Shown here piece after piece: positions 1 to 64,000 of a DNA stretch of 64,000 bases. The position numbers and the translations under genes were made by a program. The DNA is taken from assembly GCF_010093305.1 (NCBI RefSeq), contig NZ_PDWS01000002.1:124001-188000 (forward strand). The letters are read 5' to 3'. A model generated the notes under the pieces. That model was given only the letters and a program-made list of their open reading frames with translations, did no database searches and was not told the origin of the DNA. Numbering within the stretch: the first letter of the stretch is position 1; each line of letters opens with the position of its first letter. Source of the stretch: Pseudoxanthomonas sacheonensis. Lineage in GTDB: Bacteria > Pseudomonadota > Gammaproteobacteria > Xanthomonadales > Xanthomonadaceae.

Positions 1-850
1 AGTCGATGCGTCCGCCGCGCACGCCCACGGTGGGATCGGCCACCCGATTGCGGCGGGCAACGGTCACTTCGCGTTCGGCAGCCAGCGCAGCGGCTTGTGC
101 GGCTTGCCAGTCGGGCAACTGTTCGATGCCGGTATGGGAGGGCATCGGCGGCGGCAATGCGTCGCTGGGCAGCGTCAGGCTCGCCAGGAGTTCCGGCGAG
201 CCGCCGACCGCGCGGAAACGCGCTTCGGCCTCCGCCTGTTCGGCGACGAGTTGCGACTGCTGGGCTTGCGCTTCATCGCGGGCCAGCAGTGCCAAATCGC
301 GCTCCAACCCGGAAATGTCGGCTGCAGCAAACTGCTTTTGTGCCAACTCGCCAAAGCGCGTGACCAACGCCAATCGACGTTCACCGGTGCGCACACGTTG
401 CTGCGCCGTCTGTAGCTCAGCCCAACTGGCGAACCACTGCTTGGCGAAATCGCGGCGACGCAGCTTGGCTTCAGCGGTGGCTAGATCGACCCGCGCGGAG
501 GCCGCGTCGCGACGCGCGCGACGCTTGCCGCTCAGATCGAGCGTGAGGTTGAGGCCAGCGGTTGTGGTGCGATCCGGGCCTTCATCGTCGCCGGCCAACT
601 CGACTTCGGGGTTGTAGAGCGGTCGTCCGGCCGCATCGTACCGGGCACGGGCTGCGGCCAGTTGCGCTTCGGTGGCGCGATAACTCGGATGGTGTTGCCA
701 GGCGGCCTGCAGCGCCTCGCGAAGTGCGACTGGGGCCTGTGTATCGGGGGTTTGGGCGGCCATGGCCAAGCCCGACAGCAAACTCGCTGCCAGAACCAGG
801 ACGGCCAGCCGCGCGACGCGACGTCGTCGCGGCGAACGAACAAGGTGCAT
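1..850 (-). CDS. czcC: CzcC-like outer membrane efflux protein, TolC family (C-terminus off the window)
   Basis: The gene enters from the left edge and reads leftward. The first 283 codons are present. The product starts with a signal peptide (residues 1 to about 31, ending AMA) followed by the TolC-family pattern of long alpha-helical coiled segments (ALREALQAAWQHHPSYRA, then an RRDAASARVDLATAEAKL helix). In the family this protein is the outer membrane channel of CzcCBA-type RND pumps that export Co, Zn and Cd from the periplasm. CzcB and CzcA would be expected just outside the window. It lies 64 bases downstream of a CzcI-like gene, the usual czcI-czcC order. The start is an ATG at 850. 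The family is clear; the metal substrate is inferred from context. Confidence 0.8.
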   Translation of the reverse strand, partial: MHLVRSPRRRRVARLAVLVLAASLLSGLAMAAQTPDTQAPVALREALQAAWQHHPSYRATEAQLAAARARYDAAGRPLYNPEVELAGDDEGPDRTTTAGLNLTLDLSGKRRARRDAASARVDLATAEAKLRRRDFAKQWFASWAELQTAQQRVRTGERRLALVTRFGELAQKQFAAADISGLERDLALLARDEAQAQQSQLVAEQAEAEARFRAVGGSPELLASLTLPSDALPPPMPSHTGIEQLPDWQAAQAAALAAEREVTVARRNRVADPTVGVRGGRID

Positions 851-914
851 TGGAAGATCCTCTGAGTCGACGGTGTCCTCTGGCGCTCCGCGCCAAAGGG
901 GCAAAACACCTGAC

Positions 915-1301
915 TCAGGCGATCGGCGGCCTCAGTTCCAAGGGTTGCGACGCGCTGGGCGGCAACCCGGACGTACGCATAGGCAGCGCCTGCGGCACGA
1001 GCACAACCACGATCTGCGTATCCGGCACCATGGCGGCAGCATGATGGCAACCGCAGTGACTGCAAGCGGCATGCCCGAGCTTGAGCTTCGTGGAATCGTC
1101 ATTACCGCTATCCAGCGGCGATGCCTTCACCGCCACGGCATGGCTGCCATCCGTGCCGAAGCCCATGTCCGCGAAATCGTGCTTCGCACAGGCGGCCGCC
1201 GCGCCGATCTTCAGGGCGAAGATCAGCAGCACCAGTACCGCCAGCCGCGTGGAAGCGCGCAGGCGGGCCAGCAGCAGGCAGGAGGAGGCGACCGGGTTCA
1301 T
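915..1301 (-). CDS. CzcI-like small exported protein with His/Cys patch
   Basis: The 128-residue product has an N-terminal hydrophobic segment (residues about 17-37) and a later metal-ligand-rich stretch HAACSHCGCHHAA (about 76-88). This length, the export signal, and the position directly upstream of czcC match the small CzcI proteins of czc operons, which are thought to modulate expression or bind metal in the periplasm. The C-terminal third is Pro/Leu-rich without recognisable motifs. It is in the same direction as pbrA upstream (110-base gap) and czcC downstream (64-base gap). The assignment rests on context and composition; a generic DUF2946-type protein is the alternative. Confidence 0.5.
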   Translation of the reverse strand: MNPVASSCLLLARLRASTRLAVLVLLIFALKIGAAAACAKHDFADMGFGTDGSHAVAVKASPLDSGNDDSTKLKLGHAACSHCGCHHAAAMVPDTQIVVVLVPQALPMRTSGLPPSASQPLELRPPIA

Positions 1302-1410
1302 CCTGCCAGCCTAGCCGGTGCCACGGACGTTATAAAATCTCATCAGGCCGGTTCCCGGGAGCGGGTCATGCCGTTCCTCGCTCGTGGACACATGCGCGAC
1401 GGTATCCACG

Positions 1411-3801
1411 TCACTTCCTCAGCAGGCGCATGCCGTTGCCCACCACCAACAGGCTGGCGCCCATGTCGGCGAACACCGCCGCCCACATCGTGGCCTGACC
1501 GGTAAAGGTCAGCACCAGGAATACTGCCTTGATGCCCAGCGCCAGGGTGATGTTCTGCGTCAGCACGTGAGCGGTGGCGCGCGACAGCCGGATGAAGGCC
1601 GGAATCTTGCGCAGGTCGTCGTCCATCAGGGCCACGTCGGCGGTTTCGATCGCGGTGTCGGATCCAGCCGCGCCCATGGCGAAGCCGATGTCGGCCCGTG
1701 CCAGGGCCGGGGCGTCGTTGATGCCGTCGCCAACCATGCCGCTGGTACCCTGTGCGGCGAGCGCTTCGACCTCGCGCAGCTTGTCTTCGGGTAGCAGGTT
1801 GCCTTGGGCGCGGTCGATACCGACCTCACCGGCGATGGCCTGCGCCGTGTGCGGGTTGTCCCCGGTCAGCATCAGGGTCTTGACCCCGAGCGCGTGCAAG
1901 TCGGCGATCGCCTGTCGGCTGCTGTCCTTGACCGTATCGGCGACCGCGAACACCGCCTGCACGCCGTCGCTGCCTACGACGGCGACCACGCTCTTGCCTT
2001 GGGCTTCCAAGGCCGCGAACTGCGCTTCCAACTCGGCGGAACTGGCACCCAACTCCTGCACGAGCCGGTGATTGCCCAGGTGGTAGAGCGACCCAGCGAC
2101 GCGGCCACTCACGCCGCGGCCCGGCAGTGCAGCGAACTCCTCGACCTCTTGCATCGGCACGCTGTCATTCTGTCCCGCCACGGCGATGGCCTTGGATACA
2201 GGATGATCGGAACGCGCCGCCAGGCTGGTCGCTATGGCGCGCACGCGGGTCGCATCAGCCTGGCCCCAAGCCGCGAAATCGGTCTGTTTAGGCTTGCCGT
2301 GGGTGATCGTTCCGGTTTTGTCCAGCGCCAACCACCGCAGCTTGCGGCCATTCTCCAGGTACACGCCGCCCTTGATCAGGATGCCGCGTCGCGCCGCCGC
2401 GGCCAGACCGCTGACGATGCTCACCGGGGTGGAGATCACCAGGGCGCAGGGACAGGCGATCACCAGCAGCACCAGGGCCCGGTACGTCCAGTCCAGCCAG
2501 TCCGCGCCCATCAAGAGCGGCGGCACCACCGCCACGCCCAGGGCGACGGCAAACACCAGCGGGGTGTACCAGCGCGCAAACTGATCGACGAAACGCTGGG
2601 TCGGCGCACGATTGCCCTGCGCGGCTTCGACCGCGTGGATGATGCGGGCCAAGGTGGAATCGCTGGCCACGGCGGTAACGCGATACTCCAGGGAACCTGC
2701 TTCGTTGATGGTGCCGGCGAATACCGGGTCGCCTTCGGCCTTTTCGACCGGCAGGCTCTCGCCGGTGATCGGCGCCTGGTTGACCGTCGAACGGCCGAGC
2801 ACCACCATGCCGTCCAGCGCTATGCGTTCGCCGGGCTTGACCCGCACTCGGCTGTCGAGTGCGACGGCCTTGGCATCCACCTCGATCCAGCGCTGATCGT
2901 CTTGCAGAACGGTGACACGTTCGGGCGTGAGATCCATCAGGCCGCGTATCGCATTGCGGGCGCGATCCAGCGACTTGGCCTCGATCACCTCGGCCAACGC
3001 GAACAGCACCATCACCATCGCCGCCTCGGGCCAATGGCCAATGAGCATCGCGCCCGTGACAGCGATCGACATCAGGGCGTTCATGTTGAGATTGCGGTTC
3101 TTGAGCGCAATCCAGCCCTTCTTGTAGGTCGACAGACCGCCAGTCCCGATGGCGACCAACGCCAGCGCGATGACCAGCCACGTCGGGGCGCCGAGCCAAG
3201 ACACGACTTCGGCCAGGATCGCCGCCACACCGGAGACGGCCAATGGCCACCACGCGGTGCGTGTCGGTACCGGCGCGCCCGGCTCTGCGCCACCTTGGCT
3301 GCCCACCACCTCGGCCTCGAAGCCCAGCGACTTCAGGCCGGTCAGCACGTCAGGCAAGGCCTCGGCCGCGTGACGCACGGTCAAGGTGCGCTGCACGAGG
3401 TTGAAGGCCAGCGACGCCACCCCGGGCATGCCGCCGAGTTTGCCGCGGATCAGGCCTTCCTCGGTGGGGCAATCCATCTTCGCGATACGCAGTGCTGTTT
3501 CCACGTCGGAGGACGGCGTATCCATGGGCGCCGCCTGCATGCCGATCGCGGCCAGCGCTTCGTCCACGGGCGTCAGCGCAGACAAGGTGTGGTGCACCGA
3601 CAACGTCCGTTGCACCAGATTGAATTCCAGATCCGTCACTCCCTGGACTTGGCCGAGCTTGTTGCGGATCAGCGCCTCTTCGGTGGGGCAGTCCATGTTC
3701 TGGATGCGATAGCGCATCGGCGACCGGACGGCCGCTGCTGCGGGCACCGTCGTCGTTGCCACTGCCTGCGTGCTACCGCAGCTATTGCAGGTGTCGCTCA
3801 T
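1411..3801 (-). CDS. pbrA: PbrA/CadA-type heavy-metal P1B-ATPase (Pb/Cd/Zn export)
   Basis: The 796-residue protein pumps soft divalent metal ions out of the cytoplasm with ATP. Two HMA-like domains sit at the N-terminus, each with MDCPTEE (about residues 36 and 109). They are followed by the membrane CPC motif (about 450-452), the phosphorylation site DKTGT (about Asp494), an HP motif (RSDHPVSKA) and the hinge GDGINDAP (about 691). The PITGES actuator motif is also present. The start at 3801 was chosen over an in-frame ATG at 3900 because GGAGGA lies 9 bases upstream and the extra 33 residues lack any family feature. It follows the pbrT-like permease by 109 bases. CPC plus MDCPTEE domains point to Zn/Cd/Pb rather than Cu; lead is inferred from the PbrT/PbrR neighbours. 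Confidence 0.85.
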   Translation of the reverse strand: MSDTCNSCGSTQAVATTTVPAAAAVRSPMRYRIQNMDCPTEEALIRNKLGQVQGVTDLEFNLVQRTLSVHHTLSALTPVDEALAAIGMQAAPMDTPSSDVETALRIAKMDCPTEEGLIRGKLGGMPGVASLAFNLVQRTLTVRHAAEALPDVLTGLKSLGFEAEVVGSQGGAEPGAPVPTRTAWWPLAVSGVAAILAEVVSWLGAPTWLVIALALVAIGTGGLSTYKKGWIALKNRNLNMNALMSIAVTGAMLIGHWPEAAMVMVLFALAEVIEAKSLDRARNAIRGLMDLTPERVTVLQDDQRWIEVDAKAVALDSRVRVKPGERIALDGMVVLGRSTVNQAPITGESLPVEKAEGDPVFAGTINEAGSLEYRVTAVASDSTLARIIHAVEAAQGNRAPTQRFVDQFARWYTPLVFAVALGVAVVPPLLMGADWLDWTYRALVLLVIACPCALVISTPVSIVSGLAAAARRGILIKGGVYLENGRKLRWLALDKTGTITHGKPKQTDFAAWGQADATRVRAIATSLAARSDHPVSKAIAVAGQNDSVPMQEVEEFAALPGRGVSGRVAGSLYHLGNHRLVQELGASSAELEAQFAALEAQGKSVVAVVGSDGVQAVFAVADTVKDSSRQAIADLHALGVKTLMLTGDNPHTAQAIAGEVGIDRAQGNLLPEDKLREVEALAAQGTSGMVGDGINDAPALARADIGFAMGAAGSDTAIETADVALMDDDLRKIPAFIRLSRATAHVLTQNITLALGIKAVFLVLTFTGQATMWAAVFADMGASLLVVGNGMRLLRK

Positions 3802-3910
3802 CGCGTGGGTTCCTCCATGCAGGCCTGTAGGGTCTGCGGGATCGATCGCATCTGGAAGGCGTCGCGCCGAGCGCCGTCCCTGCTGCCGCGCGCAGGCCAC
3901 ATGCCGTGCC

Positions 3911-5863
3911 TCATTGTTCCACTCGTGCGGACACGCGCGAGGTGCGGGCGTTGAAGTAGAAGCCGCCGATGGCGATGACCGCGACAGTCACTTGCGCTAG
4001 CAGCGACTGCCAGGACGGATACACGCCGAGCCAATCGATTCTCGGAGCAGCGACCAGGGCCTGGCCTATCCAGCCGGCCTCCTGCAGCGCCGCCACGCCC
4101 TTGCCAACGAGCACAACCGCGAGCACCGCAATCAGGATCGAGCTGATCGAGAAGAACTGGCCGATTGGCAAACGCTTGCTCATGCGCAGCATCCAATAGG
4201 CGACCGCCGCGAGCACGACGCAGCCCGCCACTAGTCCGCCGAGAATCGCGGTGCTGTTCTCCTGGCTCCACATCGCGATGAAGAACAAGATCGTTTCGAA
4301 CACTTCGCGATAGACCGCGACGAAGGCCAGCAGGAACAGGAACACCGCCGAGCGTCGCGTCAGCGCCGCCGACACCTTGGCGTGCAGATACTGTTGCCAG
4401 CGGCCGGCCAGGCTCTTCTGGTGCATCCAAATCCCCACGCTCAGCAGCACCGCGGCAGCGAACAATGCGGAGACGCCTTCAGTCACCTCGCGATTGGCGC
4501 CGCTCACATCGACCAGGTGGGTGGCGATCGCCCAGGTCGCCACGCCCGCCAGCAACGCGCCGATCCAGCCGGCGTGCACCGCCGGCAGGACCTCGCGGCG
4601 CTCGGCCTTGCGCAGAAAGGCGATCATGCCGATCACGATCAACAACGCCTCAATGCCTTCGCGCAACAGGATGGTGAAGCTGCCGAGGAACGCCGTGGTG
4701 CGATCGGTATGCGCGTCCTGCAGCACGCCCTCGGCGCGGTCGAAGAGTCCGGTGACCTGCGCGGCCTGCACGGTCGCGTCGGCCACCGGCACGCGCCGGC
4801 CGATCATGTCGCGATAGCGCGCCATCGTCGTTTCCAGCTCCCGCATCAGCGCGTTGTCGCGGGCGGCGAGCGTGGGTTCGACCGGCTCCACCCCATCCAG
4901 GTACGCCGACAAGGCCGCGGTCTTCGCCTGCACGGCATCGCCGGCCTCGTAGGCGCTGAGGCTTTCGGCCATGCGTTGGCGGGCCAGCGTGAACGGCCCG
5001 GCCGCCACGCCTGACGCCGGGTGCTGCAGCGCCTGCGGGTGCGCGCGCAGGTAGGCAACGATCGCCCGCGCTTGTGCCGCCTCGCTGCCGGCGGCCACCA
5101 GATCCGCCTCGCTGGTGCGGGTCAGCGCTTCCAGCGTGGGAATGCGCTGGCGCCAGGCGGGATCCTCGCGCCACAGGGTTTCACCCTCGGCCCGCGCCTG
5201 CGGCGAATGCGCCAAGCTGCCGACATGGAACGCCAACGCCCAGCGATCAGCCTCGGGCAGCGACGCGAAGCTGGTCATGGCCGTGCCCTGGATGCCTTGC
5301 GAGATCGCCTCGTACAAGGCGAAGGGCGTGCGCCGGGCGGCGCGGGTGGCATCGGTGAAGGCGATCGGGGGCGGATCCAGGCTCGCCGCGGCCGGCCCGT
5401 CGCCAGCGCCTGACGGGCCGTGGCAAGCGGCACACTGCGCGGCGTACAGATCCGCGCCGTGGGCAGGATCAGGAGGCGTCGCCGGCACGGCACCCACCGG
5501 ATAGCTGGCCAGCAGGCCGTCTGCCAACTGGTGCGCCAACGAGGCGACGTGCCCAGCATCGGCCTTACCCTCGACGGCTGCGACCAGTTGATCCGCCTGG
5601 CCGATCAGCGCCGCTTGGCCCGGCGTGGTCGGCAGCACCGCCAATTGGCTCCGCACGGCGCCTGCAAACTCGCGCATCTCTGCGTACTCGGCCTCGGACA
5701 CGACGCGTCCGGCTTGCACGGCCGCGCTGTAGTCGACAGCCACATAGTCCAGCAATTGCCAGGTCTGGCGCGGATTCACTGCCGACGTGGGGGCCCCAAA
5801 GACCGGCAGGCACATCGAGGCCAACAACGCGATCAGCAAGCCACGGCAAAAGGAGTTCGTCAC
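3911..5863 (-). CDS. pbrT: FTR1-family permease with N-terminal cytochrome c domain (PbrT-like)
   Basis: The product is about 650 residues: a signal peptide, a helical periplasmic region, a class I cytochrome c motif CAACH, then a seven-helix FTR1 iron-permease domain. The domain has the metal-binding motif LREGIEALL and a second degenerate copy YREVFETIL. FTR1/EfeU proteins import oxidised iron; the ILT-family member PbrT of Cupriavidus takes up lead beside pbrR and pbrA, the same arrangement as here. The GTG at 5863 is preferred: it gives a proper signal peptide (LLIALLASMCLPVFGA), whereas the longer ATG at 5941 lies inside a MerR-type promoter. Iron or lead uptake cannot be told apart from sequence. 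Confidence 0.75.
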   Translation of the reverse strand: MTNSFCRGLLIALLASMCLPVFGAPTSAVNPRQTWQLLDYVAVDYSAAVQAGRVVSEAEYAEMREFAGAVRSQLAVLPTTPGQAALIGQADQLVAAVEGKADAGHVASLAHQLADGLLASYPVGAVPATPPDPAHGADLYAAQCAACHGPSGAGDGPAAASLDPPPIAFTDATRAARRTPFALYEAISQGIQGTAMTSFASLPEADRWALAFHVGSLAHSPQARAEGETLWREDPAWRQRIPTLEALTRTSEADLVAAGSEAAQARAIVAYLRAHPQALQHPASGVAAGPFTLARQRMAESLSAYEAGDAVQAKTAALSAYLDGVEPVEPTLAARDNALMRELETTMARYRDMIGRRVPVADATVQAAQVTGLFDRAEGVLQDAHTDRTTAFLGSFTILLREGIEALLIVIGMIAFLRKAERREVLPAVHAGWIGALLAGVATWAIATHLVDVSGANREVTEGVSALFAAAVLLSVGIWMHQKSLAGRWQQYLHAKVSAALTRRSAVFLFLLAFVAVYREVFETILFFIAMWSQENSTAILGGLVAGCVVLAAVAYWMLRMSKRLPIGQFFSISSILIAVLAVVLVGKGVAALQEAGWIGQALVAAPRIDWLGVYPSWQSLLAQVTVAVIAIGGFYFNARTSRVSARVEQ

Positions 5864-5922
5864 GGGAAGCGCCTGGATGGGAGAGAGTCGAAAACGGGAA
5901 TGGGAACCAGTTGCAATTGCAC

Positions 5923-5953
5923 AGGGTAAACCCCGTACCACCTACAGAGTCAA
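5923..5953 (-). promoter_or_regulatory. MerR-type promoter/operator, proximal copy, for pbrT
   Basis: Reading leftward there is a -35 TTGACT (5953-5948), a 19-base spacer (5947-5929) and a -10 TACCCT (5928-5923). The overlong 19-base spacer containing an imperfect dyad is the hallmark of promoters that MerR-family activators distort. The predicted transcript starts near 5916, which rules out the ATG at 5941 as the pbrT start. Confidence 0.65.
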
Positions 5954-6015
5954 GCGGCTGTATTCCCTGGCATGGCGACTTCGTTGTTGCAGGGCATAGC
6001 ACCCGTAGGCCCCAC

Positions 6016-6046
6016 AGGGTAAAGTCCGTAGCCGCTATAGGGTCAA
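6016..6046 (-). promoter_or_regulatory. MerR-type promoter/operator, distal copy, in the pbrR-pbrT divergent region
   Basis: A -35 TTGACC (6046-6041), a 19-base spacer and a -10 TACCCT (6021-6016) form a second MerR-type promoter facing pbrT, exactly 93 bases upstream of the first. Both copies share the flanks CACAGGGTAAA and GTCAAG. The element ends 10 bases before the pbrR start codon, so bound PbrR could also repress its own gene. Confidence 0.7.
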
Positions 6047-6055
6047 GAGGCGTCG

Positions 6056-6499
6056 ATGAAGATCAGCGAAGCGGCCGAATCCAGCGGCTGCCATCTGGAA
6101 ACCATCCGCTATTACGAGCGCGTGGGGCTCATGCCCAAACCGCACCGGACCGCCAGCGGTTACCGCGAGTACCGCGACGAGGAGGTGGATCGGCTGCGCT
6201 TCATCACCCGCAGCCGCAACCTGGGCTTCAGCCTGGACGAGATCCGCAGTCTGTTGCGGTTGGAGCACAACCGCATGTTGTCCTGCGCCGAGATCGATGC
6301 CATCGCCCGCGAGCATCTGGCCGATGTCCGTAGCAAGGTCCGCGAACTCAACCGCATCGCCCGCGAACTGGACCGCACGATCAACGCGTGTTCGGGCGGC
6401 GCCCGCGGCCAATGTTCGATCCTGGCCACCTTGCGCGAACCACCGCCGGCCAAGCGGACAGAGAAAGCAGCAAATGTGCGTCGGACCAGGCAAGCGTGA
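6056..6499 (+). CDS. pbrR: MerR-family divalent-metal regulator, PbrR/CadR/ZntR type
   Basis: The 147-residue regulator has an N-terminal winged HTH (ETIRYYERVGL, residues 15-25), a long dimerisation helix and the metal-binding loop. The ligand cysteines are Cys77, Cys112 and Cys120. Cys at 77 marks divalent-metal sensors (ZntR, CadR, PbrR), whereas Cu(I) sensors have Ser there. It is divergent from pbrT and pbrA, with two 19-base-spacer promoters between them, so it probably activates that operon when Pb, Cd or Zn rises. nadE follows 37 bases downstream on the same strand. The exact metal is not determinable here. Confidence 0.85.
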   Translation: MKISEAAESSGCHLETIRYYERVGLMPKPHRTASGYREYRDEEVDRLRFITRSRNLGFSLDEIRSLLRLEHNRMLSCAEIDAIAREHLADVRSKVRELNRIARELDRTINACSGGARGQCSILATLREPPPAKRTEKAANVRRTRQA

Positions 6500-6536
6500 A
6501 GCGTCCCGCAGCCCGATGCAATGACCGAAACCGCGC

Positions 6537-8183
6537 ATGAGCCTGCGCATCGCATTGGTCCAGGCGGACTTTCCGGTCGGAGACCTCGACGGCAATGCCG
6601 CTCGCATTGCCGAACGGATCGCCGAGGCGCGCGATCTCTACCGCGCCGACTTGGTGCTCTTTCCCGAACTCACAGTCAGCGGCTATCCGCCCGAGGATCT
6701 GCTGCTACGACCGCAGTTCCTGTCCGACTGCGTCGCCACGTTGCACCGCGTCGCGCAAGAGGTCACTGGGATCGTGGCCGTAGTGGGCTGGCCGGAAGCT
6801 GTCGGCGCTGTGGTCTACAACGCACTGAGTGTGCTGCGTGAAGGCGCCGTTACCACGACCTATCGCAAGCGCGATCTACCCAATTACGCGGTCTTTGATG
6901 AGCGGCGTTACTTCGCTGTCGATCCCGATGGTGGGCCATGCGTCTTCGACGTCAACGGCGTCACCGTGGGCGCGATGATTTGTCAGGACTTGTGGGGATT
7001 GGAGCCCACGTTTGAAACCGTCGCGGCCGGCGCTCAGCTGATCCTGATCCCGAATGCTTCGCCATTCGAGCGCGACAAACATGCTGAGCGCGATGCACTG
7101 CTCGCCGAGCGCGCCCGCGCGAACCAAGTCGCGCTCGCATACGTCAATGTCGTCGGTGGCCAGGATGCGATCGTGTTCGATGGCGCGTCCCTGCTCGCCG
7201 ACGCCAATGGCCACGTACACCCGGCGGCCATTGCCTTCGAGGAACACGCACTGGTTGCTGATTTCGATCCGCATTCACGTAGCTTTACCCCAGTCGCGTG
7301 GCCGATCGACACCGATGTCGGCCGCGACGCGGTCGCCTGGCGGGCAATCGTGCGGGGGCTAACGGACTACTGCAGCAAGAACGGCTTCGATCGGGTCTGG
7401 GTCGGCCTGTCCGGCGGACTGGATTCGGCGGTCGTGCTGGCGATGGCCGTCGATGCGCTCGGCGCCGACCGGGTCACCGCCGTGCGCCTGCCATCGCGCT
7501 ACACCAGTGCGTTGAGCAACGATCTGGCCGCCGCGCAATGCGCGGCCCTGGGCGTGGCACTACGGACGGTGCCGATCGACGCACCGTTTCAGGGCTACCT
7601 CGACACGCTCAGTGGTCTGTTCGCGGGTACGACGATCGATGCGACCGAAGAGAACCTGCAATCTCGCGCGCGCGGCGCGGTGCTGATGGCGCTGAGCAAC
7701 AAGCTTGGCGGGTTGCTGCTGACCACTGGCAACAAGAGCGAGTACGCGGTCGGCTACACCACGATCTACGGCGACATGTGCGGCGGCTATGCCCCGCTCA
7801 AGGACGTGTACAAGACCGAGGTGATCGCACTGGCACGCTGGCGCAATACCGTGGGCGGCGCACCGGTCATTCCACCCGAGGTGATCGCCCGGCCGCCGAC
7901 GGCAGAACTGCGCGAGCATCAGACCGATCAGGACACGTTGCCGCCCTACGACGTACTCGACGCAATCCTGTTCCGCCACATCGATCAGGAGCAGTCGCGC
8001 GAGGAGATCCTGGCGGCCGGATTCGCCGCTTTCGTTGTCGACCCGGTGCTGGAGCTGGTGCACCGCCACGAATGGAAGCGGCAGCAGGCGGCGCCGGGAC
8101 CGAAGATCTCGCGCCGGGCGTTTGGACGCGAACGGCGTTACCCGATCACCAATGCCTATGCTCAGGTGTTCCCCACACCGTGA
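6537..8183 (+). CDS. nadE: Glutamine-dependent NAD+ synthase
   Basis: The 548-residue enzyme amidates nicotinic acid adenine dinucleotide to NAD+, the last step of NAD synthesis. The N-terminal glutaminase (nitrilase-fold) domain shows the Glu-Lys-Cys triad in FPELTVSGYPPEDL, YRKRDLPNY and GAMICQDLW. The C-terminal synthase domain has the ATP PP-loop SGGLDSAVV and the later motif TTGNKSEYAVGY. The length is normal for the two-domain form. It lies 37 bases after pbrR in the same direction, so it may be cotranscribed with a metal regulator. Whether this is the only nadE of the genome or an extra island copy cannot be seen. The start ATG at 6537 matches the family N-terminus (SLRIALVQADF). Confidence 0.93.
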   Translation: MSLRIALVQADFPVGDLDGNAARIAERIAEARDLYRADLVLFPELTVSGYPPEDLLLRPQFLSDCVATLHRVAQEVTGIVAVVGWPEAVGAVVYNALSVLREGAVTTTYRKRDLPNYAVFDERRYFAVDPDGGPCVFDVNGVTVGAMICQDLWGLEPTFETVAAGAQLILIPNASPFERDKHAERDALLAERARANQVALAYVNVVGGQDAIVFDGASLLADANGHVHPAAIAFEEHALVADFDPHSRSFTPVAWPIDTDVGRDAVAWRAIVRGLTDYCSKNGFDRVWVGLSGGLDSAVVLAMAVDALGADRVTAVRLPSRYTSALSNDLAAAQCAALGVALRTVPIDAPFQGYLDTLSGLFAGTTIDATEENLQSRARGAVLMALSNKLGGLLLTTGNKSEYAVGYTTIYGDMCGGYAPLKDVYKTEVIALARWRNTVGGAPVIPPEVIARPPTAELREHQTDQDTLPPYDVLDAILFRHIDQEQSREEILAAGFAAFVVDPVLELVHRHEWKRQQAAPGPKISRRAFGRERRYPITNAYAQVFPTP

Positions 8184-8493
8184 TCCCACGAGCAACGTTA
8201 ACCGCTACCTCGGAACCGCCACCCGCCCTTTCCGCACCTTGAACCGCGTGGCATTCAGATGCTGACCATCCTCGCGCCGTCCCGAAAACGTGCCTAGCCC
8301 GAGGAACAACGGTGAGCAAACCAGCTACTCAATCGGGCTTTGTCAAGCTCCCCACGATCCTCACGCAGTTAGTCGTGGATGTCGGCGCCGCACTGGCCGT
8401 GCTGATCGCGACGGCCACGCCGTCAGTGTTCAAACCGGCGGGCGACCCATCGCGGTTGGGCGACGAAAGCCGCCCGCTAGTTGATCGCATCAC
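8184..8493. other. 310-base stretch without a convincing gene
   Basis: Between nadE and the nqrF fragment there is a plus-strand GTG-initiated frame from 8312 (VSKPATQSGF..., with a hydrophobic stretch LVVDVGAALAVLIATA). It runs into the antisense of nqrF and has no recognisable family. It may be the first 60 codons of a gene cut off by the same rearrangement that created the nqrF-hutG scar. No RNA or regulatory signal was recognised. Confidence 0.3.
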
Positions 8494-8735
8494 TCAGATC
8501 TTGAAATCATCGAAAGCCACGTGGCTTTCCGGAACCTCCAGTTCCGCCAGCATGTGGCGGGTAGCCGACAGCATCGCCGGGGGGCCACACAAATAGAAAT
8601 CGCACGATTGCAGGTCGGGATGGCCTTGCAGCAGATGATGGGACGCCGCCTCGTGCACCAGTCCCTGCAACAGCGCATCGTCGCATTCGGCGGCTTCCGA
8701 AATCACCAGGTGCCAGGTGAAATTGGAGCTCCTCG
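8494..8735 (-). pseudogene. nqrF: 3' fragment of nqrF (Na+-translocating NADH:quinone reductase subunit F)
   Basis: About 80 codons remain. They encode NFTWHLVIS, then FYLCGPPAML and the terminal FDDFKI, which correspond to the extreme C-terminal part of the NADH-binding domain of NqrF (the CGPP motif binds NADH and the DDF end is conserved). The reading frame meets a stop (TGA) just upstream, and the FAD-binding, ferredoxin and membrane parts are missing, so this is a dead piece. It abuts a truncated hutG in opposite orientation with only about 30 bases between them. Confidence 0.75.
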
Positions 8736-8763
8736 ACCTGCCCTTTCAAGGCAACTGAAATAA

Positions 8764-9468
8764 CTGGCATCTGGGCATGGCCGCATCGACCCGCCGGGCT
8801 TGGCGGACACGCGCCGGTGGCACCAGGTGGTGCGCAAGGCGGACGAATCCGGTTCGCCGGGCGTCGCCCTGATGGGTTTGGCCAGCGATGAAGGCATCCG
8901 CCGCAATTCGGGCCGAATGGGTGCGATGCAAGGGCCGCTTGCGTTGCGGAAAATGCTGGCCAACCTGCCGGTGCTGCACGCCAGCGCGCTGTATGACGCC
9001 GGCGACGTAGCCTGCGAAGGCGAAGCACTCGATGACGCGCAGGCCCGTTATGCCGAACGCGCCAAGGCCCTGCTCGACGCCGGTCACTTCGTCGTCGGCA
9101 TGGGCGGCGGACACGAAATCGTTTATGCAAGCTATTCCGGCCTGGCTTCGCATCTGGCGAACGCGCGGCAACGTATCGGCATCTTCAATTTCGATGCACA
9201 CTTCGACCTACGCGAACAACCGCGCGCCAGTTCCGGCACGCCGTTCCTGCAAGCCATCGAGGACGCGCGACGCCTGGGCCACGACGTTCGCTACCACTGC
9301 CTTGGCGTCAGTCGAACGAGCAATACGCCAGACTTGTTCGCCGTGGCCGACAGGGTCGACGCGCGCCATATCCAGGACGACGCGCTATCATGGACGTGTG
9401 CCGAATTGTCGCCACCACTGGACATCGACAACGCGACCGCGCGCGTGGCAGCACGACTCATCCACTGA
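8764..9468 (+). pseudogene. hutG: hutG remnant (formimidoylglutamase), 5'-truncated with internal deletion
   Basis: The frame is open from 8764 (after a TAA at 8761). It encodes GRIDPPGLADTRRWHQVV, the arginase-fold motifs GMGGGHEI and FNFDAHFDLRE (Mn ligands His and Asp), and ends in DNATARVAARLIH. Formimidoylglutamase hydrolyses N-formimidoyl-glutamate in histidine degradation. The initiation region is missing. The segment carrying the second metal site (normally TIDLDVFPAA and the following 60 or so residues) is absent between ELSPP and LDIDNATARVAARL, so two Mn ligands are lost. The total of about 235 codons compares with roughly 300 in the family. Almost certainly inactive. Confidence 0.75.
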
Positions 9469-9554
9469 GTCGTCGGTCGCCGCTGAGCCGTATCGTGGAA
9501 GACGGGTTTCGGCTTCGGCCGCAACCGCTACCGAAACCCGTTCACCGCAAAGCG

Positions 9555-9851
9555 TCACATGCCTTTGCCGGCGGCGAACTCTTTCGGGCTCAGGCGACCA
9601 TCCTTGTTGGCATCCAGCATGCCGAAATGCGGGCCGAGGCGGTGCTTGGCCAACTCGGCCTTGGACAGCGTGCCATTCTTGTCCGTATCAAGCGTGGTGA
9701 ACTCGTCCGGCTTGGCATCCATCTTCATCGCACCATGGTTCATCTTGCCGTGATCCATCTGGCCATGGTTCTGCGCTGGTGCCGTCGTTTGTGCCATCGC
9801 GGTGCCCGCAAAGAACAAGGATGCCGCCAATAGGGAAATCATCGTTTTCAT
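9555..9851 (-). CDS. Exported EF-hand protein with Met/His-rich linker
   Basis: The 98-residue product has a signal peptide (1-20, AMA-Q), a short Met/His segment (HGQMDHGKMNHGAMKMDA) and two EF-hand loops, DTDKNGTLSKAE and DANKDGRLSPKE. EF-hands bind Ca2+, while the Met/His segment is the type that binds Cu(I). It lies 27 bases after the copA ATPase stop, on the same strand, and is the last gene of that operon. A second EF-hand protein heads the same operon. A periplasmic metal-binding role is an inference. Confidence 0.75.
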   Translation of the reverse strand: MKTMISLLAASLFFAGTAMAQTTAPAQNHGQMDHGKMNHGAMKMDAKPDEFTTLDTDKNGTLSKAELAKHRLGPHFGMLDANKDGRLSPKEFAAGKGM

Positions 9852-9878
9852 CGTTCTACTCCAGTGGAAAGTGGGACC

Positions 9879-12372
<2,494 letters not shown>

Positions 12373-12386
<14 letters not shown>

Positions 12387-12780
12387 GTGTTTCCCCGACG
12401 AGCGCATTTAGGATGGGGCAACCCTGCAGTTCCCCGTGACCCGGACAGGCATCGACCAGGCTAACCAGGCCGTCGCGCAGGCGGGTCAGTTCCGCCAGCT
12501 TGGCTTCGACGCCGGCCAGCCGCGCTTGCGCGGCCTGCCTGACCTGGGCCATGTCGGAAGTACGGTCGCCCGACAGGCTCAGCAGATCGCCGATGTCGGC
12601 CAGGGTGAAACCGAGCGCCTTGGCGCGCTGGATGAACTGCAGTCGCGCCACGTCGTCCTGGCCGTAGTTGCGGTAGCGCGATTCCAGGCGCGCCGGCGAT
12701 GGCAGGACGCCTTCCCGTTCGTAATAGCGGATGGTGTCCGGCGTGACGCCGGCCTGTTTCGCGAGTTGTCCGATATGCAT
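12373..12780 (-). CDS. cueR: CueR-like MerR-family copper regulator
   Basis: The 135-residue protein has the MerR HTH ([13 protein letters not shown]), the dimerisation helix and a C-terminal metal loop [15 protein letters not shown] with two cysteines. No Cys occurs at the position that marks divalent sensors (the residues there are SDMAQV), so a monovalent Cu(I)/Ag(I) sensor is expected. It lies between the EF-hand gene (15-base gap) and copA (overlap) in one operon, and a 19-base-spacer MerR promoter lies upstream at 13175-13205. It probably activates its own operon and possibly copLAB, which has a similar box. The C-x8-C loop is one residue longer than E. coli CueR. Confidence 0.8.
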
Positions 12781-12795
12781 GTCCCGGCTCCAAGG

Positions 12796-13104
12796 TCAGG
12801 CGTGGCGGATTTCCGCAGCCTCAATGACGCCGTCATGATTGCGGTCGATGCGGTCTCGGCACTTGGCCTGGCATGCTGCCGACATCTGCGGATTGTCGGT
12901 TTCGGCCGCCTCAAGGAGACCATCGCGATTGACATCGCGCTGGGCGAACTGGTGCTTCAAGAGGCGGGCCTGTTCGTCGGCCTTTTGATCGCACGTGGCA
13001 AGATGGATTTCGTGCGGCGTGGACTGACCCATGGCCAACGTGGTGAGGGGCGCCAGAGACAGCAAGCCGGCGCTGATTGCAAAGATGTGGGAAGCTATTT
13101 TCAT
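12796..13104 (-). CDS. Exported EF-hand domain protein heading the copA operon
   Basis: The 102-residue product has a signal peptide (KIASHIFAISAGLLSLAPLTTLAMG) and two EF-hand-like loops, DVNRDGLLEAAE and DRNHDGVIEAAE. Three cysteines lie between and before them. The start at 13104 has GGAGA 7 bases upstream and gives the signal peptide at the N-terminus; the longer frame to 13182 would start inside the operator. It is the first gene after the CueR-like promoter, followed by cueR, copA and another EF-hand gene. A periplasmic metal-binding or stress role is plausible but unproven. Confidence 0.75.
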   Translation of the reverse strand: MKIASHIFAISAGLLSLAPLTTLAMGQSTPHEIHLATCDQKADEQARLLKHQFAQRDVNRDGLLEAAETDNPQMSAACQAKCRDRIDRNHDGVIEAAEIRHA

Positions 13105-13174
13105 GATCTGTCTCCAGCGACAAGTTCTGGAAGAATTCGGTTTTTCAGCTAGGTGACCCTGGCTGACAAGGCCA

Positions 13175-13205
13175 GCTTGCACTTTGGAGTTACCTCCAAG
13201 GTCAA
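13175..13205 (-). promoter_or_regulatory. CueR-type promoter of the EF-hand/cueR/copA operon
   Basis: Leftward -35 TTGACC (13205-13200) is followed by a 19-base spacer with the dyad CTTGGAGGTAACTCCAAAG and a poor -10 GCAAGC (13180-13175). ACCTTnn...AACTCCAAnGT resembles copA/CueR operators. The weak -10 would make the promoter depend on activator. It lies 71 bases upstream of the EF-hand gene start. Confidence 0.65.
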
Positions 13206-13276
13206 GCGTTTTGTCTCGGATTCAGGAAAATATTTCGCCTTCATTCATGCAGGGATGTCCTAAGGCAAGATGGGCA

Positions 13277-13786
13277 TCAATGCTGGGCGAAAGCCTGTGT
13301 GCTGCCATCACGGGCAACCTGCTCCACGGTGTACGGCTCCGTTCGCCCGTCCGGCAGTTCCATGCCCGGCGAACCGGCCGGCATGCCGGGAAGCACCAGT
13401 CCCTTCACGTCGGGCTTCCGCACCAGCAACCGCTTGATGTCTTCCGCCGGCACGTGGCCTTCGATGAAGTAGCCCGCCACTTCCGCGGTGTGGCACGACC
13501 CCTTGCCATACGGCACCCCAAGACGCTGTTTGATCGGGGTGACGTCGTTCTGGTTGTCCACCTGCACCGTGAATCCGGCTTGTCGCATGTGTTCGACCCA
13601 TTGGTTGCAGCAACCGCAAGTGGGACTCTTGTGCACCAGTACCACTGGCAATGTTGGCGTGGCCGTTGCCTGCACCTCAGGCGATATGCGGGTACCTTCG
13701 GCGACGGTTGCAACCGGCTTGGCGCAGGCCGCCAGGGCAGTGCCGCCTAACAACACCAGGATCGGAAAAGCGTGACGAATCAACAT
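13277..13786 (-). CDS. DUF411 family metal-binding lipoprotein-like protein
   Basis: The 169-residue exported protein ends its signal at LAACAKP, a possible lipobox. It carries the DUF411 signature: SPTCGCCNQWVEHM followed by a GSCHTAEVAGYFIEGHVPA segment. DUF411 proteins are common in copper and silver resistance clusters and the CxCC plus CH residues could bind Cu(I). It is the last gene of the copLAB operon, 10 bases after the NTF2-like gene. The start at 13786 (MLIRHAF) is preferred over the upstream frame because it gives a clean signal sequence. The function is not established. Confidence 0.75.
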   Translation of the reverse strand: MLIRHAFPILVLLGGTALAACAKPVATVAEGTRISPEVQATATPTLPVVLVHKSPTCGCCNQWVEHMRQAGFTVQVDNQNDVTPIKQRLGVPYGKGSCHTAEVAGYFIEGHVPAEDIKRLLVRKPDVKGLVLPGMPAGSPGMELPDGRTEPYTVEQVARDGSTQAFAQH

Positions 13787-13796
13787 GGCGGCTTCC

Positions 13797-14279
13797 TCAG
13801 CGTTTGGGTCGCGATGACCAATGGATGTGGACGATGCGCCAGCCCTGCGTCCCACGCTTGAGCACCATGGTCTCGGTACTGAGCAGGGTCAGGGGCTTGC
13901 CATCCTTGCTGGCATGCAATTCGCTTTCGCTGCCGACCCAAGCCAGTTCGCCCACCGCCTTTGCCGTGCGTTGCTTCAGCTGTACATGCGCGCCTTTCAG
14001 GAATTCCGCATCGTGCTTGGCATGCCCATCCAGGTATTCGGTCCTGGAGCGCTCGGCACCACCGCTTTCCAAGATCAGCACATCATCGGCCAACCAATTG
14101 CCGGCGCGTTTCAGGTCGCCAGCCTGCAATGCACTCGAGAAGGCTTCCACGACAGCGACAGCAGGCTTCGCTTCGGCGGCGATGGCGGGCTCGCTGGCCT
14201 TCGCATGCTGCGCGGGATCATGGGCTTGCGCGGCGAACGGCAGGGCCAGCAAGGTCAGGAAAACGATTCGATGGATCAT
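13797..14279 (-). CDS. Exported NTF2-like/SnoaL-like (DUF4440-type) protein
   Basis: The 160-residue protein has a signal peptide (LTLLALPFAAQA-HD). Its single domain shows the NTF2-like pattern: VVEAFSSALQAGDLKRAGNWLADDVLILESGG at the start and RGTQGWRIVHIHWSSR at the end. Such domains form a cone-shaped pocket that binds small ligands or acts in protein assembly. It lies in the cop operon between cytochrome c (16-base gap) and DUF411 (10-base gap). The start at 14279 gives the signal peptide at the N-terminus. Its role in copper handling is unknown. Confidence 0.65.
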   Translation of the reverse strand: MIHRIVFLTLLALPFAAQAHDPAQHAKASEPAIAAEAKPAVAVVEAFSSALQAGDLKRAGNWLADDVLILESGGAERSRTEYLDGHAKHDAEFLKGAHVQLKQRTAKAVGELAWVGSESELHASKDGKPLTLLSTETMVLKRGTQGWRIVHIHWSSRPKR

Positions 14280-14295
14280 GAGACTAATGCTCCGG

Positions 14296-15171
14296 TCAGT
14301 GTTGGTGATCGTGTCCATCGCTGGCCGGTTTGGTTTCGGGCATGTCCATGCCGGCATGCGGGTCGACGACCGCCGGCTTGGCTGTCGCAGAGACAGCCGG
14401 CTTGGCGGCAGGAGCAGCGGCGTGGACGTGCTCCTTGCCATCGGCATGGGTATGCACTTGGCCGCCGGCCGGTGCTTTGGTGTTCTTCGGCGCGTCGTCG
14501 TGCGGTGGCGTGCCCGGAGGATGCGGGTGCGGCTTCGCCTCGCTCATCGGCATGCCGGCCATCTCGTCGTGCCCCTCGCCTTCGGCATGCTCATGCTCCT
14601 CGCCCTCCTCCGCATGCGAATGGCCGCCGCTCTCGCCACCACCATGCGAGTGCCCTCCGCTGCTGGCGACCAAGGTTTCGTATCCCGCCTTGTTGAGCTT
14701 CGGCAATTCCTGCAGGAAGGCGGCCATGTTCCAGATGTATTCGTCATTCATGCTCTTGCCCCACGCCGGCATGCCGCTGGCCTTGATGCCGTGCTTGATC
14801 ACCCAGAACGCTTCGGCTGCATCGACCGATTCCTTTGCGAGATTGGGCGGCGTCGGGTACAGGCCCTTGCTCAGTTCGGTTTCCTGCATGCCCGGGCCGA
14901 GATGGCAACCCGTGCACATGGCGTTGTAGTTACCGGCGCCTTGGCGAATGCGTGCCGGGTCATTGAGGTTGGCCGGCAGTTGCAGCTTGTGCGCGCGGGT
15001 GTCGATCGAGCGCTCGCGCAGCGTTTGCAGCACCGCATACACGGGCTTGGTGTGTGTGTCGTCGGCGCCGATGTTGTAGATGCCCGACCAGACGAAACCG
15101 GCCGTCCCCACGAGGGCGACACCGGACAGGAGGCTCATAGCGAGCAGGGACTTTCGTGTTACGAACGGCAT
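14296..15171 (-). CDS. Membrane-anchored cytochrome c with long His/Met-rich tail
   Basis: The 291-residue protein has an N-terminal signal-anchor (LLAMSLLSGVALVGTAGFVW) and a class I cytochrome c domain with CTGCH (about residue 86) and a later axial Met candidate in KASGMPAWG. From about residue 170 to the end follows a low-complexity tail full of His, Glu, Met and Pro (GGHSHGGGESGGHSHAEEG, HAGMDMPE). The tail looks like a metal sponge; the heme domain could take electrons from copper oxidation by the neighbouring multicopper oxidase. It sits 14 bases after copB. The domain calls are firm and the coupling to CopA is an inference. Confidence 0.75.
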   Translation of the reverse strand: MPFVTRKSLLAMSLLSGVALVGTAGFVWSGIYNIGADDTHTKPVYAVLQTLRERSIDTRAHKLQLPANLNDPARIRQGAGNYNAMCTGCHLGPGMQETELSKGLYPTPPNLAKESVDAAEAFWVIKHGIKASGMPAWGKSMNDEYIWNMAAFLQELPKLNKAGYETLVASSGGHSHGGGESGGHSHAEEGEEHEHAEGEGHDEMAGMPMSEAKPHPHPPGTPPHDDAPKNTKAPAGGQVHTHADGKEHVHAAAPAAKPAVSATAKPAVVDPHAGMDMPETKPASDGHDHQH

Positions 15172-15185
15172 GGTGATCTCCCCAA

Positions 15186-16298
15186 TCAGAACCAGATGCG
15201 GATGCCCGCCACAAAGCGGGTGTCGTTGACGTCTTCACCTTCTTCACGGCGCAAATCCGCGGTGCGGCCGAAGGCTCGTTCATGGACTACTCCGAGGTAA
15301 GGCGCGAATTGCCGGGTGAACTCGTAGCGCAGGCGCACGCCGGCTTCGGCGGTGCTCAGGCCGGAACCGATGCCGCGGCGCGCGTCGTTCTTGCCGTAGA
15401 CATTGACTTCAATCAGCGGCTGCAGGATCAGCCGGTTGGTCAGCAACGTTTCGTACTCAGCTTCCAGGCGCGCACCGGTTTGCCCGGATTGGCCGATGTA
15501 GGCCGTGGCCTCGACTTCGAACTTGTATGGCGCCAGGCCCTGCACGCCGATCGCGACGAAGTTCTGCGAATCGCCGGGCTTGAAGTCGTGGCGCATGCCG
15601 GCGACCACGTCCCACCAGGTCGAAACGCTGCGCCCGTAAAGCACTTCCAGATCGGCCGACTCGGTACGCCCATCGACCCGCTCGCCTTCGCTGCGCCACC
15701 ACAGGCGGTCCAGGTCTGTGCCGATCCAGCCTTGTCCTTCCCAAGCCTGCCCCTTGCCCGGATCGGCATTCCAGCCTTCCAGGCGATTGAGTAGCGTATA
15801 GCTGTGGATGGCATTATCGAGGTGTTCCATGTGCTTGGAGGGCGGCATGGCGGCAGCGCGGTCGGCTTCGATGATCGGCGGAATCGGCGTGCGCGGCTCG
15901 CCAGGTGCCATCTCCATGTCGCCGTGCTGCATGCCGGGCATGGCTTCCATCGACATGCCGGCCATGTCATGCCCCATGCCAGCGTGGTCCATCGGCGGTG
16001 CGGTTTCGGCGGGGGGCTCCGGCATCGCATGGTCCATCTTGGAATGATCCATCGGCATCGCGGCAGGTTTGGCTGCCGTGGCCGGTGCCATCGGGTGCCC
16101 GGCATGGGGATCCGCAACCGCAGGCTTGGCGGCTATTTTCGGCGCCGGCTCGGCTACTGGCTGCTTCTTCGCCGTCGGCTTGGTTTCGGTCGACGGCGAC
16201 ATCGGCATGGCCATCTTCGAATGGTCCATTTCCTGCGCCCCGGCGGGCAGTGCCGTTGCCAGCGCGATGCCCAGCAGTGAGGTCTTCAAGGCATTCAT
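15186..16298 (-). CDS. copB: Copper resistance protein CopB, outer membrane beta-barrel
   Basis: The 370-residue protein has a signal peptide (1-22) and a Met/His-rich N-terminal half with repeated MDHS/M and MAGM motifs (residues about 25-140). The second half is a predicted CopB beta-barrel ending in the outer membrane signature Phe (FVAGIRIWF). CopB binds or exports copper at the outer membrane in Pseudomonas and Xanthomonas. Its ATG overlaps the copA stop by four bases (ATGA), so the two are translationally coupled. The 26 additional upstream codons of the frame lie inside copA and are not used. Confidence 0.88.
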   Translation of the reverse strand: MNALKTSLLGIALATALPAGAQEMDHSKMAMPMSPSTETKPTAKKQPVAEPAPKIAAKPAVADPHAGHPMAPATAAKPAAMPMDHSKMDHAMPEPPAETAPPMDHAGMGHDMAGMSMEAMPGMQHGDMEMAPGEPRTPIPPIIEADRAAAMPPSKHMEHLDNAIHSYTLLNRLEGWNADPGKGQAWEGQGWIGTDLDRLWWRSEGERVDGRTESADLEVLYGRSVSTWWDVVAGMRHDFKPGDSQNFVAIGVQGLAPYKFEVEATAYIGQSGQTGARLEAEYETLLTNRLILQPLIEVNVYGKNDARRGIGSGLSTAEAGVRLRYEFTRQFAPYLGVVHERAFGRTADLRREEGEDVNDTRFVAGIRIWF

Positions 16299-18193
16299 GC
16301 GACGCCCTCCCCTACCTGCACGGCCCGCATCATGCCTGCCTCCATGTGATAGAGCAGGTGGCAGTGGTAAGCCCACAGGCCCAATGCATCGGCACGCACG
16401 CGGTAACTACGCTTGCTGCCTGGCGGCATGTCCACGGTGTGCTTGCGCACCATGAAGTTGCCGGCGGCGTCTTCCACATCGCTCCACATGCCGTGCAGAT
16501 GGATCGGATGGGTCATCATGGTGTCGTTGACCAACACGATGCGTACGCGCTCGCCGTAGTTGAGCCGCAATGGCGTCACCTCGGAGAACTTCTGCCCGTT
16601 GAAGCCCCAGGCGAACTTCTCCATGTGCCCGGTCAGGTGCAGTTGGATCTCTCGACCGGGATCGCGGCCATCCGGATCCTCGAACGTGCTCTTGAGCATC
16701 GAATAACTAAGCACGGTGCGGCCGTTGTCGCGCAGGCCGTTGCCCGGATCGTCGAGGCGCGAGCTGACGGTCATCGCCTGGTTGTCGAGCAGCGGGTTGC
16801 GCGTTTCGCTGGCCGGGTGTGTGACCATGCTCCCGGGGTCCATGTCCGCCATCGCGCCGCCTTTCATGCCGGCCATGTCATGACCCGCGTCCGGATCGGC
16901 ATTGGCCGGCTTCGACTCCTGCGTCATCGCGCCGTGGTCCATGCCGGCCATGCCCATGTTGGCGCCGCAGCTCATTTCCATGCCCTTGCCGCCGGACATA
17001 TCCATGCCGCCCATGCTTCCATGATCCATTCCCATGTCCTGCATGGTCAGCAACGGGCGCGGATCGATCGCCGGGACCGGTGCGCGCAGGCCTTCGCGCA
17101 CCGCCAGCGTGCCGCTCACGTAACCGGTGCGGCCCATATCCTGGGCAAAGATCGTGAAGGCATCCTGCCCCGACGGCTCGACGATCACATCAAAGGTCTC
17201 AGCCACCGCGATGCGGAATTCGTCCACAGTCACTGGATGCACGTATTGCCCATCGGCGGCGACCACGGTCATCTTCAGACCCGGGATGCGCACGTCGAAA
17301 TAAGTCATCGCCGAACCGTTGATGAAACGCAGCCGCACCTTTTCCCCGCTGCGGAACAGACCGGTCCAATTGCCCAACGCCGTGGTGCCGTTCATCAGAT
17401 AGGTGTAGGTGTTCGCGTTGACGTCCGACAGGTCAGTCGGCGACATGCGCATCTGCCCCCACATCTTGCGATCCTCGACCGTGGCGGCCACGCCATCGCG
17501 CTTTGCATCGTTGAAGAAGTCCCCGACGGTGCGCATGTAGTAGTTGTCGTACATCGACATCTTCTTCAGCCGCGCGAACAGCCGTGTCGGATCCATGTCG
17601 GTCCAGTCGGACAGCATGACCACGTAGTCTCGATCGTAGGCGAAGGGTTCCGGTGCGATCGGATCGATGATCAGCGGCCCGTACAAGCCGGCCTGTTCCT
17701 GGAACGCCGAATGGCTGTGGTACCAGTAGGTACCGCCCTGGTTGACCGTAAAACGGTATTGATACGCCTCGCCACGGGCGATGCCGTTGAAACTCAGCCC
17801 TGGCACGCCGTCCATGTTGGCCGGCAGGATGATGCCGTGCCAATGGATCGAGGTTTCATTGCCGTGGATCGAGCCGGTGGGTAACGCGTTCGCCACGCGC
17901 AGGTTCACCGTGGTGCCTTCACGCCAGCGCAGGATCGGTGCCGGCAGCGAGCCGTTCACAGTGATCGCCGGCCGCACACGCCCGGTGAAGTCCATCGGGG
18001 TTTCGCCGATGGTCAGATCGAAGTCGGTGCCGGCCAGGACGTTGGCGTTGCCGGGGCCTTTCAGCGCCCAGCTGTTCTTGGGCCACAACCCCAACCCCAG
18101 CGCCGCACCACCGGCGGCCAGACCTTGCACGAAGCGGCGGCGCGATGGCTGGAATGCGCCATCTGCCGTCCAGCCGAATTTTTCGGAAAACAT
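16295..18193 (-). CDS. copA: Copper resistance multicopper oxidase CopA (Tat-exported)
   Basis: The 632-residue periplasmic oxidase converts Cu(I) to less toxic Cu(II) and sequesters copper. A twin-arginine signal SRRRFVQGLAAGGAA is at the N-terminus. Three cupredoxin domains supply the copper ligands: HWHG, YHSHS, HPIHLHG and the C-terminal HCHLLYHMEAGM. Between domains there are Met/His-rich repeats (MDHGSMGGMDMSG, MAGMDHGAM), typical of the CopA/PcoA subfamily. The start at 18193 has GGAG upstream and fits the family; the upstream extension is not convincing. It lies 123 bases after copL and overlaps copB. Confidence 0.92.
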   Translation of the reverse strand: MFSEKFGWTADGAFQPSRRRFVQGLAAGGAALGLGLWPKNSWALKGPGNANVLAGTDFDLTIGETPMDFTGRVRPAITVNGSLPAPILRWREGTTVNLRVANALPTGSIHGNETSIHWHGIILPANMDGVPGLSFNGIARGEAYQYRFTVNQGGTYWYHSHSAFQEQAGLYGPLIIDPIAPEPFAYDRDYVVMLSDWTDMDPTRLFARLKKMSMYDNYYMRTVGDFFNDAKRDGVAATVEDRKMWGQMRMSPTDLSDVNANTYTYLMNGTTALGNWTGLFRSGEKVRLRFINGSAMTYFDVRIPGLKMTVVAADGQYVHPVTVDEFRIAVAETFDVIVEPSGQDAFTIFAQDMGRTGYVSGTLAVREGLRAPVPAIDPRPLLTMQDMGMDHGSMGGMDMSGGKGMEMSCGANMGMAGMDHGAMTQESKPANADPDAGHDMAGMKGGAMADMDPGSMVTHPASETRNPLLDNQAMTVSSRLDDPGNGLRDNGRTVLSYSMLKSTFEDPDGRDPGREIQLHLTGHMEKFAWGFNGQKFSEVTPLRLNYGERVRIVLVNDTMMTHPIHLHGMWSDVEDAAGNFMVRKHTVDMPPGSKRSYRVRADALGLWAYHCHLLYHMEAGMMRAVQVGEGVA

Positions 18194-18316
18194 GGAAACT
18201 CCATCAACGCGTCCAGAGGATCCGGTGTTAAGACCGGAACAGCCTGCGATCCCATGCGGTTCACAGCACGGTAAAACACACGCAAGCGAAGGGGCGCCGC
18301 AGGCGCCTTGGGACAC

Positions 18317-18763
18317 TTAGCCGATGGGAGGTCGGACCAGATGCGGCAACGTGGGATCCGCGTGACGGAGGGACAGCGGACGGACCACGTCCGAGTGCAG
18401 CGGGCCCACGCCAAAGGCGGCCACGGTCATGAGTGCAGCCGCAACGGCCTGCGTACAGGCGCATCGGCAGACACTGGACTTGCAGCAATCCGGGGTCGAG
18501 TGCTTGGTTTTTTGCGCCTGTTCAGCAGGCAGCGCTCCGACAGTATTCGACGAGGAGCGTTCTGCCGTCATCTGCGCCATGTCGTGGCAGGGCGAACTAC
18601 TCGACATCGCCACAGTCATCGGGTGTGATCGGGTCTGTCCCGTCGACACGCTATCCGGTGAAGCGCCAGGCATCAGTATGACGGACGCAGCTGCCGTCCC
18701 TGCCCCATTCAGGATCAGGGCAACGATCAGCATCACGCGCAACAGGGCAGACCGCAACGTCAT
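18317..18763 (-). CDS. copL: CopL-like metal-binding regulatory protein
   Basis: The 148-residue product begins with a hydrophobic signal (LLRVMLIVALILNGAGTAAAS). It carries Cys/His/Met groups: SPCHDMAQM and DCCKSSVCRCACTQ, then a hydrophobic segment (AVAAALMTVAAFGVG). In Xanthomonas, copL lies directly upstream of copA and copB and is needed for copper-induced expression of copAB. The position, size, signal sequence and Cys-rich centre match. A CueR-like box lies at 18818-18839 upstream. The molecular action of CopL is not settled. Confidence 0.8.
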   Translation of the reverse strand: MTLRSALLRVMLIVALILNGAGTAAASVILMPGASPDSVSTGQTRSHPMTVAMSSSSPCHDMAQMTAERSSSNTVGALPAEQAQKTKHSTPDCCKSSVCRCACTQAVAAALMTVAAFGVGPLHSDVVRPLSLRHADPTLPHLVRPPIG

Positions 18764-18817
18764 TCAAATACTCTACCCCAGTCTGGCAGTGCGGGCCAGT
18801 CACATCCAGACACGAGC

Positions 18818-18839
18818 AGTCTGGAGTTCACTTCCAGGT
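18818..18839 (-). promoter_or_regulatory. CueR-like operator upstream of copL
   Basis: This 22-base segment matches the box at 13181-13202 at 16 of 22 positions, including the GGAGTT core and the CAGGT/AAGGT end. Read toward copL it gives ACCTGGAAGTGAACTCCAG with dyad symmetry. It sits 55 bases before the copL start. The -35 (ATAACC) and -10 are poor, so the site is supported by similarity rather than by promoter quality. Confidence 0.45.
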
Positions 18840-18885
18840 TATCGAAGTGTTACGTCGCCGAACGGAGTTCGTTCTCGCCTTTCTC

Positions 18886-19135
18886 GTACTGGTTGATTCG
18901 AGGGCTCGCTGCTGTGGGTCAATATTGGTAGGCGAGCTGCGGCGACTCCCCCTTCGCACCTACCCGGCGAGTGAGCTGGGCTTGAATGGCGACACTCGCA
19001 GACGTGGACGTCATCGAAGTTCCTTGGCCGAAGCAGTGTTGGGAAGTACAACGCGATGCCCAGTCAATGTCGATCGAAGGTCTGCATTGACGCCTGTCCT
19101 GGACAGTGTACGAGCCGGAATGCCTGGTTGATGCG
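18886..19135 (+). pseudogene. Decayed partial copy of the 272-residue unknown gene found at 23930
   Basis: Translations align: ILVGELRRLPLR against LLTGQEYRLPIA, and after one frameshift VIEVPWPKQCWEVQRDA against VIEVPWPEARWELKPDA, then IEGLH-stop-RLSWTVYEPECLVDA against IEGLQWHLSWAVYEPERLVDA. A Trp codon has become TGA. DNA blocks such as GTCATCGAAGTnCCTTGGCC are nearly identical. Only the middle part (roughly residues 25-110 of the full gene) is present, and it ends just before the arsJ stop codon. It lies in the 382-base gap between copL and arsJ. It is inactive, and it shares orientation with the intact copy on the other side of the ars operon. Confidence 0.75.
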
Positions 19136-19145
19136 TCCGTGGACG

Positions 19146-20381
19146 TCACGAGGACTCGACGTCCACAGCCGCCAAGGGTTTGTGCCGGGGGAGCGACAGG
19201 GAAATCGCGGCGGCGAGCCCTACCAGCACTGCCGAGATCCACAGGCACGCCGCCAAGCCCGCCACCTGGAATATCCACCCGGACAGCACGGTACCCAACA
19301 ATCGGCCAAGCGCATTGGCCATGTAATAGAAGCCTACGTCGAGGGAAACGCCGTCTTCGCTGGCGTAGCTGACGATCAGGTAGCTGTGCAGCGAAGAGTT
19401 GATCGCGAACAGCACCCCGAATACCAGCAAGCCAACGACCAGGATCGTCTGTACGGACTCCTCACGCGCCAGCAGCATCGCCATCACCGCCGGCACGAGC
19501 GCCAGGATCGCCGCGCATACGAAAGCCGAGCGTCCGTCTGGCACCTTGCCGCTGCGCTTGCCGGTGAAATACGGCACCACCGACTGCACGATGCCGTAGC
19601 CGATGATCCATACGGCCAGAAAGCCACCGACCTGCCAGAAATCCCAGCCCAGCGTCTGCGCCAGGAACACCGGCAGCGCGACCACGAACCATACGTCGCG
19701 GGCACCGAACAGGAATAGCCGTGCTGCCGACAGCAAGTTGATCGCCCGGCTCTTGGAGAAGATGTCGCGGAACTTCGGCTTGTGCTTTGCCTTGCCCAGG
19801 TCGCGCTTGAGCAACGCCAGGCTCAACAGCCATACGATCAGCAGCACGCCGGCCATCAGCGCCACCGCCGGCGCAAACCCCATCGTGGTCAGCATGGCGC
19901 CGCCGAGGAAGAAGCCGATGCCCTTGAGCGCGTTCTTCGAGCCGGTCAGCGCCGCCACCCAGCGGAACAGGGCCCCCTGCTGATCGCCCGGCACCAGCAG
20001 CTTGATGCTGCTCTTGGCGCTCATCTTGTTGAGGTCCTTGGCGATGCCCGACAGCGCCTGCGCCGACATCACCCAGGGCACGGTCAGCCATGCGCCGGGC
20101 ACCAGCAACATCGACAGGGCCACGACCTGCAGGGCCAAGCCGATGTTCATCGTCCGGTTGAGGCCGATCCGCGCGCCCAGCCAGCCGCCGACCAGATTGG
20201 TGACGACGCCGAAGATCTCGTAGAACAGGAACAGCAGCGCTACCTGCAACGGCGAGTAGCCCAACTGGTGGAAGTGCAGCACCACCAGCATGCGCAATGC
20301 ACCGTCGGTCAAAGTGAAGGCCCAGTAGTTGCCCGTGATCAACAGGTACTGGCGAACATCGGGCGACAGGCGGGACAACAT
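19146..20381 (-). CDS. arsJ: ArsJ-type MFS transporter for 1-arseno-3-phosphoglycerate
   Basis: The 411-residue major facilitator protein has about 12 predicted membrane segments and the motif GGWLGARIGLNR between helices 2 and 3. Its neighbour is a GAPDH gene four bases upstream in an arsenic operon, the defining context for ArsJ. In this pathway GAPDH makes 1-arseno-3-phosphoglycerate from arsenate and ArsJ exports it, after which it hydrolyses, giving arsenate resistance. The length and start (MLSRLSPDVRQYLLI) suit the family. It is the last gene of the ars operon. Confidence 0.88.
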   Translation of the reverse strand: MLSRLSPDVRQYLLITGNYWAFTLTDGALRMLVVLHFHQLGYSPLQVALLFLFYEIFGVVTNLVGGWLGARIGLNRTMNIGLALQVVALSMLLVPGAWLTVPWVMSAQALSGIAKDLNKMSAKSSIKLLVPGDQQGALFRWVAALTGSKNALKGIGFFLGGAMLTTMGFAPAVALMAGVLLIVWLLSLALLKRDLGKAKHKPKFRDIFSKSRAINLLSAARLFLFGARDVWFVVALPVFLAQTLGWDFWQVGGFLAVWIIGYGIVQSVVPYFTGKRSGKVPDGRSAFVCAAILALVPAVMAMLLAREESVQTILVVGLLVFGVLFAINSSLHSYLIVSYASEDGVSLDVGFYYMANALGRLLGTVLSGWIFQVAGLAACLWISAVLVGLAAAISLSLPRHKPLAAVDVESS

Positions 20382-20385
20382 GGAC

Positions 20386-21390
20386 TTACCCTGCCTGACC
20401 CACCAACTGGACCAACTCGGCGGTACGGTTCACGTAGCCCCATTCGTTGTCGTACCAAGCGTAGATCTTCACCTGGGTGCCATTGATCACCATCGTCGAC
20501 AACGCGTCGACGATGCTGGAGCGCGGGTCGGTCTGGAAATCGATTGATACCAACGGCTGGGTTTCGTAACCCAGGATGCCGTTGAGCTCGCCCTCGGCGG
20601 CGGCCTGCAAAAACGCGTTGACTTCCTCGACCGTGGTCGGCCGCTCGACCTCGAACACGCAGTCCGTCAGCGAGGCATTGGTCAGCGGCACGCGCACGGC
20701 ATGACCGTTCAACCGCCCCTTCAGTTCGGGGAATATCTCGGCGATCGCGGTGGCCGAGCCGGTCGAAGTCGGGATCAGGCTGCTGCCACAGGCCCGAGCG
20801 CGGCGCAGGTCCTTGTGGGGCGCATCGACGATGACCTGAGTGTTGGTCAGGCTGTGGATCGTGGTCAGGCTGCCATGGCGGATGCCCAGCTTTTCGTGGA
20901 TCACCTTGACCACCGGCGCGAGGCAATTGGTCGTGCACGAGGCAGCCGAGACGATGCGGTGCTGGGCCGGATCGAAGCGCTGCTGGTTCACGCCCATGAC
21001 GATGTCGAGCGCGCCGGCCGACTTGACCGGTGCAGTGACGACCACACGCTTCACGCCCTGGTCGAGGTAGGGCCGCAGCACGTCGGGTTTGCGGAACTTG
21101 CCCGAGGCCTCGATGACCACATCGCAGCCGGACCAATCGGTGGCGGCGATGTCCTTGTTGCGGGCCACCGGGATACGGACGCCATCGATCACGAGGGCAT
21201 CGCCATCGGCGATCGCCTCGTGCTGCCAGCGGCCATGGATCGAATCGAAGTTCAGCAGGTGCGCCAGGGTGGCCGCGTCACCGGCCGGGTCGTTGATCTG
21301 AACGAAGGAAAGCGCGGGATTGCCCCAGGCGGCGCGCAGGGTCAGGCGCCCCATGCGACCAAAGCCGTTGATGCCGATGCGTAGAGTCAT
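20386..21390 (-). CDS. gapdh: Arsenate-resistance glyceraldehyde-3-phosphate dehydrogenase
   Basis: The 334-residue NAD-dependent dehydrogenase has the Rossmann start [13 protein letters not shown], the catalytic cysteine in [12 protein letters not shown], the catalytic His region and the C-terminal [11 protein letters not shown]. Full family length. Situated between arsC and arsJ, it most likely uses arsenate with glyceraldehyde 3-phosphate to form 1-arseno-3-phosphoglycerate for ArsJ to expel, rather than serving glycolysis. It is 33 bases downstream of arsC and 4 bases upstream of arsJ. A housekeeping role cannot be excluded from sequence alone. Confidence 0.9.
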
Positions 21391-21423
21391 GGTGGCGTGC
21401 AGTCGAAAGGAAGACGAAAGGTA

Positions 21424-21921
21424 TCAGGTGGACGCCGTGCCGATCTCGCGGACGCGGGTCTCCAGCACCAGGCGATCGAGGGCTTCGACCTTCAGCGCCA
21501 TCAGCAACGCGATCCGGTGCTGCAACAGATGAAGTGCATTGGTGAAGGCGCGGCGCACCTGGTCCTCGGTGCCGGTGACTTCGGCCGGATCCGGGACGCC
21601 CCAATGCGCGGTGATCGGCTGGCCGGGCCACACCGGGCACGTCTCGCTGGCGGCACGATCGCATACGGTGATGACGATATCCATCTGCGGCGCATCCGGT
21701 TCGGCAAACTCGTCCCAGGCCTTGCTACGCAGGCTGTCGGTCGACAATCCGACGTCCTGCAATACCTTCAAGGTCATCGGATGGATCTGGCCGCGCGGCT
21801 GGCTGCCGGCGCTGTAGGCATTGAATCGTGTCTTGCCCAGTTGGTTGGCCAAGGCTTCGCCCATGATGCTGCGGGCGGAATTGCCGGTGCACAGGAACAG
21901 GAGGTTGTAGCGACGGCTCAT
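21424..21921 (-). CDS. arsC: Arsenate reductase, low-molecular-weight phosphatase family
   Basis: The 165-residue enzyme reduces arsenate to arsenite. It has the phosphatase-type P-loop LFLCTGNSARS (residues 8-18, catalytic Cys) and the DPAEVTGTED acid loop of the thioredoxin/glutaredoxin-coupled LMW-PTP ArsC class. It lies between acr3 (24-base gap) and gapdh (33-base gap). Together the operon handles arsenate both by reduction plus Acr3 efflux and by the GAPDH/ArsJ route. The start matches the family N-terminus. Confidence 0.9.
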   Translation of the reverse strand: MSRRYNLLFLCTGNSARSIMGEALANQLGKTRFNAYSAGSQPRGQIHPMTLKVLQDVGLSTDSLRSKAWDEFAEPDAPQMDIVITVCDRAASETCPVWPGQPITAHWGVPDPAEVTGTEDQVRRAFTNALHLLQHRIALLMALKVEALDRLVLETRVREIGTAST

Positions 21922-21945
21922 GACAGGGTCTCGGGGTTGGGCAAA

Positions 21946-23013
21946 TCAGGGGCGCGCTTCGTACCACGCCTTGGAGGCGGTCACGATGCGTACGACGGAC
22001 AACATGACGGGAACCTCGACCAGCACGCCGACGACGGTCGCCAGCGCCGCGCCGGAGTGGACGCCGAAGACGCTGACGGCGGTGGCCACGGCCAGTTCGA
22101 AGAAATTGCTGGCGCCGATCAATGCGGAAGGTCCGGCCACGCAATGGGCAACACCGAACTTGCGGTTGAGCCAGTAGGCCACCCCGGCGTTGAGATACAC
22201 CTGGATCAGGATCGGCACGGCCAGCATGGCGATGATCAGCGGTTGTGCGACGATCTGCCGACCCTGGAAGCCGAACAACAGAACCAGCGTGACCAGCAAG
22301 GCGCCAAGCGAGACCGGCCCCAGTCGCTTCAGCAGGGCTTGCAGCGCCGCCTCGCCACCTCGCTGCAGGATCCAGCGACGCAGGACCGCGGCGATCAGCA
22401 CGGGCACGATGATGTAGAGCTCCACCGACAGCAGCAGCGTCGACCATGGCACGGTGATCGACGAAATGCCCAGCAGCAAGCCCACAACCGGGGCGAAGGC
22501 GAACACCATGATCGCGTCGTTGAGCGCGACCTGGCTGAGGGTGAATTGCGGCTCGCCCTCGCACAGATTGCTCCAGACGAACACCATGGCCGTGCATGGC
22601 GCCGCGGCCAGCAGGATCAGCCCGGCGATATATGAATCCAACTGATCCGCCGGCAGATAACGGGCAAAGACGTGGCGGACGAAGAGCCAGCCCAGCAGCG
22701 CCATCGAGAACGGCTTGACCGCCCAGTTGACGAATACGGTGACGCCGATGCCTTTCCAGTGCTGCTTGACCTGTCCCATCGCGCCGAAGTCGATCTTCAG
22801 CAGCATCGGGATGATCATCAACCAGATCAGTACCGCGACCGGCAGGTTGACCTTGGCGATCTCCATCGCGCCCAGCGCGGCAAAGCCGTCGGGAAACAGG
22901 TAGCCCAGTCCGGTGCCGACGACGATGCACAAGGCCACCCACAAGGTCAGGTGGCGCTCGAAACCGCCCATGCGCCGGGAAAGCGGTACCGGTGAAGCGA
23001 TCGTCTCGTTCAT
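21946..23013 (-). CDS. acr3: Acr3-family arsenite efflux permease
   Basis: The 355-residue membrane protein has about ten helices and the Acr3 signatures AAPCTAMVFVWS (Cys in helix 4) and the ALNDAIMVFAFAP segment. It exports arsenite using the membrane potential. The ATG at 23013 overlaps the arsR stop by four bases (ATGA) and gives the family N-terminus (ETIASPVPLSRRMGGFERHLTLW); the longer upstream frame runs through arsR and is not used. Followed by arsC after 24 bases. Confidence 0.92.
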   Translation of the reverse strand: MNETIASPVPLSRRMGGFERHLTLWVALCIVVGTGLGYLFPDGFAALGAMEIAKVNLPVAVLIWLMIIPMLLKIDFGAMGQVKQHWKGIGVTVFVNWAVKPFSMALLGWLFVRHVFARYLPADQLDSYIAGLILLAAAPCTAMVFVWSNLCEGEPQFTLSQVALNDAIMVFAFAPVVGLLLGISSITVPWSTLLLSVELYIIVPVLIAAVLRRWILQRGGEAALQALLKRLGPVSLGALLVTLVLLFGFQGRQIVAQPLIIAMLAVPILIQVYLNAGVAYWLNRKFGVAHCVAGPSALIGASNFFELAVATAVSVFGVHSGAALATVVGVLVEVPVMLSVVRIVTASKAWYEARP

Positions 23014-23354
23014 GCCGCGTCCTTCCTCCGGCGCGTGGGCTCGCACACCTGGCTTGGCAGGCAGTTCGTGGCACCGCCACAGCAGTTGCGGGTCAGGAAG
23101 GCGATCAAATTGGTCATGGCCTCGAAGTTGGCGCGATAGCGCTTGAAGCGACCGCGCGCCTCGCACTCGATCAAACCGGCACCACTGAGCTCCTTCAGGT
23201 GGAAGGTCAGCGTGGCGCCGGGCAGCGACAGGGTCTCGGCGATCTCGCCGGCCAACCGGCCTTGGGGACCTGCCTCGACCAGCAGGCGGAAGACCGATAG
23301 CCGGGTGGTCTGGCCCAAGGCGGCGAGCGAGAGGGTTGCGTCTTTGATTTCCAT
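23010..23354 (-). CDS. arsR: ArsR-family arsenite-responsive repressor
   Basis: The 114-residue winged-helix repressor has the recognition segment LPGATLTFHLKELSGAGLI (about residues 45-63). The metal site appears to be C-terminal, NCCGGATNC (about 89-97), rather than the ELCVCDL site in the HTH of E. coli ArsR, so it belongs to the C-terminal-cysteine class. It heads the ars operon and overlaps acr3. Its likely operator lies in the promoter just upstream (23361-23389). Release by arsenite would switch on the whole five-gene operon. Confidence 0.88.
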   Translation of the reverse strand: MEIKDATLSLAALGQTTRLSVFRLLVEAGPQGRLAGEIAETLSLPGATLTFHLKELSGAGLIECEARGRFKRYRANFEAMTNLIAFLTRNCCGGATNCLPSQVCEPTRRRKDAA

Positions 23355-23360
23355 TTTTCT

Positions 23361-23389
23361 AAAATAATCGAATATACGAAGCGTAGCAA
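23361..23389 (-). promoter_or_regulatory. Promoter of the ars operon with AT-rich operator-like spacer
   Basis: Leftward there is a -35 TTGCTA (23389-23384), a 17-base spacer and a -10 TATTTT (23366-23361), ending 7 bases before the arsR ATG. The spacer contains TTCG-TATA-TTCGA, an imperfect dyad, as expected for an ArsR site. The short distance to the ATG implies a nearly leaderless arsR message. Confidence 0.45.
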
Positions 23390-23395
23390 CCCGCG

Positions 23396-23560
23396 ATGAC
23401 AGGAAAACGACAGCCTGGCTGGCACTGGCCTCACCTTCTCCTGCTGGCCGGCTTGCCGCTGGTGGCGATGGTCGCCATCCGCCTGCATTTGCCCACCACC
23501 GCAGTACTGTTCGGCTGGGTGCCTAGCTATTCCGCGGCACTGCGTGATCTCTTCGCTTTT
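23396..23560 (+). pseudogene. 5' stub of a membrane protein gene, divergent from arsR
   Basis: An ATG frame encodes WHWPHLLLLAGLPLVAMVAI and further hydrophobic sequence (about 50 residues) in the style of a permease N-terminus. It then runs into the antisense of the XRE gene, where the composition changes. The stub is divergent from arsR and may be the beginning of an arsenic-linked permease cut away by the junction with the XRE module. The family could not be identified from so short a piece. Confidence 0.4.
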
Positions 23561-23889
23561 GGCGCCTTGTTAGCTTCGACCAGCTTGACCAGCTCTTTCT
23601 TCTTGCGCAGGGACAGGCCGTTCCACTGCAGCAGAAGTTCAGCGAGCAGGTCGTCCTCGGTATAGAGAAAGGCCGGCGGGATGCCCAGCACCTCGGCTAG
23701 CCGCTTAGCCCGTTTGAGCTGGGGTTCGTGCTTGCCGCGCTCGTATTGATTGATTGTGGGAGAGGCCACGGCAGGATCCAAGCCGGCAAGCACACCGAGT
23801 TGCGTCTGCGACAGGCCTGAGCGCTCACGCGCCTGGGCCAGTCGTAGCGCAAAAACCGGGTATTTTGCCGTTCGAGTCGTCACTACCAC
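23527..23889 (-). CDS. XRE-family (Cro/CI-type HTH) transcriptional regulator
   Basis: The 120-residue protein has a Cro/CI HTH domain in residues about 13-70: RLAQARERSGLSQTQLGVLAGLDPA, then TINQYERGKHEPQ and AEVLGIPPAFLY. A Lys/Arg-rich tail follows. It is divergent from the 272-residue unknown gene at 23930, with 40 bases between them. These contain the near-palindrome CCTAAGGAAGCCTTAAGG (about 23891-23908), a possible operator. Such small regulators often control transfer or recombination genes of islands. No partner toxin motif was seen in the neighbour. Confidence 0.8.
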   Translation of the reverse strand: MVVTTRTAKYPVFALRLAQARERSGLSQTQLGVLAGLDPAVASPTINQYERGKHEPQLKRAKRLAEVLGIPPAFLYTEDDLLAELLLQWNGLSLRKKKELVKLVEANKAPKAKRSRSAAE

Positions 23890-23929
23890 CCCCTAAGGAA
23901 GCCTTAAGGATGGCGGAAGTGACCGGTTC

Positions 23930-24748
23930 TTGGATACTAAGTTATTCTTAGAGCCCCAACAACCACCTCTGCCCTACATGGCGTCGCCCGCCCCCGCCAC
24001 CGTCGATGAACTCGGGCTAAGAGGATGCCTGTACCTATGGGCGCTATTGACTGGGCAGGAATACCGCCTACCGATCGCGCAGACCAAGCGGATGACCCTG
24101 GTAGCTATGGGGTACTTACAGGAGCGCGGCGTCATCGAAGTGCCTTGGCCAGAGGCACGCTGGGAACTAAAGCCCGATGCCCGGATCACGCCGATCGAAG
24201 GCTTGCAGTGGCATCTGTCCTGGGCCGTGTATGAGCCGGAGCGGTTGGTCGATGCGCTGGATGACTACTTCAACTCCCTGGAACGCGACGACTTTACGAC
24301 GGCAGAACGATTGCGGCTTTGGACCGAACTGGGATCCGCCGAGGCCGAACGTTTCTTCGAGCAGCAACTGCTGAAGCATCGGTTCTCCGGTGAGTGGGCA
24401 CAGGACATCGCGTTCGCCTATCGGGAAAGCGGAGTAGTACTAACGGTAGCCCAGTGGCGCTACTGTGCCTGGGCGGCAGTACGGCGTGGCGCTTCCATGG
24501 CCATGCAGCACGGACCCCAGGTGGATGGCCTGCGCGACACGATCTATCAGGAAATACGCCGACGTGCGACTTCAGTAGCGAGCGGCACGTGGGATGGCTG
24601 TTCGTTTCCGCCCTTTAACCCGCAACCTGAAAGCGCATTGGGTCGCGGCTTCGTTCATAGGCTGACGCGCTTGGGACAACTCTATTGGACAGGGTGGCCA
24701 AGTACAGAGGTGTTGATTGGCCACGGTCTCGAACATTGTCGTGTTTAA
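23930..24748 (+). CDS. Unknown 272-residue protein, paralogue of a decayed copy beside arsJ
   Basis: No known domain was recognised. The sequence is acidic and Trp-rich with family-like blocks RLPIAQTKRMTLVAMGYLQERG (winged-helix-like), IEVPWPEARWEL, LSWAVYEPERLVDALDDYF and VAQWRYCAWAAVRRGASMA. There is no signal peptide or membrane segment. The possible start codons are TTG 23930 and ATG 23978; the second gives ASPAPATVDELGLRGCLYL, which is the part shared with the decayed copy. It is divergent from an XRE regulator and convergent with the RecJ-like gene. The presence of two copies flanking the ars operon marks it as an island gene. The function is unknown. Confidence 0.6.
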   Translation: MDTKLFLEPQQPPLPYMASPAPATVDELGLRGCLYLWALLTGQEYRLPIAQTKRMTLVAMGYLQERGVIEVPWPEARWELKPDARITPIEGLQWHLSWAVYEPERLVDALDDYFNSLERDDFTTAERLRLWTELGSAEAERFFEQQLLKHRFSGEWAQDIAFAYRESGVVLTVAQWRYCAWAAVRRGASMAMQHGPQVDGLRDTIYQEIRRRATSVASGTWDGCSFPPFNPQPESALGRGFVHRLTRLGQLYWTGWPSTEVLIGHGLEHCRV

Positions 24749-24821
24749 CAGATGCTGCGGATCGTGACGGTTCTGTCCCACTCATTTCGCAACGCGTGGC
24801 TAGGTCATCCAAACTGCACAA

Positions 24822-26588
24822 TCAACGCAAATCGATCCCCCGAATTATCAGCTGCAGCCGGGTGTTGCCGCGGTAACTTTGCGCATCCAGACAATAAGCA
24901 AACGTCACGCTGACTCCAACACTGACAGGAGGGTTCCCCTCTTTGTTGGCTCCAAACCAGACCGCATCGATGTCAGTTGCGCTGTTTGAGAGCCGTAACT
25001 TCAAGTGGGTTCCGTCGCCAATCAGGCGCATATCGTTCACGCGCCAAGTACCCATGAATATTGGCTGCTCGAATTCTCGGCCATAGGGCTCCAACGCCGA
25101 CAACTCGCGTACATGATCTAAACCAGGTGCTTCGAGCAACCCGTCAACTAGCAGATACGGTGATGGCAGTTCTTCGCCATAGGCTTCTTTGACACACGTA
25201 TCCCATGCATCAACCAAGGTGGGAATATCGCTTCGCTTCACCTTGAGCCCGCCCGCACCACGATGCCCGCCAGCGCTCAACAATAGGCCTGGCCAGCGTT
25301 GTTTAATTAATGTCAGCGCTTGCAGGACGTTAACGTGCGGCGTTGTTCGTATTGATCCGGTGGCAATGCTCTCGTCACTCGCAAGCGGCGATAGGCATAT
25401 CGTTGGCAATCCGAACTGCTCCACCATTCGAGTGGCGGTAATACCGTGAACCCCTGCATGCGACCGTTCCCCCAGCCATAGACAGAGTCCGAGTCGCCCA
25501 TCGCGGATACCGGCTTTAGCCAAAGGTTCTGCAATACTGCGCAGTGTCGCTTCAATGTCCTTTCGCTCGCGATTGTTGGAATCAAGTTCCTGGAGGATGC
25601 GGAATGCCTCCTCCTCGCTGGTGGCACACAGAAACTCCACCCCCAGCATGGCATCGGTTAGCCGGCCTCTAGCATTTATGCGTGTCGCGATCTGAAATGC
25701 AATATCGGCAGCTGTCCAGTCCCCTTCCTTCTTTAGCAAGCGGCGCATAGCTTGCCAACAAGGTCGCGGCTTCGAATTCATCAAACGGAGCCCGCGCTGC
25801 ACGATCATTCGATTGTTTAGCGAGTACGCAAGAGACGACGCGTCCGCAATGGTCCCAACCGCGCAATAATCTAGAAGATCAGAGACACGTGGCGATTCCG
25901 GGGTTAAAGACCCACGCTCAATTAACAGCTCGCGAGTAGCCGCCATGACCAGCAATGCGGTATGGCAACCGGCTATCGCCTTATCTGGAAATTTGCTATC
26001 GCGCCGCACCGGGTTCACCACGGCATGAGCTGATTGCGGCGGCCCTTCTTCGGGAATGCCGTGATGATCCGTCACCACGACGGAATGGCCAGCAGCGACC
26101 AACCGGGAGATTCGCATCTCATCGGTACTCCCCTGATCCGCCGTAATAATGCACGTGCTTGGCGGAAGCTGAGGGAGCATGCGATCGACTAGCGCATCGC
26201 TGAGGCCGTACCCCTCGATCATCTTATGCGAGAGAAAACTATAGATTCGGCCAACCGGATACCCCATCGCCACTAGAGCGTTTTTGAGAATCGCGTGGGA
26301 AGTGGCGCCATCAGCATCGTGATCAGTAACCAGAGCAATTGGTGTGTGCGCAGAGATTGCGTCGGCAAGGTGCCCGGAGGCCTTATCAATGTCGGGCAAT
26401 GCGTGCGGCCCATCGATCTCGTTAGGCGATGGGATAATTAGGGAGCGAAGCTGCGAGAAGGAAACCCCATGTAATCGACCTGATATCACCCGCGCCTGCA
26501 ACGGCGTATAGCCGAGACTAATGGCCTGCTCCTCCACAGGCTTATCGCGCGATCGATCCTTAAGCATCATGTTTGTGCTGTCTGTCAT
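24822..26588 (-). CDS. recJ: Island-encoded RecJ-like DHH/DHHA1 single-strand DNA exonuclease
   Basis: The 588-residue protein has the whole RecJ core: motif I DHDADGATS (Asp89, 91, 93), motif II Asp151 in ITADQGSTD, motif III TDHHGIP (174-176), motif IV CAVGTIADAS (Asp249), then RINARGRL and the DHHA1 motif SAGGHRGAGGL with a C-terminal OB-like region. RecJ degrades single-stranded DNA 5' to 3' in recombination and mismatch repair. All visible metal ligands are kept. It is not a copy of the host gene: the host fragment reads DFDCDG, VDHGIA and VTDHHLPGE at these sites. It overlaps the small upstream gene by four bases and is the last gene of the recombinase operon. It probably substitutes for the disrupted host recJ or serves transposition. 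Confidence 0.85.
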   Translation of the reverse strand: MTDSTNMMLKDRSRDKPVEEQAISLGYTPLQARVISGRLHGVSFSQLRSLIIPSPNEIDGPHALPDIDKASGHLADAISAHTPIALVTDHDADGATSHAILKNALVAMGYPVGRIYSFLSHKMIEGYGLSDALVDRMLPQLPPSTCIITADQGSTDEMRISRLVAAGHSVVVTDHHGIPEEGPPQSAHAVVNPVRRDSKFPDKAIAGCHTALLVMAATRELLIERGSLTPESPRVSDLLDYCAVGTIADASSLAYSLNNRMIVQRGLRLMNSKPRPCWQAMRRLLKKEGDWTAADIAFQIATRINARGRLTDAMLGVEFLCATSEEEAFRILQELDSNNRERKDIEATLRSIAEPLAKAGIRDGRLGLCLWLGERSHAGVHGITATRMVEQFGLPTICLSPLASDESIATGSIRTTPHVNVLQALTLIKQRWPGLLLSAGGHRGAGGLKVKRSDIPTLVDAWDTCVKEAYGEELPSPYLLVDGLLEAPGLDHVRELSALEPYGREFEQPIFMGTWRVNDMRLIGDGTHLKLRLSNSATDIDAVWFGANKEGNPPVSVGVSVTFAYCLDAQSYRGNTRLQLIIRGIDLR

Positions 26589-27091
26589 CGCCCAGGCTTT
26601 CCTGCAGAAGGCTTGATTGGGAAGACATTGCTGCCTGCCTTCCGACTCTTGACTGCAGAAATGTCACCCCCACAGAACAGGCAAGCTGAAGCCTCCTTGC
26701 ATTCCTCTGCCAGAAGCGGGGTCAGCAAAGGCGTTATATCCGCGGAGCTGTGGTGAAACCGCCTATATATTTCGACATGATGCTGTCGAAGCGCTTGAAC
26801 TTGACGTTGAGCCACAGCTAGTTCTTCTTGCAGCCGTTCGTTTTGAGCGCGGAACAGCGCAATCAATGCTTCGCCTGAAGTAGATCGGCGCCCTGCCTTC
26901 AACGATTTCAGCGTTTCCGCTACAACATGATCATAACGCCTTAGAGTCGTTCTCGATGCGGGCACACGTGCCGAAACCTCGCTCGCATTGAATACGTAGC
27001 CCTTCCCGAGCTTCGCCGCCTCATCCGCCAACTCATGAATTACCGTGCGAATGCGACCAGACAATTCTTCACCGCGAAGTTGTTTTCTCAT
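26585..27091 (-). CDS. Small helical partner protein of the recombinases (TnpC/GmtX-like in position)
   Basis: The 168-residue protein has an N-terminal region resembling a small HTH (SEVSARVPASRTTLRRYDHV, about 40-59). A coiled coil follows (IALFRAQNERLQEELAVAQRQVQALRQHH, about 85-115), then a CLFCGGD cysteine pair and a basic tail. It overlaps genes on both sides by four bases (ATGA), so its dosage is tied to the recombinases. Tn554-type transposons and Gamma-Mobile-Trio islands also have a small non-catalytic protein beside their recombinases. Relationship to either is suggested by gene order only. Confidence 0.55.
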   Translation of the reverse strand: MRKQLRGEELSGRIRTVIHELADEAAKLGKGYVFNASEVSARVPASRTTLRRYDHVVAETLKSLKAGRRSTSGEALIALFRAQNERLQEELAVAQRQVQALRQHHVEIYRRFHHSSADITPLLTPLLAEECKEASACLFCGGDISAVKSRKAGSNVFPIKPSAGKPGR

Positions 27092-29229
27092 TTCGCTACA
27101 ACCTCGACTCCGAGCCCCATCTGCTCCAGCTTGAGGGTCGTATTACTGAAAATACGCAGGTAATGACTGAACATGGGAGACTCCGAAGGAATAACTTTCA
27201 GCGCCACCTGCGCCTCGCTACGAAGGCGTCTGATCTCAGCGACATGCCCAGAATTGTTGCGATCTACGATCAGATGCTCGCAAGCGCCACTATTCTCCTC
27301 ACTATCTCCACCGCAGGTGAAACAGCTGAGATAGTGTGGGCACGGGTTCATTGCCCAATTTAGGGTACACAGACCGTGCGGCATGATGTTTATCATTCGC
27401 AGTGCACCCGCCAGATATTCCTCCGCTTGCTCTCTAGAGATATCCGCCAGACGCGAATATGTGTCGCTGATCTCGCCGACGATCACTCCGTCTCGCACGG
27501 CATTCCTTAAGCGTTCTGCTCGCTCTTCGCTCGACGTTTGGTCATATGTGGCATTCTGACCGACGTCCTTGCGACCAAAGATCAGAGCAATCTGCTGCTG
27601 ACTAAGACCGCCTCGCTGATACTGTGTGTTGAGCCAGTGCCGCACGTCATGCCAAGTAAACTTGGCGATCTCGCCTGTCCTTGGATCTACAATCCCGAAT
27701 CTCTGAAAAACACTAATCTTTGTTTTTCCATCATTTCGACTTAGCCACCGCGCCAAGTCGGTGACGGTGACCGCTAGAAAATCGCTAGTGCGAGAATTTC
27801 CACCCCGGCCGCGCCTGCGGAGCAGCAACGCCTCGTGAGCTTCCAGGTATGACTCTCCCCCTGGGCCTCTAATGAGGGCAAATGATCGTTTGAATTGGGC
27901 CTCCAGGCCTTCATCTCTAACCGGATTCGGATAAAACTCTCCTCGCAACTGCATTTCTCTGGCGTCTTGAATGATCGCTCGGACAGACGGATACAGCTTG
28001 TGTGTTGTGGTTCGCGCGCGCAGCTTGAATTGATTCTCGTTAATGAGTCGAGGATCGAAATTCCAACTGCGTATTTCCTTCCCCTTGCAGGTCATGGTGC
28101 GGAGCTCACCTGCGCGGGCGGCACGCTGCTCGGCCAGCATCCTTTCCAGGCTCATGTACGTCACGCCCAGTCTGCGACCTGCTTCAGACTTATTACCACC
28201 GCACTCCTCTAACGTGCCGATCGCATCGATCAGCTTCTTCTTGAACTTGTGCCAAACCGCATCGGGATTAATGAGCCGATTGGCTGGATCTGCGGTCCAT
28301 TCGTGCGCGAATTTTGATGTGAAGTAGCATGCAGCCGCCTCATTGGAAGACACCTTAAGCCAATCGACTGGCTCATTCTCACGCTGTTGCGCGGCAAGCT
28401 TTCGCAAATCCTCGGTGGAAGATTTCAATGCGGAAACAGCGGCACGGATTGCCGGCACTAGACTGGGAGGCACCACCTTTGGAACGGGACGCCCTTTCTT
28501 CTCGGGGAAGTACAGCAATTGCAAGGCGCCATCGTGCTCGATGAGACAATTTTCCGGCAAATTCGCCAACTCGCCCACACGAAATCCGGCCCCGACATCG
28601 ATAGTGAAAATCTGCAGATAGAAGCGATCGATGTCACTTATATCGTCTCTTGAATTGACAGCAATCAGGTCGCGTATGACCTCGTCTGGCATTAACTTTT
28701 CATGGCGACCTGCATCATTGCCCTTGCGCCCGTGCTTAGCTGGCTTCTTCATGCCGGAGACGTAGCTCAGTCTCGATCGCGTCCGCAAATTCAGCCACTT
28801 CGCGAACGTCGCGAGCACCTTGCATAGTCCGTATGCGCCCGCAGCTGCGCGATTCTTTCTGATCCGCCGTTCTGCAGCGTAGAAATCTTCGTTCTTGAGC
28901 GTGTCGAATGACCGTGCCCCGAGAACTTCCCCTAAAATTGCCACGACCGTTAAGCGGGCCTGAGCCGAACCTTCTCCAAGATTTCGTGTCATCCGTCCAT
29001 GGAGAATCCAAATCTTGCATGCCGCCTTCAAGTTGGCATGAACGATCTTGTCAAAGTAGAGGTATCTGCTGATGCCATTGCCAGGACGTAACACCCATGA
29101 AATTACATTCCATTGATCCGATTCGAATGACGCTCCAGGCGGAATCAAGGCGAGCAAATGCGACCCCAACTCCGAAATTGAGGAATCCGCCGTGTGCTCA
29201 TGCAGCCAACGAGAAAGTGCGGCCGACAT
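27088..29229 (-). CDS. Large tyrosine recombinase with internal HTH and C-terminal Cys-rich region
   Basis: The 713-residue protein has a tyrosine recombinase core split by a long insertion: first Arg in GAGFRVGELANL (about 217), then HDVRHW (His527, Arg530), GRKD, and the nucleophile Tyr in QNATYDQ (about 562). Between Arg and the HxxR motif lies a Fis-like helix-turn-helix (about 336-365, GNKSEAGRRLGVTYMSLER). The C-terminus has HYLSCFTCGG and a further Cys, a likely zinc site. The ATG at 29229 follows the upstream stop by one base with GAGGGG as ribosome site; an ATG at 29247 is the alternative. It is the third recombinase of the operon and overlaps the small partner gene by four bases. 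Confidence 0.8.
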   Translation of the reverse strand: MSAALSRWLHEHTADSSISELGSHLLALIPPGASFESDQWNVISWVLRPGNGISRYLYFDKIVHANLKAACKIWILHGRMTRNLGEGSAQARLTVVAILGEVLGARSFDTLKNEDFYAAERRIRKNRAAAGAYGLCKVLATFAKWLNLRTRSRLSYVSGMKKPAKHGRKGNDAGRHEKLMPDEVIRDLIAVNSRDDISDIDRFYLQIFTIDVGAGFRVGELANLPENCLIEHDGALQLLYFPEKKGRPVPKVVPPSLVPAIRAAVSALKSSTEDLRKLAAQQRENEPVDWLKVSSNEAAACYFTSKFAHEWTADPANRLINPDAVWHKFKKKLIDAIGTLEECGGNKSEAGRRLGVTYMSLERMLAEQRAARAGELRTMTCKGKEIRSWNFDPRLINENQFKLRARTTTHKLYPSVRAIIQDAREMQLRGEFYPNPVRDEGLEAQFKRSFALIRGPGGESYLEAHEALLLRRRGRGGNSRTSDFLAVTVTDLARWLSRNDGKTKISVFQRFGIVDPRTGEIAKFTWHDVRHWLNTQYQRGGLSQQQIALIFGRKDVGQNATYDQTSSEERAERLRNAVRDGVIVGEISDTYSRLADISREQAEEYLAGALRMINIMPHGLCTLNWAMNPCPHYLSCFTCGGDSEENSGACEHLIVDRNNSGHVAEIRRLRSEAQVALKVIPSESPMFSHYLRIFSNTTLKLEQMGLGVEVVAK

Positions 29230-29230
29230 C

Positions 29231-30811
29231 CTAATGCCCCTCTTCAATAGCCGTGATCACGTCTTTGATCCCGGCGTATACCTGTTCAAAATCCTTGCCC
29301 AATTTGCTGCGCTCTTTTCCAGCCTCGGCATGGCTCCATCGTTCATGTTCGCGCTGGACATACTTCATTGAAGCGCTGTGATCGCCATCCCGCCACGCTT
29401 GAAAATGTGGGCATCCTCCGTAGCACGCCCAAAACGGATGAGTTGGGCACGCCCCGCTGCTGCCACATGAGCCAACGACAGCGGGGGCGCCCGAGTGAAA
29501 ATCGGAAACGAGAATTTGCTTCTCTCCTAACGCAGGTACAACCACGCCTTGAAAGAAGGCCGCATTAAGACCGGCGAATAGCCCGCCTAGTGCACGGTCT
29601 GCTCGCTCGATGGCAGGCAGCAACTCCGAAGCCACCGCATCAATGTAGGCCTGAGCCGATGTAGGATCATCGTGCTCGAAGATTGTCTGGATTTCGTCTC
29701 GAGGAGTACCCTGCATGGCAAGACGCGTTCCGCCGGTATGACGAACGCGCTTCGCTCCAAAAACAAGTACCTTTCCAGTCCTTGGACTGACGATATTGCT
29801 TTCAATACTCCATCGACGCAGCAATCTGGTCATGGTGCCCGTAGGTACCTGCCCATGCTCATGCCACTCCATCGGAAGTTCTAGACCGTATTGATCGCGC
29901 GAACCGATAGTGGTTGCATTTCGATTGTTGCCGCCTTGTTTTCTGCCTGGCACGACAATCAATCGGTCGAATTTTTCCTGTAGAGCCAAGAGTAATGGGC
30001 GGTCGCCCAATGCCTGTATCGATTTCCCCAGCGCCTCGCTTACAGGCCACAACTCGGCAACATCGCCCGTTTGCGCCTTTACCTTCGGAATTCTTAAAAA
30101 GTATTGCCAGCGTTGCCCCTTATAGGTGACCAAGGCATCTTTGCGCATACCAAGTAGTTGCAGTGGACGCTTATAGGTCTCAAAGAGAATCCAGCCAAAA
30201 ACCCGGATAATGCATTCAACATCAGATTCATCACCTACGGGCATGGCCAATGCGCGTCGGGCCAGTTCCGACTCCCCCGACGTGTATGCCCCAGTCTCTG
30301 CATTCCAGGTCAGTACGTCCTGCATGCCCGCCGGTTGTGGCCACGCGACCCATTCGTCCATTTCCAGTGCGATAGCTGGGCTCGCTCCCGCCATTGATCG
30401 CTGAGCCATCTCCCTATAGAAGATTCGGAGCATTGTTCGAGCTTCTTTTGAAAGCAGCACCCACATTGCTGCCCATTCCTTGATGGACAGAGCGCCAAGC
30501 CCACCTGAAAGCTCTATCCCCAGACTGTTTGCCGCCATAACAAGGCCATGCAACATCCGATGCACGTGCTGCGCCCACGACGCGGATTTGGTTCGCAATT
30601 GCTCCAATGCAATAACTTGCAAAGGCTCAACAACAGCATTTGACAGTCCGCCCTGTCGCCAATCCAACCTCCTCGCTGAACCACCCAGGCTGAACCGCCA
30701 GACATCATCCGTTACGTCGATAAACACTGGGGCGTCTGGATTGAATTCATTGCGGACGAATTTGCGTCCGTCCGAACCTTCCCACAGGCCAGTTTCATGG
30801 TTCTGCATCAT
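29231..30811 (-). CDS. Tyrosine recombinase, second of three in the operon
   Basis: The 526-residue protein has the recombinase catalytic pattern: Arg in ETYKRPLQLLGM (about 215), KRVRHTGGTRLA (Lys354 in place of His, Arg357), EHDDPTSAQAYID (His380, nucleophile Tyr389). The C-terminus holds GSCGSSGACPTHPFWACYGGCPHF, a Cys/His-rich likely zinc region. The ATG at 30811 overlaps the stop of the first recombinase by four bases. Two-domain layout with a large N-terminal region is typical of transposon recombinases such as Tn554 TnpB rather than phage integrases. Activity is likely but depends on the Lys at the His position being tolerated, as in some family members. Confidence 0.8.
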   Translation of the reverse strand: MMQNHETGLWEGSDGRKFVRNEFNPDAPVFIDVTDDVWRFSLGGSARRLDWRQGGLSNAVVEPLQVIALEQLRTKSASWAQHVHRMLHGLVMAANSLGIELSGGLGALSIKEWAAMWVLLSKEARTMLRIFYREMAQRSMAGASPAIALEMDEWVAWPQPAGMQDVLTWNAETGAYTSGESELARRALAMPVGDESDVECIIRVFGWILFETYKRPLQLLGMRKDALVTYKGQRWQYFLRIPKVKAQTGDVAELWPVSEALGKSIQALGDRPLLLALQEKFDRLIVVPGRKQGGNNRNATTIGSRDQYGLELPMEWHEHGQVPTGTMTRLLRRWSIESNIVSPRTGKVLVFGAKRVRHTGGTRLAMQGTPRDEIQTIFEHDDPTSAQAYIDAVASELLPAIERADRALGGLFAGLNAAFFQGVVVPALGEKQILVSDFHSGAPAVVGSCGSSGACPTHPFWACYGGCPHFQAWRDGDHSASMKYVQREHERWSHAEAGKERSKLGKDFEQVYAGIKDVITAIEEGH

Positions 30812-32040
30812 TGCAATGCCGTCCATGACCAGTTCTCATTTTCGGATCGCATCACTCCCTTCGCTCGGTCGGCTCGAGCACGTCTTGAATAGATCTCAAG
30901 GCTCTTTTCGCTCTCCCAGCCACCCCAGTACACAAGATCCTGCAGTTCCTGATTGGTCTTGGCGCGCAGGTACATCCGATTGAAGAAGGCGTGTCGTGCC
31001 AGATGCCAGTGGAAGTTGATGCCAGTTGCCGCCTTGATCGCGGACGCCACATCATTCGCAGTGCTGATAGAAAGCGGCTTACCGTTCGTTGCTACGATCA
31101 GGAATGGATGGGGAAGGACCCACCGATATACCTGGCGGCCATGCTCCTTGACCGAGGCGCGACGAAAGCGAGTCGTGTATTGGGCAATTAGATGCGGAAA
31201 CCTGGTCTCCTTCCATAGAAAGCGAAGGTCGCGACTTAGGGTTTTTGGCCTTGGGGCATGCGCTCCTCTCGAGTCAATCACTCCGTCGTCACGCTCTTCG
31301 ATCCTGACGACACTAATGTAGTTGCGACCCAACGCCGGACAGTCCTGGAGCCTCAGGCTTAGCACCTCACCAAGTCGCAAGCCGAACTCAATCGTCAATC
31401 TCCAAAGTAGATAGTCCCGCCATGCAATATCTTGGCCGACGTTCCTACTTCTATTTTCAGGTAATAGAAATTCTTCGATCCGCGCCAGTTCTTCGTCCGT
31501 CAGATCTGGCGCTACTCTCTTCTTCCGCGTCTTGATCCGTGTCCTTGTCCACTCGCGACCTTGCGAGTTGGCAAGAAGTTCGATTTGCATAACGCGTTCT
31601 GCGACTGCTGAATTCGATGTCGCATACTGAGTTATGAAATGCACACAGATTTGTCGGCAGAAGTGCAGGGTCTGGTTGTGTGTGGTTCTCGATTCAGGCG
31701 TGAGCCTTGCTTTCCCGTCCTCACCTAGCCGTACCCGCAACCAGGCCGAGAAAGCGGAGATCTGCGACGGCGCCAAGCCTTCACCACTCAGGAGTTGTGC
31801 ATCCAAGTCAACGCCGCGCTCGTCAGCCCATGAGTACAAGCTTGCGATCCCGTATAGCGATCCTGACCTTGTCTTCTGCGAGTCGCTCTTCTGAGCGAGA
31901 TGCGTTTCATAGATGGACGACGCGATCGGCAGTCGACCGGATTCGCGATGCATCAAGACGTACCGGCTGGTTGCGTCCTGATCCAGGAACGGAATCACCC
32001 TATACGCCAAGCTAACTCGGTCAGGCCTCAAAGTGAACAC
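30808..32040 (-). CDS. Tyrosine recombinase, first gene of the recombination operon
   Basis: The 410-residue protein has a complete catalytic set: Arg222 in FGLRLGEVLSL, HWHLARH (His346, Arg349), YWGGWESEKSLEIY (nucleophile Tyr384). An N-terminal SAM-like DNA-binding domain precedes it. The start is a GTG at 32040. Upstream lie two perfect palindromes and a plausible promoter, then the junction with recJ about 190 bases away. It is followed by two more recombinases, a small partner and a RecJ-like gene with overlaps at every junction. It is the best candidate for the enzyme that cuts the recJ target. Confidence 0.85.
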   Translation of the reverse strand: MFTLRPDRVSLAYRVIPFLDQDATSRYVLMHRESGRLPIASSIYETHLAQKSDSQKTRSGSLYGIASLYSWADERGVDLDAQLLSGEGLAPSQISAFSAWLRVRLGEDGKARLTPESRTTHNQTLHFCRQICVHFITQYATSNSAVAERVMQIELLANSQGREWTRTRIKTRKKRVAPDLTDEELARIEEFLLPENRSRNVGQDIAWRDYLLWRLTIEFGLRLGEVLSLRLQDCPALGRNYISVVRIEERDDGVIDSRGAHAPRPKTLSRDLRFLWKETRFPHLIAQYTTRFRRASVKEHGRQVYRWVLPHPFLIVATNGKPLSISTANDVASAIKAATGINFHWHLARHAFFNRMYLRAKTNQELQDLVYWGGWESEKSLEIYSRRARADRAKGVMRSENENWSWTALQ

Positions 32041-32237
32041 CTATGAAGTTTATATCATTGATATAAATAGACTTATCTATAAGTCCAATACATGCCGCGC
32101 CTAAGACGTTAACGAAAGTTGCGTAGAAGGGCAACCAGTCAATATCCCTCTCAGGATTTAGGGGGGCAAAGACCGATCTAGGGCAGGTCTAGGAGCTTTG
32201 ACCCTAGAAGAAAGTGTCCAGATCCGCCCCCACCTAA
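32041..32237. promoter_or_regulatory. Right end of the island: palindromes, recombinase promoter and terminal sequence
   Basis: Two perfect inverted repeats lie next to the first recombinase: 32049-32067 (TTTATATCA-T-TGATATAAA) and 32070-32085 (GACTTAT-CT-ATAAGTC). A leftward promoter fits across them: -35 TTGGAC (about 32088-32083), 17-base spacer, -10 TATATC (32065-32060). Closer to recJ, GGGCAAAG (about 32163) and CTTTGACCC (about 32196) form another inverted pair around TCTAGGGCAGGTCTAGG. These are candidate recombinase-binding and operator sites; the exact terminal base of the element lies at about 32232-32238. Confidence 0.5.
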
Positions 32238-32936
32238 GTCTGCGATGGTGCCCACGGCCACCAGATCGAGCAGTGTGGAAAGATCGGGCTCGCCGTGCGC
32301 TAGGTCACCTTGCTCACGCAATTTCTTCCGTAGCGCCAATAGCACGTAGAACATCACCCCCATGCCGGCCAGCATCTTGCTGGGGAAGGCGTCGCCTCGC
32401 AGATTGGGATTGACGATGGCGTCGGCCGGCGGCAACGACTCGCCGGGAAGATGGTGATCGGTGACCAGCACTTTCCAGCCCAAGACCTTGGCTGCCGCAA
32501 TGCCCGCATGGCAGGCGATGCCGTGGTCGACGGTCACCAGCAGATCGGGCTGCAGCCCGGCGAGTTCGCCTACCAGCGCCGGCGACAGGCCATAGCCGTG
32601 CAACATGCGGTTGGGCACCGCCGGGGTCACCCGCGTTGCGCCGAGCATGCGCAATCCACGCACGCCGACGGCGCAGGCCGTGGCGCCGTCGCAGTCGAAG
32701 TCGCCGACCACGACGATATGACTGTTCGCCGCTATCGCATCTGCGAGCAAGGCGGTGGCTTCCGCCAGCCCGCCGAGGGTTTCGGGCGGCAGCAGTTGCG
32801 CCAATTTAGGCTGCGCCTGTTCCAGGCTGGTCGCGCCGCGTCCAGCGTAGATGCGGCGCAGCAGCGGTGAAAAGTTGTCCGGCCAGCTTCCCGCCGCGTC
32901 GATCTGGCGCCGACGGATCCTTGGGGTTTGAGCCAC
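32178..32936 (-). pseudogene. recJ: Host recJ, 5' part, interrupted by the island
   Basis: The first 233 codons encode genuine RecJ: motif I VVVGDFDCDGATA, motif II TVDHGIA, motif III VTDHHLPGE and motif IV LVAVGTIAD. Then the sequence changes abruptly to 19 foreign residues (LGGGGSGHFLLGS...) and a stop at 32178. Normal RecJ has about 570 residues, so the DHHA1 and OB domains are lost and the protein should be inactive. The start is a GTG at 32936 overlapping the end of the upstream gene. The break lies exactly after the motif IV aspartate, the point where the island begins. The rest of recJ should lie at the far left end of the island. Confidence 0.88.
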
Positions 32937-32937
32937 G

Positions 32938-33873
32938 TTACAGCGTCGCCAGCGGCTTGCGCCAGAATCGCCAGCGCTGGTCGCGGCGCAGTTGGAAAAT
33001 CGCGCCGTCCTCGAAGTCGAGGGTCAGCGATTGCAGTTCGCGCTTGCGCACCGCTTCCAGCAGCGGCTGCACGGCTTCGTGGGCCACCAGAGCCAGGTCG
33101 CGCAGATGGCGCAGGTCGACCAGCGCGTCGACTTCCTCGCCCTCGCTGGCCGCACCCGGTATTCCCGCGGCGCCTGCCAATGCGCGCAACAGGGTCTCGT
33201 TGCCTTTGACCTGCTTGTAATGCGTGCGCACGAAATCCGGCAGCGCGCCCGCGCCCCAGAACCAGAGGGAATTGACCGCCGGTTTGCCTAGCGAAGCGCG
33301 CATGGCGTTCCAGGGATGGTTGTGCAGGATCACCTGGGTTTCGGTGAGCAACGCACGCCAGCGACGCCCCAGGTCGCCTTCTGGCAGGTGCGCGAACAGG
33401 TCTTCGCCCAGCACTTCGTCCGGCGCGGCGAACGCCGGCAACTTCGACTCGCGCGGAAGGCGCAGGTACCAGCGCGAAGGATGCGGCGCATCCAGGGCGA
33501 ACCCGGCGTCGCCGAACAACGGCCGCAAGGCGGGCAGCAATTGGGCGCTGTCCTCGGCCGTGAGCGCCAGCGCCTCGCCATGCGAAAGCATCCGCGCCCC
33601 GCCCATGTCCGGCGCCACATGCGCGGGATCCACGCGCAGCCACGACGACTGCGCGGCATCGCCGGCATCCAGTTGCCGGGTAAGCGCGGCGACGGGCCAA
33701 TGGTCCGGGATCAACTGGAAATGGCGGCGCAGTTGTTCGCATTCGCCCGCCCCGCTGTTCAGGCGATCGGCCTGCGCCAGCGCCTTGGCGAACGTAACCG
33801 GCAACGGCTGGCCCGCGAATCGCGAACGCGCGGGCAGCAGCAGCGTCGCCGATGCCATCGGTGGTTCGCTCAA
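32938..33873 (-). CDS. rpfE: RpfE-like conserved protein (alkaline phosphatase superfamily-related)
   Basis: The 311-residue protein has no signal or membrane segment. It contains [35 protein letters not shown], the hallmark of a family annotated in Xanthomonas as regulatory protein RpfE (often also labelled phosphoglycerate mutase-like). In xanthomonads it lies between greA and recJ, as here. It overlaps greA by four bases (ATGA) and touches the recJ GTG. The biochemical role is unknown; rpfE mutants show modest changes in extracellular products in Xanthomonas. The family recognition is moderately sure. Confidence 0.7.
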
Positions 33874-34342
33874 CCCGCGTACGCGACGCTGACGATTTCG
33901 TACTCGCGCTGGCCGGCGGGCGCGTCGATGACCACCGAATCGCCTTCGTTCTTGCCGATCAGGGCACGGGCCAGCGGCGAGGAAATGGCGATCATGGCCA
34001 GCTTGATGTCCGCTTCCAGGTCGCCGACGATCTGGTACTTCTTCTCTTCGTCGGTTTCCACGTCGGCCAAGGTCACGGTGGCGCCGAAGACCACGCGCGA
34101 GCCGGCGTTGAGCTGGGCCACGTCGATGACTTCTGCGTGCGAAAGCTCGCCTTCCAATTGCTTGATGCGGCCTTCGATGAAGCTCTGCTGCTCGCGCGCC
34201 GCGTGGTACTCGGCGTTCTCCTTCAGGTCCCCGTGCGCGCGCGCTTCGGCGATCGCGTTGATGACCTCGGGGCGCTTCACCGATTTCAATTGGTCCAGTT
34301 CGTCGCGCAGTCGTTGCGCGCCTTTCAGGGTCATTGGCGCTC

Positions 34343-34346
<4 letters not shown>
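33870..34346 (-). CDS. greA: Transcription elongation factor GreA
   Basis: The 158-residue factor enters the RNA polymerase secondary channel and stimulates cleavage of backtracked RNA. The N-terminal coiled coil has the acidic tip in [16 protein letters not shown], and the C-terminal FKBP-like domain has [18 protein letters not shown] and [14 protein letters not shown]. Length as in E. coli. The ATG at 34346 overlaps the carB stop (ATGA), giving the operon carB-greA-rpfE-recJ. Confidence 0.96.
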
Positions 34347-37588
<3,242 letters not shown>

Positions 37589-37605
37589 GGGGTTCGCTTT
37601 CCGGA

Positions 37606-39507
37606 TTACTTGGCGACTTGCGTGGACGCGCTTGCCGGGCCGATGTATTTGTCGAAGAAGACAAGCATCTTGGTATAGAGATTGACGTTGTTCTCCAAGT
37701 CCCTGAAGCCGTGCTGTTCCTTCTTCTCCACCACTACGTCGTCCGGCTTCTTGCCGGCCTTCTCCAACTGGTCGATAAGGAAGTACATGTTCCGGATTGG
37801 CACCCGAATGTCCTTCGCGCCGTGGACCAGCATGATGCCAGCCTTTATGCGGTCAGCATGGTAGCCGGGGGACTGAGCGACACGCTCGGCCTTAGAGACC
37901 GGATACACATCCTTCAGGTAATTTCGGCCGCTGACGTGGTCCGCGAAATCAGCGTCCCGCTGGATGTCGAGGTCATAGACACCCACGTAGCCCACGGTGC
38001 ATTTATACAGATCCGGTTCCCGCACCACACTCATCAACGCGGCGTAGCCGCCATAAGACGCCCCGTAGATGCAGACTCGGCCAGGGTCGGCGACGCCTTC
38101 ACGGATCGCCCATTGCACCGAATCGGTAAGGTCATCCTGCATTGCCGTGCCCCATTTGCGATAGCCGGCACGCTCGAACGCTCCGCCATATCCACCGGAC
38201 CCGCGATAGTTGATTTGCAACACTGCGTAGCCGCGGTTAGCTAGCAGCTGCACTTCAGGATTGAAACCCCAGCTATCGCGTACGCCGTGAGGTCCTCCAT
38301 GCGGATTGATGATCAATGGCAGATTCTTGCCAGTGGATCCCGCGGGCACTGTCAGATAACCGTGAAGGGTAAGGCCGTCTCTTGCCTTGACGGATACCGG
38401 CTTCATTGAGGACATTTCTTCCGGCTTTATCCAATCCATCGCCGAGAGCAGGTACGCCGCTTTTTTGGTCTGACTGTCGTACAGGTAGACCTCTCCCGGA
38501 TCGCGATCACTGTACGCATAGACGAGGAAGTAACGCCCGTCGTCAGAGGTACCGCTATAAGAAATGGCTTTTCCCGGGAATGCATTGACGAGCCCGGCGA
38601 GAATCTTCGCTTCCGGATGATCTTTGTTCACGAACTCGATGTATGGGAGCCCGTCCTCGAACTCCAACGCCAACAGGGTCTTGTCGTCGCTACTCCAAAT
38701 GGCGCCGGACGCACTGACATTAGGGTTGGCTGCAACCGCCGTCTCTTCCTGCGTTTCCGGATCAAGGAGGACAATTGAACTCGGCTTGCCGTCCTTGCTC
38801 TTGGCGAAATAGACATGCTTGTTATCGGCCGCGAATCCGATAGGGCGGAAAGTTTCACCTGAGCGCTCTGATTCGTGGATCTTAGTCCACTTTTCGCCGT
38901 CTTTCCGCAACGTCACCTGTCGTCCGTCGTTCATCGAGCCGACTGCGTAACGTACCTTCAGGTCATGGTCGACGAGGAAGCCGCCACCATCGACGGGCGC
39001 TGTCGCCACGGTTGTGATGCGGCCGTTATAAACGTTGAGCTTGAATAGGAAGGCGCTATCGACTGATCTTTGGACCAATACGGTCTCACGGTCGGCTGGC
39101 GTGGTGTCGACGATGCTGTAGAACGCGCCATTCTCAATGTCCAGCCTGCCGGTGCCATCGATGTTGGAGGCGTAGAGGTCGCCCTTGGCGATCTTGAAAT
39201 CGAAGCTTCCGAGCTTGAAGCCGACCCAGAAGAGAAGTCGGTCGTTGTTGACCCACAACACTTCTTCGAAATGGCGATTCTCGCCATAGTCCCATTTGCC
39301 GATGACCTTGCGGTCGGAGACCTGCAACACGGCGAGGATCGACCGGTCGCCTTGCGGGATGATAACCGACATATGCTTGCCGTCCGGAGAGAGTCGCACG
39401 CTCCTGAACTCCGGATCCTTGAAGAAGTCACGGATAGGCACTTCCCGCGCCATCAACACAGATGGAACTAGTAGTAGCAGCAACAGCAATCGACTAAATA
39501 CCTTCAT
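37606..39507 (-). CDS. Exported prolyl-oligopeptidase family (S9) peptidase
   Basis: The 633-residue protein has a signal peptide ([21 protein letters not shown]), an N-terminal beta-propeller region and a C-terminal alpha/beta hydrolase domain. The catalytic triad is visible: Ser in [12 protein letters not shown], Asp in [10 protein letters not shown], His in EQHGFRD. The oxyanion segment [15 protein letters not shown] also fits S9C/DPP-type peptidases. The start at 39507 puts the signal at the N-terminus. It is inserted in the carA-carB interval (87 bases after carA, 17 before carB), and its codon use looks slightly less GC-rich. It probably digests peptides in the periplasm and has no evident link to carbamoyl phosphate. 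Confidence 0.85.
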
Positions 39508-39594
39508 GTCAAATCTCCTTTTTGAGTTCCGTTCACGGCTTGCAGGCCGTCCCCTTGCCAAACTGTCCACGTAAATGTCTCTTTCAGTATCCGT

Positions 39595-40719
39595 TCAAGC
39601 CTTGGCCTGCATCGACTGTACGAACCTGTCGAATAAAGGGGCCACGTCATGCGGCCCCGGCGAAGCTTCCGGATGCCCCTGAAACGAGAACGCCGGCGCA
39701 TCGGTCAACTCGATGCCCTGGTTGGTGCCGTCGAACAGCGAACGATGGGTCACGCGCACGTTGCCCGGTAGTGTGGCTTCGTCGACCGCAAAGCCATGGT
39801 TCTGCGAAGTGATCATCACCCGGCCGCTGTCGAGGTCCTGCACCGGATGGTTGGCGCCGTGGTGGCCGTGGCCCATCTTCAAGGTCTTGGCGCCGGCTGC
39901 GAGCGCAAGCAACTGGTGGCCCAGGCAGATGCCGAAGGTCGGGATCTTCCTGGCGACGAACTCGCGGATCGCGGCAATCGCGTAATCGCAGGGTTCCGGA
40001 TCGCCGGGACCATTGGACAGGAATACGCCGTCCGGCTTGAGCGCCAGCGCATCCGCAGCGGAGGTCTGCGCAGGTACCACGGTCACTTCGCAGCCGCGCT
40101 CGGCCAGCATGCGCAGGATGTTCAACTTGACGCCGAAATCGTAGGCGACGACCTTGAATTTGACCTGTGCATTGACGGGCATCCCCGTATCCAGATTCAG
40201 TTGCCCGTCTTTCCAGGGGTAGCTCTGGGTGGTGGAGACCACCTTGGCCAGATCCATGCCCTTCAGGCCGGGGAACTTGCGTGCGGCTTCAAGGGCCTTT
40301 TCGACATCGATCTCGCCAGCCATCAGAGCGCCGTTCTGCGAACCGCGGTCGCGCAGGATGCGTGTCAACTTGCGGGTGTCGATACCGGCGATAGCCACCA
40401 CGTTGCGCTGCGCCAGCCATTCGGGCAGCGCCTGCTGGTTGCGCCAGTTGCTGGGACGGCGCGGCACATCGCGCACGATCAGGCCGGCGGACCAGGCCTG
40501 GCGCGCTTCGTCGTCCTGGTCGGTGCAGCCGGTGTTGCCGATGTGGGGATAGGTCAGAGTGACCAGTTGGCGGGCGTAAGAAGGATCGGTGAGGACTTCC
40601 TGATAGCCGGTCATGGCGGTGTTGAACACCACCTCGCCTGCGGAAAGGCCGCTCGCGCCTACGGATTCGCCCTCGAATACGGTGCCGTCTTCGAGTACGA
40701 GGATTGCGGGTTGGGTCAC
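39595..40719 (-). CDS. carA: Carbamoyl-phosphate synthase small (glutaminase) subunit
   Basis: The 374-residue subunit hydrolyses glutamine and passes ammonia to CarB. The N-terminal domain has [25 protein letters not shown]. The class I amidotransferase domain has the nucleophile in [13 protein letters not shown] and His/Glu in [11 protein letters not shown]. The GTG at 40719 ([18 protein letters not shown]) fits the family start and length; the frame continues upstream into dapB, but that part has no CarA homology. It is followed by the S9 peptidase and carB. Confidence 0.95.
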
Positions 40720-40901
40720 TGGGCTCGCCTTGGGGGTGAAGGAACCCTGTCCCTCCAACTTGCGGCTGCAAGAAACCGCGAACTCGGTATTTCTCCGGTC
40801 CGTGGCGGTGGGTATCAGGCGAGCGAGAATTGTACGGGCGCGGGGTCGCGGGCGCCAGTCGTTTTTTCGGCAACCGGACAAAACCGGCACCGACCTGGCG
40901 C
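40720..40901 (-). promoter_or_regulatory. carA upstream leader with candidate -10
   Basis: The 182-base interval between dapB and carA holds TACAAT (minus strand, 40834-40829) about 110 bases before the carA GTG, a good -10 element. The -35 region is not convincing. The resulting leader of about 100 bases contains the inverted motif CTTGCAGCCGCAAG. Control by arginine or pyrimidines is expected for car operons, but no specific operator was recognised. Confidence 0.35.
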
Positions 40902-41618
40902 TCAGTTCAGCAAATCCCGGACCCGGTAGGCCGCGGCGGGCTTGCCGGCGATGCGCGAAGCCGCATGCAAGGCGCCGCGGGCGAAAATATCGCGGTTGCC
41001 GGCCCGGTGCACCAGCTCCAGGCGTTCGCCCAGGCCGGTGAACTGGACCGTGTGCTCGCCGACGATATCGCCCGCACGCAGACTGGCGTAGTTGACCTTG
41101 GCGCCATTGGCGGCCGCGGCTTCGCCCAGAGTCAGTGCAGTGCCGGAGGGCGCATCCTTCTTCTGGCTGTGGTGGGCTTCGACCACATCGCAATCCCAGC
41201 CCGGCAAGGCCGCCGCGGCGCGCTCCACCAGTTCGGTCAGTACCGCCACACCCAGGCTGAAATTGGAAGCCCACACCAGCGGGATGCTTTTCGCCGCCTC
41301 GTCCAACGCGGCGCGCTGCGCATCGCTCAAGCCGGTGGTTCCCGACACCAGCGCGGCGCCACGGACCACGCATAGATCGAGCACCGGGTCGAAGCCTTCC
41401 GGCAGGCTGAAATCGATGGCGACATCGAAGGCGGGAACGCCGGACAGTTCTTTCGCCGCGAAGAAAGGCACTCCATCGATTACCCGTTGCGCAGGCGATT
41501 TGCGGGTGACGGCGGCAACCACCTGGCAACCGCCCTGCTCCGCGCACAAGCGCAGCAGCGCCTCGCCCATGCGCCCGGAAGCGCCGTGGATCAGCAGTCG
41601 CACCGTTTGCTCGCTCAT
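40902..41618 (-). CDS. dapB: 4-hydroxy-tetrahydrodipicolinate reductase
   Basis: The 238-residue NAD(P)H enzyme catalyses the second step of the diaminopimelate/lysine branch. It shows the Rossmann start [14 protein letters not shown], the VSGTTGLS loop, the catalytic [16 protein letters not shown] motif, and a shortened C-terminus. The start at 41618 (MSEQTVRLL) is preferred over the upstream ATG at 41663 on family grounds. It lies 22 bases after the aminotransferase gene, and the 182-base gap to carA holds a candidate carA promoter. Confidence 0.95.
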
Positions 41619-41640
41619 GCGTAGCTGTCCGTGCTCCGGC

Positions 41641-42846
41641 TCAAGCGGCCGCGGGCCGCGCAAGCGCGGCGATTTCCGCTTTCAGCAGCGCGCCGAGTTT
41701 CTGCATGCCGATCTCGATCTTCTCCGCGGGCACGGTGACGAAGGACAGGCGCAGCGTGTTCGCCTGCGGGTCGACCGCATAGAACGGCGCGCCGGGTACG
41801 AACGCCACGTTCTGCTCGATGGCCTTGGCCAGCAACGCGCCGCTGTCCACGCCCTCGGGCAGATTGACCCAGATGAACATGCCACCGGCCGGCTGGTTCC
41901 AGCTCGCTTCGCTGGGGAAATAGCGGTCAAGCGCGGCCAGCATCAGCTCGCACTGCTTCGCATACAGAGTGCGGATGGTGGGGATGTGGGCGTCCAGGAA
42001 GCCGTCCTGCACGGCTTCATAGACGATGCGCTGCGAGAACGACGGCGTATGCAGGTCGGCCGCCTGCTTGGCCTGCACCAGCTTGCCGTGCAGTTCTTCC
42101 GGCGCGACCACGAAGCCCAGGCGCAGGCCCGGCGCCAGCACCTTGGAGAACGAGCCCATGTAGATCACGTTCTCCGGAGCCATCGACAGCAGGCTGGGGA
42201 GCGCGTCGCCGCTGTAGCAAAGCTCGCCGTAGGGGTCGTCTTCGACCACCGGCACGCCGGCTGCGATGGCTTTTTCCAGCAATGCCTTGCGGCGATCGAG
42301 CGGCAGGCGGCGCCCGGTGGGATTCTGGAAATTGGGCAGGCAGTACATGAACCGCGCACCCGCCAGCTGTTCGGCCGTCAACGCATCGACGACGATACCT
42401 TGTTCGTCGGTCTGCATGGCCGAGAACGCAGGCTGGAACAGCGAAAACGCCTGCAAGGCACCCAGGTAGCTGGGGGTTTCCACCAGCACCTTGCTGCCTT
42501 CGTCGATCAGCACCTTGCCCAGCAGGTCCAGGCCCTGCTGGGAGCCAGTGGTGATCAGCACCTGGCTGGGGCGGATGGTCGCGCCATTCTGGCTGAGACG
42601 CGCGGCGACCCACTCGCGCAATGGCGTATAGCCCTCGGTGGGACCGTACTGCAGCGCGGCCTGCGGGGCTTCGTCCAGCACCTTGGTGCAGGCCCAGCGC
42701 ATGCGCTCGATGGGGAAGGTGTCCGGCGACGGCAGGCCGCCGGCGAAGGAAATGACCTCCGGGCGCTCGGTGACCTTGAGGATTTCACGGATCGCCGAGC
42801 TGGTGAGGCCCTGGGCGCGCTTGGAGATGCGGATGGAGGTAGTCAT
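41641..42846 (-). CDS. PLP-dependent aminotransferase (class I/II, 2-aminoadipate/aromatic type)
   Basis: The 401-residue enzyme has the fold type I signatures: ISFAGGLPSPDTFP, QYGPTEGYTPLREW, CLPNFQNPTGRRLP, EDDPYGELCYSG and the PLP lysine in GSFSKVLAPGLRLGF. These motifs match the LysN/ARO8-like group that uses 2-aminoadipate, branched or aromatic amino acids. It has no N-terminal GntR domain, so it is not a MocR regulator. It is placed between dnaJ and dapB on the same strand. A role as N-succinyl-DAP aminotransferase in lysine synthesis would suit the dapB neighbour but is unproven. Confidence 0.85.
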   Translation of the reverse strand: MTTSIRISKRAQGLTSSAIREILKVTERPEVISFAGGLPSPDTFPIERMRWACTKVLDEAPQAALQYGPTEGYTPLREWVAARLSQNGATIRPSQVLITTGSQQGLDLLGKVLIDEGSKVLVETPSYLGALQAFSLFQPAFSAMQTDEQGIVVDALTAEQLAGARFMYCLPNFQNPTGRRLPLDRRKALLEKAIAAGVPVVEDDPYGELCYSGDALPSLLSMAPENVIYMGSFSKVLAPGLRLGFVVAPEELHGKLVQAKQAADLHTPSFSQRIVYEAVQDGFLDAHIPTIRTLYAKQCELMLAALDRYFPSEASWNQPAGGMFIWVNLPEGVDSGALLAKAIEQNVAFVPGAPFYAVDPQANTLRLSFVTVPAEKIEIGMQKLGALLKAEIAALARPAAA

Positions 42847-42894
42847 GGGGCCAAGTTTACCGGGTTAACCGCGCCTGGGCTTGGCTCGCGCCAA

Positions 42895-44022
42895 CTACGA
42901 CGTCATCCGGTCCCAGAACGACTTGACCCCATCCAGGAACGTCGCCGACTTGGGCGAATGCCTGCGCGCGTCCTCGCCGGTGAAGGTCGCTTCGAACTTC
43001 TCCATCAGCTCGCGCTGTTCGGCGGTCAGGTTGACCGGCGTTTCCACCGCCACCCGGCAAAACAGATCGCCGGTGCTGCGGCTGCGCACGGATTTCACGC
43101 CCTTGCCGCGCAGGCGGAACAGCTTGCCGGTCTGGGTTTCGGCGGGAATGCGGATTTCCGCCTCGCCGTCCAGCGTGGGCACGCGCACGGTGTCGCCGAG
43201 CGCGGCCTGGGAGATGCGGATGGGCACTTCGCAGTGCAGGTCGTCGCCGTCGCGCTGGAAGATCTCGTGCTCGCGCACGCGCACCTCCACATACAGATCG
43301 CCCGGAGGAGTGCCGACGGGCCCGGCTTCGCCCTCGCCCGCCAGGCGGATACGGTCGCCGTTGTCGACGCCGGCGGGAATCTTCACCGACAGGACTTTCT
43401 CTTCTTCCACCCGGCCGGCGCCGTGGCAGGTCTTGCAGGGATTGCGGATGACCTGGCCACGTCCGCCGCAGTGCGGGCAGGCCTGCTGCATGGCGAAGAT
43501 GCCGCGCTGCATGCGCACCTGGCCGCGACCGCCGCAGGTGCTGCAGGTTTCGGTCTTGCCGTCTTCCGAACCGGAGCCATGGCAAGGCTCGCAGGCAGCG
43601 AGCGTGGGAATCTCGATGCGCTTCTCGATCCCGGCGACGGCTTCTTCCAGATCCAGCTCCATCACGTAACCGACGTCGGCGCCACGGCGCGCGGCGCGTG
43701 CCCCGCCGCCTCCACCGAAGATATTGCCGAAAATGTCGCCAAAAATGTCGCCCATGTCGGCCGGGTTGGGTCCCGCGCCGCCACCGCCCATGCCGTGTTC
43801 GAACGCGGCGTGCCCGTGCTGGTCGTACATGCGGCGCTTGCCGCCGTCGGACAGCACTTCGTAGGCTTCCTTGCATTCCTTGAACGCGGCTTCGGCGGCG
43901 GAATCGCCGGGATTGCGGTCGGGGTGGTGCTTCATCGCGCAGCGACGATAAGCCTTCTTCAGCTCATCTTCGCTGGCGTTGCGGGCCACGCCCAGGACTT
44001 CGTAGTAGTCGCGCTTGCTCAT
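42895..44022 (-). CDS. dnaJ: Chaperone DnaJ (Hsp40)
   Basis: The 375-residue co-chaperone stimulates DnaK ATPase and delivers substrates. It has the J domain with HPD (KHHPDRNPG), the G/F-rich linker ([14 protein letters not shown]), four CxxCxGxG zinc repeats ([32 protein letters not shown]) and the C-terminal beta-sandwich domains. Downstream of dnaK by 146 bases containing a partial intergenic repeat. Typical heat-shock operon order. Confidence 0.97.
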
Positions 44023-44168
44023 GTAGCCGGAAATTGGAAATAGGGAGTGGGGAATGGTCTAAAGCAAGTTCCGTACAACGGACACAAGAACGGGGAACCG
44101 GGTGTCAGGGCATGCGCGGCGGAGCCTCGCACTTCCAATTCCCGATTCCCCATCCTTTATTCCCGCTT

Positions 44169-46085
44169 TTACTTCTTTTCGTCTTCTTTGACTTCGGTGA
44201 ACTCGGCATCCACCACGTCGTCGCCCGCGCCCGACTGCGGGCCCGCACCGGCGTCGCCGGGTTGCGAAGCGGCGGCAGCGGCCGCGTACAGCGACTGGCC
44301 GGCTTCTTCCAGGCTCTTGGTCTTGGCTTCGATCTGGGCCTTGTCGTCGCCCTTCATCGCCGTCTCCAGATCCGCAAGCGCGGCTTCGACATTGCCGATG
44401 ACGCTGCCGTCGACCTTGCTGCCGTGCTCGGTGATGGCGTTGCGGGTGGCATGGATCAGGCTGTCGGCCTGGTTGCGCGCCTGCACCAGCTCGTGGAACT
44501 TCTGGTCTTCTTCGCGGTGCGCTTCTGCGTCGGCCACCATCTGCGCGATCTCGGCCTCGGACAGGCCCGAACCGGACTTGATCTCGACCTTCTGTTCCTT
44601 GTTGGTCTTCTTGTCCTTGGCGCTGACGTGGATGATGCCGTTGGCGTCGATGTCGAAGGACACCTCCACCTGCGGCAGGCCGCGCGGGGCCGGCTCGATG
44701 CCGGACAGGTCGAACTTGGCCATCGACTTGTTGAAGCGGGCCTGTTCGCGCTCGCCCTGCAGCACGTGCACGGTCACCGCGGACTGGTTGTCCTCGGCGG
44801 TGCTGAAGGTTTGCGATGCCTTGGTCGGAATGGTGGTGTTCTTCTCGATGATCTTGGTGAACACGCCGCCCAGGGTCTCGATGCCCAGGCTCAGCGGGGT
44901 CACGTCCAGCAACAGCACGTCCTTGACGTCGCCGCCCAGCACGCCGCCCTGGATCGCGGCGCCCAGCGCCACGGCTTCGTCGGGGTTGACGTCCTTGCGC
45001 GGCTCCTTGCCGAAGAACTCGGTCACCGCCGCCTGCACCTTGGGCATGCGGGTCTGGCCGCCGACCAGGATCACTTCGCCGATGTCGCTGGTGCGCAGGC
45101 CGGCATCGTTCATGGCGATGCGGCACGGCTCGATGGTCTTCTTGATCAGGTCTTCAACCAATGCTTCCAGCTTGGCGCGGGTCAGCTTGATGTTGAGGTG
45201 CTTCGGGCCCGAGGCGTCTGCGGTGACGTACGGCAGGTTCACTTCGGTCTGCTGCGAGGACGACAGTTCGATCTTGGCGCGCTCGGCCGCGTCCTTCAGG
45301 CGCTGCAGGGCCAGCGGATCCTTGCGCAGGTCGATGCCCTGGTCCTTCTGGAATTCCTCGACCAGATAATCGATGACGCGCTTGTCGAAGTCTTCGCCGC
45401 CCAGGAAGGTGTCGCCGTTGGTGGCCAGCACTTCGAACTGCTTCTCTCCGTCGACGTTGGCGATCTCGATCACCGACACGTCGAAGGTGCCGCCGCCCAG
45501 GTCGTAGACCACGATCTTGCGGTCGCCGCCATCCTTGTCCAGGCCGTAGGCCAGCGCGGCCGCGGTGGGTTCGTTGATGATGCGCTTGACGTCCAGGCCG
45601 GCGATCTTGCCGGCGTCCTTGGTCGCCTGGCGCTGGCTGTCGTTGAAGTAGGCCGGCACGGTGATCACGGCCTCGGTGACGGTTTCGCCCAGGAAGGCTT
45701 CGGCCGTCTTCTTCATTTTTTCCAGGATGCGCGCGGAGATTTCCTGCGCCGACAGCTTCTTGCCGTCGGAGGTGGCGACCCAGGCGTCGCCGTTGTCGTG
45801 CTGGACGATACCGTAGGAAACCAGACCGATGTCCTTCTGCACTTCGGCGTCGGTGAACTTGCGGCCGATCAGGCGCTTCACCGCGTAGAAGGTGTTCTTG
45901 GGATTGGTGACGGCCTGGCGCTTGGCCGATGCGCCCACCAGCACTTCGCCGTCCTTGGTGTAGGCGACGATGGAGGGCGTGGTGCGGTCGCCTTCCGAGT
46001 TTTCGATGACGCGGGCTTTGCCGCCGTCCATGATCGCCACGCACGAGTTGGTCGTGCCCAGGTCGATGCCAATGATCTTGCCCAT
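44169..46085 (-). CDS. dnaK: Chaperone DnaK (Hsp70)
   Basis: The 638-residue chaperone has the ATPase domain signatures [26 protein letters not shown] and [11 protein letters not shown], the linker [12 protein letters not shown], the substrate-binding domain and a disordered acidic tail ending in [10 protein letters not shown]. It binds exposed hydrophobic segments with DnaJ and GrpE. It lies between grpE (190-base gap with a long inverted repeat) and dnaJ. Confidence 0.98.
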
Positions 46086-46152
46086 GTTGCTTGCTCCCTA
46101 AAAGGTCTGTCTTTGGCCGGCCATACGCCGGGTTATGGATGGAATGTGGGGT

Positions 46153-46272
46153 TTAAGCCCTCCCCTTCAAGGGGAGGGTTGGGTGGGGATGGTGTTTGCC
46201 CGCTTCCGAGATTCATCTCGTCTGCTCGGAAAACCATCCCCATCCCGCCTTCCCCTTGAAGGGGAAGGAGAT
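46153..46272. repeat. Long inverted repeat between grpE and dnaK
   Basis: CCCTCCCCTTCAAGGGGAGG at the left and CCTTCCCCTTGAAGGGGAAGG at the right are themselves palindromic. Together with GGTGGGGATGG and CCATCCCCATCC they form a large imperfect inverted repeat around the centre TTCCGAGATTCATCTCGTCTG. It looks like a dispersed intergenic repeat; related CTCCCCTT hairpins occur at 49674 and 58640. It could lower read-through or stabilise the grpE message. Confidence 0.65.
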
Positions 46273-46274
46273 AG

Positions 46275-46805
46275 TCAGTCGTGCTTGGCCACCACGACCA
46301 GCGCGGGCCGCAGCAGGCGGTCGTTGAGCAGATAGCCCTTCTGGAACACCTGAACCACGCTGTCGGGGGCCGCGCCCGGCGCTTCCACATGGCTGACGGC
46401 TTGATGGAATTCCGGATTGAATGCTTCGCCGGTGGGATCGATCATGCTCAAGCCATTGTCCGCGGCGACTTTCAGCAGTTGACGGAAGGTCAGCTCCAGG
46501 CCGTCGTGCAACGGGCCTGGCTCCTTGCCCGCTGCGGCCAAACCCGCGTCCAGGCTGTCGAAGACCGGCAGCAGGTCCGACAGCAGGCGTTCGTTGGCGA
46601 ACTTGCGCAACTGCTCCAGGTCCCGGCTCACGCGCTTGCGCTGGTTCTCCAGGTCGGCGCGTTCGCGGAGCACGTCGGCGCGGGTCTGTTCCAGCTCGGC
46701 GCGCAGCTGCTCCACTTCGTTGGCCAACTGGTTTTCAAGGTTGTTTTCCCCGCCTTCGGCGATATCGTCGGGCGCGGAATCGGATTGATTTGGGCTGTGG
46801 GTCAT
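46275..46805 (-). CDS. grpE: Nucleotide exchange factor GrpE
   Basis: The 176-residue protein releases ADP from DnaK. It has an acidic disordered N-terminus, a long coiled coil ([20 protein letters not shown]...[20 protein letters not shown]) and the C-terminal beta domain with [16 protein letters not shown] and [23 protein letters not shown]. Normal length; located between hrcA and dnaK. Confidence 0.96.
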
Positions 46806-46855
46806 GCGGGCTTCCGTGGCGGGCCGTCCCCGGTAACGGACGGCGTAAGACGAAC

Positions 46856-47905
46856 CTATGGGGTCTGCGCTTCAGGATTCAAGGCGGAGCCCAGCGCATC
46901 GGCGGCGGCCTGGACCACCGGAATCACTCTTTCGTACGCCATCCGGGTGGGCCCGATCACCCCCAGCACGCCCAGCACCTGCCCGCCCGCGATATACGGC
47001 GCGGTCACCACCGAGACTCCATCCAGCGGAGCCAGGCCGGTTTCCTCGCCGATGAAAATGCGCACGCCCGGGGCCTGCAGAGTGCGCTCCAGCAATTGCA
47101 GGATCTCGCGCTTGCGCGCGAAGGTCTCGAACAGCTCCCGCAGCCGGTCCAGGTCCGACAGGTCCTGTACGCCGATCAGCCGGGTCTGCCCGGTCAGCAC
47201 CATGTCCTCGCCCGCCGGAACGAAGGCGTGTTCGGCCAACTCCACGGTATGGGCCAGCAGCCCCTCCATCTCGGACTGGGCGTTGCGCAGGTCGCGCAGC
47301 AGCGTCGCGCGTATTTCGGACAATGGCCGGCCCGCGAAATTGGAATTCAGGTAGTTGGCGACCCGCTCCAGTTCGGAAGGGTCGTAGGTGCGGCGCGGCT
47401 CGATCACCCGGTTCTGCACGTCGTTGTCGGCGAATACCAGGATCGCCAGCACCCGGCGCCCGTCCAGCGGCACGAAATCGATGTGGCGGAAGGCGAACTG
47501 CTCGCGCTTGGGGGCGCTGACCACGCCGACGAAATGGGTCATGGCCGAAAGCAGTTCCGACGCATTGCCCAGCAACGCCTGGGTGCCGACGCCGGCCGGC
47601 AGTTCGGAGCGCAGGCGCGCCACTTCGCCCTCGCCCAGCGGCTTCATCTGCACCAGGCTGTCCACGAACATGCGGTAGCCCTGCGCGGTGGGAATGCGCC
47701 CGGCCGAAGTATGCGGCGAAGCCAACAGGCCGATTTCCTCCAGGTCGCCCAGGATGTTGCGGATGGTGGCGGCGCTGACGTCCAGCCCCGCGTGCCTGGC
47801 CAGCGTCTGCGAGCCGACCGGCTCGCCATCGCGGATATAGCGCGATATCAGCGTGCGCAGCAGATGCCGGGCACGGGGGTCGAGGGAGACGGGCTGGGAC
47901 GACAT
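46856..47905 (-). CDS. hrcA: Heat-inducible repressor HrcA
   Basis: The 349-residue repressor has an N-terminal winged HTH ([33 protein letters not shown]), a GAF-like middle and the [16 protein letters not shown] end. HrcA binds CIRCE elements and needs GroEL for activity. The ATG at 47905 ([16 protein letters not shown]) suits the family. It heads hrcA-grpE-dnaK-dnaJ. No CIRCE-type TTAGCACTC repeat was seen upstream, so this operon may be driven by sigma-32 with CIRCE elsewhere (for example at groESL). Confidence 0.95.
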
Positions 47906-48001
47906 GCGGGATAGATAGCCCCAGCCGGTGCCCATTGCAAGCCGCGGCGTCCGAAACCTCCGTCTCAGACGTTGCGCCGCATGCCACTACAATGCGCAGC
48001 C

Positions 48002-49669
48002 ATGCTCAGACACCTCGCCCTCAAGGATTTCGCCGTCGTCCGCTCCGCCGAACTGGAGTTCGGCCCGGGCATGACCGTAATTTCAGGCGAAACCGGCGCA
48101 GGCAAGTCCTTGCTGGTGGACGCCCTGGGTTTTCTTTCCGGCCTGCGCGCCGACAGCGGCGTGGTGCGCCATGGCGCCGAGCGCGCCGAACTCTCCGCCG
48201 AGTTCGGTCTGGACGACGCCTCCCCCGCCCTGGCCTGGCTGCACGAGAACGAACTGGACGACGGCAGGGATTGCCAGCTGCGCCGGGTGATCCGTGCCGA
48301 TGGCGGCTCGCGCGCGTTCATCAACGGCCGCAGCGTCACCCTGGCCCAGCTGACCGAACTGGCCGGCCTGCTGGTGGAAATCCATGGCCAGCACGAACAT
48401 CAGGCGCTGCTGTCGCGCCACAGCCAGCTGGAGCTGCTGGACGCCTACGCGCGCAACGAATCCGAACGCGCCGCTGTCCGCAACGCCGCGCAGGCCTGGA
48501 GCGCTTTGCTGCACGAACGCGACACCCTCTCCCGGCAAGGCGACGTGTCGGACCGAATCAATTACCTGGAACATCAATTCAAGGAACTGGAGCGAGAAGA
48601 ATTGGCCGCGGCGGCCATCGAATCGCTGTCGGCCAGCCACCGCCGCCAAGCCCATGCCTCGGGCCTGATCGACGCCTGCAACGCCGCCTTCGCGCGTCTG
48701 GCAGGCGAGGAAGCGCCTTCGGTTTCCAGGCAGTTGCAGCAGACCCGCAGCGAACTGGCGCGCATGGCCGAGCACGAGCCGCGTCTTGGCGAAGTCGATG
48801 CGCTGCTGGAAAGCGCCAATATCCAACTGGACGAAGCGCTGGTGGTGCTGGACAAGGTGCGCGACGACCTCGACGCCGATCCGGCGCAATTCATGGAGTT
48901 GGAACGCAAGCTCACCCGTATCCACGACCTGGCGCGCAAGCACCGGGTCGCGCCGGAGCAGCTAGAGACGCGCCGCGACGCCATCGCTGCGGAACTGGAT
49001 GGCTTGCGCGGCGCCGGGGAGCGCCTGCTCGGCTTGAATACCGAAATCGCCTCGGCCACCACTGCGTGGCGCGATGCCGCCGCTAAATTGAGCAAGACCC
49101 GCCAGAGATCCGCCGACAAACTCGCCAAGGCGACCGCCGCGCTGATCGCCGAGCTCGGCATGGGCGGGGGCCGCTTCGAGATCGCGCTGGAAGCCAACGA
49201 AACCGAGCGCGCCGACCCGCTGGGCGGCGAGCGGGTGGAATTCCTGGTGTCTGCCAATGCCGGCCAACCCCCGCGTGCGCTGCGCAAGGTGGCTTCCGGC
49301 GGCGAGCTCTCGCGCATCTCGCTGGCCATCGAAGTGGCGGCGCTGGGGCTGGACGCGGTGCCGACCATGGTCTTCGATGAAGTGGATTCGGGCATCGGCG
49401 GCGCGGTTTCGGACATCGTCGGGCAGAAACTGCGTGCCCTGGGCGAAAAGCGCCAGGTGTTGTGCGTGACCCACCTGCCGCAAGTCGCGGCGCAGGGCCA
49501 TGCGCACTACCGCGTCAGCAAGGCGCCGGTGGACGGCATGACCCAAAGCTCTGTGGAATTGCTGCGCGCGAAAGATCGGGAAGAAGAACTCGCCCGCATG
49601 CTGGGTGGCGTGGAAGTGAGCAAGGAAGCGCGCGCGGCGGCGAAGCGGCTGTTGAGCGACGTGGCGTGA
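48002..49669 (+). CDS. recN: DNA repair protein RecN
   Basis: The 555-residue SMC-like ATPase helps repair double-strand breaks. It has Walker A GETGAGKSLLVDAL (about residue 30-43), long coiled-coil arms, the ABC signature ASGGELSRISLA and Walker B MVFDEVDSGIGG. Divergent from hrcA. The ATG at 48002 (LRHLALKDFAVV) is the conserved start; an upstream ATG at 47972 is out of family. It is normally SOS-controlled, but no clear LexA box was recognised in the short upstream region. Confidence 0.96.
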   Translation: MLRHLALKDFAVVRSAELEFGPGMTVISGETGAGKSLLVDALGFLSGLRADSGVVRHGAERAELSAEFGLDDASPALAWLHENELDDGRDCQLRRVIRADGGSRAFINGRSVTLAQLTELAGLLVEIHGQHEHQALLSRHSQLELLDAYARNESERAAVRNAAQAWSALLHERDTLSRQGDVSDRINYLEHQFKELEREELAAAAIESLSASHRRQAHASGLIDACNAAFARLAGEEAPSVSRQLQQTRSELARMAEHEPRLGEVDALLESANIQLDEALVVLDKVRDDLDADPAQFMELERKLTRIHDLARKHRVAPEQLETRRDAIAAELDGLRGAGERLLGLNTEIASATTAWRDAAAKLSKTRQRSADKLAKATAALIAELGMGGGRFEIALEANETERADPLGGERVEFLVSANAGQPPRALRKVASGGELSRISLAIEVAALGLDAVPTMVFDEVDSGIGGAVSDIVGQKLRALGEKRQVLCVTHLPQVAAQGHAHYRVSKAPVDGMTQSSVELLRAKDREEELARMLGGVEVSKEARAAAKRLLSDVA

Positions 49670-49673
49670 ATCC

Positions 49674-49923
49674 ACCTCTCCCCTTGTGGGAGAGGTCGGC
49701 GCGCGAAGCGTGCCGGGAGAGGGGCTGGTGGAGAGGTGAATACTTCCGACCGCAGCCATCAAGCCGTGTTCGCTAGATCATCTGTAGTCCTGACTGTTAA
49801 GGCGTACCACTCCGCTCGCCCTCTTCCGCCCCCGTATCAAGTACAGGGCAAGCTCTACGGGCACCCCGTATCGAGTACGGGGCAGGCTCTTCTCCCGCAA
49901 GGGGAGAAGGGAAAAGCACAACC
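49674..49923. repeat. 250-base recN-fur intergenic gap filled with REP-like repeats
   Basis: No gene is seen. The stretch holds CCTCTCCCCTTGTGGGAGAGG with a following GGGAGAGGGGCTGG (about 49674-49728). A second block follows with tandem units CCCGTATCAAGTACAGGGCA and CCCGTATCGAGTACGGGGCA (about 49832-49890) and CTTCTCCCGCAAGGGGAGAAG (about 49889-49910). It separates two convergent genes, so the hairpins may act as terminators. The style matches dispersed intergenic repeats of xanthomonads. Confidence 0.6.
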
Positions 49924-50325
49924 TCAGCGTTTCTTGCGCACGTAAAGCACCAGCGAATGCTCTTCGATCTCGTAGCCGTGCTGGGCCGCGATCTTGGCCT
50001 GCAGCGCCTCGATCTCCTCGCTGGAGAATTCGATGACCTTGCCGGTGTCTATGTCGACCATGTGGTCGTGGTGCTGGCCGCGGTCCAGTTCATAGACCGC
50101 TTGCCCGCCTTCGAAGTTGTGCTTGAGCACCAGGCCCGCAGCCTCGAACTGGGTCAACACCCGGTAGACCGTGGCCAAGCCGATTTCGTCGCCATGGTCC
50201 AGCAAATGGCGATAGATGTCCTCGGCGGTCATGTGGCGGGGCTTGCTCTGTTCCAGCAGCTCCAGGATGCGCATCCGGGGATGCGTCACCTTCAGTCCGA
50301 CTTTGCGTAGATCCTGCGATTCCAT
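49924..50325 (-). CDS. fur: Ferric uptake regulator Fur
   Basis: The 133-residue repressor has the winged HTH (HPRMRILELLEQ..., GLATVYRVLTQFEAAGLV) and the metal-binding dimer domain with GQHHDHMVD. The usual CxxC zinc pair of E. coli Fur (LDCGKV) is replaced by DIDTGKV and the C-terminal Cys pair is absent, so any structural zinc must use other ligands. It is divergent from bamE (114-base shared upstream region), a conserved gammaproteobacterial arrangement. The start at 50325 (MESQDLRKVGLKVT) is favoured over the ATG at 50340. Confidence 0.93.
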   Translation of the reverse strand: MESQDLRKVGLKVTHPRMRILELLEQSKPRHMTAEDIYRHLLDHGDEIGLATVYRVLTQFEAAGLVLKHNFEGGQAVYELDRGQHHDHMVDIDTGKVIEFSSEEIEALQAKIAAQHGYEIEEHSLVLYVRKKR

Positions 50326-50439
50326 GGCCTCTCCGTTCATTGGCGGTTTAGCGCCAGCTGCCTCGAACCGGGTTGCGGCGGTCGTCGGAAGTGTATCATC
50401 GCCCGGTCAATTCCCTGTCGAATCGCGGTGCCCTTCCCG

Positions 50440-50838
50440 ATGCGTAAATTCCTGCTGATCGCCGCCGTAACCTTCGCTGTCTCCGGTTGCGGCATCCTGT
50501 ACAAACAGCCGATCTACCAGGGCAACCTGATCGAGAAGAGCAACGCGGACCAACTGGCGGTGGGCCAGAGCAAGCAACAGGTCGTCGCCCTGCTGGGCAC
50601 GCCCTCCATCGCCGATCCCTTCCATGCGCAGCGCTGGGACTACACCGCCTCCGAACGCACCAACCGCCGCGGCAGCATCGAGATCAAGAACCTCACGGTG
50701 TTTTTCGAAGGCGACGTGGTTTCGAAGTGGGAAGGCGAATACTTCCCTGAAAACGATGTGCAGCTGTCCAAAGATGTGCGCAAGTTCGGTCCGAACCTGG
50801 CCAAGGACAAGAAGAAAGGCGGCTCCCGCCGCCGCTGA
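50440..50838 (+). CDS. bamE: Outer membrane assembly lipoprotein BamE (SmpA/OmlA)
   Basis: The 132-residue lipoprotein has a signal peptide and lipobox VSGC, the BamE start GILYKQPIYQGNLIE, and the domain motifs GQSKQQVVALLGTPSIADPF and RWDY. It supports BamA/BamD in outer membrane protein folding. The start at 50440 (MRKFLLIAAV) gives the proper signal. In xanthomonads it is known as omlA and is divergent from fur, as here. Confidence 0.94.
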   Translation: MRKFLLIAAVTFAVSGCGILYKQPIYQGNLIEKSNADQLAVGQSKQQVVALLGTPSIADPFHAQRWDYTASERTNRRGSIEIKNLTVFFEGDVVSKWEGEYFPENDVQLSKDVRKFGPNLAKDKKKGGSRRR

Positions 50839-50841
50839 GCC

Positions 50842-51102
50842 TCAGCGCTTGGCTTTCGATGCGCGCCGGCGGCGCGCATCCTTGGGATCGATCTGCAGCG
50901 GCCTCAACAGCTCTATGCGATCGCCCTCATGCAATACGGTCGATGCTTCGGCGTTGACGCCGAAGACCGCGTAGCCGTCCACATTCTCGACCTGCGTCCA
51001 GCCCGCCTTCTCCAGAGCCTGCTGCAGTGTGGCGTTTTCGGGCAGATCCAGCGTCACGGCCCGGTGCCGGCGCGGCCACGCCATGATCAGTTCGACCTTC
51101 AT
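50842..51102 (-). CDS. ratB: RnfH/RatB-family ubiquitin-like protein
   Basis: The 86-residue protein has the beta-grasp RnfH pattern: KVELIMAWPRRHRAVTLDLPENATLQQALE, VFGVNAEASTVLHEGDRIELLRPLQIDPKDARRRR. The function is unknown; it is regularly next to ratA. The start codon is one of two adjacent ATGs (51105 or 51102) overlapping the ratA stop, so translation is coupled. Convergent with bamE with 3 bases between the stop codons. Confidence 0.9.
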   Translation of the reverse strand: MKVELIMAWPRRHRAVTLDLPENATLQQALEKAGWTQVENVDGYAVFGVNAEASTVLHEGDRIELLRPLQIDPKDARRRRASKAKR

Positions 51103-51530
51103 CATTCGCCCCGGTCGGCGACCCGCACGAAATCGTCCACCATGCGGTCCGCCAGCCCCTGGAATCCCAGCGCGATCGCCGGGCCCAGCAGACGGTTGTT
51201 GGGATCGAATTCCAGCGTCAGGGTGACTTTGCTCGCGCATTCGTCCAGCGCATGGAATTCCCAGCGGCCGTGCAATTTCCGGAACGGGCCGTCGACCAGG
51301 TTCATGTCGATGCTGTGCGGGCGGTCGAGCGTGTTTTCGGTGGTGAACCAGGTGCTCAAGGCGCCCAGCCCCAGGTCCAGCCGCGCGACAAGGCGGTCGG
51401 GGCCGGACTCGATCAACTCGGCGGCGCTGCACCAGTCGAAGCGCCGCGGGTAGGCGGCCACGTCGTTGACCAGTTCGAACATGCGGGCGGTGGAGTGTTC
51501 GACCAGGGCGCTGCGGCGGATGGTTTGCAT
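51102..51530 (-). CDS. ratA: RatA/Coq10-like START-domain protein
   Basis: The 142-residue protein has the START/polyketide cyclase pattern RRSALVEHSTARMFELVNDVAAYPRRFDWC...KVTLTLEFDPNN and a C-terminal amphipathic helix FQGLADRMVDDFVRVAD. Homologues bind ubiquinone (Coq10) or act on ribosomes (RatA in E. coli). The start at 51530 (MQTIRRSALVEHS) is chosen; the frame continues upstream without homology. It forms an operon with ratB and is divergent from smpB (64-base gap). Confidence 0.92.
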   Translation of the reverse strand: MQTIRRSALVEHSTARMFELVNDVAAYPRRFDWCSAAELIESGPDRLVARLDLGLGALSTWFTTENTLDRPHSIDMNLVDGPFRKLHGRWEFHALDECASKVTLTLEFDPNNRLLGPAIALGFQGLADRMVDDFVRVADRGE

Positions 51531-51594
51531 GCGTTGACGGGACTCTTTATGGGACAAGCTCGCGTGCACTTCCCCCATCGGCGACAATAGCGCC

Positions 51595-52089
51595 ATGGCG
51601 AAGAAACCCGGCAAGGATAAAGCAAACAGCACTGGCACGATTGCGCAGAACAAGCGCGCGCGCCACGAATACCACCTCGAGCAGCATTACGAGGCCGGCA
51701 TGGCGTTGCAGGGCTGGGAGATGAAGGCCATCCGCGCCGGCCGCGCCAACATCACCGAGGCCTATGCGGTGGTCCGCAATGGCGAGCTGTTCCTGTTCGG
51801 CGCGCAGATCACGCCCCTGATCCAGGCCTCCACCCACGTGGTCGCCGACGATCGCCGCACCCGCAAGCTGCTGCTGCATAAACGCGAGATCGACGTGCTG
51901 ATCGGCAAGGTGGAGCGCGACGGCTACACCATCGTGCCCACTTCGCTCTACTGGAAAGGCAACAAGGTCAAGGCCGGCATCTCCCTGGCCAAGGGCAAGC
52001 AGACCCACGACAAGCGCGAAGCCAGCAAGGACCGCGACTGGGCGCGCGACAAACAGCGCGTGATGCGCCGCCACAACCGCGACGCCTGA
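51595..52089 (+). CDS. smpB: SsrA-binding protein SmpB
   Basis: The 164-residue protein binds tmRNA and carries it to stalled ribosomes. Motifs: [64 protein letters not shown] and a basic tail [16 protein letters not shown] that enters the mRNA channel. The tmRNA gene itself lies 2.7 kb away on the same strand. A strong hairpin follows the stop. Confidence 0.97.
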
Positions 52090-52092
52090 TTT

Positions 52093-52163
52093 TTGTAGGA
52101 GCGGGTCCTGCCCGCGACGGGCGTTACCGGCAAAGCGGTCGCGGGCAGGGCCCGCTCCTACAA
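52093..52163. repeat. REP-like inverted repeat between smpB and the protease gene
   Basis: TTGTAGGAGCGGGTCCTGCC at the left is matched by GGGCAGGGCCCGCTCCTACAA at the right around GCGACGGGCGTTACCGGCAAAGCGGTCGC. The GTAGGAGCGG head is typical of REP elements in Pseudomonas and xanthomonads that are mobilised by RAYT transposases. It sits between two convergent genes and likely works as a two-way terminator. Confidence 0.85.
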
Positions 52164-52165
52164 CA

Positions 52166-54634
52166 TCAGGTGGAAGCCAGCATCTGGATCATGTTGGGAA
52201 TGCCCTTGCCCTGCATGTAGGGATCGCGTCCGATGTCGGTGCAGTGGTTCAGCACTATCTGCTTGACCCGGTCGGGGAAGCCGATGACCTCCCGCCGTAC
52301 CGACAGAAAGCCCGCGATCAATCCCGACACATGCGGCGCGGCCATGCTGGTGCCGCTCATCTCCACCATCCAGGTGTTCGGGTCCGACGCCTTGAACCCG
52401 TAGTGCGCCGAAATGATCTTTTCGCCGGGCGCCACCACGTCGGGCTTGTGCCGGCCATCGGCGGTAGGACCCCGCGAGGAAAAATAGGAAACGCCGTAGC
52501 TGTGCGGATTGCCTTTGTGCACCGAACCCACCGCGATCGCATCCTCGAGGTTGGCCGGATCGCCGATGGTCATGTCCATGTTGGCCGGGTACGACTCGCC
52601 GTCGTTCTGCACCAGCCAGGCCAGGCCTTCGTTGCCCGCGGCCAGCACCACCACCACGCCCTGCCGCCACAGACGCCGCAGTTCGTTGCATAGCGGGGTG
52701 AAGCCGCAGCCGTAGCTTTCCGCATCGAAGTATCCGCCCAGGCTCAGGTTCATGCCGTGGATGACCAGCTCCCCGGCGTGGTCGTTGATGTCGGCCACCT
52801 GTTGCACCGCCTTGATGATCCACGAGTCGCGGCCGTTGCCGTCATCGTCCAGCACCTTGAAACCGTACAGCTGCGCCAGCGGCGCGATGCCGGCGAAATC
52901 CACCTTTTCCTTGCCGTCGCCCGGCAAGGGAGCGCTGCACTGCCCTGCGATCACTCCCGCCACGTGCGTGCCATGGCCGTTGCGGTCCAGCTTGCTGAAG
53001 GCCACGCCGTCGGCGCGCAGCAATTTCCTCGGCTTGCCGCGCACGGTGCAATCCCACTGCGCCGCCACCACGTCGCGCTTGCCCTTCTCGTAGAAATGCG
53101 GGTGCCCAGCGGCGATGCCGGTATCCAGCACTGCCCAACCGATCTTCTGTCCCAGCGCGCGGTAGGCCGTCTGCGCGGCGTCGGCCTGGATCACGCTGCG
53201 CGACTGGTTCAGCAGCGCGCGCTTGCCCGCATCGCGCCACAGCCGCTTGAAACTCAAGGTCTGGTAGTCGTTGCGCAGCGATTCGATTTCGAAACGGGTC
53301 AGTTTGGCCGAAACGAAACGCTGCAGGTTGTCCTCCAGGTAGATTTCGTCGTCCAGCGCCTGGTTCCTGAGCTTGGTCGTTTCCGAAGCCAGGCCGCGTA
53401 TGCGCGCGACCAGCGCAGCGCGCGCTGCCTCGCGACCGCCCTCGCCCGCCGGCAGCTTGTCGAGCTCGATCAGCACTTCATGGCGATGCTCGGCGCCGTT
53501 GGCTTCCAGCTGGTCGGACAGATCCTTGATGAGCACGGTGTTGGAAACCGGCTGGTCGAAACCCACGCCCACCACTTCGCGCACTTTGGCGCGCACATGC
53601 AGATTGGAAAGGTAGCCGGAACCGGAATGCGGATTGCGCGGACTGTCGGTATTGACGTCGGCGCCTTGCAGGTTGGAGAAGCGTTGCCCGGGATTCTCTA
53701 TGTCGTCGGTCAGATTGCCGTCCAGCGCGACCGGATCCTGGCGGTCGGCGACGTTGTACCAATGGCGCACGCAGGACGGGAACGGCAGCTTCTTCTTGCC
53801 GATCGACTGCTTGAACATGCTGCGGACGCTGGGCAGGCCGAGCGGCGAGCCGATGGTGACGAACAGCGCCACGTCGTATTTGGCCGGGTCGAGTTTGCGC
53901 AGCACTTCGTAGGCGATCATCGAGCCCTGACTGTGGGACACCACCACGAATGGCCCGCCACCGGATTCCATACGGTCCAGCAAACTGCGCTCCATCGCCC
54001 CGCGCCGCGTCTTGTCGAAGAAAAAATCATGCACGTCCTGCAACAGGGCGGCTGAGATCAGTTTGAGCAGGATTTCATTGACCTTATCCAGCAGTCCGCG
54101 CTTGCCGGGGCCGCGTTGCGGCGTGCCGGTCGCGCCCATCTCCTCAAGCATGGCGTGCAGCATTTCGCTCTCGGCGGGCGTACCGGCCAGCGCGTCGGCC
54201 AGTTCGCCCAGGTCGCGGCGGCTGGGCGCGACACCCAGCGCGCTCAGCACGCGCTGCTCGGCCTGATTGATGGTGGGGCCCTGGTCGCGGTCGCCGCAGG
54301 TGCCTGGCTCCGGAGTCGGATAACGATTGCGATTGACCCAGTACGCCAGCCGCGTGCGCTCGCCCATGCCGCGTCCGAACAAAGCCTTGTCCCATTGGCA
54401 GCGCAGGACCTCGGCGGTCGGCTTGTTGCCGATGCCATGGATGTAGATGACGGTCTTGGCCTCGCCCTGGGCGGCCGCCATGAAATCGGAACGCTGCAGG
54501 GCGTCGGACTTGGCGGACTTCGCTGGGGCCGCTTTCCTGGCCTTGGCCAGTGCCTTCGCCTTGGTGGTCGTCTTGCCCGCTGTTGCGACGCCGCGTGACG
54601 CCGGGATCCGTTTGCCGCCTTTCTTTGCCGCCAT
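52166..54634 (-). CDS. Fusion of alpha/beta-hydrolase-like domain with subtilisin-type (S8) protease
   Basis: The 822-residue protein begins with a Lys/Ala-rich region. A hydrolase-like domain follows (about 60-300) with TVIYIHGIGNKPT and the nucleophile-elbow FVVVSHSQGSMIAYEVLRKL. A middle helical region leads to a peptidase S8 domain (about 510-800) with its full triad: Asp in AVLDTGIAAGHPH, His in NGHGTHVAGVIAG, Ser in MSGTSMAAPHVSGL. No signal peptide is seen, so a cytoplasmic or atypically exported enzyme is likely. The start at 54634 (MAAKKGGKRIP) has GGAGG upstream. Convergent with smpB, divergent from ssrA. The substrate is unknown. Confidence 0.85.
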   Translation of the reverse strand: MAAKKGGKRIPASRGVATAGKTTTKAKALAKARKAAPAKSAKSDALQRSDFMAAAQGEAKTVIYIHGIGNKPTAEVLRCQWDKALFGRGMGERTRLAYWVNRNRYPTPEPGTCGDRDQGPTINQAEQRVLSALGVAPSRRDLGELADALAGTPAESEMLHAMLEEMGATGTPQRGPGKRGLLDKVNEILLKLISAALLQDVHDFFFDKTRRGAMERSLLDRMESGGGPFVVVSHSQGSMIAYEVLRKLDPAKYDVALFVTIGSPLGLPSVRSMFKQSIGKKKLPFPSCVRHWYNVADRQDPVALDGNLTDDIENPGQRFSNLQGADVNTDSPRNPHSGSGYLSNLHVRAKVREVVGVGFDQPVSNTVLIKDLSDQLEANGAEHRHEVLIELDKLPAGEGGREAARAALVARIRGLASETTKLRNQALDDEIYLEDNLQRFVSAKLTRFEIESLRNDYQTLSFKRLWRDAGKRALLNQSRSVIQADAAQTAYRALGQKIGWAVLDTGIAAGHPHFYEKGKRDVVAAQWDCTVRGKPRKLLRADGVAFSKLDRNGHGTHVAGVIAGQCSAPLPGDGKEKVDFAGIAPLAQLYGFKVLDDDGNGRDSWIIKAVQQVADINDHAGELVIHGMNLSLGGYFDAESYGCGFTPLCNELRRLWRQGVVVVLAAGNEGLAWLVQNDGESYPANMDMTIGDPANLEDAIAVGSVHKGNPHSYGVSYFSSRGPTADGRHKPDVVAPGEKIISAHYGFKASDPNTWMVEMSGTSMAAPHVSGLIAGFLSVRREVIGFPDRVKQIVLNHCTDIGRDPYMQGKGIPNMIQMLAST

Positions 54635-54735
54635 GATCGATCCTCCGCTCTCCACCGGAAACGCATTCCCACCGGGCCCAGGGCCATCGGCGCGGAAAGC
54701 GATGAAGCAATGCTAACCAGCGCCTGTCGCAGAAG

Positions 54736-54764
54736 TTGTGACCCGGGTCCATCGCCCCTACACT
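54736..54764 (+). promoter_or_regulatory. Promoter of ssrA
   Basis: A -35 TTGTGA (54736-54741), 17-base spacer and -10 TACACT (54759-54764) lie 27 bases upstream of the mature tmRNA 5' end, allowing a short precursor that RNase P would trim. Confidence 0.65.
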
Positions 54765-54790
54765 GGGGGTATCAGCAAGATCTGATTCCC

Positions 54791-55144
54791 GGGGATGCAC
54801 TGGCTTCGACGGGGGTTGCGAAATTGCCTGGTGCATGCCGAGGGGGCGACTTTCCTCGTTAATCCAGTAGCAAACTTCTAGTTGCCAACGACGACAACTA
54901 CGCTCTCGCCGCTTAAGGCGTAAGCCCCGAACCCACTTGTGCCCGTGCTCGTGGATGTAGGGTCATTATCACGGAACCGGCTGTGACGGCTGCCTGTCAG
55001 TCACGGCTTAACCAAAACAGGCTGGTCACCGGGTGCGCTTTGCGTGCCGTGCTGCCCGGGGGCGAGATCTAACGGAACGCTAAGCATGTAGTACCGGGGA
55101 TGGAGTGCCTTCGGACGCGGGTTCGATTCCCGCCATCTCCACCA
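54791..55144 (+). ncRNA. ssrA: Transfer-messenger RNA (tmRNA)
   Basis: The 354-base gene starts GGGGATGCACTGGCTTCGAC and ends in a tRNA-like 3' part GGTTCGATTCC...CATCTCCACCA. The acceptor stem pairs GGGGATG with CATCTCC, and the terminal CCA is encoded. The open reading frame 54884-54916 encodes the proteolysis tag ANDDNYALAA followed by TAA. tmRNA rescues stalled ribosomes together with SmpB. The 3' end is a frequent integration site, and mobile genes follow directly here. Confidence 0.97.
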
Positions 55145-55165
55145 TATACTGGTGGCACAGCAATT

Positions 55166-55192
55166 AAGCCCTTGATTTTAAAGGGCTTTTTT
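55166..55192 (+). terminator. Rho-independent terminator of ssrA
   Basis: Stem AAGCCCTT (55166-55173) with AAGGGCTT (55181-55188), loop GATTTTA, followed by a run of T to 55192. It lies 21 bases after the CCA end. Confidence 0.9.
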
Positions 55193-55233
55193 GTTGTCTG
55201 CGATTTCCTTCCCTACGAACCTTCCCCACTATT

Positions 55234-55458
55234 TCAATGGATCAGCTTGCTTGTGATCCATGCCTGCACAGCCTTCTCTGACCAGACAGATGCGCCACCA
55301 AGCTTCACCGGCTTGGGAAAGTCCTTTGTCTGGATTCGATGGTAAAGAGCGGACTTGCTCAATGCTGTCGCCTCTAGAACGTCGTCCTTCTTGAGGAACT
55401 TGTCAGGGCATGGGCACGGCACATTCGCCGAGATATCAACTTGGGTTTCTACGGTCAT
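55234..55458 (-). CDS. AlpA-family phage-type transcriptional regulator
   Basis: The 74-residue protein has the MerR-like HTH of AlpA: FLKKDDVLEATALSKSALYHRIQTKDFPKPVKLGGASVWSEKAVQAWI. AlpA controls excision of the CP4-57 element in E. coli; homologues are found in many prophages and satellites. The ATG at 55458 has AGGAGG 8 bases upstream. Read away from the FDXHR gene after a 132-base gap with the hairpin GGGGCTT...AAGCCCC (55483-55505). Confidence 0.8.
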   Translation of the reverse strand: MTVETQVDISANVPCPCPDKFLKKDDVLEATALSKSALYHRIQTKDFPKPVKLGGASVWSEKAVQAWITSKLIH

Positions 55459-55590
55459 GCAACAATCCTCCTAGTAATGATTGGGGCTTCCTACTGGTAA
55501 GCCCCTTCGGTTTTCCATCGCCCACAGTCGAACGTCCACCCGATGTCCTGGGTGCGCGTATGCAGGTGTAGTGCGGCTCAGAGGAGCCGG

Positions 55591-55905
55591 TTACGCAGCT
55601 TGTGCGATTTGCACTTTTCCGGCCCGTTGAGAGCGGACCCTTCCCCAACTACCGTGACCTATTACGGACGGCTGTTCTATCTCAGCCCCGGCACTTTTGA
55701 GAGCCCTTCTACGGGCATCGGGTACTAACCAAAAACCCTTGGGGTTCCTGTCCCAATTCGCAGCCAGCATTTCGGCAGGTGTCAGGCAGCTCCTCGGAAC
55801 CCCTGTTCCGAATTTGCCCATTCTGTGCTTGTCGAACCCCCTCACGTCGCTAAAGAACTCGCCGCAGGCTGTGCATTCGCACCTGCCTCCTCGTAAGGCA
55901 GGCAT
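55591..55905 (-). CDS. FDXHR-family putative zinc-binding protein
   Basis: The 104-residue protein has the family pattern CECTACGEFFSDVRGFDKHRMGKFG: a Cys pair, then FDxHR with His, and a further Cys in PRSCLTPAEMLA, then a GFWLVPDARRR end. Such small zinc-ribbon proteins occur in prophages and mobile elements with unknown role. Its ATG shares one base with the upstream stop (TAATG), so the two are coupled. Two decayed 3' ends of similar genes lie at 59078 and 59267. Confidence 0.7.
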   Translation of the reverse strand: MPALRGGRCECTACGEFFSDVRGFDKHRMGKFGTGVPRSCLTPAEMLAANWDRNPKGFWLVPDARRRALKSAGAEIEQPSVIGHGSWGRVRSQRAGKVQIAQAA

Positions 55906-56546
55906 TAGCGAGCCCGCTTCTTGTTGTAATCGAGAGCGTTGTCAATGCGACGCCAATCCTTGTTGATTGCGTCATGCATTCCCAACTGGGCAAACAACTG
56001 ATGCTTGGTTGCCAGCACGTCAACTAAATCGTGACTAAGGGACAACTGCCCTTGGTACTCACGCTTCACTAGGAGATCGCCCTTACCCTTCGGCACGAAC
56101 AGTCCGCCGTATGGCAAGTCGTCGGAGGGCAGGATGATCTGCTGAGGCCAATCATGCTCCTGGGGAAATCGCTTGAATGTCAGCTTCCTCTCTCGCTTCA
56201 GCCACTCTAGCGCTTGGTAGGCCTGCTCTAGGGTTTCCGCCCCCTCCACGTCTTCATAAATTGGAAGCGCTGCTATGAAACCTGTTAGGACCTTTCCTCG
56301 TAGGTCTGTGCCCGCAACATTTAGAAGAACATCGGCCACGGTCGAGGGGTGGCGAGCCGGGATTCTCGTTTGCTCCAACCTATAAGCGCCGAAGCCCTGT
56401 GCATTGAAGTGATCCTCAACCGCTGCCCAAACTATGACTTCCTCATCCCGAACGCGGCTTGCTACGGTGTCATCTTCAAGGTCGAACCTTTCTGACTGAG
56501 TTTTCCATGTTGCTACCCAGTGCTGTCCGCTTTCTGCTTTCCTCAC
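55905..56546 (-). CDS. Unknown 213-residue protein of the tmRNA-linked element
   Basis: No known domain was recognised. The protein is soluble, charged, and contains RVRDEEVIVWAAVEDHFNAQGFGAYRLEQTRIP and a C-terminal segment GMHDAINKDWRRIDNALDYNKKRAR. Its start is a GTG at 56546 overlapping the stop of a 44-residue gene (GTGA), and its stop overlaps the FDXHR start. It may be a structural or replication-related accessory; nothing in the sequence decides this. Confidence 0.6.
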   Translation of the reverse strand: MRKAESGQHWVATWKTQSERFDLEDDTVASRVRDEEVIVWAAVEDHFNAQGFGAYRLEQTRIPARHPSTVADVLLNVAGTDLRGKVLTGFIAALPIYEDVEGAETLEQAYQALEWLKRERKLTFKRFPQEHDWPQQIILPSDDLPYGGLFVPKGKGDLLVKREYQGQLSLSHDLVDVLATKHQLFAQLGMHDAINKDWRRIDNALDYNKKRAR

Positions 56547-56677
56547 TTATCTGCATCTCCTTTAGTTTGTTCGTCGAACGTTTTTAACTGCTGCCTTGCC
56601 AGCGCTAAAGCTGGGATGGGGTGGTCTGTCCTGAGCGCGTTGACATAGAGCAGGAACAGCCGATCCTCAAGCGTCAC
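56543..56677 (-). CDS. 44-residue gene linking its neighbours by overlaps
   Basis: A GTG at 56677 opens a frame MTLEDRLFLLYVNALRTD... ending in KGDADK with TGA at 56543. It overlaps the upstream gene stop by GTGA and the downstream GTG start by GTGA, so the operon is read without a gap. The predicted helix is amphipathic. The double coupling is the main evidence that this short gene is real; no family was recognised. Confidence 0.5.
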   Translation of the reverse strand: MTLEDRLFLLYVNALRTDHPIPALALARQQLKTFDEQTKGDADK

Positions 56678-56949
56678 TCAGCTTCCTCCTGGCGTTCGTT
56701 CTCGTCACCATCCCCATAAATGCCGCCCTTACCGCTCGGCTGCTTAACCAGTCCGAGAGACTTAGCAACGTTGACTTGTGTTGCGTGCCATTCGGCTTGG
56801 AGCTTTGTGGGGTTCTTTGGCAACGGGGTAATCGTGTACGCGGTCGGTTGTCCGTTCTGCGCTGCTACGCGCTGTTTAACAGTCTCCCACTCGGTACGTA
56901 ACGCTGAGCGCGGCGAGCCGTGCAAGCGGAACGGTTTGGGTTGGTTCAA
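56674..56949 (-). CDS. Unknown 91-residue protein
   Basis: The protein is polar and unstructured-looking at the ends (GDGDENERQEEAE tail), with a middle segment NPTKLQAEWHATQVNVAKSLGLVKQPSG. No domain was recognised. The start ATG at 56949 overlaps the stop of the HTH gene upstream by four bases, and its stop overlaps the 44-residue gene. Located second in the operon that starts at the 57271-57300 promoter. Confidence 0.55.
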   Translation of the reverse strand: MNQPKPFRLHGSPRSALRTEWETVKQRVAAQNGQPTAYTITPLPKNPTKLQAEWHATQVNVAKSLGLVKQPSGKGGIYGDGDENERQEEAE

Positions 56950-57209
56950 ATCTGTTTCTCCTTCTGAATTGCGGAAATGATTTCGACAACCGCGTCACTA
57001 ATGACCGGAAGTCGGGCTGGAGTTGGTGGTAAGCGGCGTCTAGTGCCGTTGGCGAACTTCACAGAGCGGACGTACTTCGGCTCTAAGTTCATTGCTGTTG
57101 CGATCTGATACGGGGTGAACCCGTCACTCACGTGCCGCATTATCTCTGCACGGATTCTTGCGTCGTACTTCTCCCGCCTGTCCCCTTGAGGGGCGGGGCT
57201 GTTACTCAC
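56946..57209 (-). CDS. Small HTH-like protein, first gene of the operon
   Basis: The 87-residue basic protein has a predicted HTH in DGFTPYQIATAMNLEPKYVRSVKFANGTRRR (about residues 29-59). The start is a GTG at 57209. A consensus sigma-70 promoter inside a perfect palindrome lies 62 bases upstream. As the first gene behind an operator-like dyad it is a natural candidate for an autoregulator of the operon, but the family was not recognised. Confidence 0.55.
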   Translation of the reverse strand: MSNSPAPQGDRREKYDARIRAEIMRHVSDGFTPYQIATAMNLEPKYVRSVKFANGTRRRLPPTPARLPVISDAVVEIISAIQKEKQI

Positions 57210-57270
57210 ACTGCTTTGCAGTAGTCACTCCTTTGCGTGGCTTAGGAAAGACGTTTCTTCCCTTATAAGA

Positions 57271-57300
57271 ACATTATACCACAATTGCGTATAATGTCAA
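57271..57300 (-). promoter_or_regulatory. Consensus promoter embedded in a perfect inverted repeat
   Basis: Leftward -35 TTGACA (57300-57295), 16-base spacer, -10 TATAAT (57278-57273). ACATTATAC (57271-57279) and GTATAATGT (57289-57297) are exact inverted copies 9 bases apart, covering the -10 and part of the -35. A repressor bound here would block the promoter. It drives the HTH-led operon toward 55,591. Confidence 0.8.
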
Positions 57301-57372
57301 TACCGCATCTACAATCTATCTATATAAATCAATTAGATACAACTTTACATAATATTCTCGCTTAGCTGTAAT

Positions 57373-58053
57373 TCAGCCTAGCCTCGCAAGTAACAGCGAC
57401 ACGGAGCTTCTCCCCCACTTCCCGCCACGGGGACTAGGCATGGATCGAGCATTCAACCCGTCCGCTACAGCTGCAAGCGTTGTTGCTCCCTGTGACCGTA
57501 AATCCTCAATCACCTCCTTCAATCCCTGTGCTCTGGCCTGAGCCAGGTGGGAGGCTGCCTTTGTGCCAGCTTGATTGCCTCTCCCTGCCCTTCGTAGTGC
57601 TGCTGCCCCGTTGGGATTGCCAAGCCGAACTCCCCGCGTCTTAGCCGCAGCTAACGCTTCCTTAGTCCGCTTAGAGATTGCCTCTCGCTCCTGCTGAGCA
57701 ACAAGCGCCATGATGCCTATGGTGAGGTTGTTAGCCTGGGGCATGTCGGCTGCTACGAAGCGAACGCCACTCTCTTGAAGGCTTAGGAGGAAGGCTGCAT
57801 TCCTGCTCAAGCGATCCAACTTCGCGATCACCAGGGTTGCATTTGTTAGACGGCACTGCTTGAGCGCTTTCATAAGCTCTCTGCGCCCGTTTCTAGAGCC
57901 GCTCTCTACTTCGGTGTACTCACCGAGCACAGAGCCCTGCACGGCTGCTACGTAGGCGTCTACGGCGCTCTGCTGCGCCTCCAATCCGAGTCCGCTCCTG
58001 CCTTGTTTATCAGTGGATACACGACGATAGATCACCAACTTTTGTTTCTGCAT
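57373..58053 (-). CDS. Small serine recombinase (resolvase/invertase type)
   Basis: The 226-residue protein has the serine recombinase catalytic domain: VIYRRVSTDKQ with the nucleophile Ser at about residue 13, GLGLEAQQSAVDAY, LVIAKLDRLSRNAAFLL, and QQEREAISKRTKEALAAAK in helix E. A short DNA-binding region follows (TTLAAVADGLNARSMPSPRGGKWGRSSVSLLLARL). It resembles resolvases rather than large phage integrases. The start at 58053 has AGGAA upstream; the longer frame to 58113 is less likely. It is probably the site-specific recombinase of this element. A 14-base palindrome lies 64 bases upstream. Confidence 0.85.
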   Translation of the reverse strand: MQKQKLVIYRRVSTDKQGRSGLGLEAQQSAVDAYVAAVQGSVLGEYTEVESGSRNGRRELMKALKQCRLTNATLVIAKLDRLSRNAAFLLSLQESGVRFVAADMPQANNLTIGIMALVAQQEREAISKRTKEALAAAKTRGVRLGNPNGAAALRRAGRGNQAGTKAASHLAQARAQGLKEVIEDLRSQGATTLAAVADGLNARSMPSPRGGKWGRSSVSLLLARLG

Positions 58054-58116
58054 TTCCAATTCCTCGCAACGTTCGATAGCTGGAAGTGGACAGCAGAAAA
58101 CAAGGGGTTTCAAGCA

Positions 58117-58130
58117 TTATCAGCTGATAA
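58117..58130. promoter_or_regulatory. 14-base perfect palindrome upstream of the serine recombinase
   Basis: TTATCAGCTGATAA reads the same on both strands. Its position 64 bases before the recombinase start suggests an operator or a recombinase subsite. Confidence 0.4.
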
Positions 58131-58800
58131 AACAACCGCCTATCGGGTAGTTGAACCAGCGCGAGAGCCACGGCTGAAAGCGATCACTCAACGTCACGAG
58201 CGACAGAGATTGTGAGGGTCAGAGATGAAGTGTTTGGGGATGGGAAAAGCAGTGCTGTTGCAGGGGGTACCCCGGGGGGATAGGGGGTATGCGTAGGGAG
58301 ATGGACTCGACCTACACAAAATCTCAAAAAAAAATACCAGTTTCCAAAGGCTTACCCACAACGTAGACAGCCAAAGGGCGTAGATATCACCGATAAAGAT
58401 GGATTTTCAGAGCAAGGCAGCTTTGCTTGCAGCACTAGCTGCATAGGTAATTCCATGTGGCAACCATGGCTGTAGGTTGCCCCAACTCCCTTCGGTGTCT
58501 TTCCTCTCACCTCAGAACCCGAACTTTCAGCGCTTCGCTTGGTGGCCATGCTCTCCTCGAAGAGGGAAGCCGCATATGTCCCAGCCTACGGCTTAGGGCT
58601 GGGACAAAGGCGAGAATCTCGAAAGAGATTCGAGCTATCACCCTCTCCCTTTCCCCTCAAAGGGAGGGAGAGGTTTAGCTTCATTCGCAGTGGTCATGCC
58701 CCGCACTGCTCACCCAATCAAGATCAAGATCCAGAGCTTCCAAACCTACTGGATTTGAGAAGCTCACCCCCTTGTGGGGTGTTGGGTAAGTCAAGAGCAC

Positions 58801-58920
58801 TCTTTAGATAAAAATATCTTAAAGCTTTTAAAGCTATAGCTTTTAAGATGATCTTTAAAAGCTAAAAGCTTTTGTTTTTAATCTTTAAGAGCTTTTGCTG
58901 TTGCTTTTGCTTTTAAGCTG
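58801..58920. repeat. AT-rich cluster of AGCTTTTAA / TTAAAAGCT repeats
   Basis: The motif CTTTTAA or its complement occurs at least six times in 120 bases, including AGCTTTTAAGAT and ATCTTTAAAAGCT as a near-perfect inverted pair. It is strikingly different from the surrounding GC-rich DNA. Possible roles are an origin-like or recombination site; decay of AT-rich foreign DNA is the plain alternative. Confidence 0.6.
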
Positions 58921-59180
58921 AGATCCAGCGGCTACCGCCTGCCGCTGGAGATGCCCTCCAACCCCCAAGGGTTTTCGCTTCACCGATTGGCGGGGCGCTG
59001 CTACATGCCGGGGTGCACTTTTCAGGGCTGTCTGACCCTACCCGCACCGCTGGTATACCCGAGCCCCTGCGTGGTCGTTCTACTTCAGCCCCGGCACCTC
59101 TCAGGGCTATCTCAGATCCATCGGTTGCCGCGCCGTTGCAGGTGGCCCGGATGGACGGCCAGGAAGACCGGTAATTAATC

Positions 59181-59199
59181 AATGAGAATTGCTCTCATT
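59181..59199. promoter_or_regulatory. Fur-box-like 19-base site without an adjacent gene
   Basis: AATGAGAATTGCTCTCATT resembles Fur boxes of gammaproteobacteria (pattern AATGAGAATnATTCTCATT) and has near-perfect dyad symmetry (AATGAGA...TCTCATT). No start codon with coding potential follows closely on either strand. Confidence 0.45.
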
Positions 59200-59334
59200 A
59201 AACTGAGATTTGAGGCCCCTGACAGGCTGGCCGGTAGGTTGGGCTATCCAAGCCCCTCGGTGCCTCTTCTACTTCAGCCCCGGCAGTAACCAGAGGCATT
59301 CTGGAAGCTGCTTCTCGCCCTCACGGTCGGCTGC

Positions 59335-59739
59335 TCATTGGGGGCAGTGCTTCCCTTTCACTTTTACTTCCAACTTGTCCGCAAACTTTCGGGCAATCGC
59401 CTCTGCGCCGCCACCAAAGTTAACAAAGATCTTCTCTTCCCAGAGCTTCTTGCCGTTGGGGGCGTAGCAGACGACCCGGCCTGTCTCAAAAGCTGCGTCG
59501 GTGTCTAGTTTGATTTCTATAACCCCTTTTGCTTCTCCTGACTTGGCTAGAGTTAGCGCCTGGAGCAGCGAACCTTCGTGATAGGCAACTTCGTCAGCAA
59601 GCACGGCTCCTATCTGAGCGGCCGCCCACGGGTGGTTGGGGTCAGGCACCACTAGCACCACGTCGTCCTTCGGTCGGACCTCTTGGCTAAAGCCGTGGAA
59701 GCCCACCACACAGAGCAGGATCAATAGTAAATATTTCAC
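59335..59739 (-). CDS. Small secreted protein of unknown function
   Basis: The 134-residue protein has a signal peptide (YLLLILLCVVGFHGFS-QE) and a single domain with VVLVVPDPNHPWAAAQIGAVLADEVAYHEG, GVIEIKLDTDAAFETGRVVCYAPNGKKLWEEKIFVNFGG and a C-terminal KGKHCPQ. Two cysteines may form a disulphide. No family was recognised. It lies between the FDXHR relics and the IS3 fragment and could be cargo or resident DNA. Confidence 0.6.
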   Translation of the reverse strand: MKYLLLILLCVVGFHGFSQEVRPKDDVVLVVPDPNHPWAAAQIGAVLADEVAYHEGSLLQALTLAKSGEAKGVIEIKLDTDAAFETGRVVCYAPNGKKLWEEKIFVNFGGGAEAIARKFADKLEVKVKGKHCPQ

Positions 59740-59756
59740 AACACCCCCACTCTGCT

Positions 59757-60081
59757 TTAGCTGGATTTCGCTAGAACAGCATACTGCAAAGGGGATAGCC
59801 CTCCGAGCGAATGGTGAGGCCTGGAAAGGTTATACCGCACACGCCAGTCTTCGAGCATCCGGCCTGCCTCGGCAATCGAAGTCAACAAGTAGCGGTCAAG
59901 CACCTCTTGCCGCATGGTGAGGTTGAAGCGCTCCACAAGGACATTTTCGGTAGGAGATTTTGGACGGATGTAGACCCTTCGGACGGCAGCGGCCTTTGTC
60001 CAAGCGATGTAATCATGCCCTTTAAACTCCATACCGTTATCGCTCCGGATTGCCTTGGGAACTCGCCCAAGCACGGAACCG
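59757..60081 (-). pseudogene. IS3-family transposase (OrfB), 3' fragment
   Basis: About 107 codons encode the C-terminal half of the rve integrase core: AIRSDNGMEFKG (second catalytic Asp), YIRPKSPTENVLVERFNLTMR (Glu), and the usual end WRVRYNLSRPHHSLGGLSPLQYA. The first half of OrfB and all of OrfA are missing; the frame loses similarity near 60081, just before a hairpin GGAACC-GCGA-GGTTCC (60099-60114). It is an inactive IS remnant at the edge of the element. Confidence 0.8.
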
Positions 60082-60129
60082 CGAGGTTCCGGCTTTTCGT
60101 TTTCCGGCGGTCGCGCCGCGATGGAGCGC

Positions 60130-61059
60130 CTAACCCAGCGGCAGGACCGATGGCGGCTCACGGTCCCAGTCGGGCGCTTCGCCGAAGCGTTCGCCCAGGA
60201 AATCCAGGAACGAGCGCACCAGCGTCGGCATCTGCCGGCGTGAAGCGTAGACGCCGTAGATGCCCATCGGCGGCACTTCGTAATCCGGCAGCACCGGGAT
60301 CAGTTCGCCGCTGCGGATGAGCGGCGCCAATTGATAGGTCGGCAGCATGGCGATGCCGGCGTCGGCGCGCACCGCCTGCAGCAGTACGCTCGCCTCATTG
60401 GCGCTGATGCTGCCGCCCACCGCCACTGCGATGTCGCGCCCGTTGCGGCGCAGCTGCCACAGGCTTTTGCCGACGAAATGATGGGTCAGACAGTCGTGCC
60501 GGAGCAGGTCCTCGGGCCGCTGCGGGGTGCCGCGTGCGGCCAGATAGGCAGGCGTGGCGCACAGCAGCGAACGGCAGACCGACAGCCGGCGCGCGATCAG
60601 GCCGGGATCCGGTTCGTGGGTGATGCGGATAGCCAGATCGATGCGTTCCTCGATCAGATTGACGGTACGGTCCACCATCAGCATGTCCACCCGCACGCCG
60701 GGAAAGCGGGCGATGTAATCGGCTACCGCCACGGCCAACTGGCTTTGTCCGAACGAGGTGCTGCAGGTGATGCGCAACTGGCCGCGCGGCGAGGCATCGG
60801 TGCTTTCGCCGACTGCCGACTGGAGATCCTCGCCGAGTTCCAGCAACCGGCGGCAGCGTTCCAGCGCCTGCTCCCCTGCGAAGGTCAGGTTGATGCGCCG
60901 GGTGGTGCGATGGAGCAGCCGCGCGCCCAGCCAGCCTTCCAGCTCGGTCAGATAGCGGGTGACCATCGCCCGGGACATGTCCAGCGCATCCGCCGCCGCG
61001 GTCATGCTGCCGCGCTCGGCGACTTCGACAAAGACGGTCATGGCGGTCAGCCGGTCCAT
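60130..61059 (-). CDS. LysR-family transcriptional regulator
   Basis: The 309-residue regulator has the N-terminal winged HTH (TAMTVFVEVAERGSMTAAADALDMSRAMVTRYLTELE) and the two-lobed inducer-binding domain (LRITCSTSFGQSQLAVAVADYIARFPGVRVD...). The start at 61059 (MDRLTAMTVF) is the family start. It is divergent from an NAD(P)-binding oxidoreductase with 100 bases between, the usual layout of a LysR regulator and its target. The inducer is unknown. Confidence 0.9.
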   Translation of the reverse strand: MDRLTAMTVFVEVAERGSMTAAADALDMSRAMVTRYLTELEGWLGARLLHRTTRRINLTFAGEQALERCRRLLELGEDLQSAVGESTDASPRGQLRITCSTSFGQSQLAVAVADYIARFPGVRVDMLMVDRTVNLIEERIDLAIRITHEPDPGLIARRLSVCRSLLCATPAYLAARGTPQRPEDLLRHDCLTHHFVGKSLWQLRRNGRDIAVAVGGSISANEASVLLQAVRADAGIAMLPTYQLAPLIRSGELIPVLPDYEVPPMGIYGVYASRRQMPTLVRSFLDFLGERFGEAPDWDREPPSVLPLG

Positions 61060-61159
61060 TATTTGATCGATCCACGCAACAAATAAAGTACTTATACGGG
61101 GTTTTTCGCGCGATTTCAGCTCACTAAAGTGCCTCCATCCCTCAACACTGGAGTGCTCC

Positions 61160-61795
61160 ATGAAAATCGCCCTTATCGCCGCCACCGGCAAAATCGGCCG
61201 TCACATCGCCCAGCAGGCGATCGCCCGCGGCCACGAGGTCACTGCCATCGTCCGCCGCGATGCCGGCCTGCCCCCTGAATTGGCCGGTGCCCGTCTGGTT
61301 ATTGCGCCGTTGGACGATCACGACGCGCTGGTTGCGGCTATCCGGGGCAACGACGTGTTGGCCAGCGCCTATGGTCCGGCACCCGGGGCTGAGGCAGCGC
61401 TAAGCGGGGTTGCCGACGAGCTGATCGCCGCGGCGCGCGACGCCGGCATCCGTCGCCTGGTCGTCGTAGGCGGCGCAGGCAGCCTGGAAGTGGCGCCCGG
61501 CACGCAACTGGTCGATGCGCCGAATTTCCCGGCGGCTTACAAGCCGGTCGCCCTTGCCCATCGCGATGCGCTGAAGCGCTACCGGGCTGCCGACGATCTG
61601 GACTGGACCTTCTATTCGCCTGCCGCGGAAATCGGCCCGGGCGAGAAGCGCGGCGTCTTCCGCAGCCAGGCCAACGCGTTCCTGGCCGATGCCGACGGCA
61701 GAAGCGCCATCAGCTACGCCGACTACGCCGATGCCTTCGTCAGCGAAATCGAACGGCCCAGATACCCGAAGCAGATAGCCACCGTCGCGTACTGA
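61160..61795 (+). CDS. NAD(P)-binding Rossmann protein (NmrA/YwnB-like)
   Basis: The 211-residue protein begins with the dinucleotide-binding motif IALIAATGKIGRHIAQQA and has VVVGGAGSLEV and LDWTFYSPAAEIGPG, which fit the short atypical SDR group (YwnB/NmrA-like). These proteins sense or reduce with NAD(P)H. It is divergent from the LysR gene and probably controlled by it. It is followed 65 bases later by an MBL-fold gene on the same strand. Confidence 0.85.
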   Translation: MKIALIAATGKIGRHIAQQAIARGHEVTAIVRRDAGLPPELAGARLVIAPLDDHDALVAAIRGNDVLASAYGPAPGAEAALSGVADELIAAARDAGIRRLVVVGGAGSLEVAPGTQLVDAPNFPAAYKPVALAHRDALKRYRAADDLDWTFYSPAAEIGPGEKRGVFRSQANAFLADADGRSAISYADYADAFVSEIERPRYPKQIATVAY

Positions 61796-61860
61796 AAGCA
61801 CCGGTAGCGACTCCATCGCGAGAAGTTCGAACCAGCCCTATCGCACACGAAGGAACAATC

Positions 61861-62814
61861 ATGAAAACGAACATGAAGCCTCGCTCCCTGCTTGCGGCCT
61901 GCAGCGCAGTCCTCGCCCTGACCCTGGGCGCATGCGACCGCCAAGCGGCTCCCGCCGCTGCAACCGATGCGACCACCACGGCTGCGGAAATCGCCGAACC
62001 GGCCGCCCAACCACTGACGACCGAAATCTACAACCCTGGCGAGAAAGCGATCTTCGCCGTGACTTCGGTGCTGGTCAGCGGCGCGAAGGACGCCGTCCTG
62101 ATCGACGCGCAGTTCTCCACTATCGACGCGCAGAAAGTGGTGGACCTGATCCGTGCTTCCGGCAAACGGCTGACCACGATCTATATCAGCCACGGCGATC
62201 CCGACTTCTATTTCGGTCTGGAAACGCTGAAACAGGCATTCCCCGAAGCGAAGATCCTGGCCACCCCGCAGACCATCGCGCATATCAAGGAAACCAGCGC
62301 GGGCAAGCTGGCCTACTGGGGACCGATCCTGGGCGCCGGCGCGCCGAAACAGGCGATCGTTCCCGAACCATTGGATGGCGACAGCCTGGATCTGGAAGGG
62401 CGGAAACTTCAGATCGTCGGCCTGGACGGCCCTACCCCGGACCGCAGCTTCGTGTGGATTCCCTCGATCAGGACCGTCGCCGGCGGCATTCCGGTGCTGG
62501 CCGGCGAGCACGTGTGGATGGCCGATACGCAGACTCCGCAATCGCACGCCGACTGGCTGGCCACGCTGGCCAGGATCGAATCCCTGCAGCCGGTACGGGT
62601 GATCCCCGGACACTTCGCGCCTGGCGCGGCGCAAGACCTGCAGGCAGTGCGTTTCACCGCCGCTTACATCAAGGCCTACGACGAGGAGGCCGCCAAGGCC
62701 AAGAATTCGGACGCGCTCATCGCGGCCATGAAACGGCGCTACCCCACACTGGGCGCGCTGCCGTCGCTGGAACTGAGCGCCAAGGTCAGCAAGGGCGAAA
62801 TGAAATGGCCGTAA
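61861..62814 (+). CDS. Metallo-beta-lactamase-fold lipoprotein
   Basis: The 317-residue protein has a signal peptide with lipobox LGAC (residues about 23-26) and an MBL-fold domain. The usual HxHxDH motif is altered to ISHGDPDFYFG, keeping one His and two Asp; a later GEHVWMADTQTPQSHADW and VIPGHF supply further ligands. Zn-dependent hydrolase or dioxygenase activity is plausible but with a modified site. Related proteins are annotated as Vmh-family or quorum-type hydrolases. A terminator follows the gene. Confidence 0.75.
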   Translation: MKTNMKPRSLLAACSAVLALTLGACDRQAAPAAATDATTTAAEIAEPAAQPLTTEIYNPGEKAIFAVTSVLVSGAKDAVLIDAQFSTIDAQKVVDLIRASGKRLTTIYISHGDPDFYFGLETLKQAFPEAKILATPQTIAHIKETSAGKLAYWGPILGAGAPKQAIVPEPLDGDSLDLEGRKLQIVGLDGPTPDRSFVWIPSIRTVAGGIPVLAGEHVWMADTQTPQSHADWLATLARIESLQPVRVIPGHFAPGAAQDLQAVRFTAAYIKAYDEEAAKAKNSDALIAAMKRRYPTLGALPSLELSAKVSKGEMKWP

Positions 62815-62861
62815 TCGCGTCATAGTCAACCGTCGGCCGGCGACGTTGGAAAGTTCCGGGA

Positions 62862-62885
62862 GATGGGTCGCGAAGGCGGCCCATC
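62862..62885 (+). terminator. Hairpin terminator after the MBL-fold gene
   Basis: GATGGGTCGC (62862-62871), loop GAAG, GCGGCCCATC (62876-62885), one G-U pair, followed by TTCGTTGCATT. Located 48 bases after the stop. Confidence 0.6.
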
Positions 62886-62960
62886 TTCGTTGCATTCCGG
62901 TTTCGTGGGCTGCGTTGTGGGCGCTTAGAATCGCGTCACGCCAACAGGGATCCAATTGCG

Positions 62961-63518
62961 ATGAATGCCCGCTCCGAAATGCAGAAGATGCTGGCCGGCG
63001 AGCTCTACGACGCGGGCGATACGGAGATACAGACCGCGCAAGCCGCCGCCAAGCACTGGATGGCGCGCTACAACGCCGCAGCGGACCAGCCCGCTTCGTT
63101 CCGTCGCGAACTGCTTCGCGAACGTTTGGCGGCCGTGGGCGATGGCGCGGTCATCCGCCCGCCGTTCCATTGCGACTACGGCTTCAACATCCACCTGGGC
63201 GCAGGCGTATTCCTCAACTTCAATTGCGTGATCCTGGATGTCGTGACGGTGACCATCGGCGCCAGGACCCAGATCGCGCCGGGCGTGCAGATACTGACCG
63301 CCGACCACCCGCGCGATCCGGAAACCCGGCGCACGGGGCTGGAATTCGGCCGCCCGGTGCGTATCGGCGAAAATGTCTGGATAGGGGCCGGCGCGCTGAT
63401 CCTGCCGGGGGTGACGATCGGCGACGATGCCCTGATCGGCGCCGGCAGCGTGGTGACGCGCGACGTGGCCGCCGGCGCTACGGTGTTCGGCAATCCGGCG
63501 AGGGCCAAGCCGCAATGA
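62961..63518 (+). CDS. maa: Sugar O-acetyltransferase (maltose/galactoside acetyltransferase type)
   Basis: The 185-residue enzyme has the N-terminal Mac domain ([17 protein letters not shown]...) and the left-handed beta-helix hexapeptide repeats ([55 protein letters not shown]). The catalytic His lies in LTADHPRD. It transfers acetyl from acetyl-CoA to sugars such as maltose. Length typical. Followed by a strong hairpin and convergent with the OmpA-domain gene. Confidence 0.9.
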
Positions 63519-63520
63519 AA

Positions 63521-63542
63521 ACGGGCCGCTTTCGCGGCCCGT
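63521..63542. terminator. Bidirectional terminator between maa and the OmpA-domain gene
   Basis: ACGGGCCGC (63521-63529), loop TTTC, GCGGCCCGT (63534-63542), flanked by AAA and TTT, so it can work in both directions. Confidence 0.8.
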
Positions 63543-63569
63543 TTCATCAATACAACCGAACGTCGTGGC

Positions 63570-64000
63570 TTACGAACGTAGCGGCAACACGCGGATTTCG
63601 ACGCGGCGGTTCAAGGCACGGCCCGAATCGGTGTCGTTGCTGGCCACCGGCTGGGTTTCGCCGAAGCCGACGATTTCGAAACGCTCGCGCACCAGCCCCT
63701 TGCCGATCAGGTAATTGCCCACCGAATTGGCGCGTTGCACCGACAAGGTCTGGTTGGCCGCATCGCTGCCCACGCTGTCGGTGTGGCCGGACACCTCGAC
63801 GATGGTCTGGTTGTATTGGGCCAAAGTACTGGCGACGTTATCGAGCGCCGGATAGAACTGCGGTTTCAGGTTCGCCTTGCCGAAGTCGAAAGTAACGCCA
63901 TCAGGGAGATTGAGCTTGATGACATCGCCATCGCGGCTGACCTCGATTCCGGTTCCCGCGGTCTGCCGGCGCAGCTCGGCTTCCTGACGGTCCTGATAGG
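63570..64000 (-). CDS. OmpA-family protein, C-terminal peptidoglycan-binding domain (N-terminus off the window)
   Basis: The visible 142 codons encode the OmpA-like domain: VTFDFGKANLKPQFYPALDNVASTL, IVEVSGHTDSVGSDAANQTLSVQRANSV and ALNRRVEIRVL. Conserved Asp and Arg residues in HTDSVG and NRRVEI bind diaminopimelate of peptidoglycan. The upstream part DRQEAELRRQTAGTGIEVSRDGD resembles YiaD-type lipoproteins. The gene reads leftward and its start lies beyond base 64,000. Confidence 0.9.
   Translation of the reverse strand, partial: YQDRQEAELRRQTAGTGIEVSRDGDVIKLNLPDGVTFDFGKANLKPQFYPALDNVASTLAQYNQTIVEVSGHTDSVGSDAANQTLSVQRANSVGNYLIGKGLVRERFEIVGFGETQPVASNDTDSGRALNRRVEIRVLPLRS

Follow-up and report, generated by a model that had tools for sequence, protein, structure and literature searches.

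An integrative island that splits recJ carries a RecJ-family gene of its own, and its relatives suggest that the element replaces what it destroys

Introduction

Why would an element that inserts into the middle of a core repair gene carry a complete homologue of that gene? The question is raised by a 64,000-nt stretch of the Pseudoxanthomonas sacheonensis genome (the window, C22:124001-188000), in which the host recJ breaks off next to a set of recombinase genes. Integrative elements usually insert at gene ends or rebuild the ends, and thereby avoid harm. For GInts specifically such harm avoidance is described in the main text of PMC5385486, whose authors generalise that insertion probably occurs without complete inactivation of the target. 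A preliminary description of the window proposed that the element either compensates its host for the damage or uses the exonuclease in its own movement. We found that the relatives with an extra RecJ also sit in recJ, which suggests that the element replaces what it destroys.

Results

The island splits recJ at a catalytic motif

The P. sacheonensis island splits the host recJ after codon 233, which confirms the preliminary description; the 5′ half ends at the motif IV Asp codon and is followed by 19 island-encoded residues and a stop. The cut falls between motifs IV and V, and the 5′ half shares 96.1% amino acid identity with the intact recJ of genome G413. The 3′ half was expected at the far left island end and was found there. 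The two halves lie 50.4 kb apart, one at each end of the island, which runs left beyond the window to C22:105808.

32238..32936 (-): host recJ 5′ half, 233 native codons with motifs I-IV; matches TIGR00644 positions 3-214, with the att core at its end
32238..32243 (-): GCAGAC, the att core of the right junction, encoding Ala-Asp of motif IV; GCNGAY recurs at all three remaining GInt insertions
32200..32237 (-): right end of the island, TTAGG...TCTGGACACTTT, which matches in inverted orientation the left end from C22:105808 onward
C22:104794-105810 (-): recJ 3′ half, ~18.2 kb left of the window start
C22:105802-105807: second att core copy, GCGGAT, outside the window

Imperfect direct repeats, GCAGACTTAG and GCGGATCTGG, flank the island around the GCNGAY core and are 6/10 identical, weak as a repeat alone. 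An assembly artefact is unlikely, given that both junctions lie within one 400-kb contig and that the pattern recurs in other genomes. TIGR00644 has matches at just three loci of the 44-contig, 100%-complete genome, namely the two recJ halves and the island RecJ (all five candidates scored). An intact recJ elsewhere had been named beforehand as evidence against compensation, and this profile search of the genome found no intact canonical copy. No decay of the broken halves was seen, so they give no measure of how long hosts have relied on a substitute.

The island is a GInt with a fifth operon gene

The island is a GInt, in which the ginABCD operon is extended by a fifth gene that encodes a full-length RecJ and whose start overlaps the preceding stop. 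The five overlapping genes are as the preliminary description had them, encoding proteins of 410, 531, 719, 168 and 588 aa on the same strand as recJ, and occupy the right end of the island. The left 325 nt have 52.9% GC against 64% in the host, which is lower, not AT-rich.

30808..32040 (-): ginA, tyrosine recombinase, 410 aa; Pfam Phage_integrase 2.2e-9, HLARH and SLEIY motifs
29231..30826 (-): ginB, tyrosine recombinase, 531 aa; NF041502 6e-34 and Phage_integrase 3.7e-5, neither match reaching its curated cut-off
27088..29247 (-): ginC, a large protein (719 aa), recombinase-like; homologues behind ginA/ginB relatives in 15 other elements, HDVRHWL and ATYDQ motifs
26585..27091 (-): ginD, a small protein of 168 aa, with a tblastn match following ginC in 13/15 relatives
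24822..26588 (-): element-borne RecJ, 588 aa; TIGR00644, RecJ_OB and DHH, with a 4-nt overlap between its start and the stop of ginD
23930..24748 (+): island gene of 272 aa without a Pfam or NCBIfam match, conserved next to RecJ in P. kalamensis and P. sangjuensis too
23527..23889 (-): regulator of the XRE type (HTH_3), 120 aa; in the same three islands, the P. kalamensis copy being known from DNA alignment only
1..23400: cargo, with an arsenic gene cluster (about 19.1-23.4 kb), a multicopper oxidase, two metal P-type ATPases and an FTR1 iron permease

The ars gene names are our reading of the translations. Three tyrosine recombinases had been described at first; the 410- and 531-aa proteins match Phage_integrase, the latter below its cut-off, but the 719-aa protein has no recombinase family match in Pfam or NCBIfam. 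We call GinC recombinase-like, a putative assignment from its position, its relatives and its HDVRHWL/Y motifs. In two relatives (L025 and L035) the ginD place is taken by an ORF or CDS without a tblastn match, about 144-194 aa long. A scan of IMG/VR with two peptide patterns gave no GinC relatives, and no near-identical plasmid copy of the operon was found. Sigma-70-like sites between 24.6 and 33.0 kb numbered 0 against 5.2 expected by shuffling, in a scan that is uninformative for this host.

The carried RecJ is a distinct member of the RecJ family

The 588-aa protein has the DHH, DHHA1 and OB domains in order. The first reading of it as a full RecJ-like protein with all motifs is confirmed; DHHA1 (24.9 bits; curated cut-off 25.9) and TIGR00644 (332.9 bits; equivalog cut-off 396.9) score below threshold. 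Because of the TIGR00644 score we name it RecJ-family and not a canonical RecJ equivalog. Twelve catalytic residues, the metal ligands D89, D91, D93, D151, D174, H175, H176 and D249 together with R309, S412, R414 and H442 of motifs V-VII, are invariant in 39 RecJs, the ligands compared being those of drRecJ (PMC4846377). An AF2 model built from 36 sequences reached a pLDDT of 93.5, with S. aureus RecJ as the best Foldseek match (3.4e-45); a three-sequence model (pLDDT 60.7) was set aside. The dN/dS of 0.099 indicates purifying selection.

The right half of the att site is missing from the DNA of the carried RecJ. Over the 30 bases of the attB consensus the carried copies show 10-14 differences and intact recJ genes 0-6. 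Capture from a recent host is ruled out, as the carried RecJ falls outside the canonical RecJs in trees. A phage origin was also rejected: two peptide patterns found no relative in IMG/VR, and identity to phage records was at most 32.8% among the best 15 of 54 matches.

The GInts found with a carried RecJ all sit in recJ

All four GInts found with a carried RecJ, in P. sacheonensis, P. kalamensis, P. sangjuensis and the MAG G015, interrupt recJ at an identical six-base position, GCNGAY, the Ala-Asp codons of motif IV, and no other complete recJ copy was found in these four genomes. Related operons that bear this RecJ but sit at unrelated sites, which would speak against the preliminary reading, were looked for and not found. 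Twelve sister GInts are inserted elsewhere, 10 of them adjoining a ribonucleotide reductase gene, and RecJ is absent from the 11/11 that can be judged; the contig of the twelfth ends just behind ginD. Across the genus, recJ scores over the cut-off in 34/38 genomes and is split in three, and those three are the carriers.

In a ginC tree of 16 full-length rows the four recJ-type GInts form one clade (100/100), the others being 10 nrdJ-type, one BI-1-type and one other. As judged from this tree, the recJ-type pairing has one evolutionary origin, and the 4/4 are not four independent gains. The operon position of the carried RecJ is kept across 57% identity. Between P. sacheonensis and P. kalamensis the island DNA differs at 2/12,633 bases, with adjacent chromosome 80.5-82.5% identical. 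A self-paralogue test for pairs of target and cargo homologues was positive at 3/25 loci, exactly the recJ-split ones, and negative at the other 22, the control loci in related elements. The pairing of gene and site is beyond chance, since it recurs in three further GInts and one unrelated element and is absent from 22/22 control loci.

An unrelated module carries the same RecJ lineage

In a genome of another genus (G388), an unrelated recombinase module cuts recJ at another codon, in motif V, and brings along a RecJ that belongs to the same lineage and is 63% identical to that of the P. sacheonensis island. Its A-D proteins have no meaningful similarity to GinA-D, and in the tree its RecJ falls within those of the GInts (100/96; AU p 0.015). 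This genome also holds a further plasmid-type RecJ elsewhere. RecJ-based searches of 398 genomes of the phylum and 233 of family f12 found the carried lineage (at least 57% identity) solely in P. sacheonensis and G388.

A sister lineage provides the only complete RecJ match in 8/8 genomes of another family (f21; all candidates scored), where it sits at a thrC/dsbC-type locus; these RecJs score 382.7-395.1 bits, so the TIGR00644 cut-off misses all eight. In genome G292 recJ is interrupted, apparently by an IS, and no substitute RecJ was found there, so recJ loss is apparently tolerable.

Discussion

The destroy-and-replace reading and its rivals

We consider it probable that this GInt lineage destroys recJ and supplies a target-proof substitute that takes over the host function. 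The GInt recombinases would insert at the conserved six-base site formed by the motif IV Ala-Asp codons, and insertion splits recJ, as observed. Immediately after ginD, in the same orientation as the broken recJ and with start and stop codons coupled, stands a full-length RecJ of distinct lineage, which most likely takes over the host RecJ function and may be transcribed from a promoter on the recJ side, one within the element, or both. With the right half of the att site absent, this copy should be hard to attack again. The pairing spreads as a unit: the same island is present in two hosts with recJ neighbourhoods of just ~80% identity, and two unrelated recombinase modules, which hit recJ at separate codons, carry RecJs of one lineage. 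Comparison supports the pairing of destruction and replacement well (4/4, 11/11 and the second element); the functional half of the compensation first proposed is what we infer.

An unlikely alternative is that the RecJ serves the element itself, in DNA processing during excision, copying or establishment after entry, with the link to recJ a by-product of acquisition. Plasmids of the PRTRC/RdgC type have RecJs from the broad clade of the carried one among their backbone genes, and relatives lie beside an intact recJ in three genomes (G265, G003 and G312), both consistent with an origin in service of elements. In Marinobacter, SAR92 and Tritonibacter GInts a RecD-like helicase is encoded a short way behind ginD, which indicates that DNA-processing enzymes can occupy this region. 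The use in movement that the preliminary description allowed is nevertheless less likely, because a minimal GInt made up of ginABCD plus the element ends is able to integrate and excise, as the main text of PMC5385486 reports. Service to the element also leaves unexplained why the carriers found are recJ-inserted only, in two unrelated modules.

We hold it improbable that the RecJ is a neutral passenger, gained by chance a single time, in the ancestor of the recJ-type GInts, and transferred on one occasion to the second module, with no selection for recJ replacement. The single origin in the GInt tree and the apparently tolerated loss in G292 agree with such a history, but the purifying selection on the carried RecJ, its conserved operon position and the pairing in two unrelated modules at two recJ sites do not. 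Least probable of all is that the RecJ is a maintenance device by which the element, bearing the only complete RecJ found in the four carriers, makes its own deletion costly as sole RecJ source, since clean excision would restore recJ.

More tentatively, and as a possibility we rate somewhat short of likely, the destroy-and-replace reading may extend to a general strategy. A dedicated RecJ lineage would pass between unrelated integrative elements as a swap-in module, each element cutting recJ at its most conserved catalytic-motif DNA, with the copy recoded by descent so that the site is lost. Such an element would destroy a near-universal target, supply a target-proof version under the same transcription and become hard to lose. 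If so, catalytic-motif codons, which the gene must keep, as target, together with a diverged and complete substitute, would explain the use of an internal, near-universal site. It would also open a path for xenologues to displace core repair genes, and provide a recombinase that targets a conserved recJ motif. The second, unrelated element turns the idea from anecdotal to testable.

Comparison with known systems

GInts, as set out in the main text of Bardaji et al. 2017 (PMC5385486), have a ginABCD operon at one island end with cargo behind ginD, short imperfect direct repeats (10-17 nt), a strict site, which in some members is at the end of a ribonucleotide reductase gene, and another end that is short and AT-rich. 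They excise as a circle with 6-nt staggered cuts, and all four gin genes are needed for recombination of the P. stutzeri DSM 4166 GInt. The P. sacheonensis island resembles these published GInts in operon placement, cargo behind ginD, repeats, a strict site and metal-resistance cargo, but differs in cutting its target in mid-coding sequence at a catalytic motif and in having as fifth operon gene a full homologue of the target. The terms recJ, DHH and exonuclease are absent from that main text. SEs, sequence-distinct from GInts by the account in PMC10214605, share with the island, from their description, tyrosine recombinases with a small protein, a 6-bp footprint and target specificity; 'recj' is absent from the main text of that paper.

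The carried RecJ is like the RecJs of S. aureus (8y30), D. radiodurans (5f54/5f55) and T. thermophilus (2zxo) in its DHH, DHHA1 and OB domains, metal ligands and fold. It differs in belonging to a separate lineage below the TIGR00644 cut-off, in a motif I His that replaces the stacking Tyr80, and in its motif II, ADQG. Among the matches listed, literature titles and abstract openings contained no case of recJ as an insertion target or of target-gene replacement. Some integrative elements reconstruct the end of the gene that they enter, tRNA genes and prfC among others, which offsets the insertion damage. These elements restore a fragment from host-like sequence, whereas the P. sacheonensis island supplies a whole diverged gene.

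Split of recJ and exact junctions

A TIGR00644 (RecJ profile) search of the P. sacheonensis genome (G000; 44 contigs, 100% complete) found three places only, the two parts of host recJ and the island RecJ. The recJ 3' half, which the preliminary description expected at the far end of the island, is present there, and the island is 50,436 bp long. The window corresponds to C22:124001-188000.

C22:104794-105810, recJ 3' part, profile positions 211-544
C22:148840-150453, recJ strand, island RecJ, profile positions 19-544
C22:156235-156867, recJ 5' part, profile positions 3-214

At the right junction recJ continues up to GAC, the Asp codon in motif IV (window position 32238), and then passes into TTAGGTGGGGGC; at the far junction the island terminates in GCGCCCTA and recJ restarts at GCGGATCTGGTCCCG. 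Common to both junctions is a six-base core, GCNGAY (Ala-Asp), to which the core copies of P. kalamensis (GCCGAC/GCCGAT), P. sangjuensis (GCCGAC/GCAGAT) and the metagenome-assembled genome G015 (GCCGAT/GCGGAT) also conform. Around TCTGGACACTTT the two ends of the island match each other in inverted orientation. Across the 30 intact recJ genes compared, out of 34 in the genus, the 30 bases around the site depart from their consensus at 0-6 positions and contain a dyad, GGCAC...GTGCC. The corresponding 30 bases of the carried RecJ depart from the att consensus at 14 (G000), 12 (P. sangjuensis) or 10 (G015) positions, and the right arm of att is absent from them. Genome G413, whose intact recJ was the nearest of the ones compared (96-97% amino acid identity), has the gene uninterrupted.

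Of 38 genomes in the genus, 34 have a recJ match over the cut-off, three have a split recJ and are the carriers, with P. sangjuensis recognised among them by agreement of positions, and one (2.0 Mb, 94% complete) has no match. Across the order (397 genomes, up to three candidates scored in each), 369 genomes had a match over the cut-off, 14, picked out by E-value, had weaker matches and 14 had none. Four of the 14 weaker genomes (G000, P. kalamensis, G015 and G388) contain both recJ parts and a complete RecJ. We also inspected G292, G113, G092, G204, G014 and G024, leaving out G052, G117, G168 and G178. The recJ of G292 (loci L133 and L140) stops at contig ends, with IS-like inverted termini and a short target duplication, and no substitute RecJ was found.

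GInt operon and cargo

Five genes with overlapping starts and stops run inward from the recJ 5' half on the recJ strand, encoding proteins of 410, 531, 719, 168 and 588 aa. The first four match the GInt layout of PMC5385486, with cargo behind three recombinases and a small protein (GinA-D). In G000, P. kalamensis, P. sangjuensis and G015 alike, ginD and the RecJ gene share four bases between stop and start, although GinC and RecJ of G015 are just 57% identical to those of G000. The cargo behind RecJ varies, being an arsenic and metal cluster in G000 and a different gene in G015.

SseB-type genes were observed in the GInt island (L004:6625-7383) and in the G388 element (L149:13599-14342), and another, by sequence likeness only, near a related module in G275 (L177:4858-5610). 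In the window, a tmRNA gene precedes DNA of 49-57% GC that includes a gene of serine-resolvase type (57373-58113); this region (54791-59700) is probably another island.

Distribution and origin

At E 1e-10 a ginC search matched 12 of the 397 order genomes, and five of these matches were full-length. Two peptide patterns located at least 13 ginC loci in an 84,980-species collection, and one full-length match occurred among the 82 plasmid records having any match. Four of the 16 distinct full-length ginC entries lie in recJ, and all four have RecJ. The other 12 comprise 10 beside a ribonucleotide reductase gene (nrdJ-type), one beside a BI-1-type gene and one on a plasmid. No RecJ match was found in these 12 within the available sequence, which ends ∼0.1 kb behind ginD in L031, too early for a judgement, and ∼0.6-1.5 kb behind it in L029, L036 and L037, enough to exclude a RecJ directly following. 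A genome-wide check of recJ in two of the 12 (G231 and G245) gave an intact gene in both, with one match each. This site typing covers full-length entries; seven weak partial order matches lie outside it, two of their loci being included in the pair test below.

A RecD-like helicase lies behind ginD in the nrdJ- and BI-1-type GInts L030, L032, L033, L035 and L038 and is a conserved partner of these types; in all four inspected, a small protein (about 145-177 aa) lies between.

The four recJ-type sequences make up a single clade of the ginC tree (100/100), next to the nrdJ-type sequences, whose own branching order is poorly resolved; thus the recJ site and RecJ were gained once in GInts. The islands of G000 and P. 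kalamensis differ at 2 bases over 12,633 bp and the adjacent chromosome is 80.5-82.5% identical, so the two insertions are not one inherited event. RecJ-based searches of 398 phylum genomes and 233 genomes of family f12 found this lineage (at least 57% identity) only in G000 and G388, with next-best matches of 39-42% and 42-45%, respectively.

The element-borne RecJ protein

The DHH and OB domains of the island RecJ score over the cut-off and DHHA1 just under it. Residues of D. radiodurans RecJ that bind metal or nucleotide phosphate, as identified in PMC4846377, have counterparts that are invariant in a 39-sequence alignment, save Arg109, which is Lys in the island RecJ; in contrast to the D. 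radiodurans enzyme, the stacking Tyr80 is His. An AF2 model (36 sequences) has a pLDDT of 93.5, and its five best Foldseek matches are all solved RecJs, along 586-588 columns. The dN/dS between the island and P. sangjuensis RecJs is 0.099, similar to ginB-D (0.066-0.078).

In the RecJ tree the island protein groups with the RecJs of Lysobacterales plasmids, genome G470 and family f21, in a clade that is separate from 31 canonical RecJs. The f21 member is the only complete TIGR00644 match in 8/8 f21 genomes (phylum sample, all candidates scored), one of which (G795) has an extra fragment-sized match of 49.5 bits. With names read from translations, thrC is adjacent or one gene off in four of five viewed loci, and the fifth has xerD and dsbC, with antisense ORFs covering that interval. 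We take this to be the housekeeping recJ place of f21, presumably Halomonadaceae.

A second module in G388

The recJ of G388 is interrupted after the VGPR of motif V (profile position 266) by about 22.4 kb.

C1:1789518-1790309, recJ 5' part
C1:1796535-1798190, recJ strand, complete RecJ
C1:1812730-1813566, recJ 3' part
L149 (G388:C1:1786500-1804500), 4029-11721, recJ strand, four-gene recombinase module and RecJ

Beside the 5' part lie genes for proteins of 429, 634, 722 and 173 aa, then a 594-aa RecJ. The 429-aa protein is a Phage_integrase; the other three had no match in Pfam or NCBIfam. BLASTP of the four against GinA-D gave a best E of 0.026, and profile comparison of the large proteins of the two modules a probability of 3.9%. 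The RecJ is 63% identical to that of the G000 island and forms a clade with three GInt RecJs (100/100), nested inside them (100/96). A grouping of the GInt RecJs without it was disfavoured (AU p 0.015), the test group having been fixed before the tree but after pairwise identities pointed the same way. Eight other order genomes have relatives of the 722-aa protein; seven have a single recJ match, over the cut-off (G391 was rechecked with all candidates scored), and the eighth, G015, has its copy on a contig other than that of its GInt. That copy (L179, on contig C15) adjoins a restriction-modification-like gene, named from its translation. The G388 element is unrelated to the GInts and is a second putative destroy-and-replace case.

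All kept ORFs of at least 90 aa were compared mutually within each of 25 loci, which represent both element types. Three loci (L026 of P. kalamensis, L028 and L149) contain a pair of homologues (E 1e-12), and each time the element RecJ is paired with the recJ 5' part. No pair was found in the remaining 22 within stretches of 10.7-22.8 kb, distant cargo lying outside them. The test excluded the window itself, L027 (P. sangjuensis, a stretch with no recJ part) and L022 (same place as L034).

Proposed mechanism

Insertion is site-specific, recJ is split, the element RecJ is co-oriented and coupled, and the pairing recurs. In none of the four GInt carriers did TIGR00644 searches find a further complete RecJ. 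The element RecJ is probably expressed and exonuclease-active and probably takes over from the host enzyme. Transcription of a bench-studied GInt starts outside as well as inside the element (PMC5385486), which would serve such a gene. Observations that count against replacement include the IS-like interruption in G292 with no substitute found, a further plasmid-type RecJ in G388, the RecD-like helicase behind ginD in some sister GInts, and the plasmid-borne and additional RecJs described next.

An ancestry in which the carried RecJ served the element is likely, because the same broad clade includes plasmid backbone genes, among them RecJs that large plasmids of Lysobacterales carry alongside PRTRC or RdgC genes (L110, L111 and L112), and members on a separate contig alongside intact recJ (G265, G003 and G312). 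The preliminary description also suggested a use of the exonuclease in movement; a minimal GInt with ginABCD and the element ends moves, according to PMC5385486, which argues against RecJ being needed.

Comparison with known elements

Among the titles and abstract openings listed by searches of open-licence papers, and in a term search of the GInt and SE papers, there was no description of a recJ-interrupting element with a substitute. The island is a GInt, a known kind of element, and is new in interrupting a core repair gene and carrying a diverged, complete, putative substitute for it; the G388 element is its unrelated parallel.
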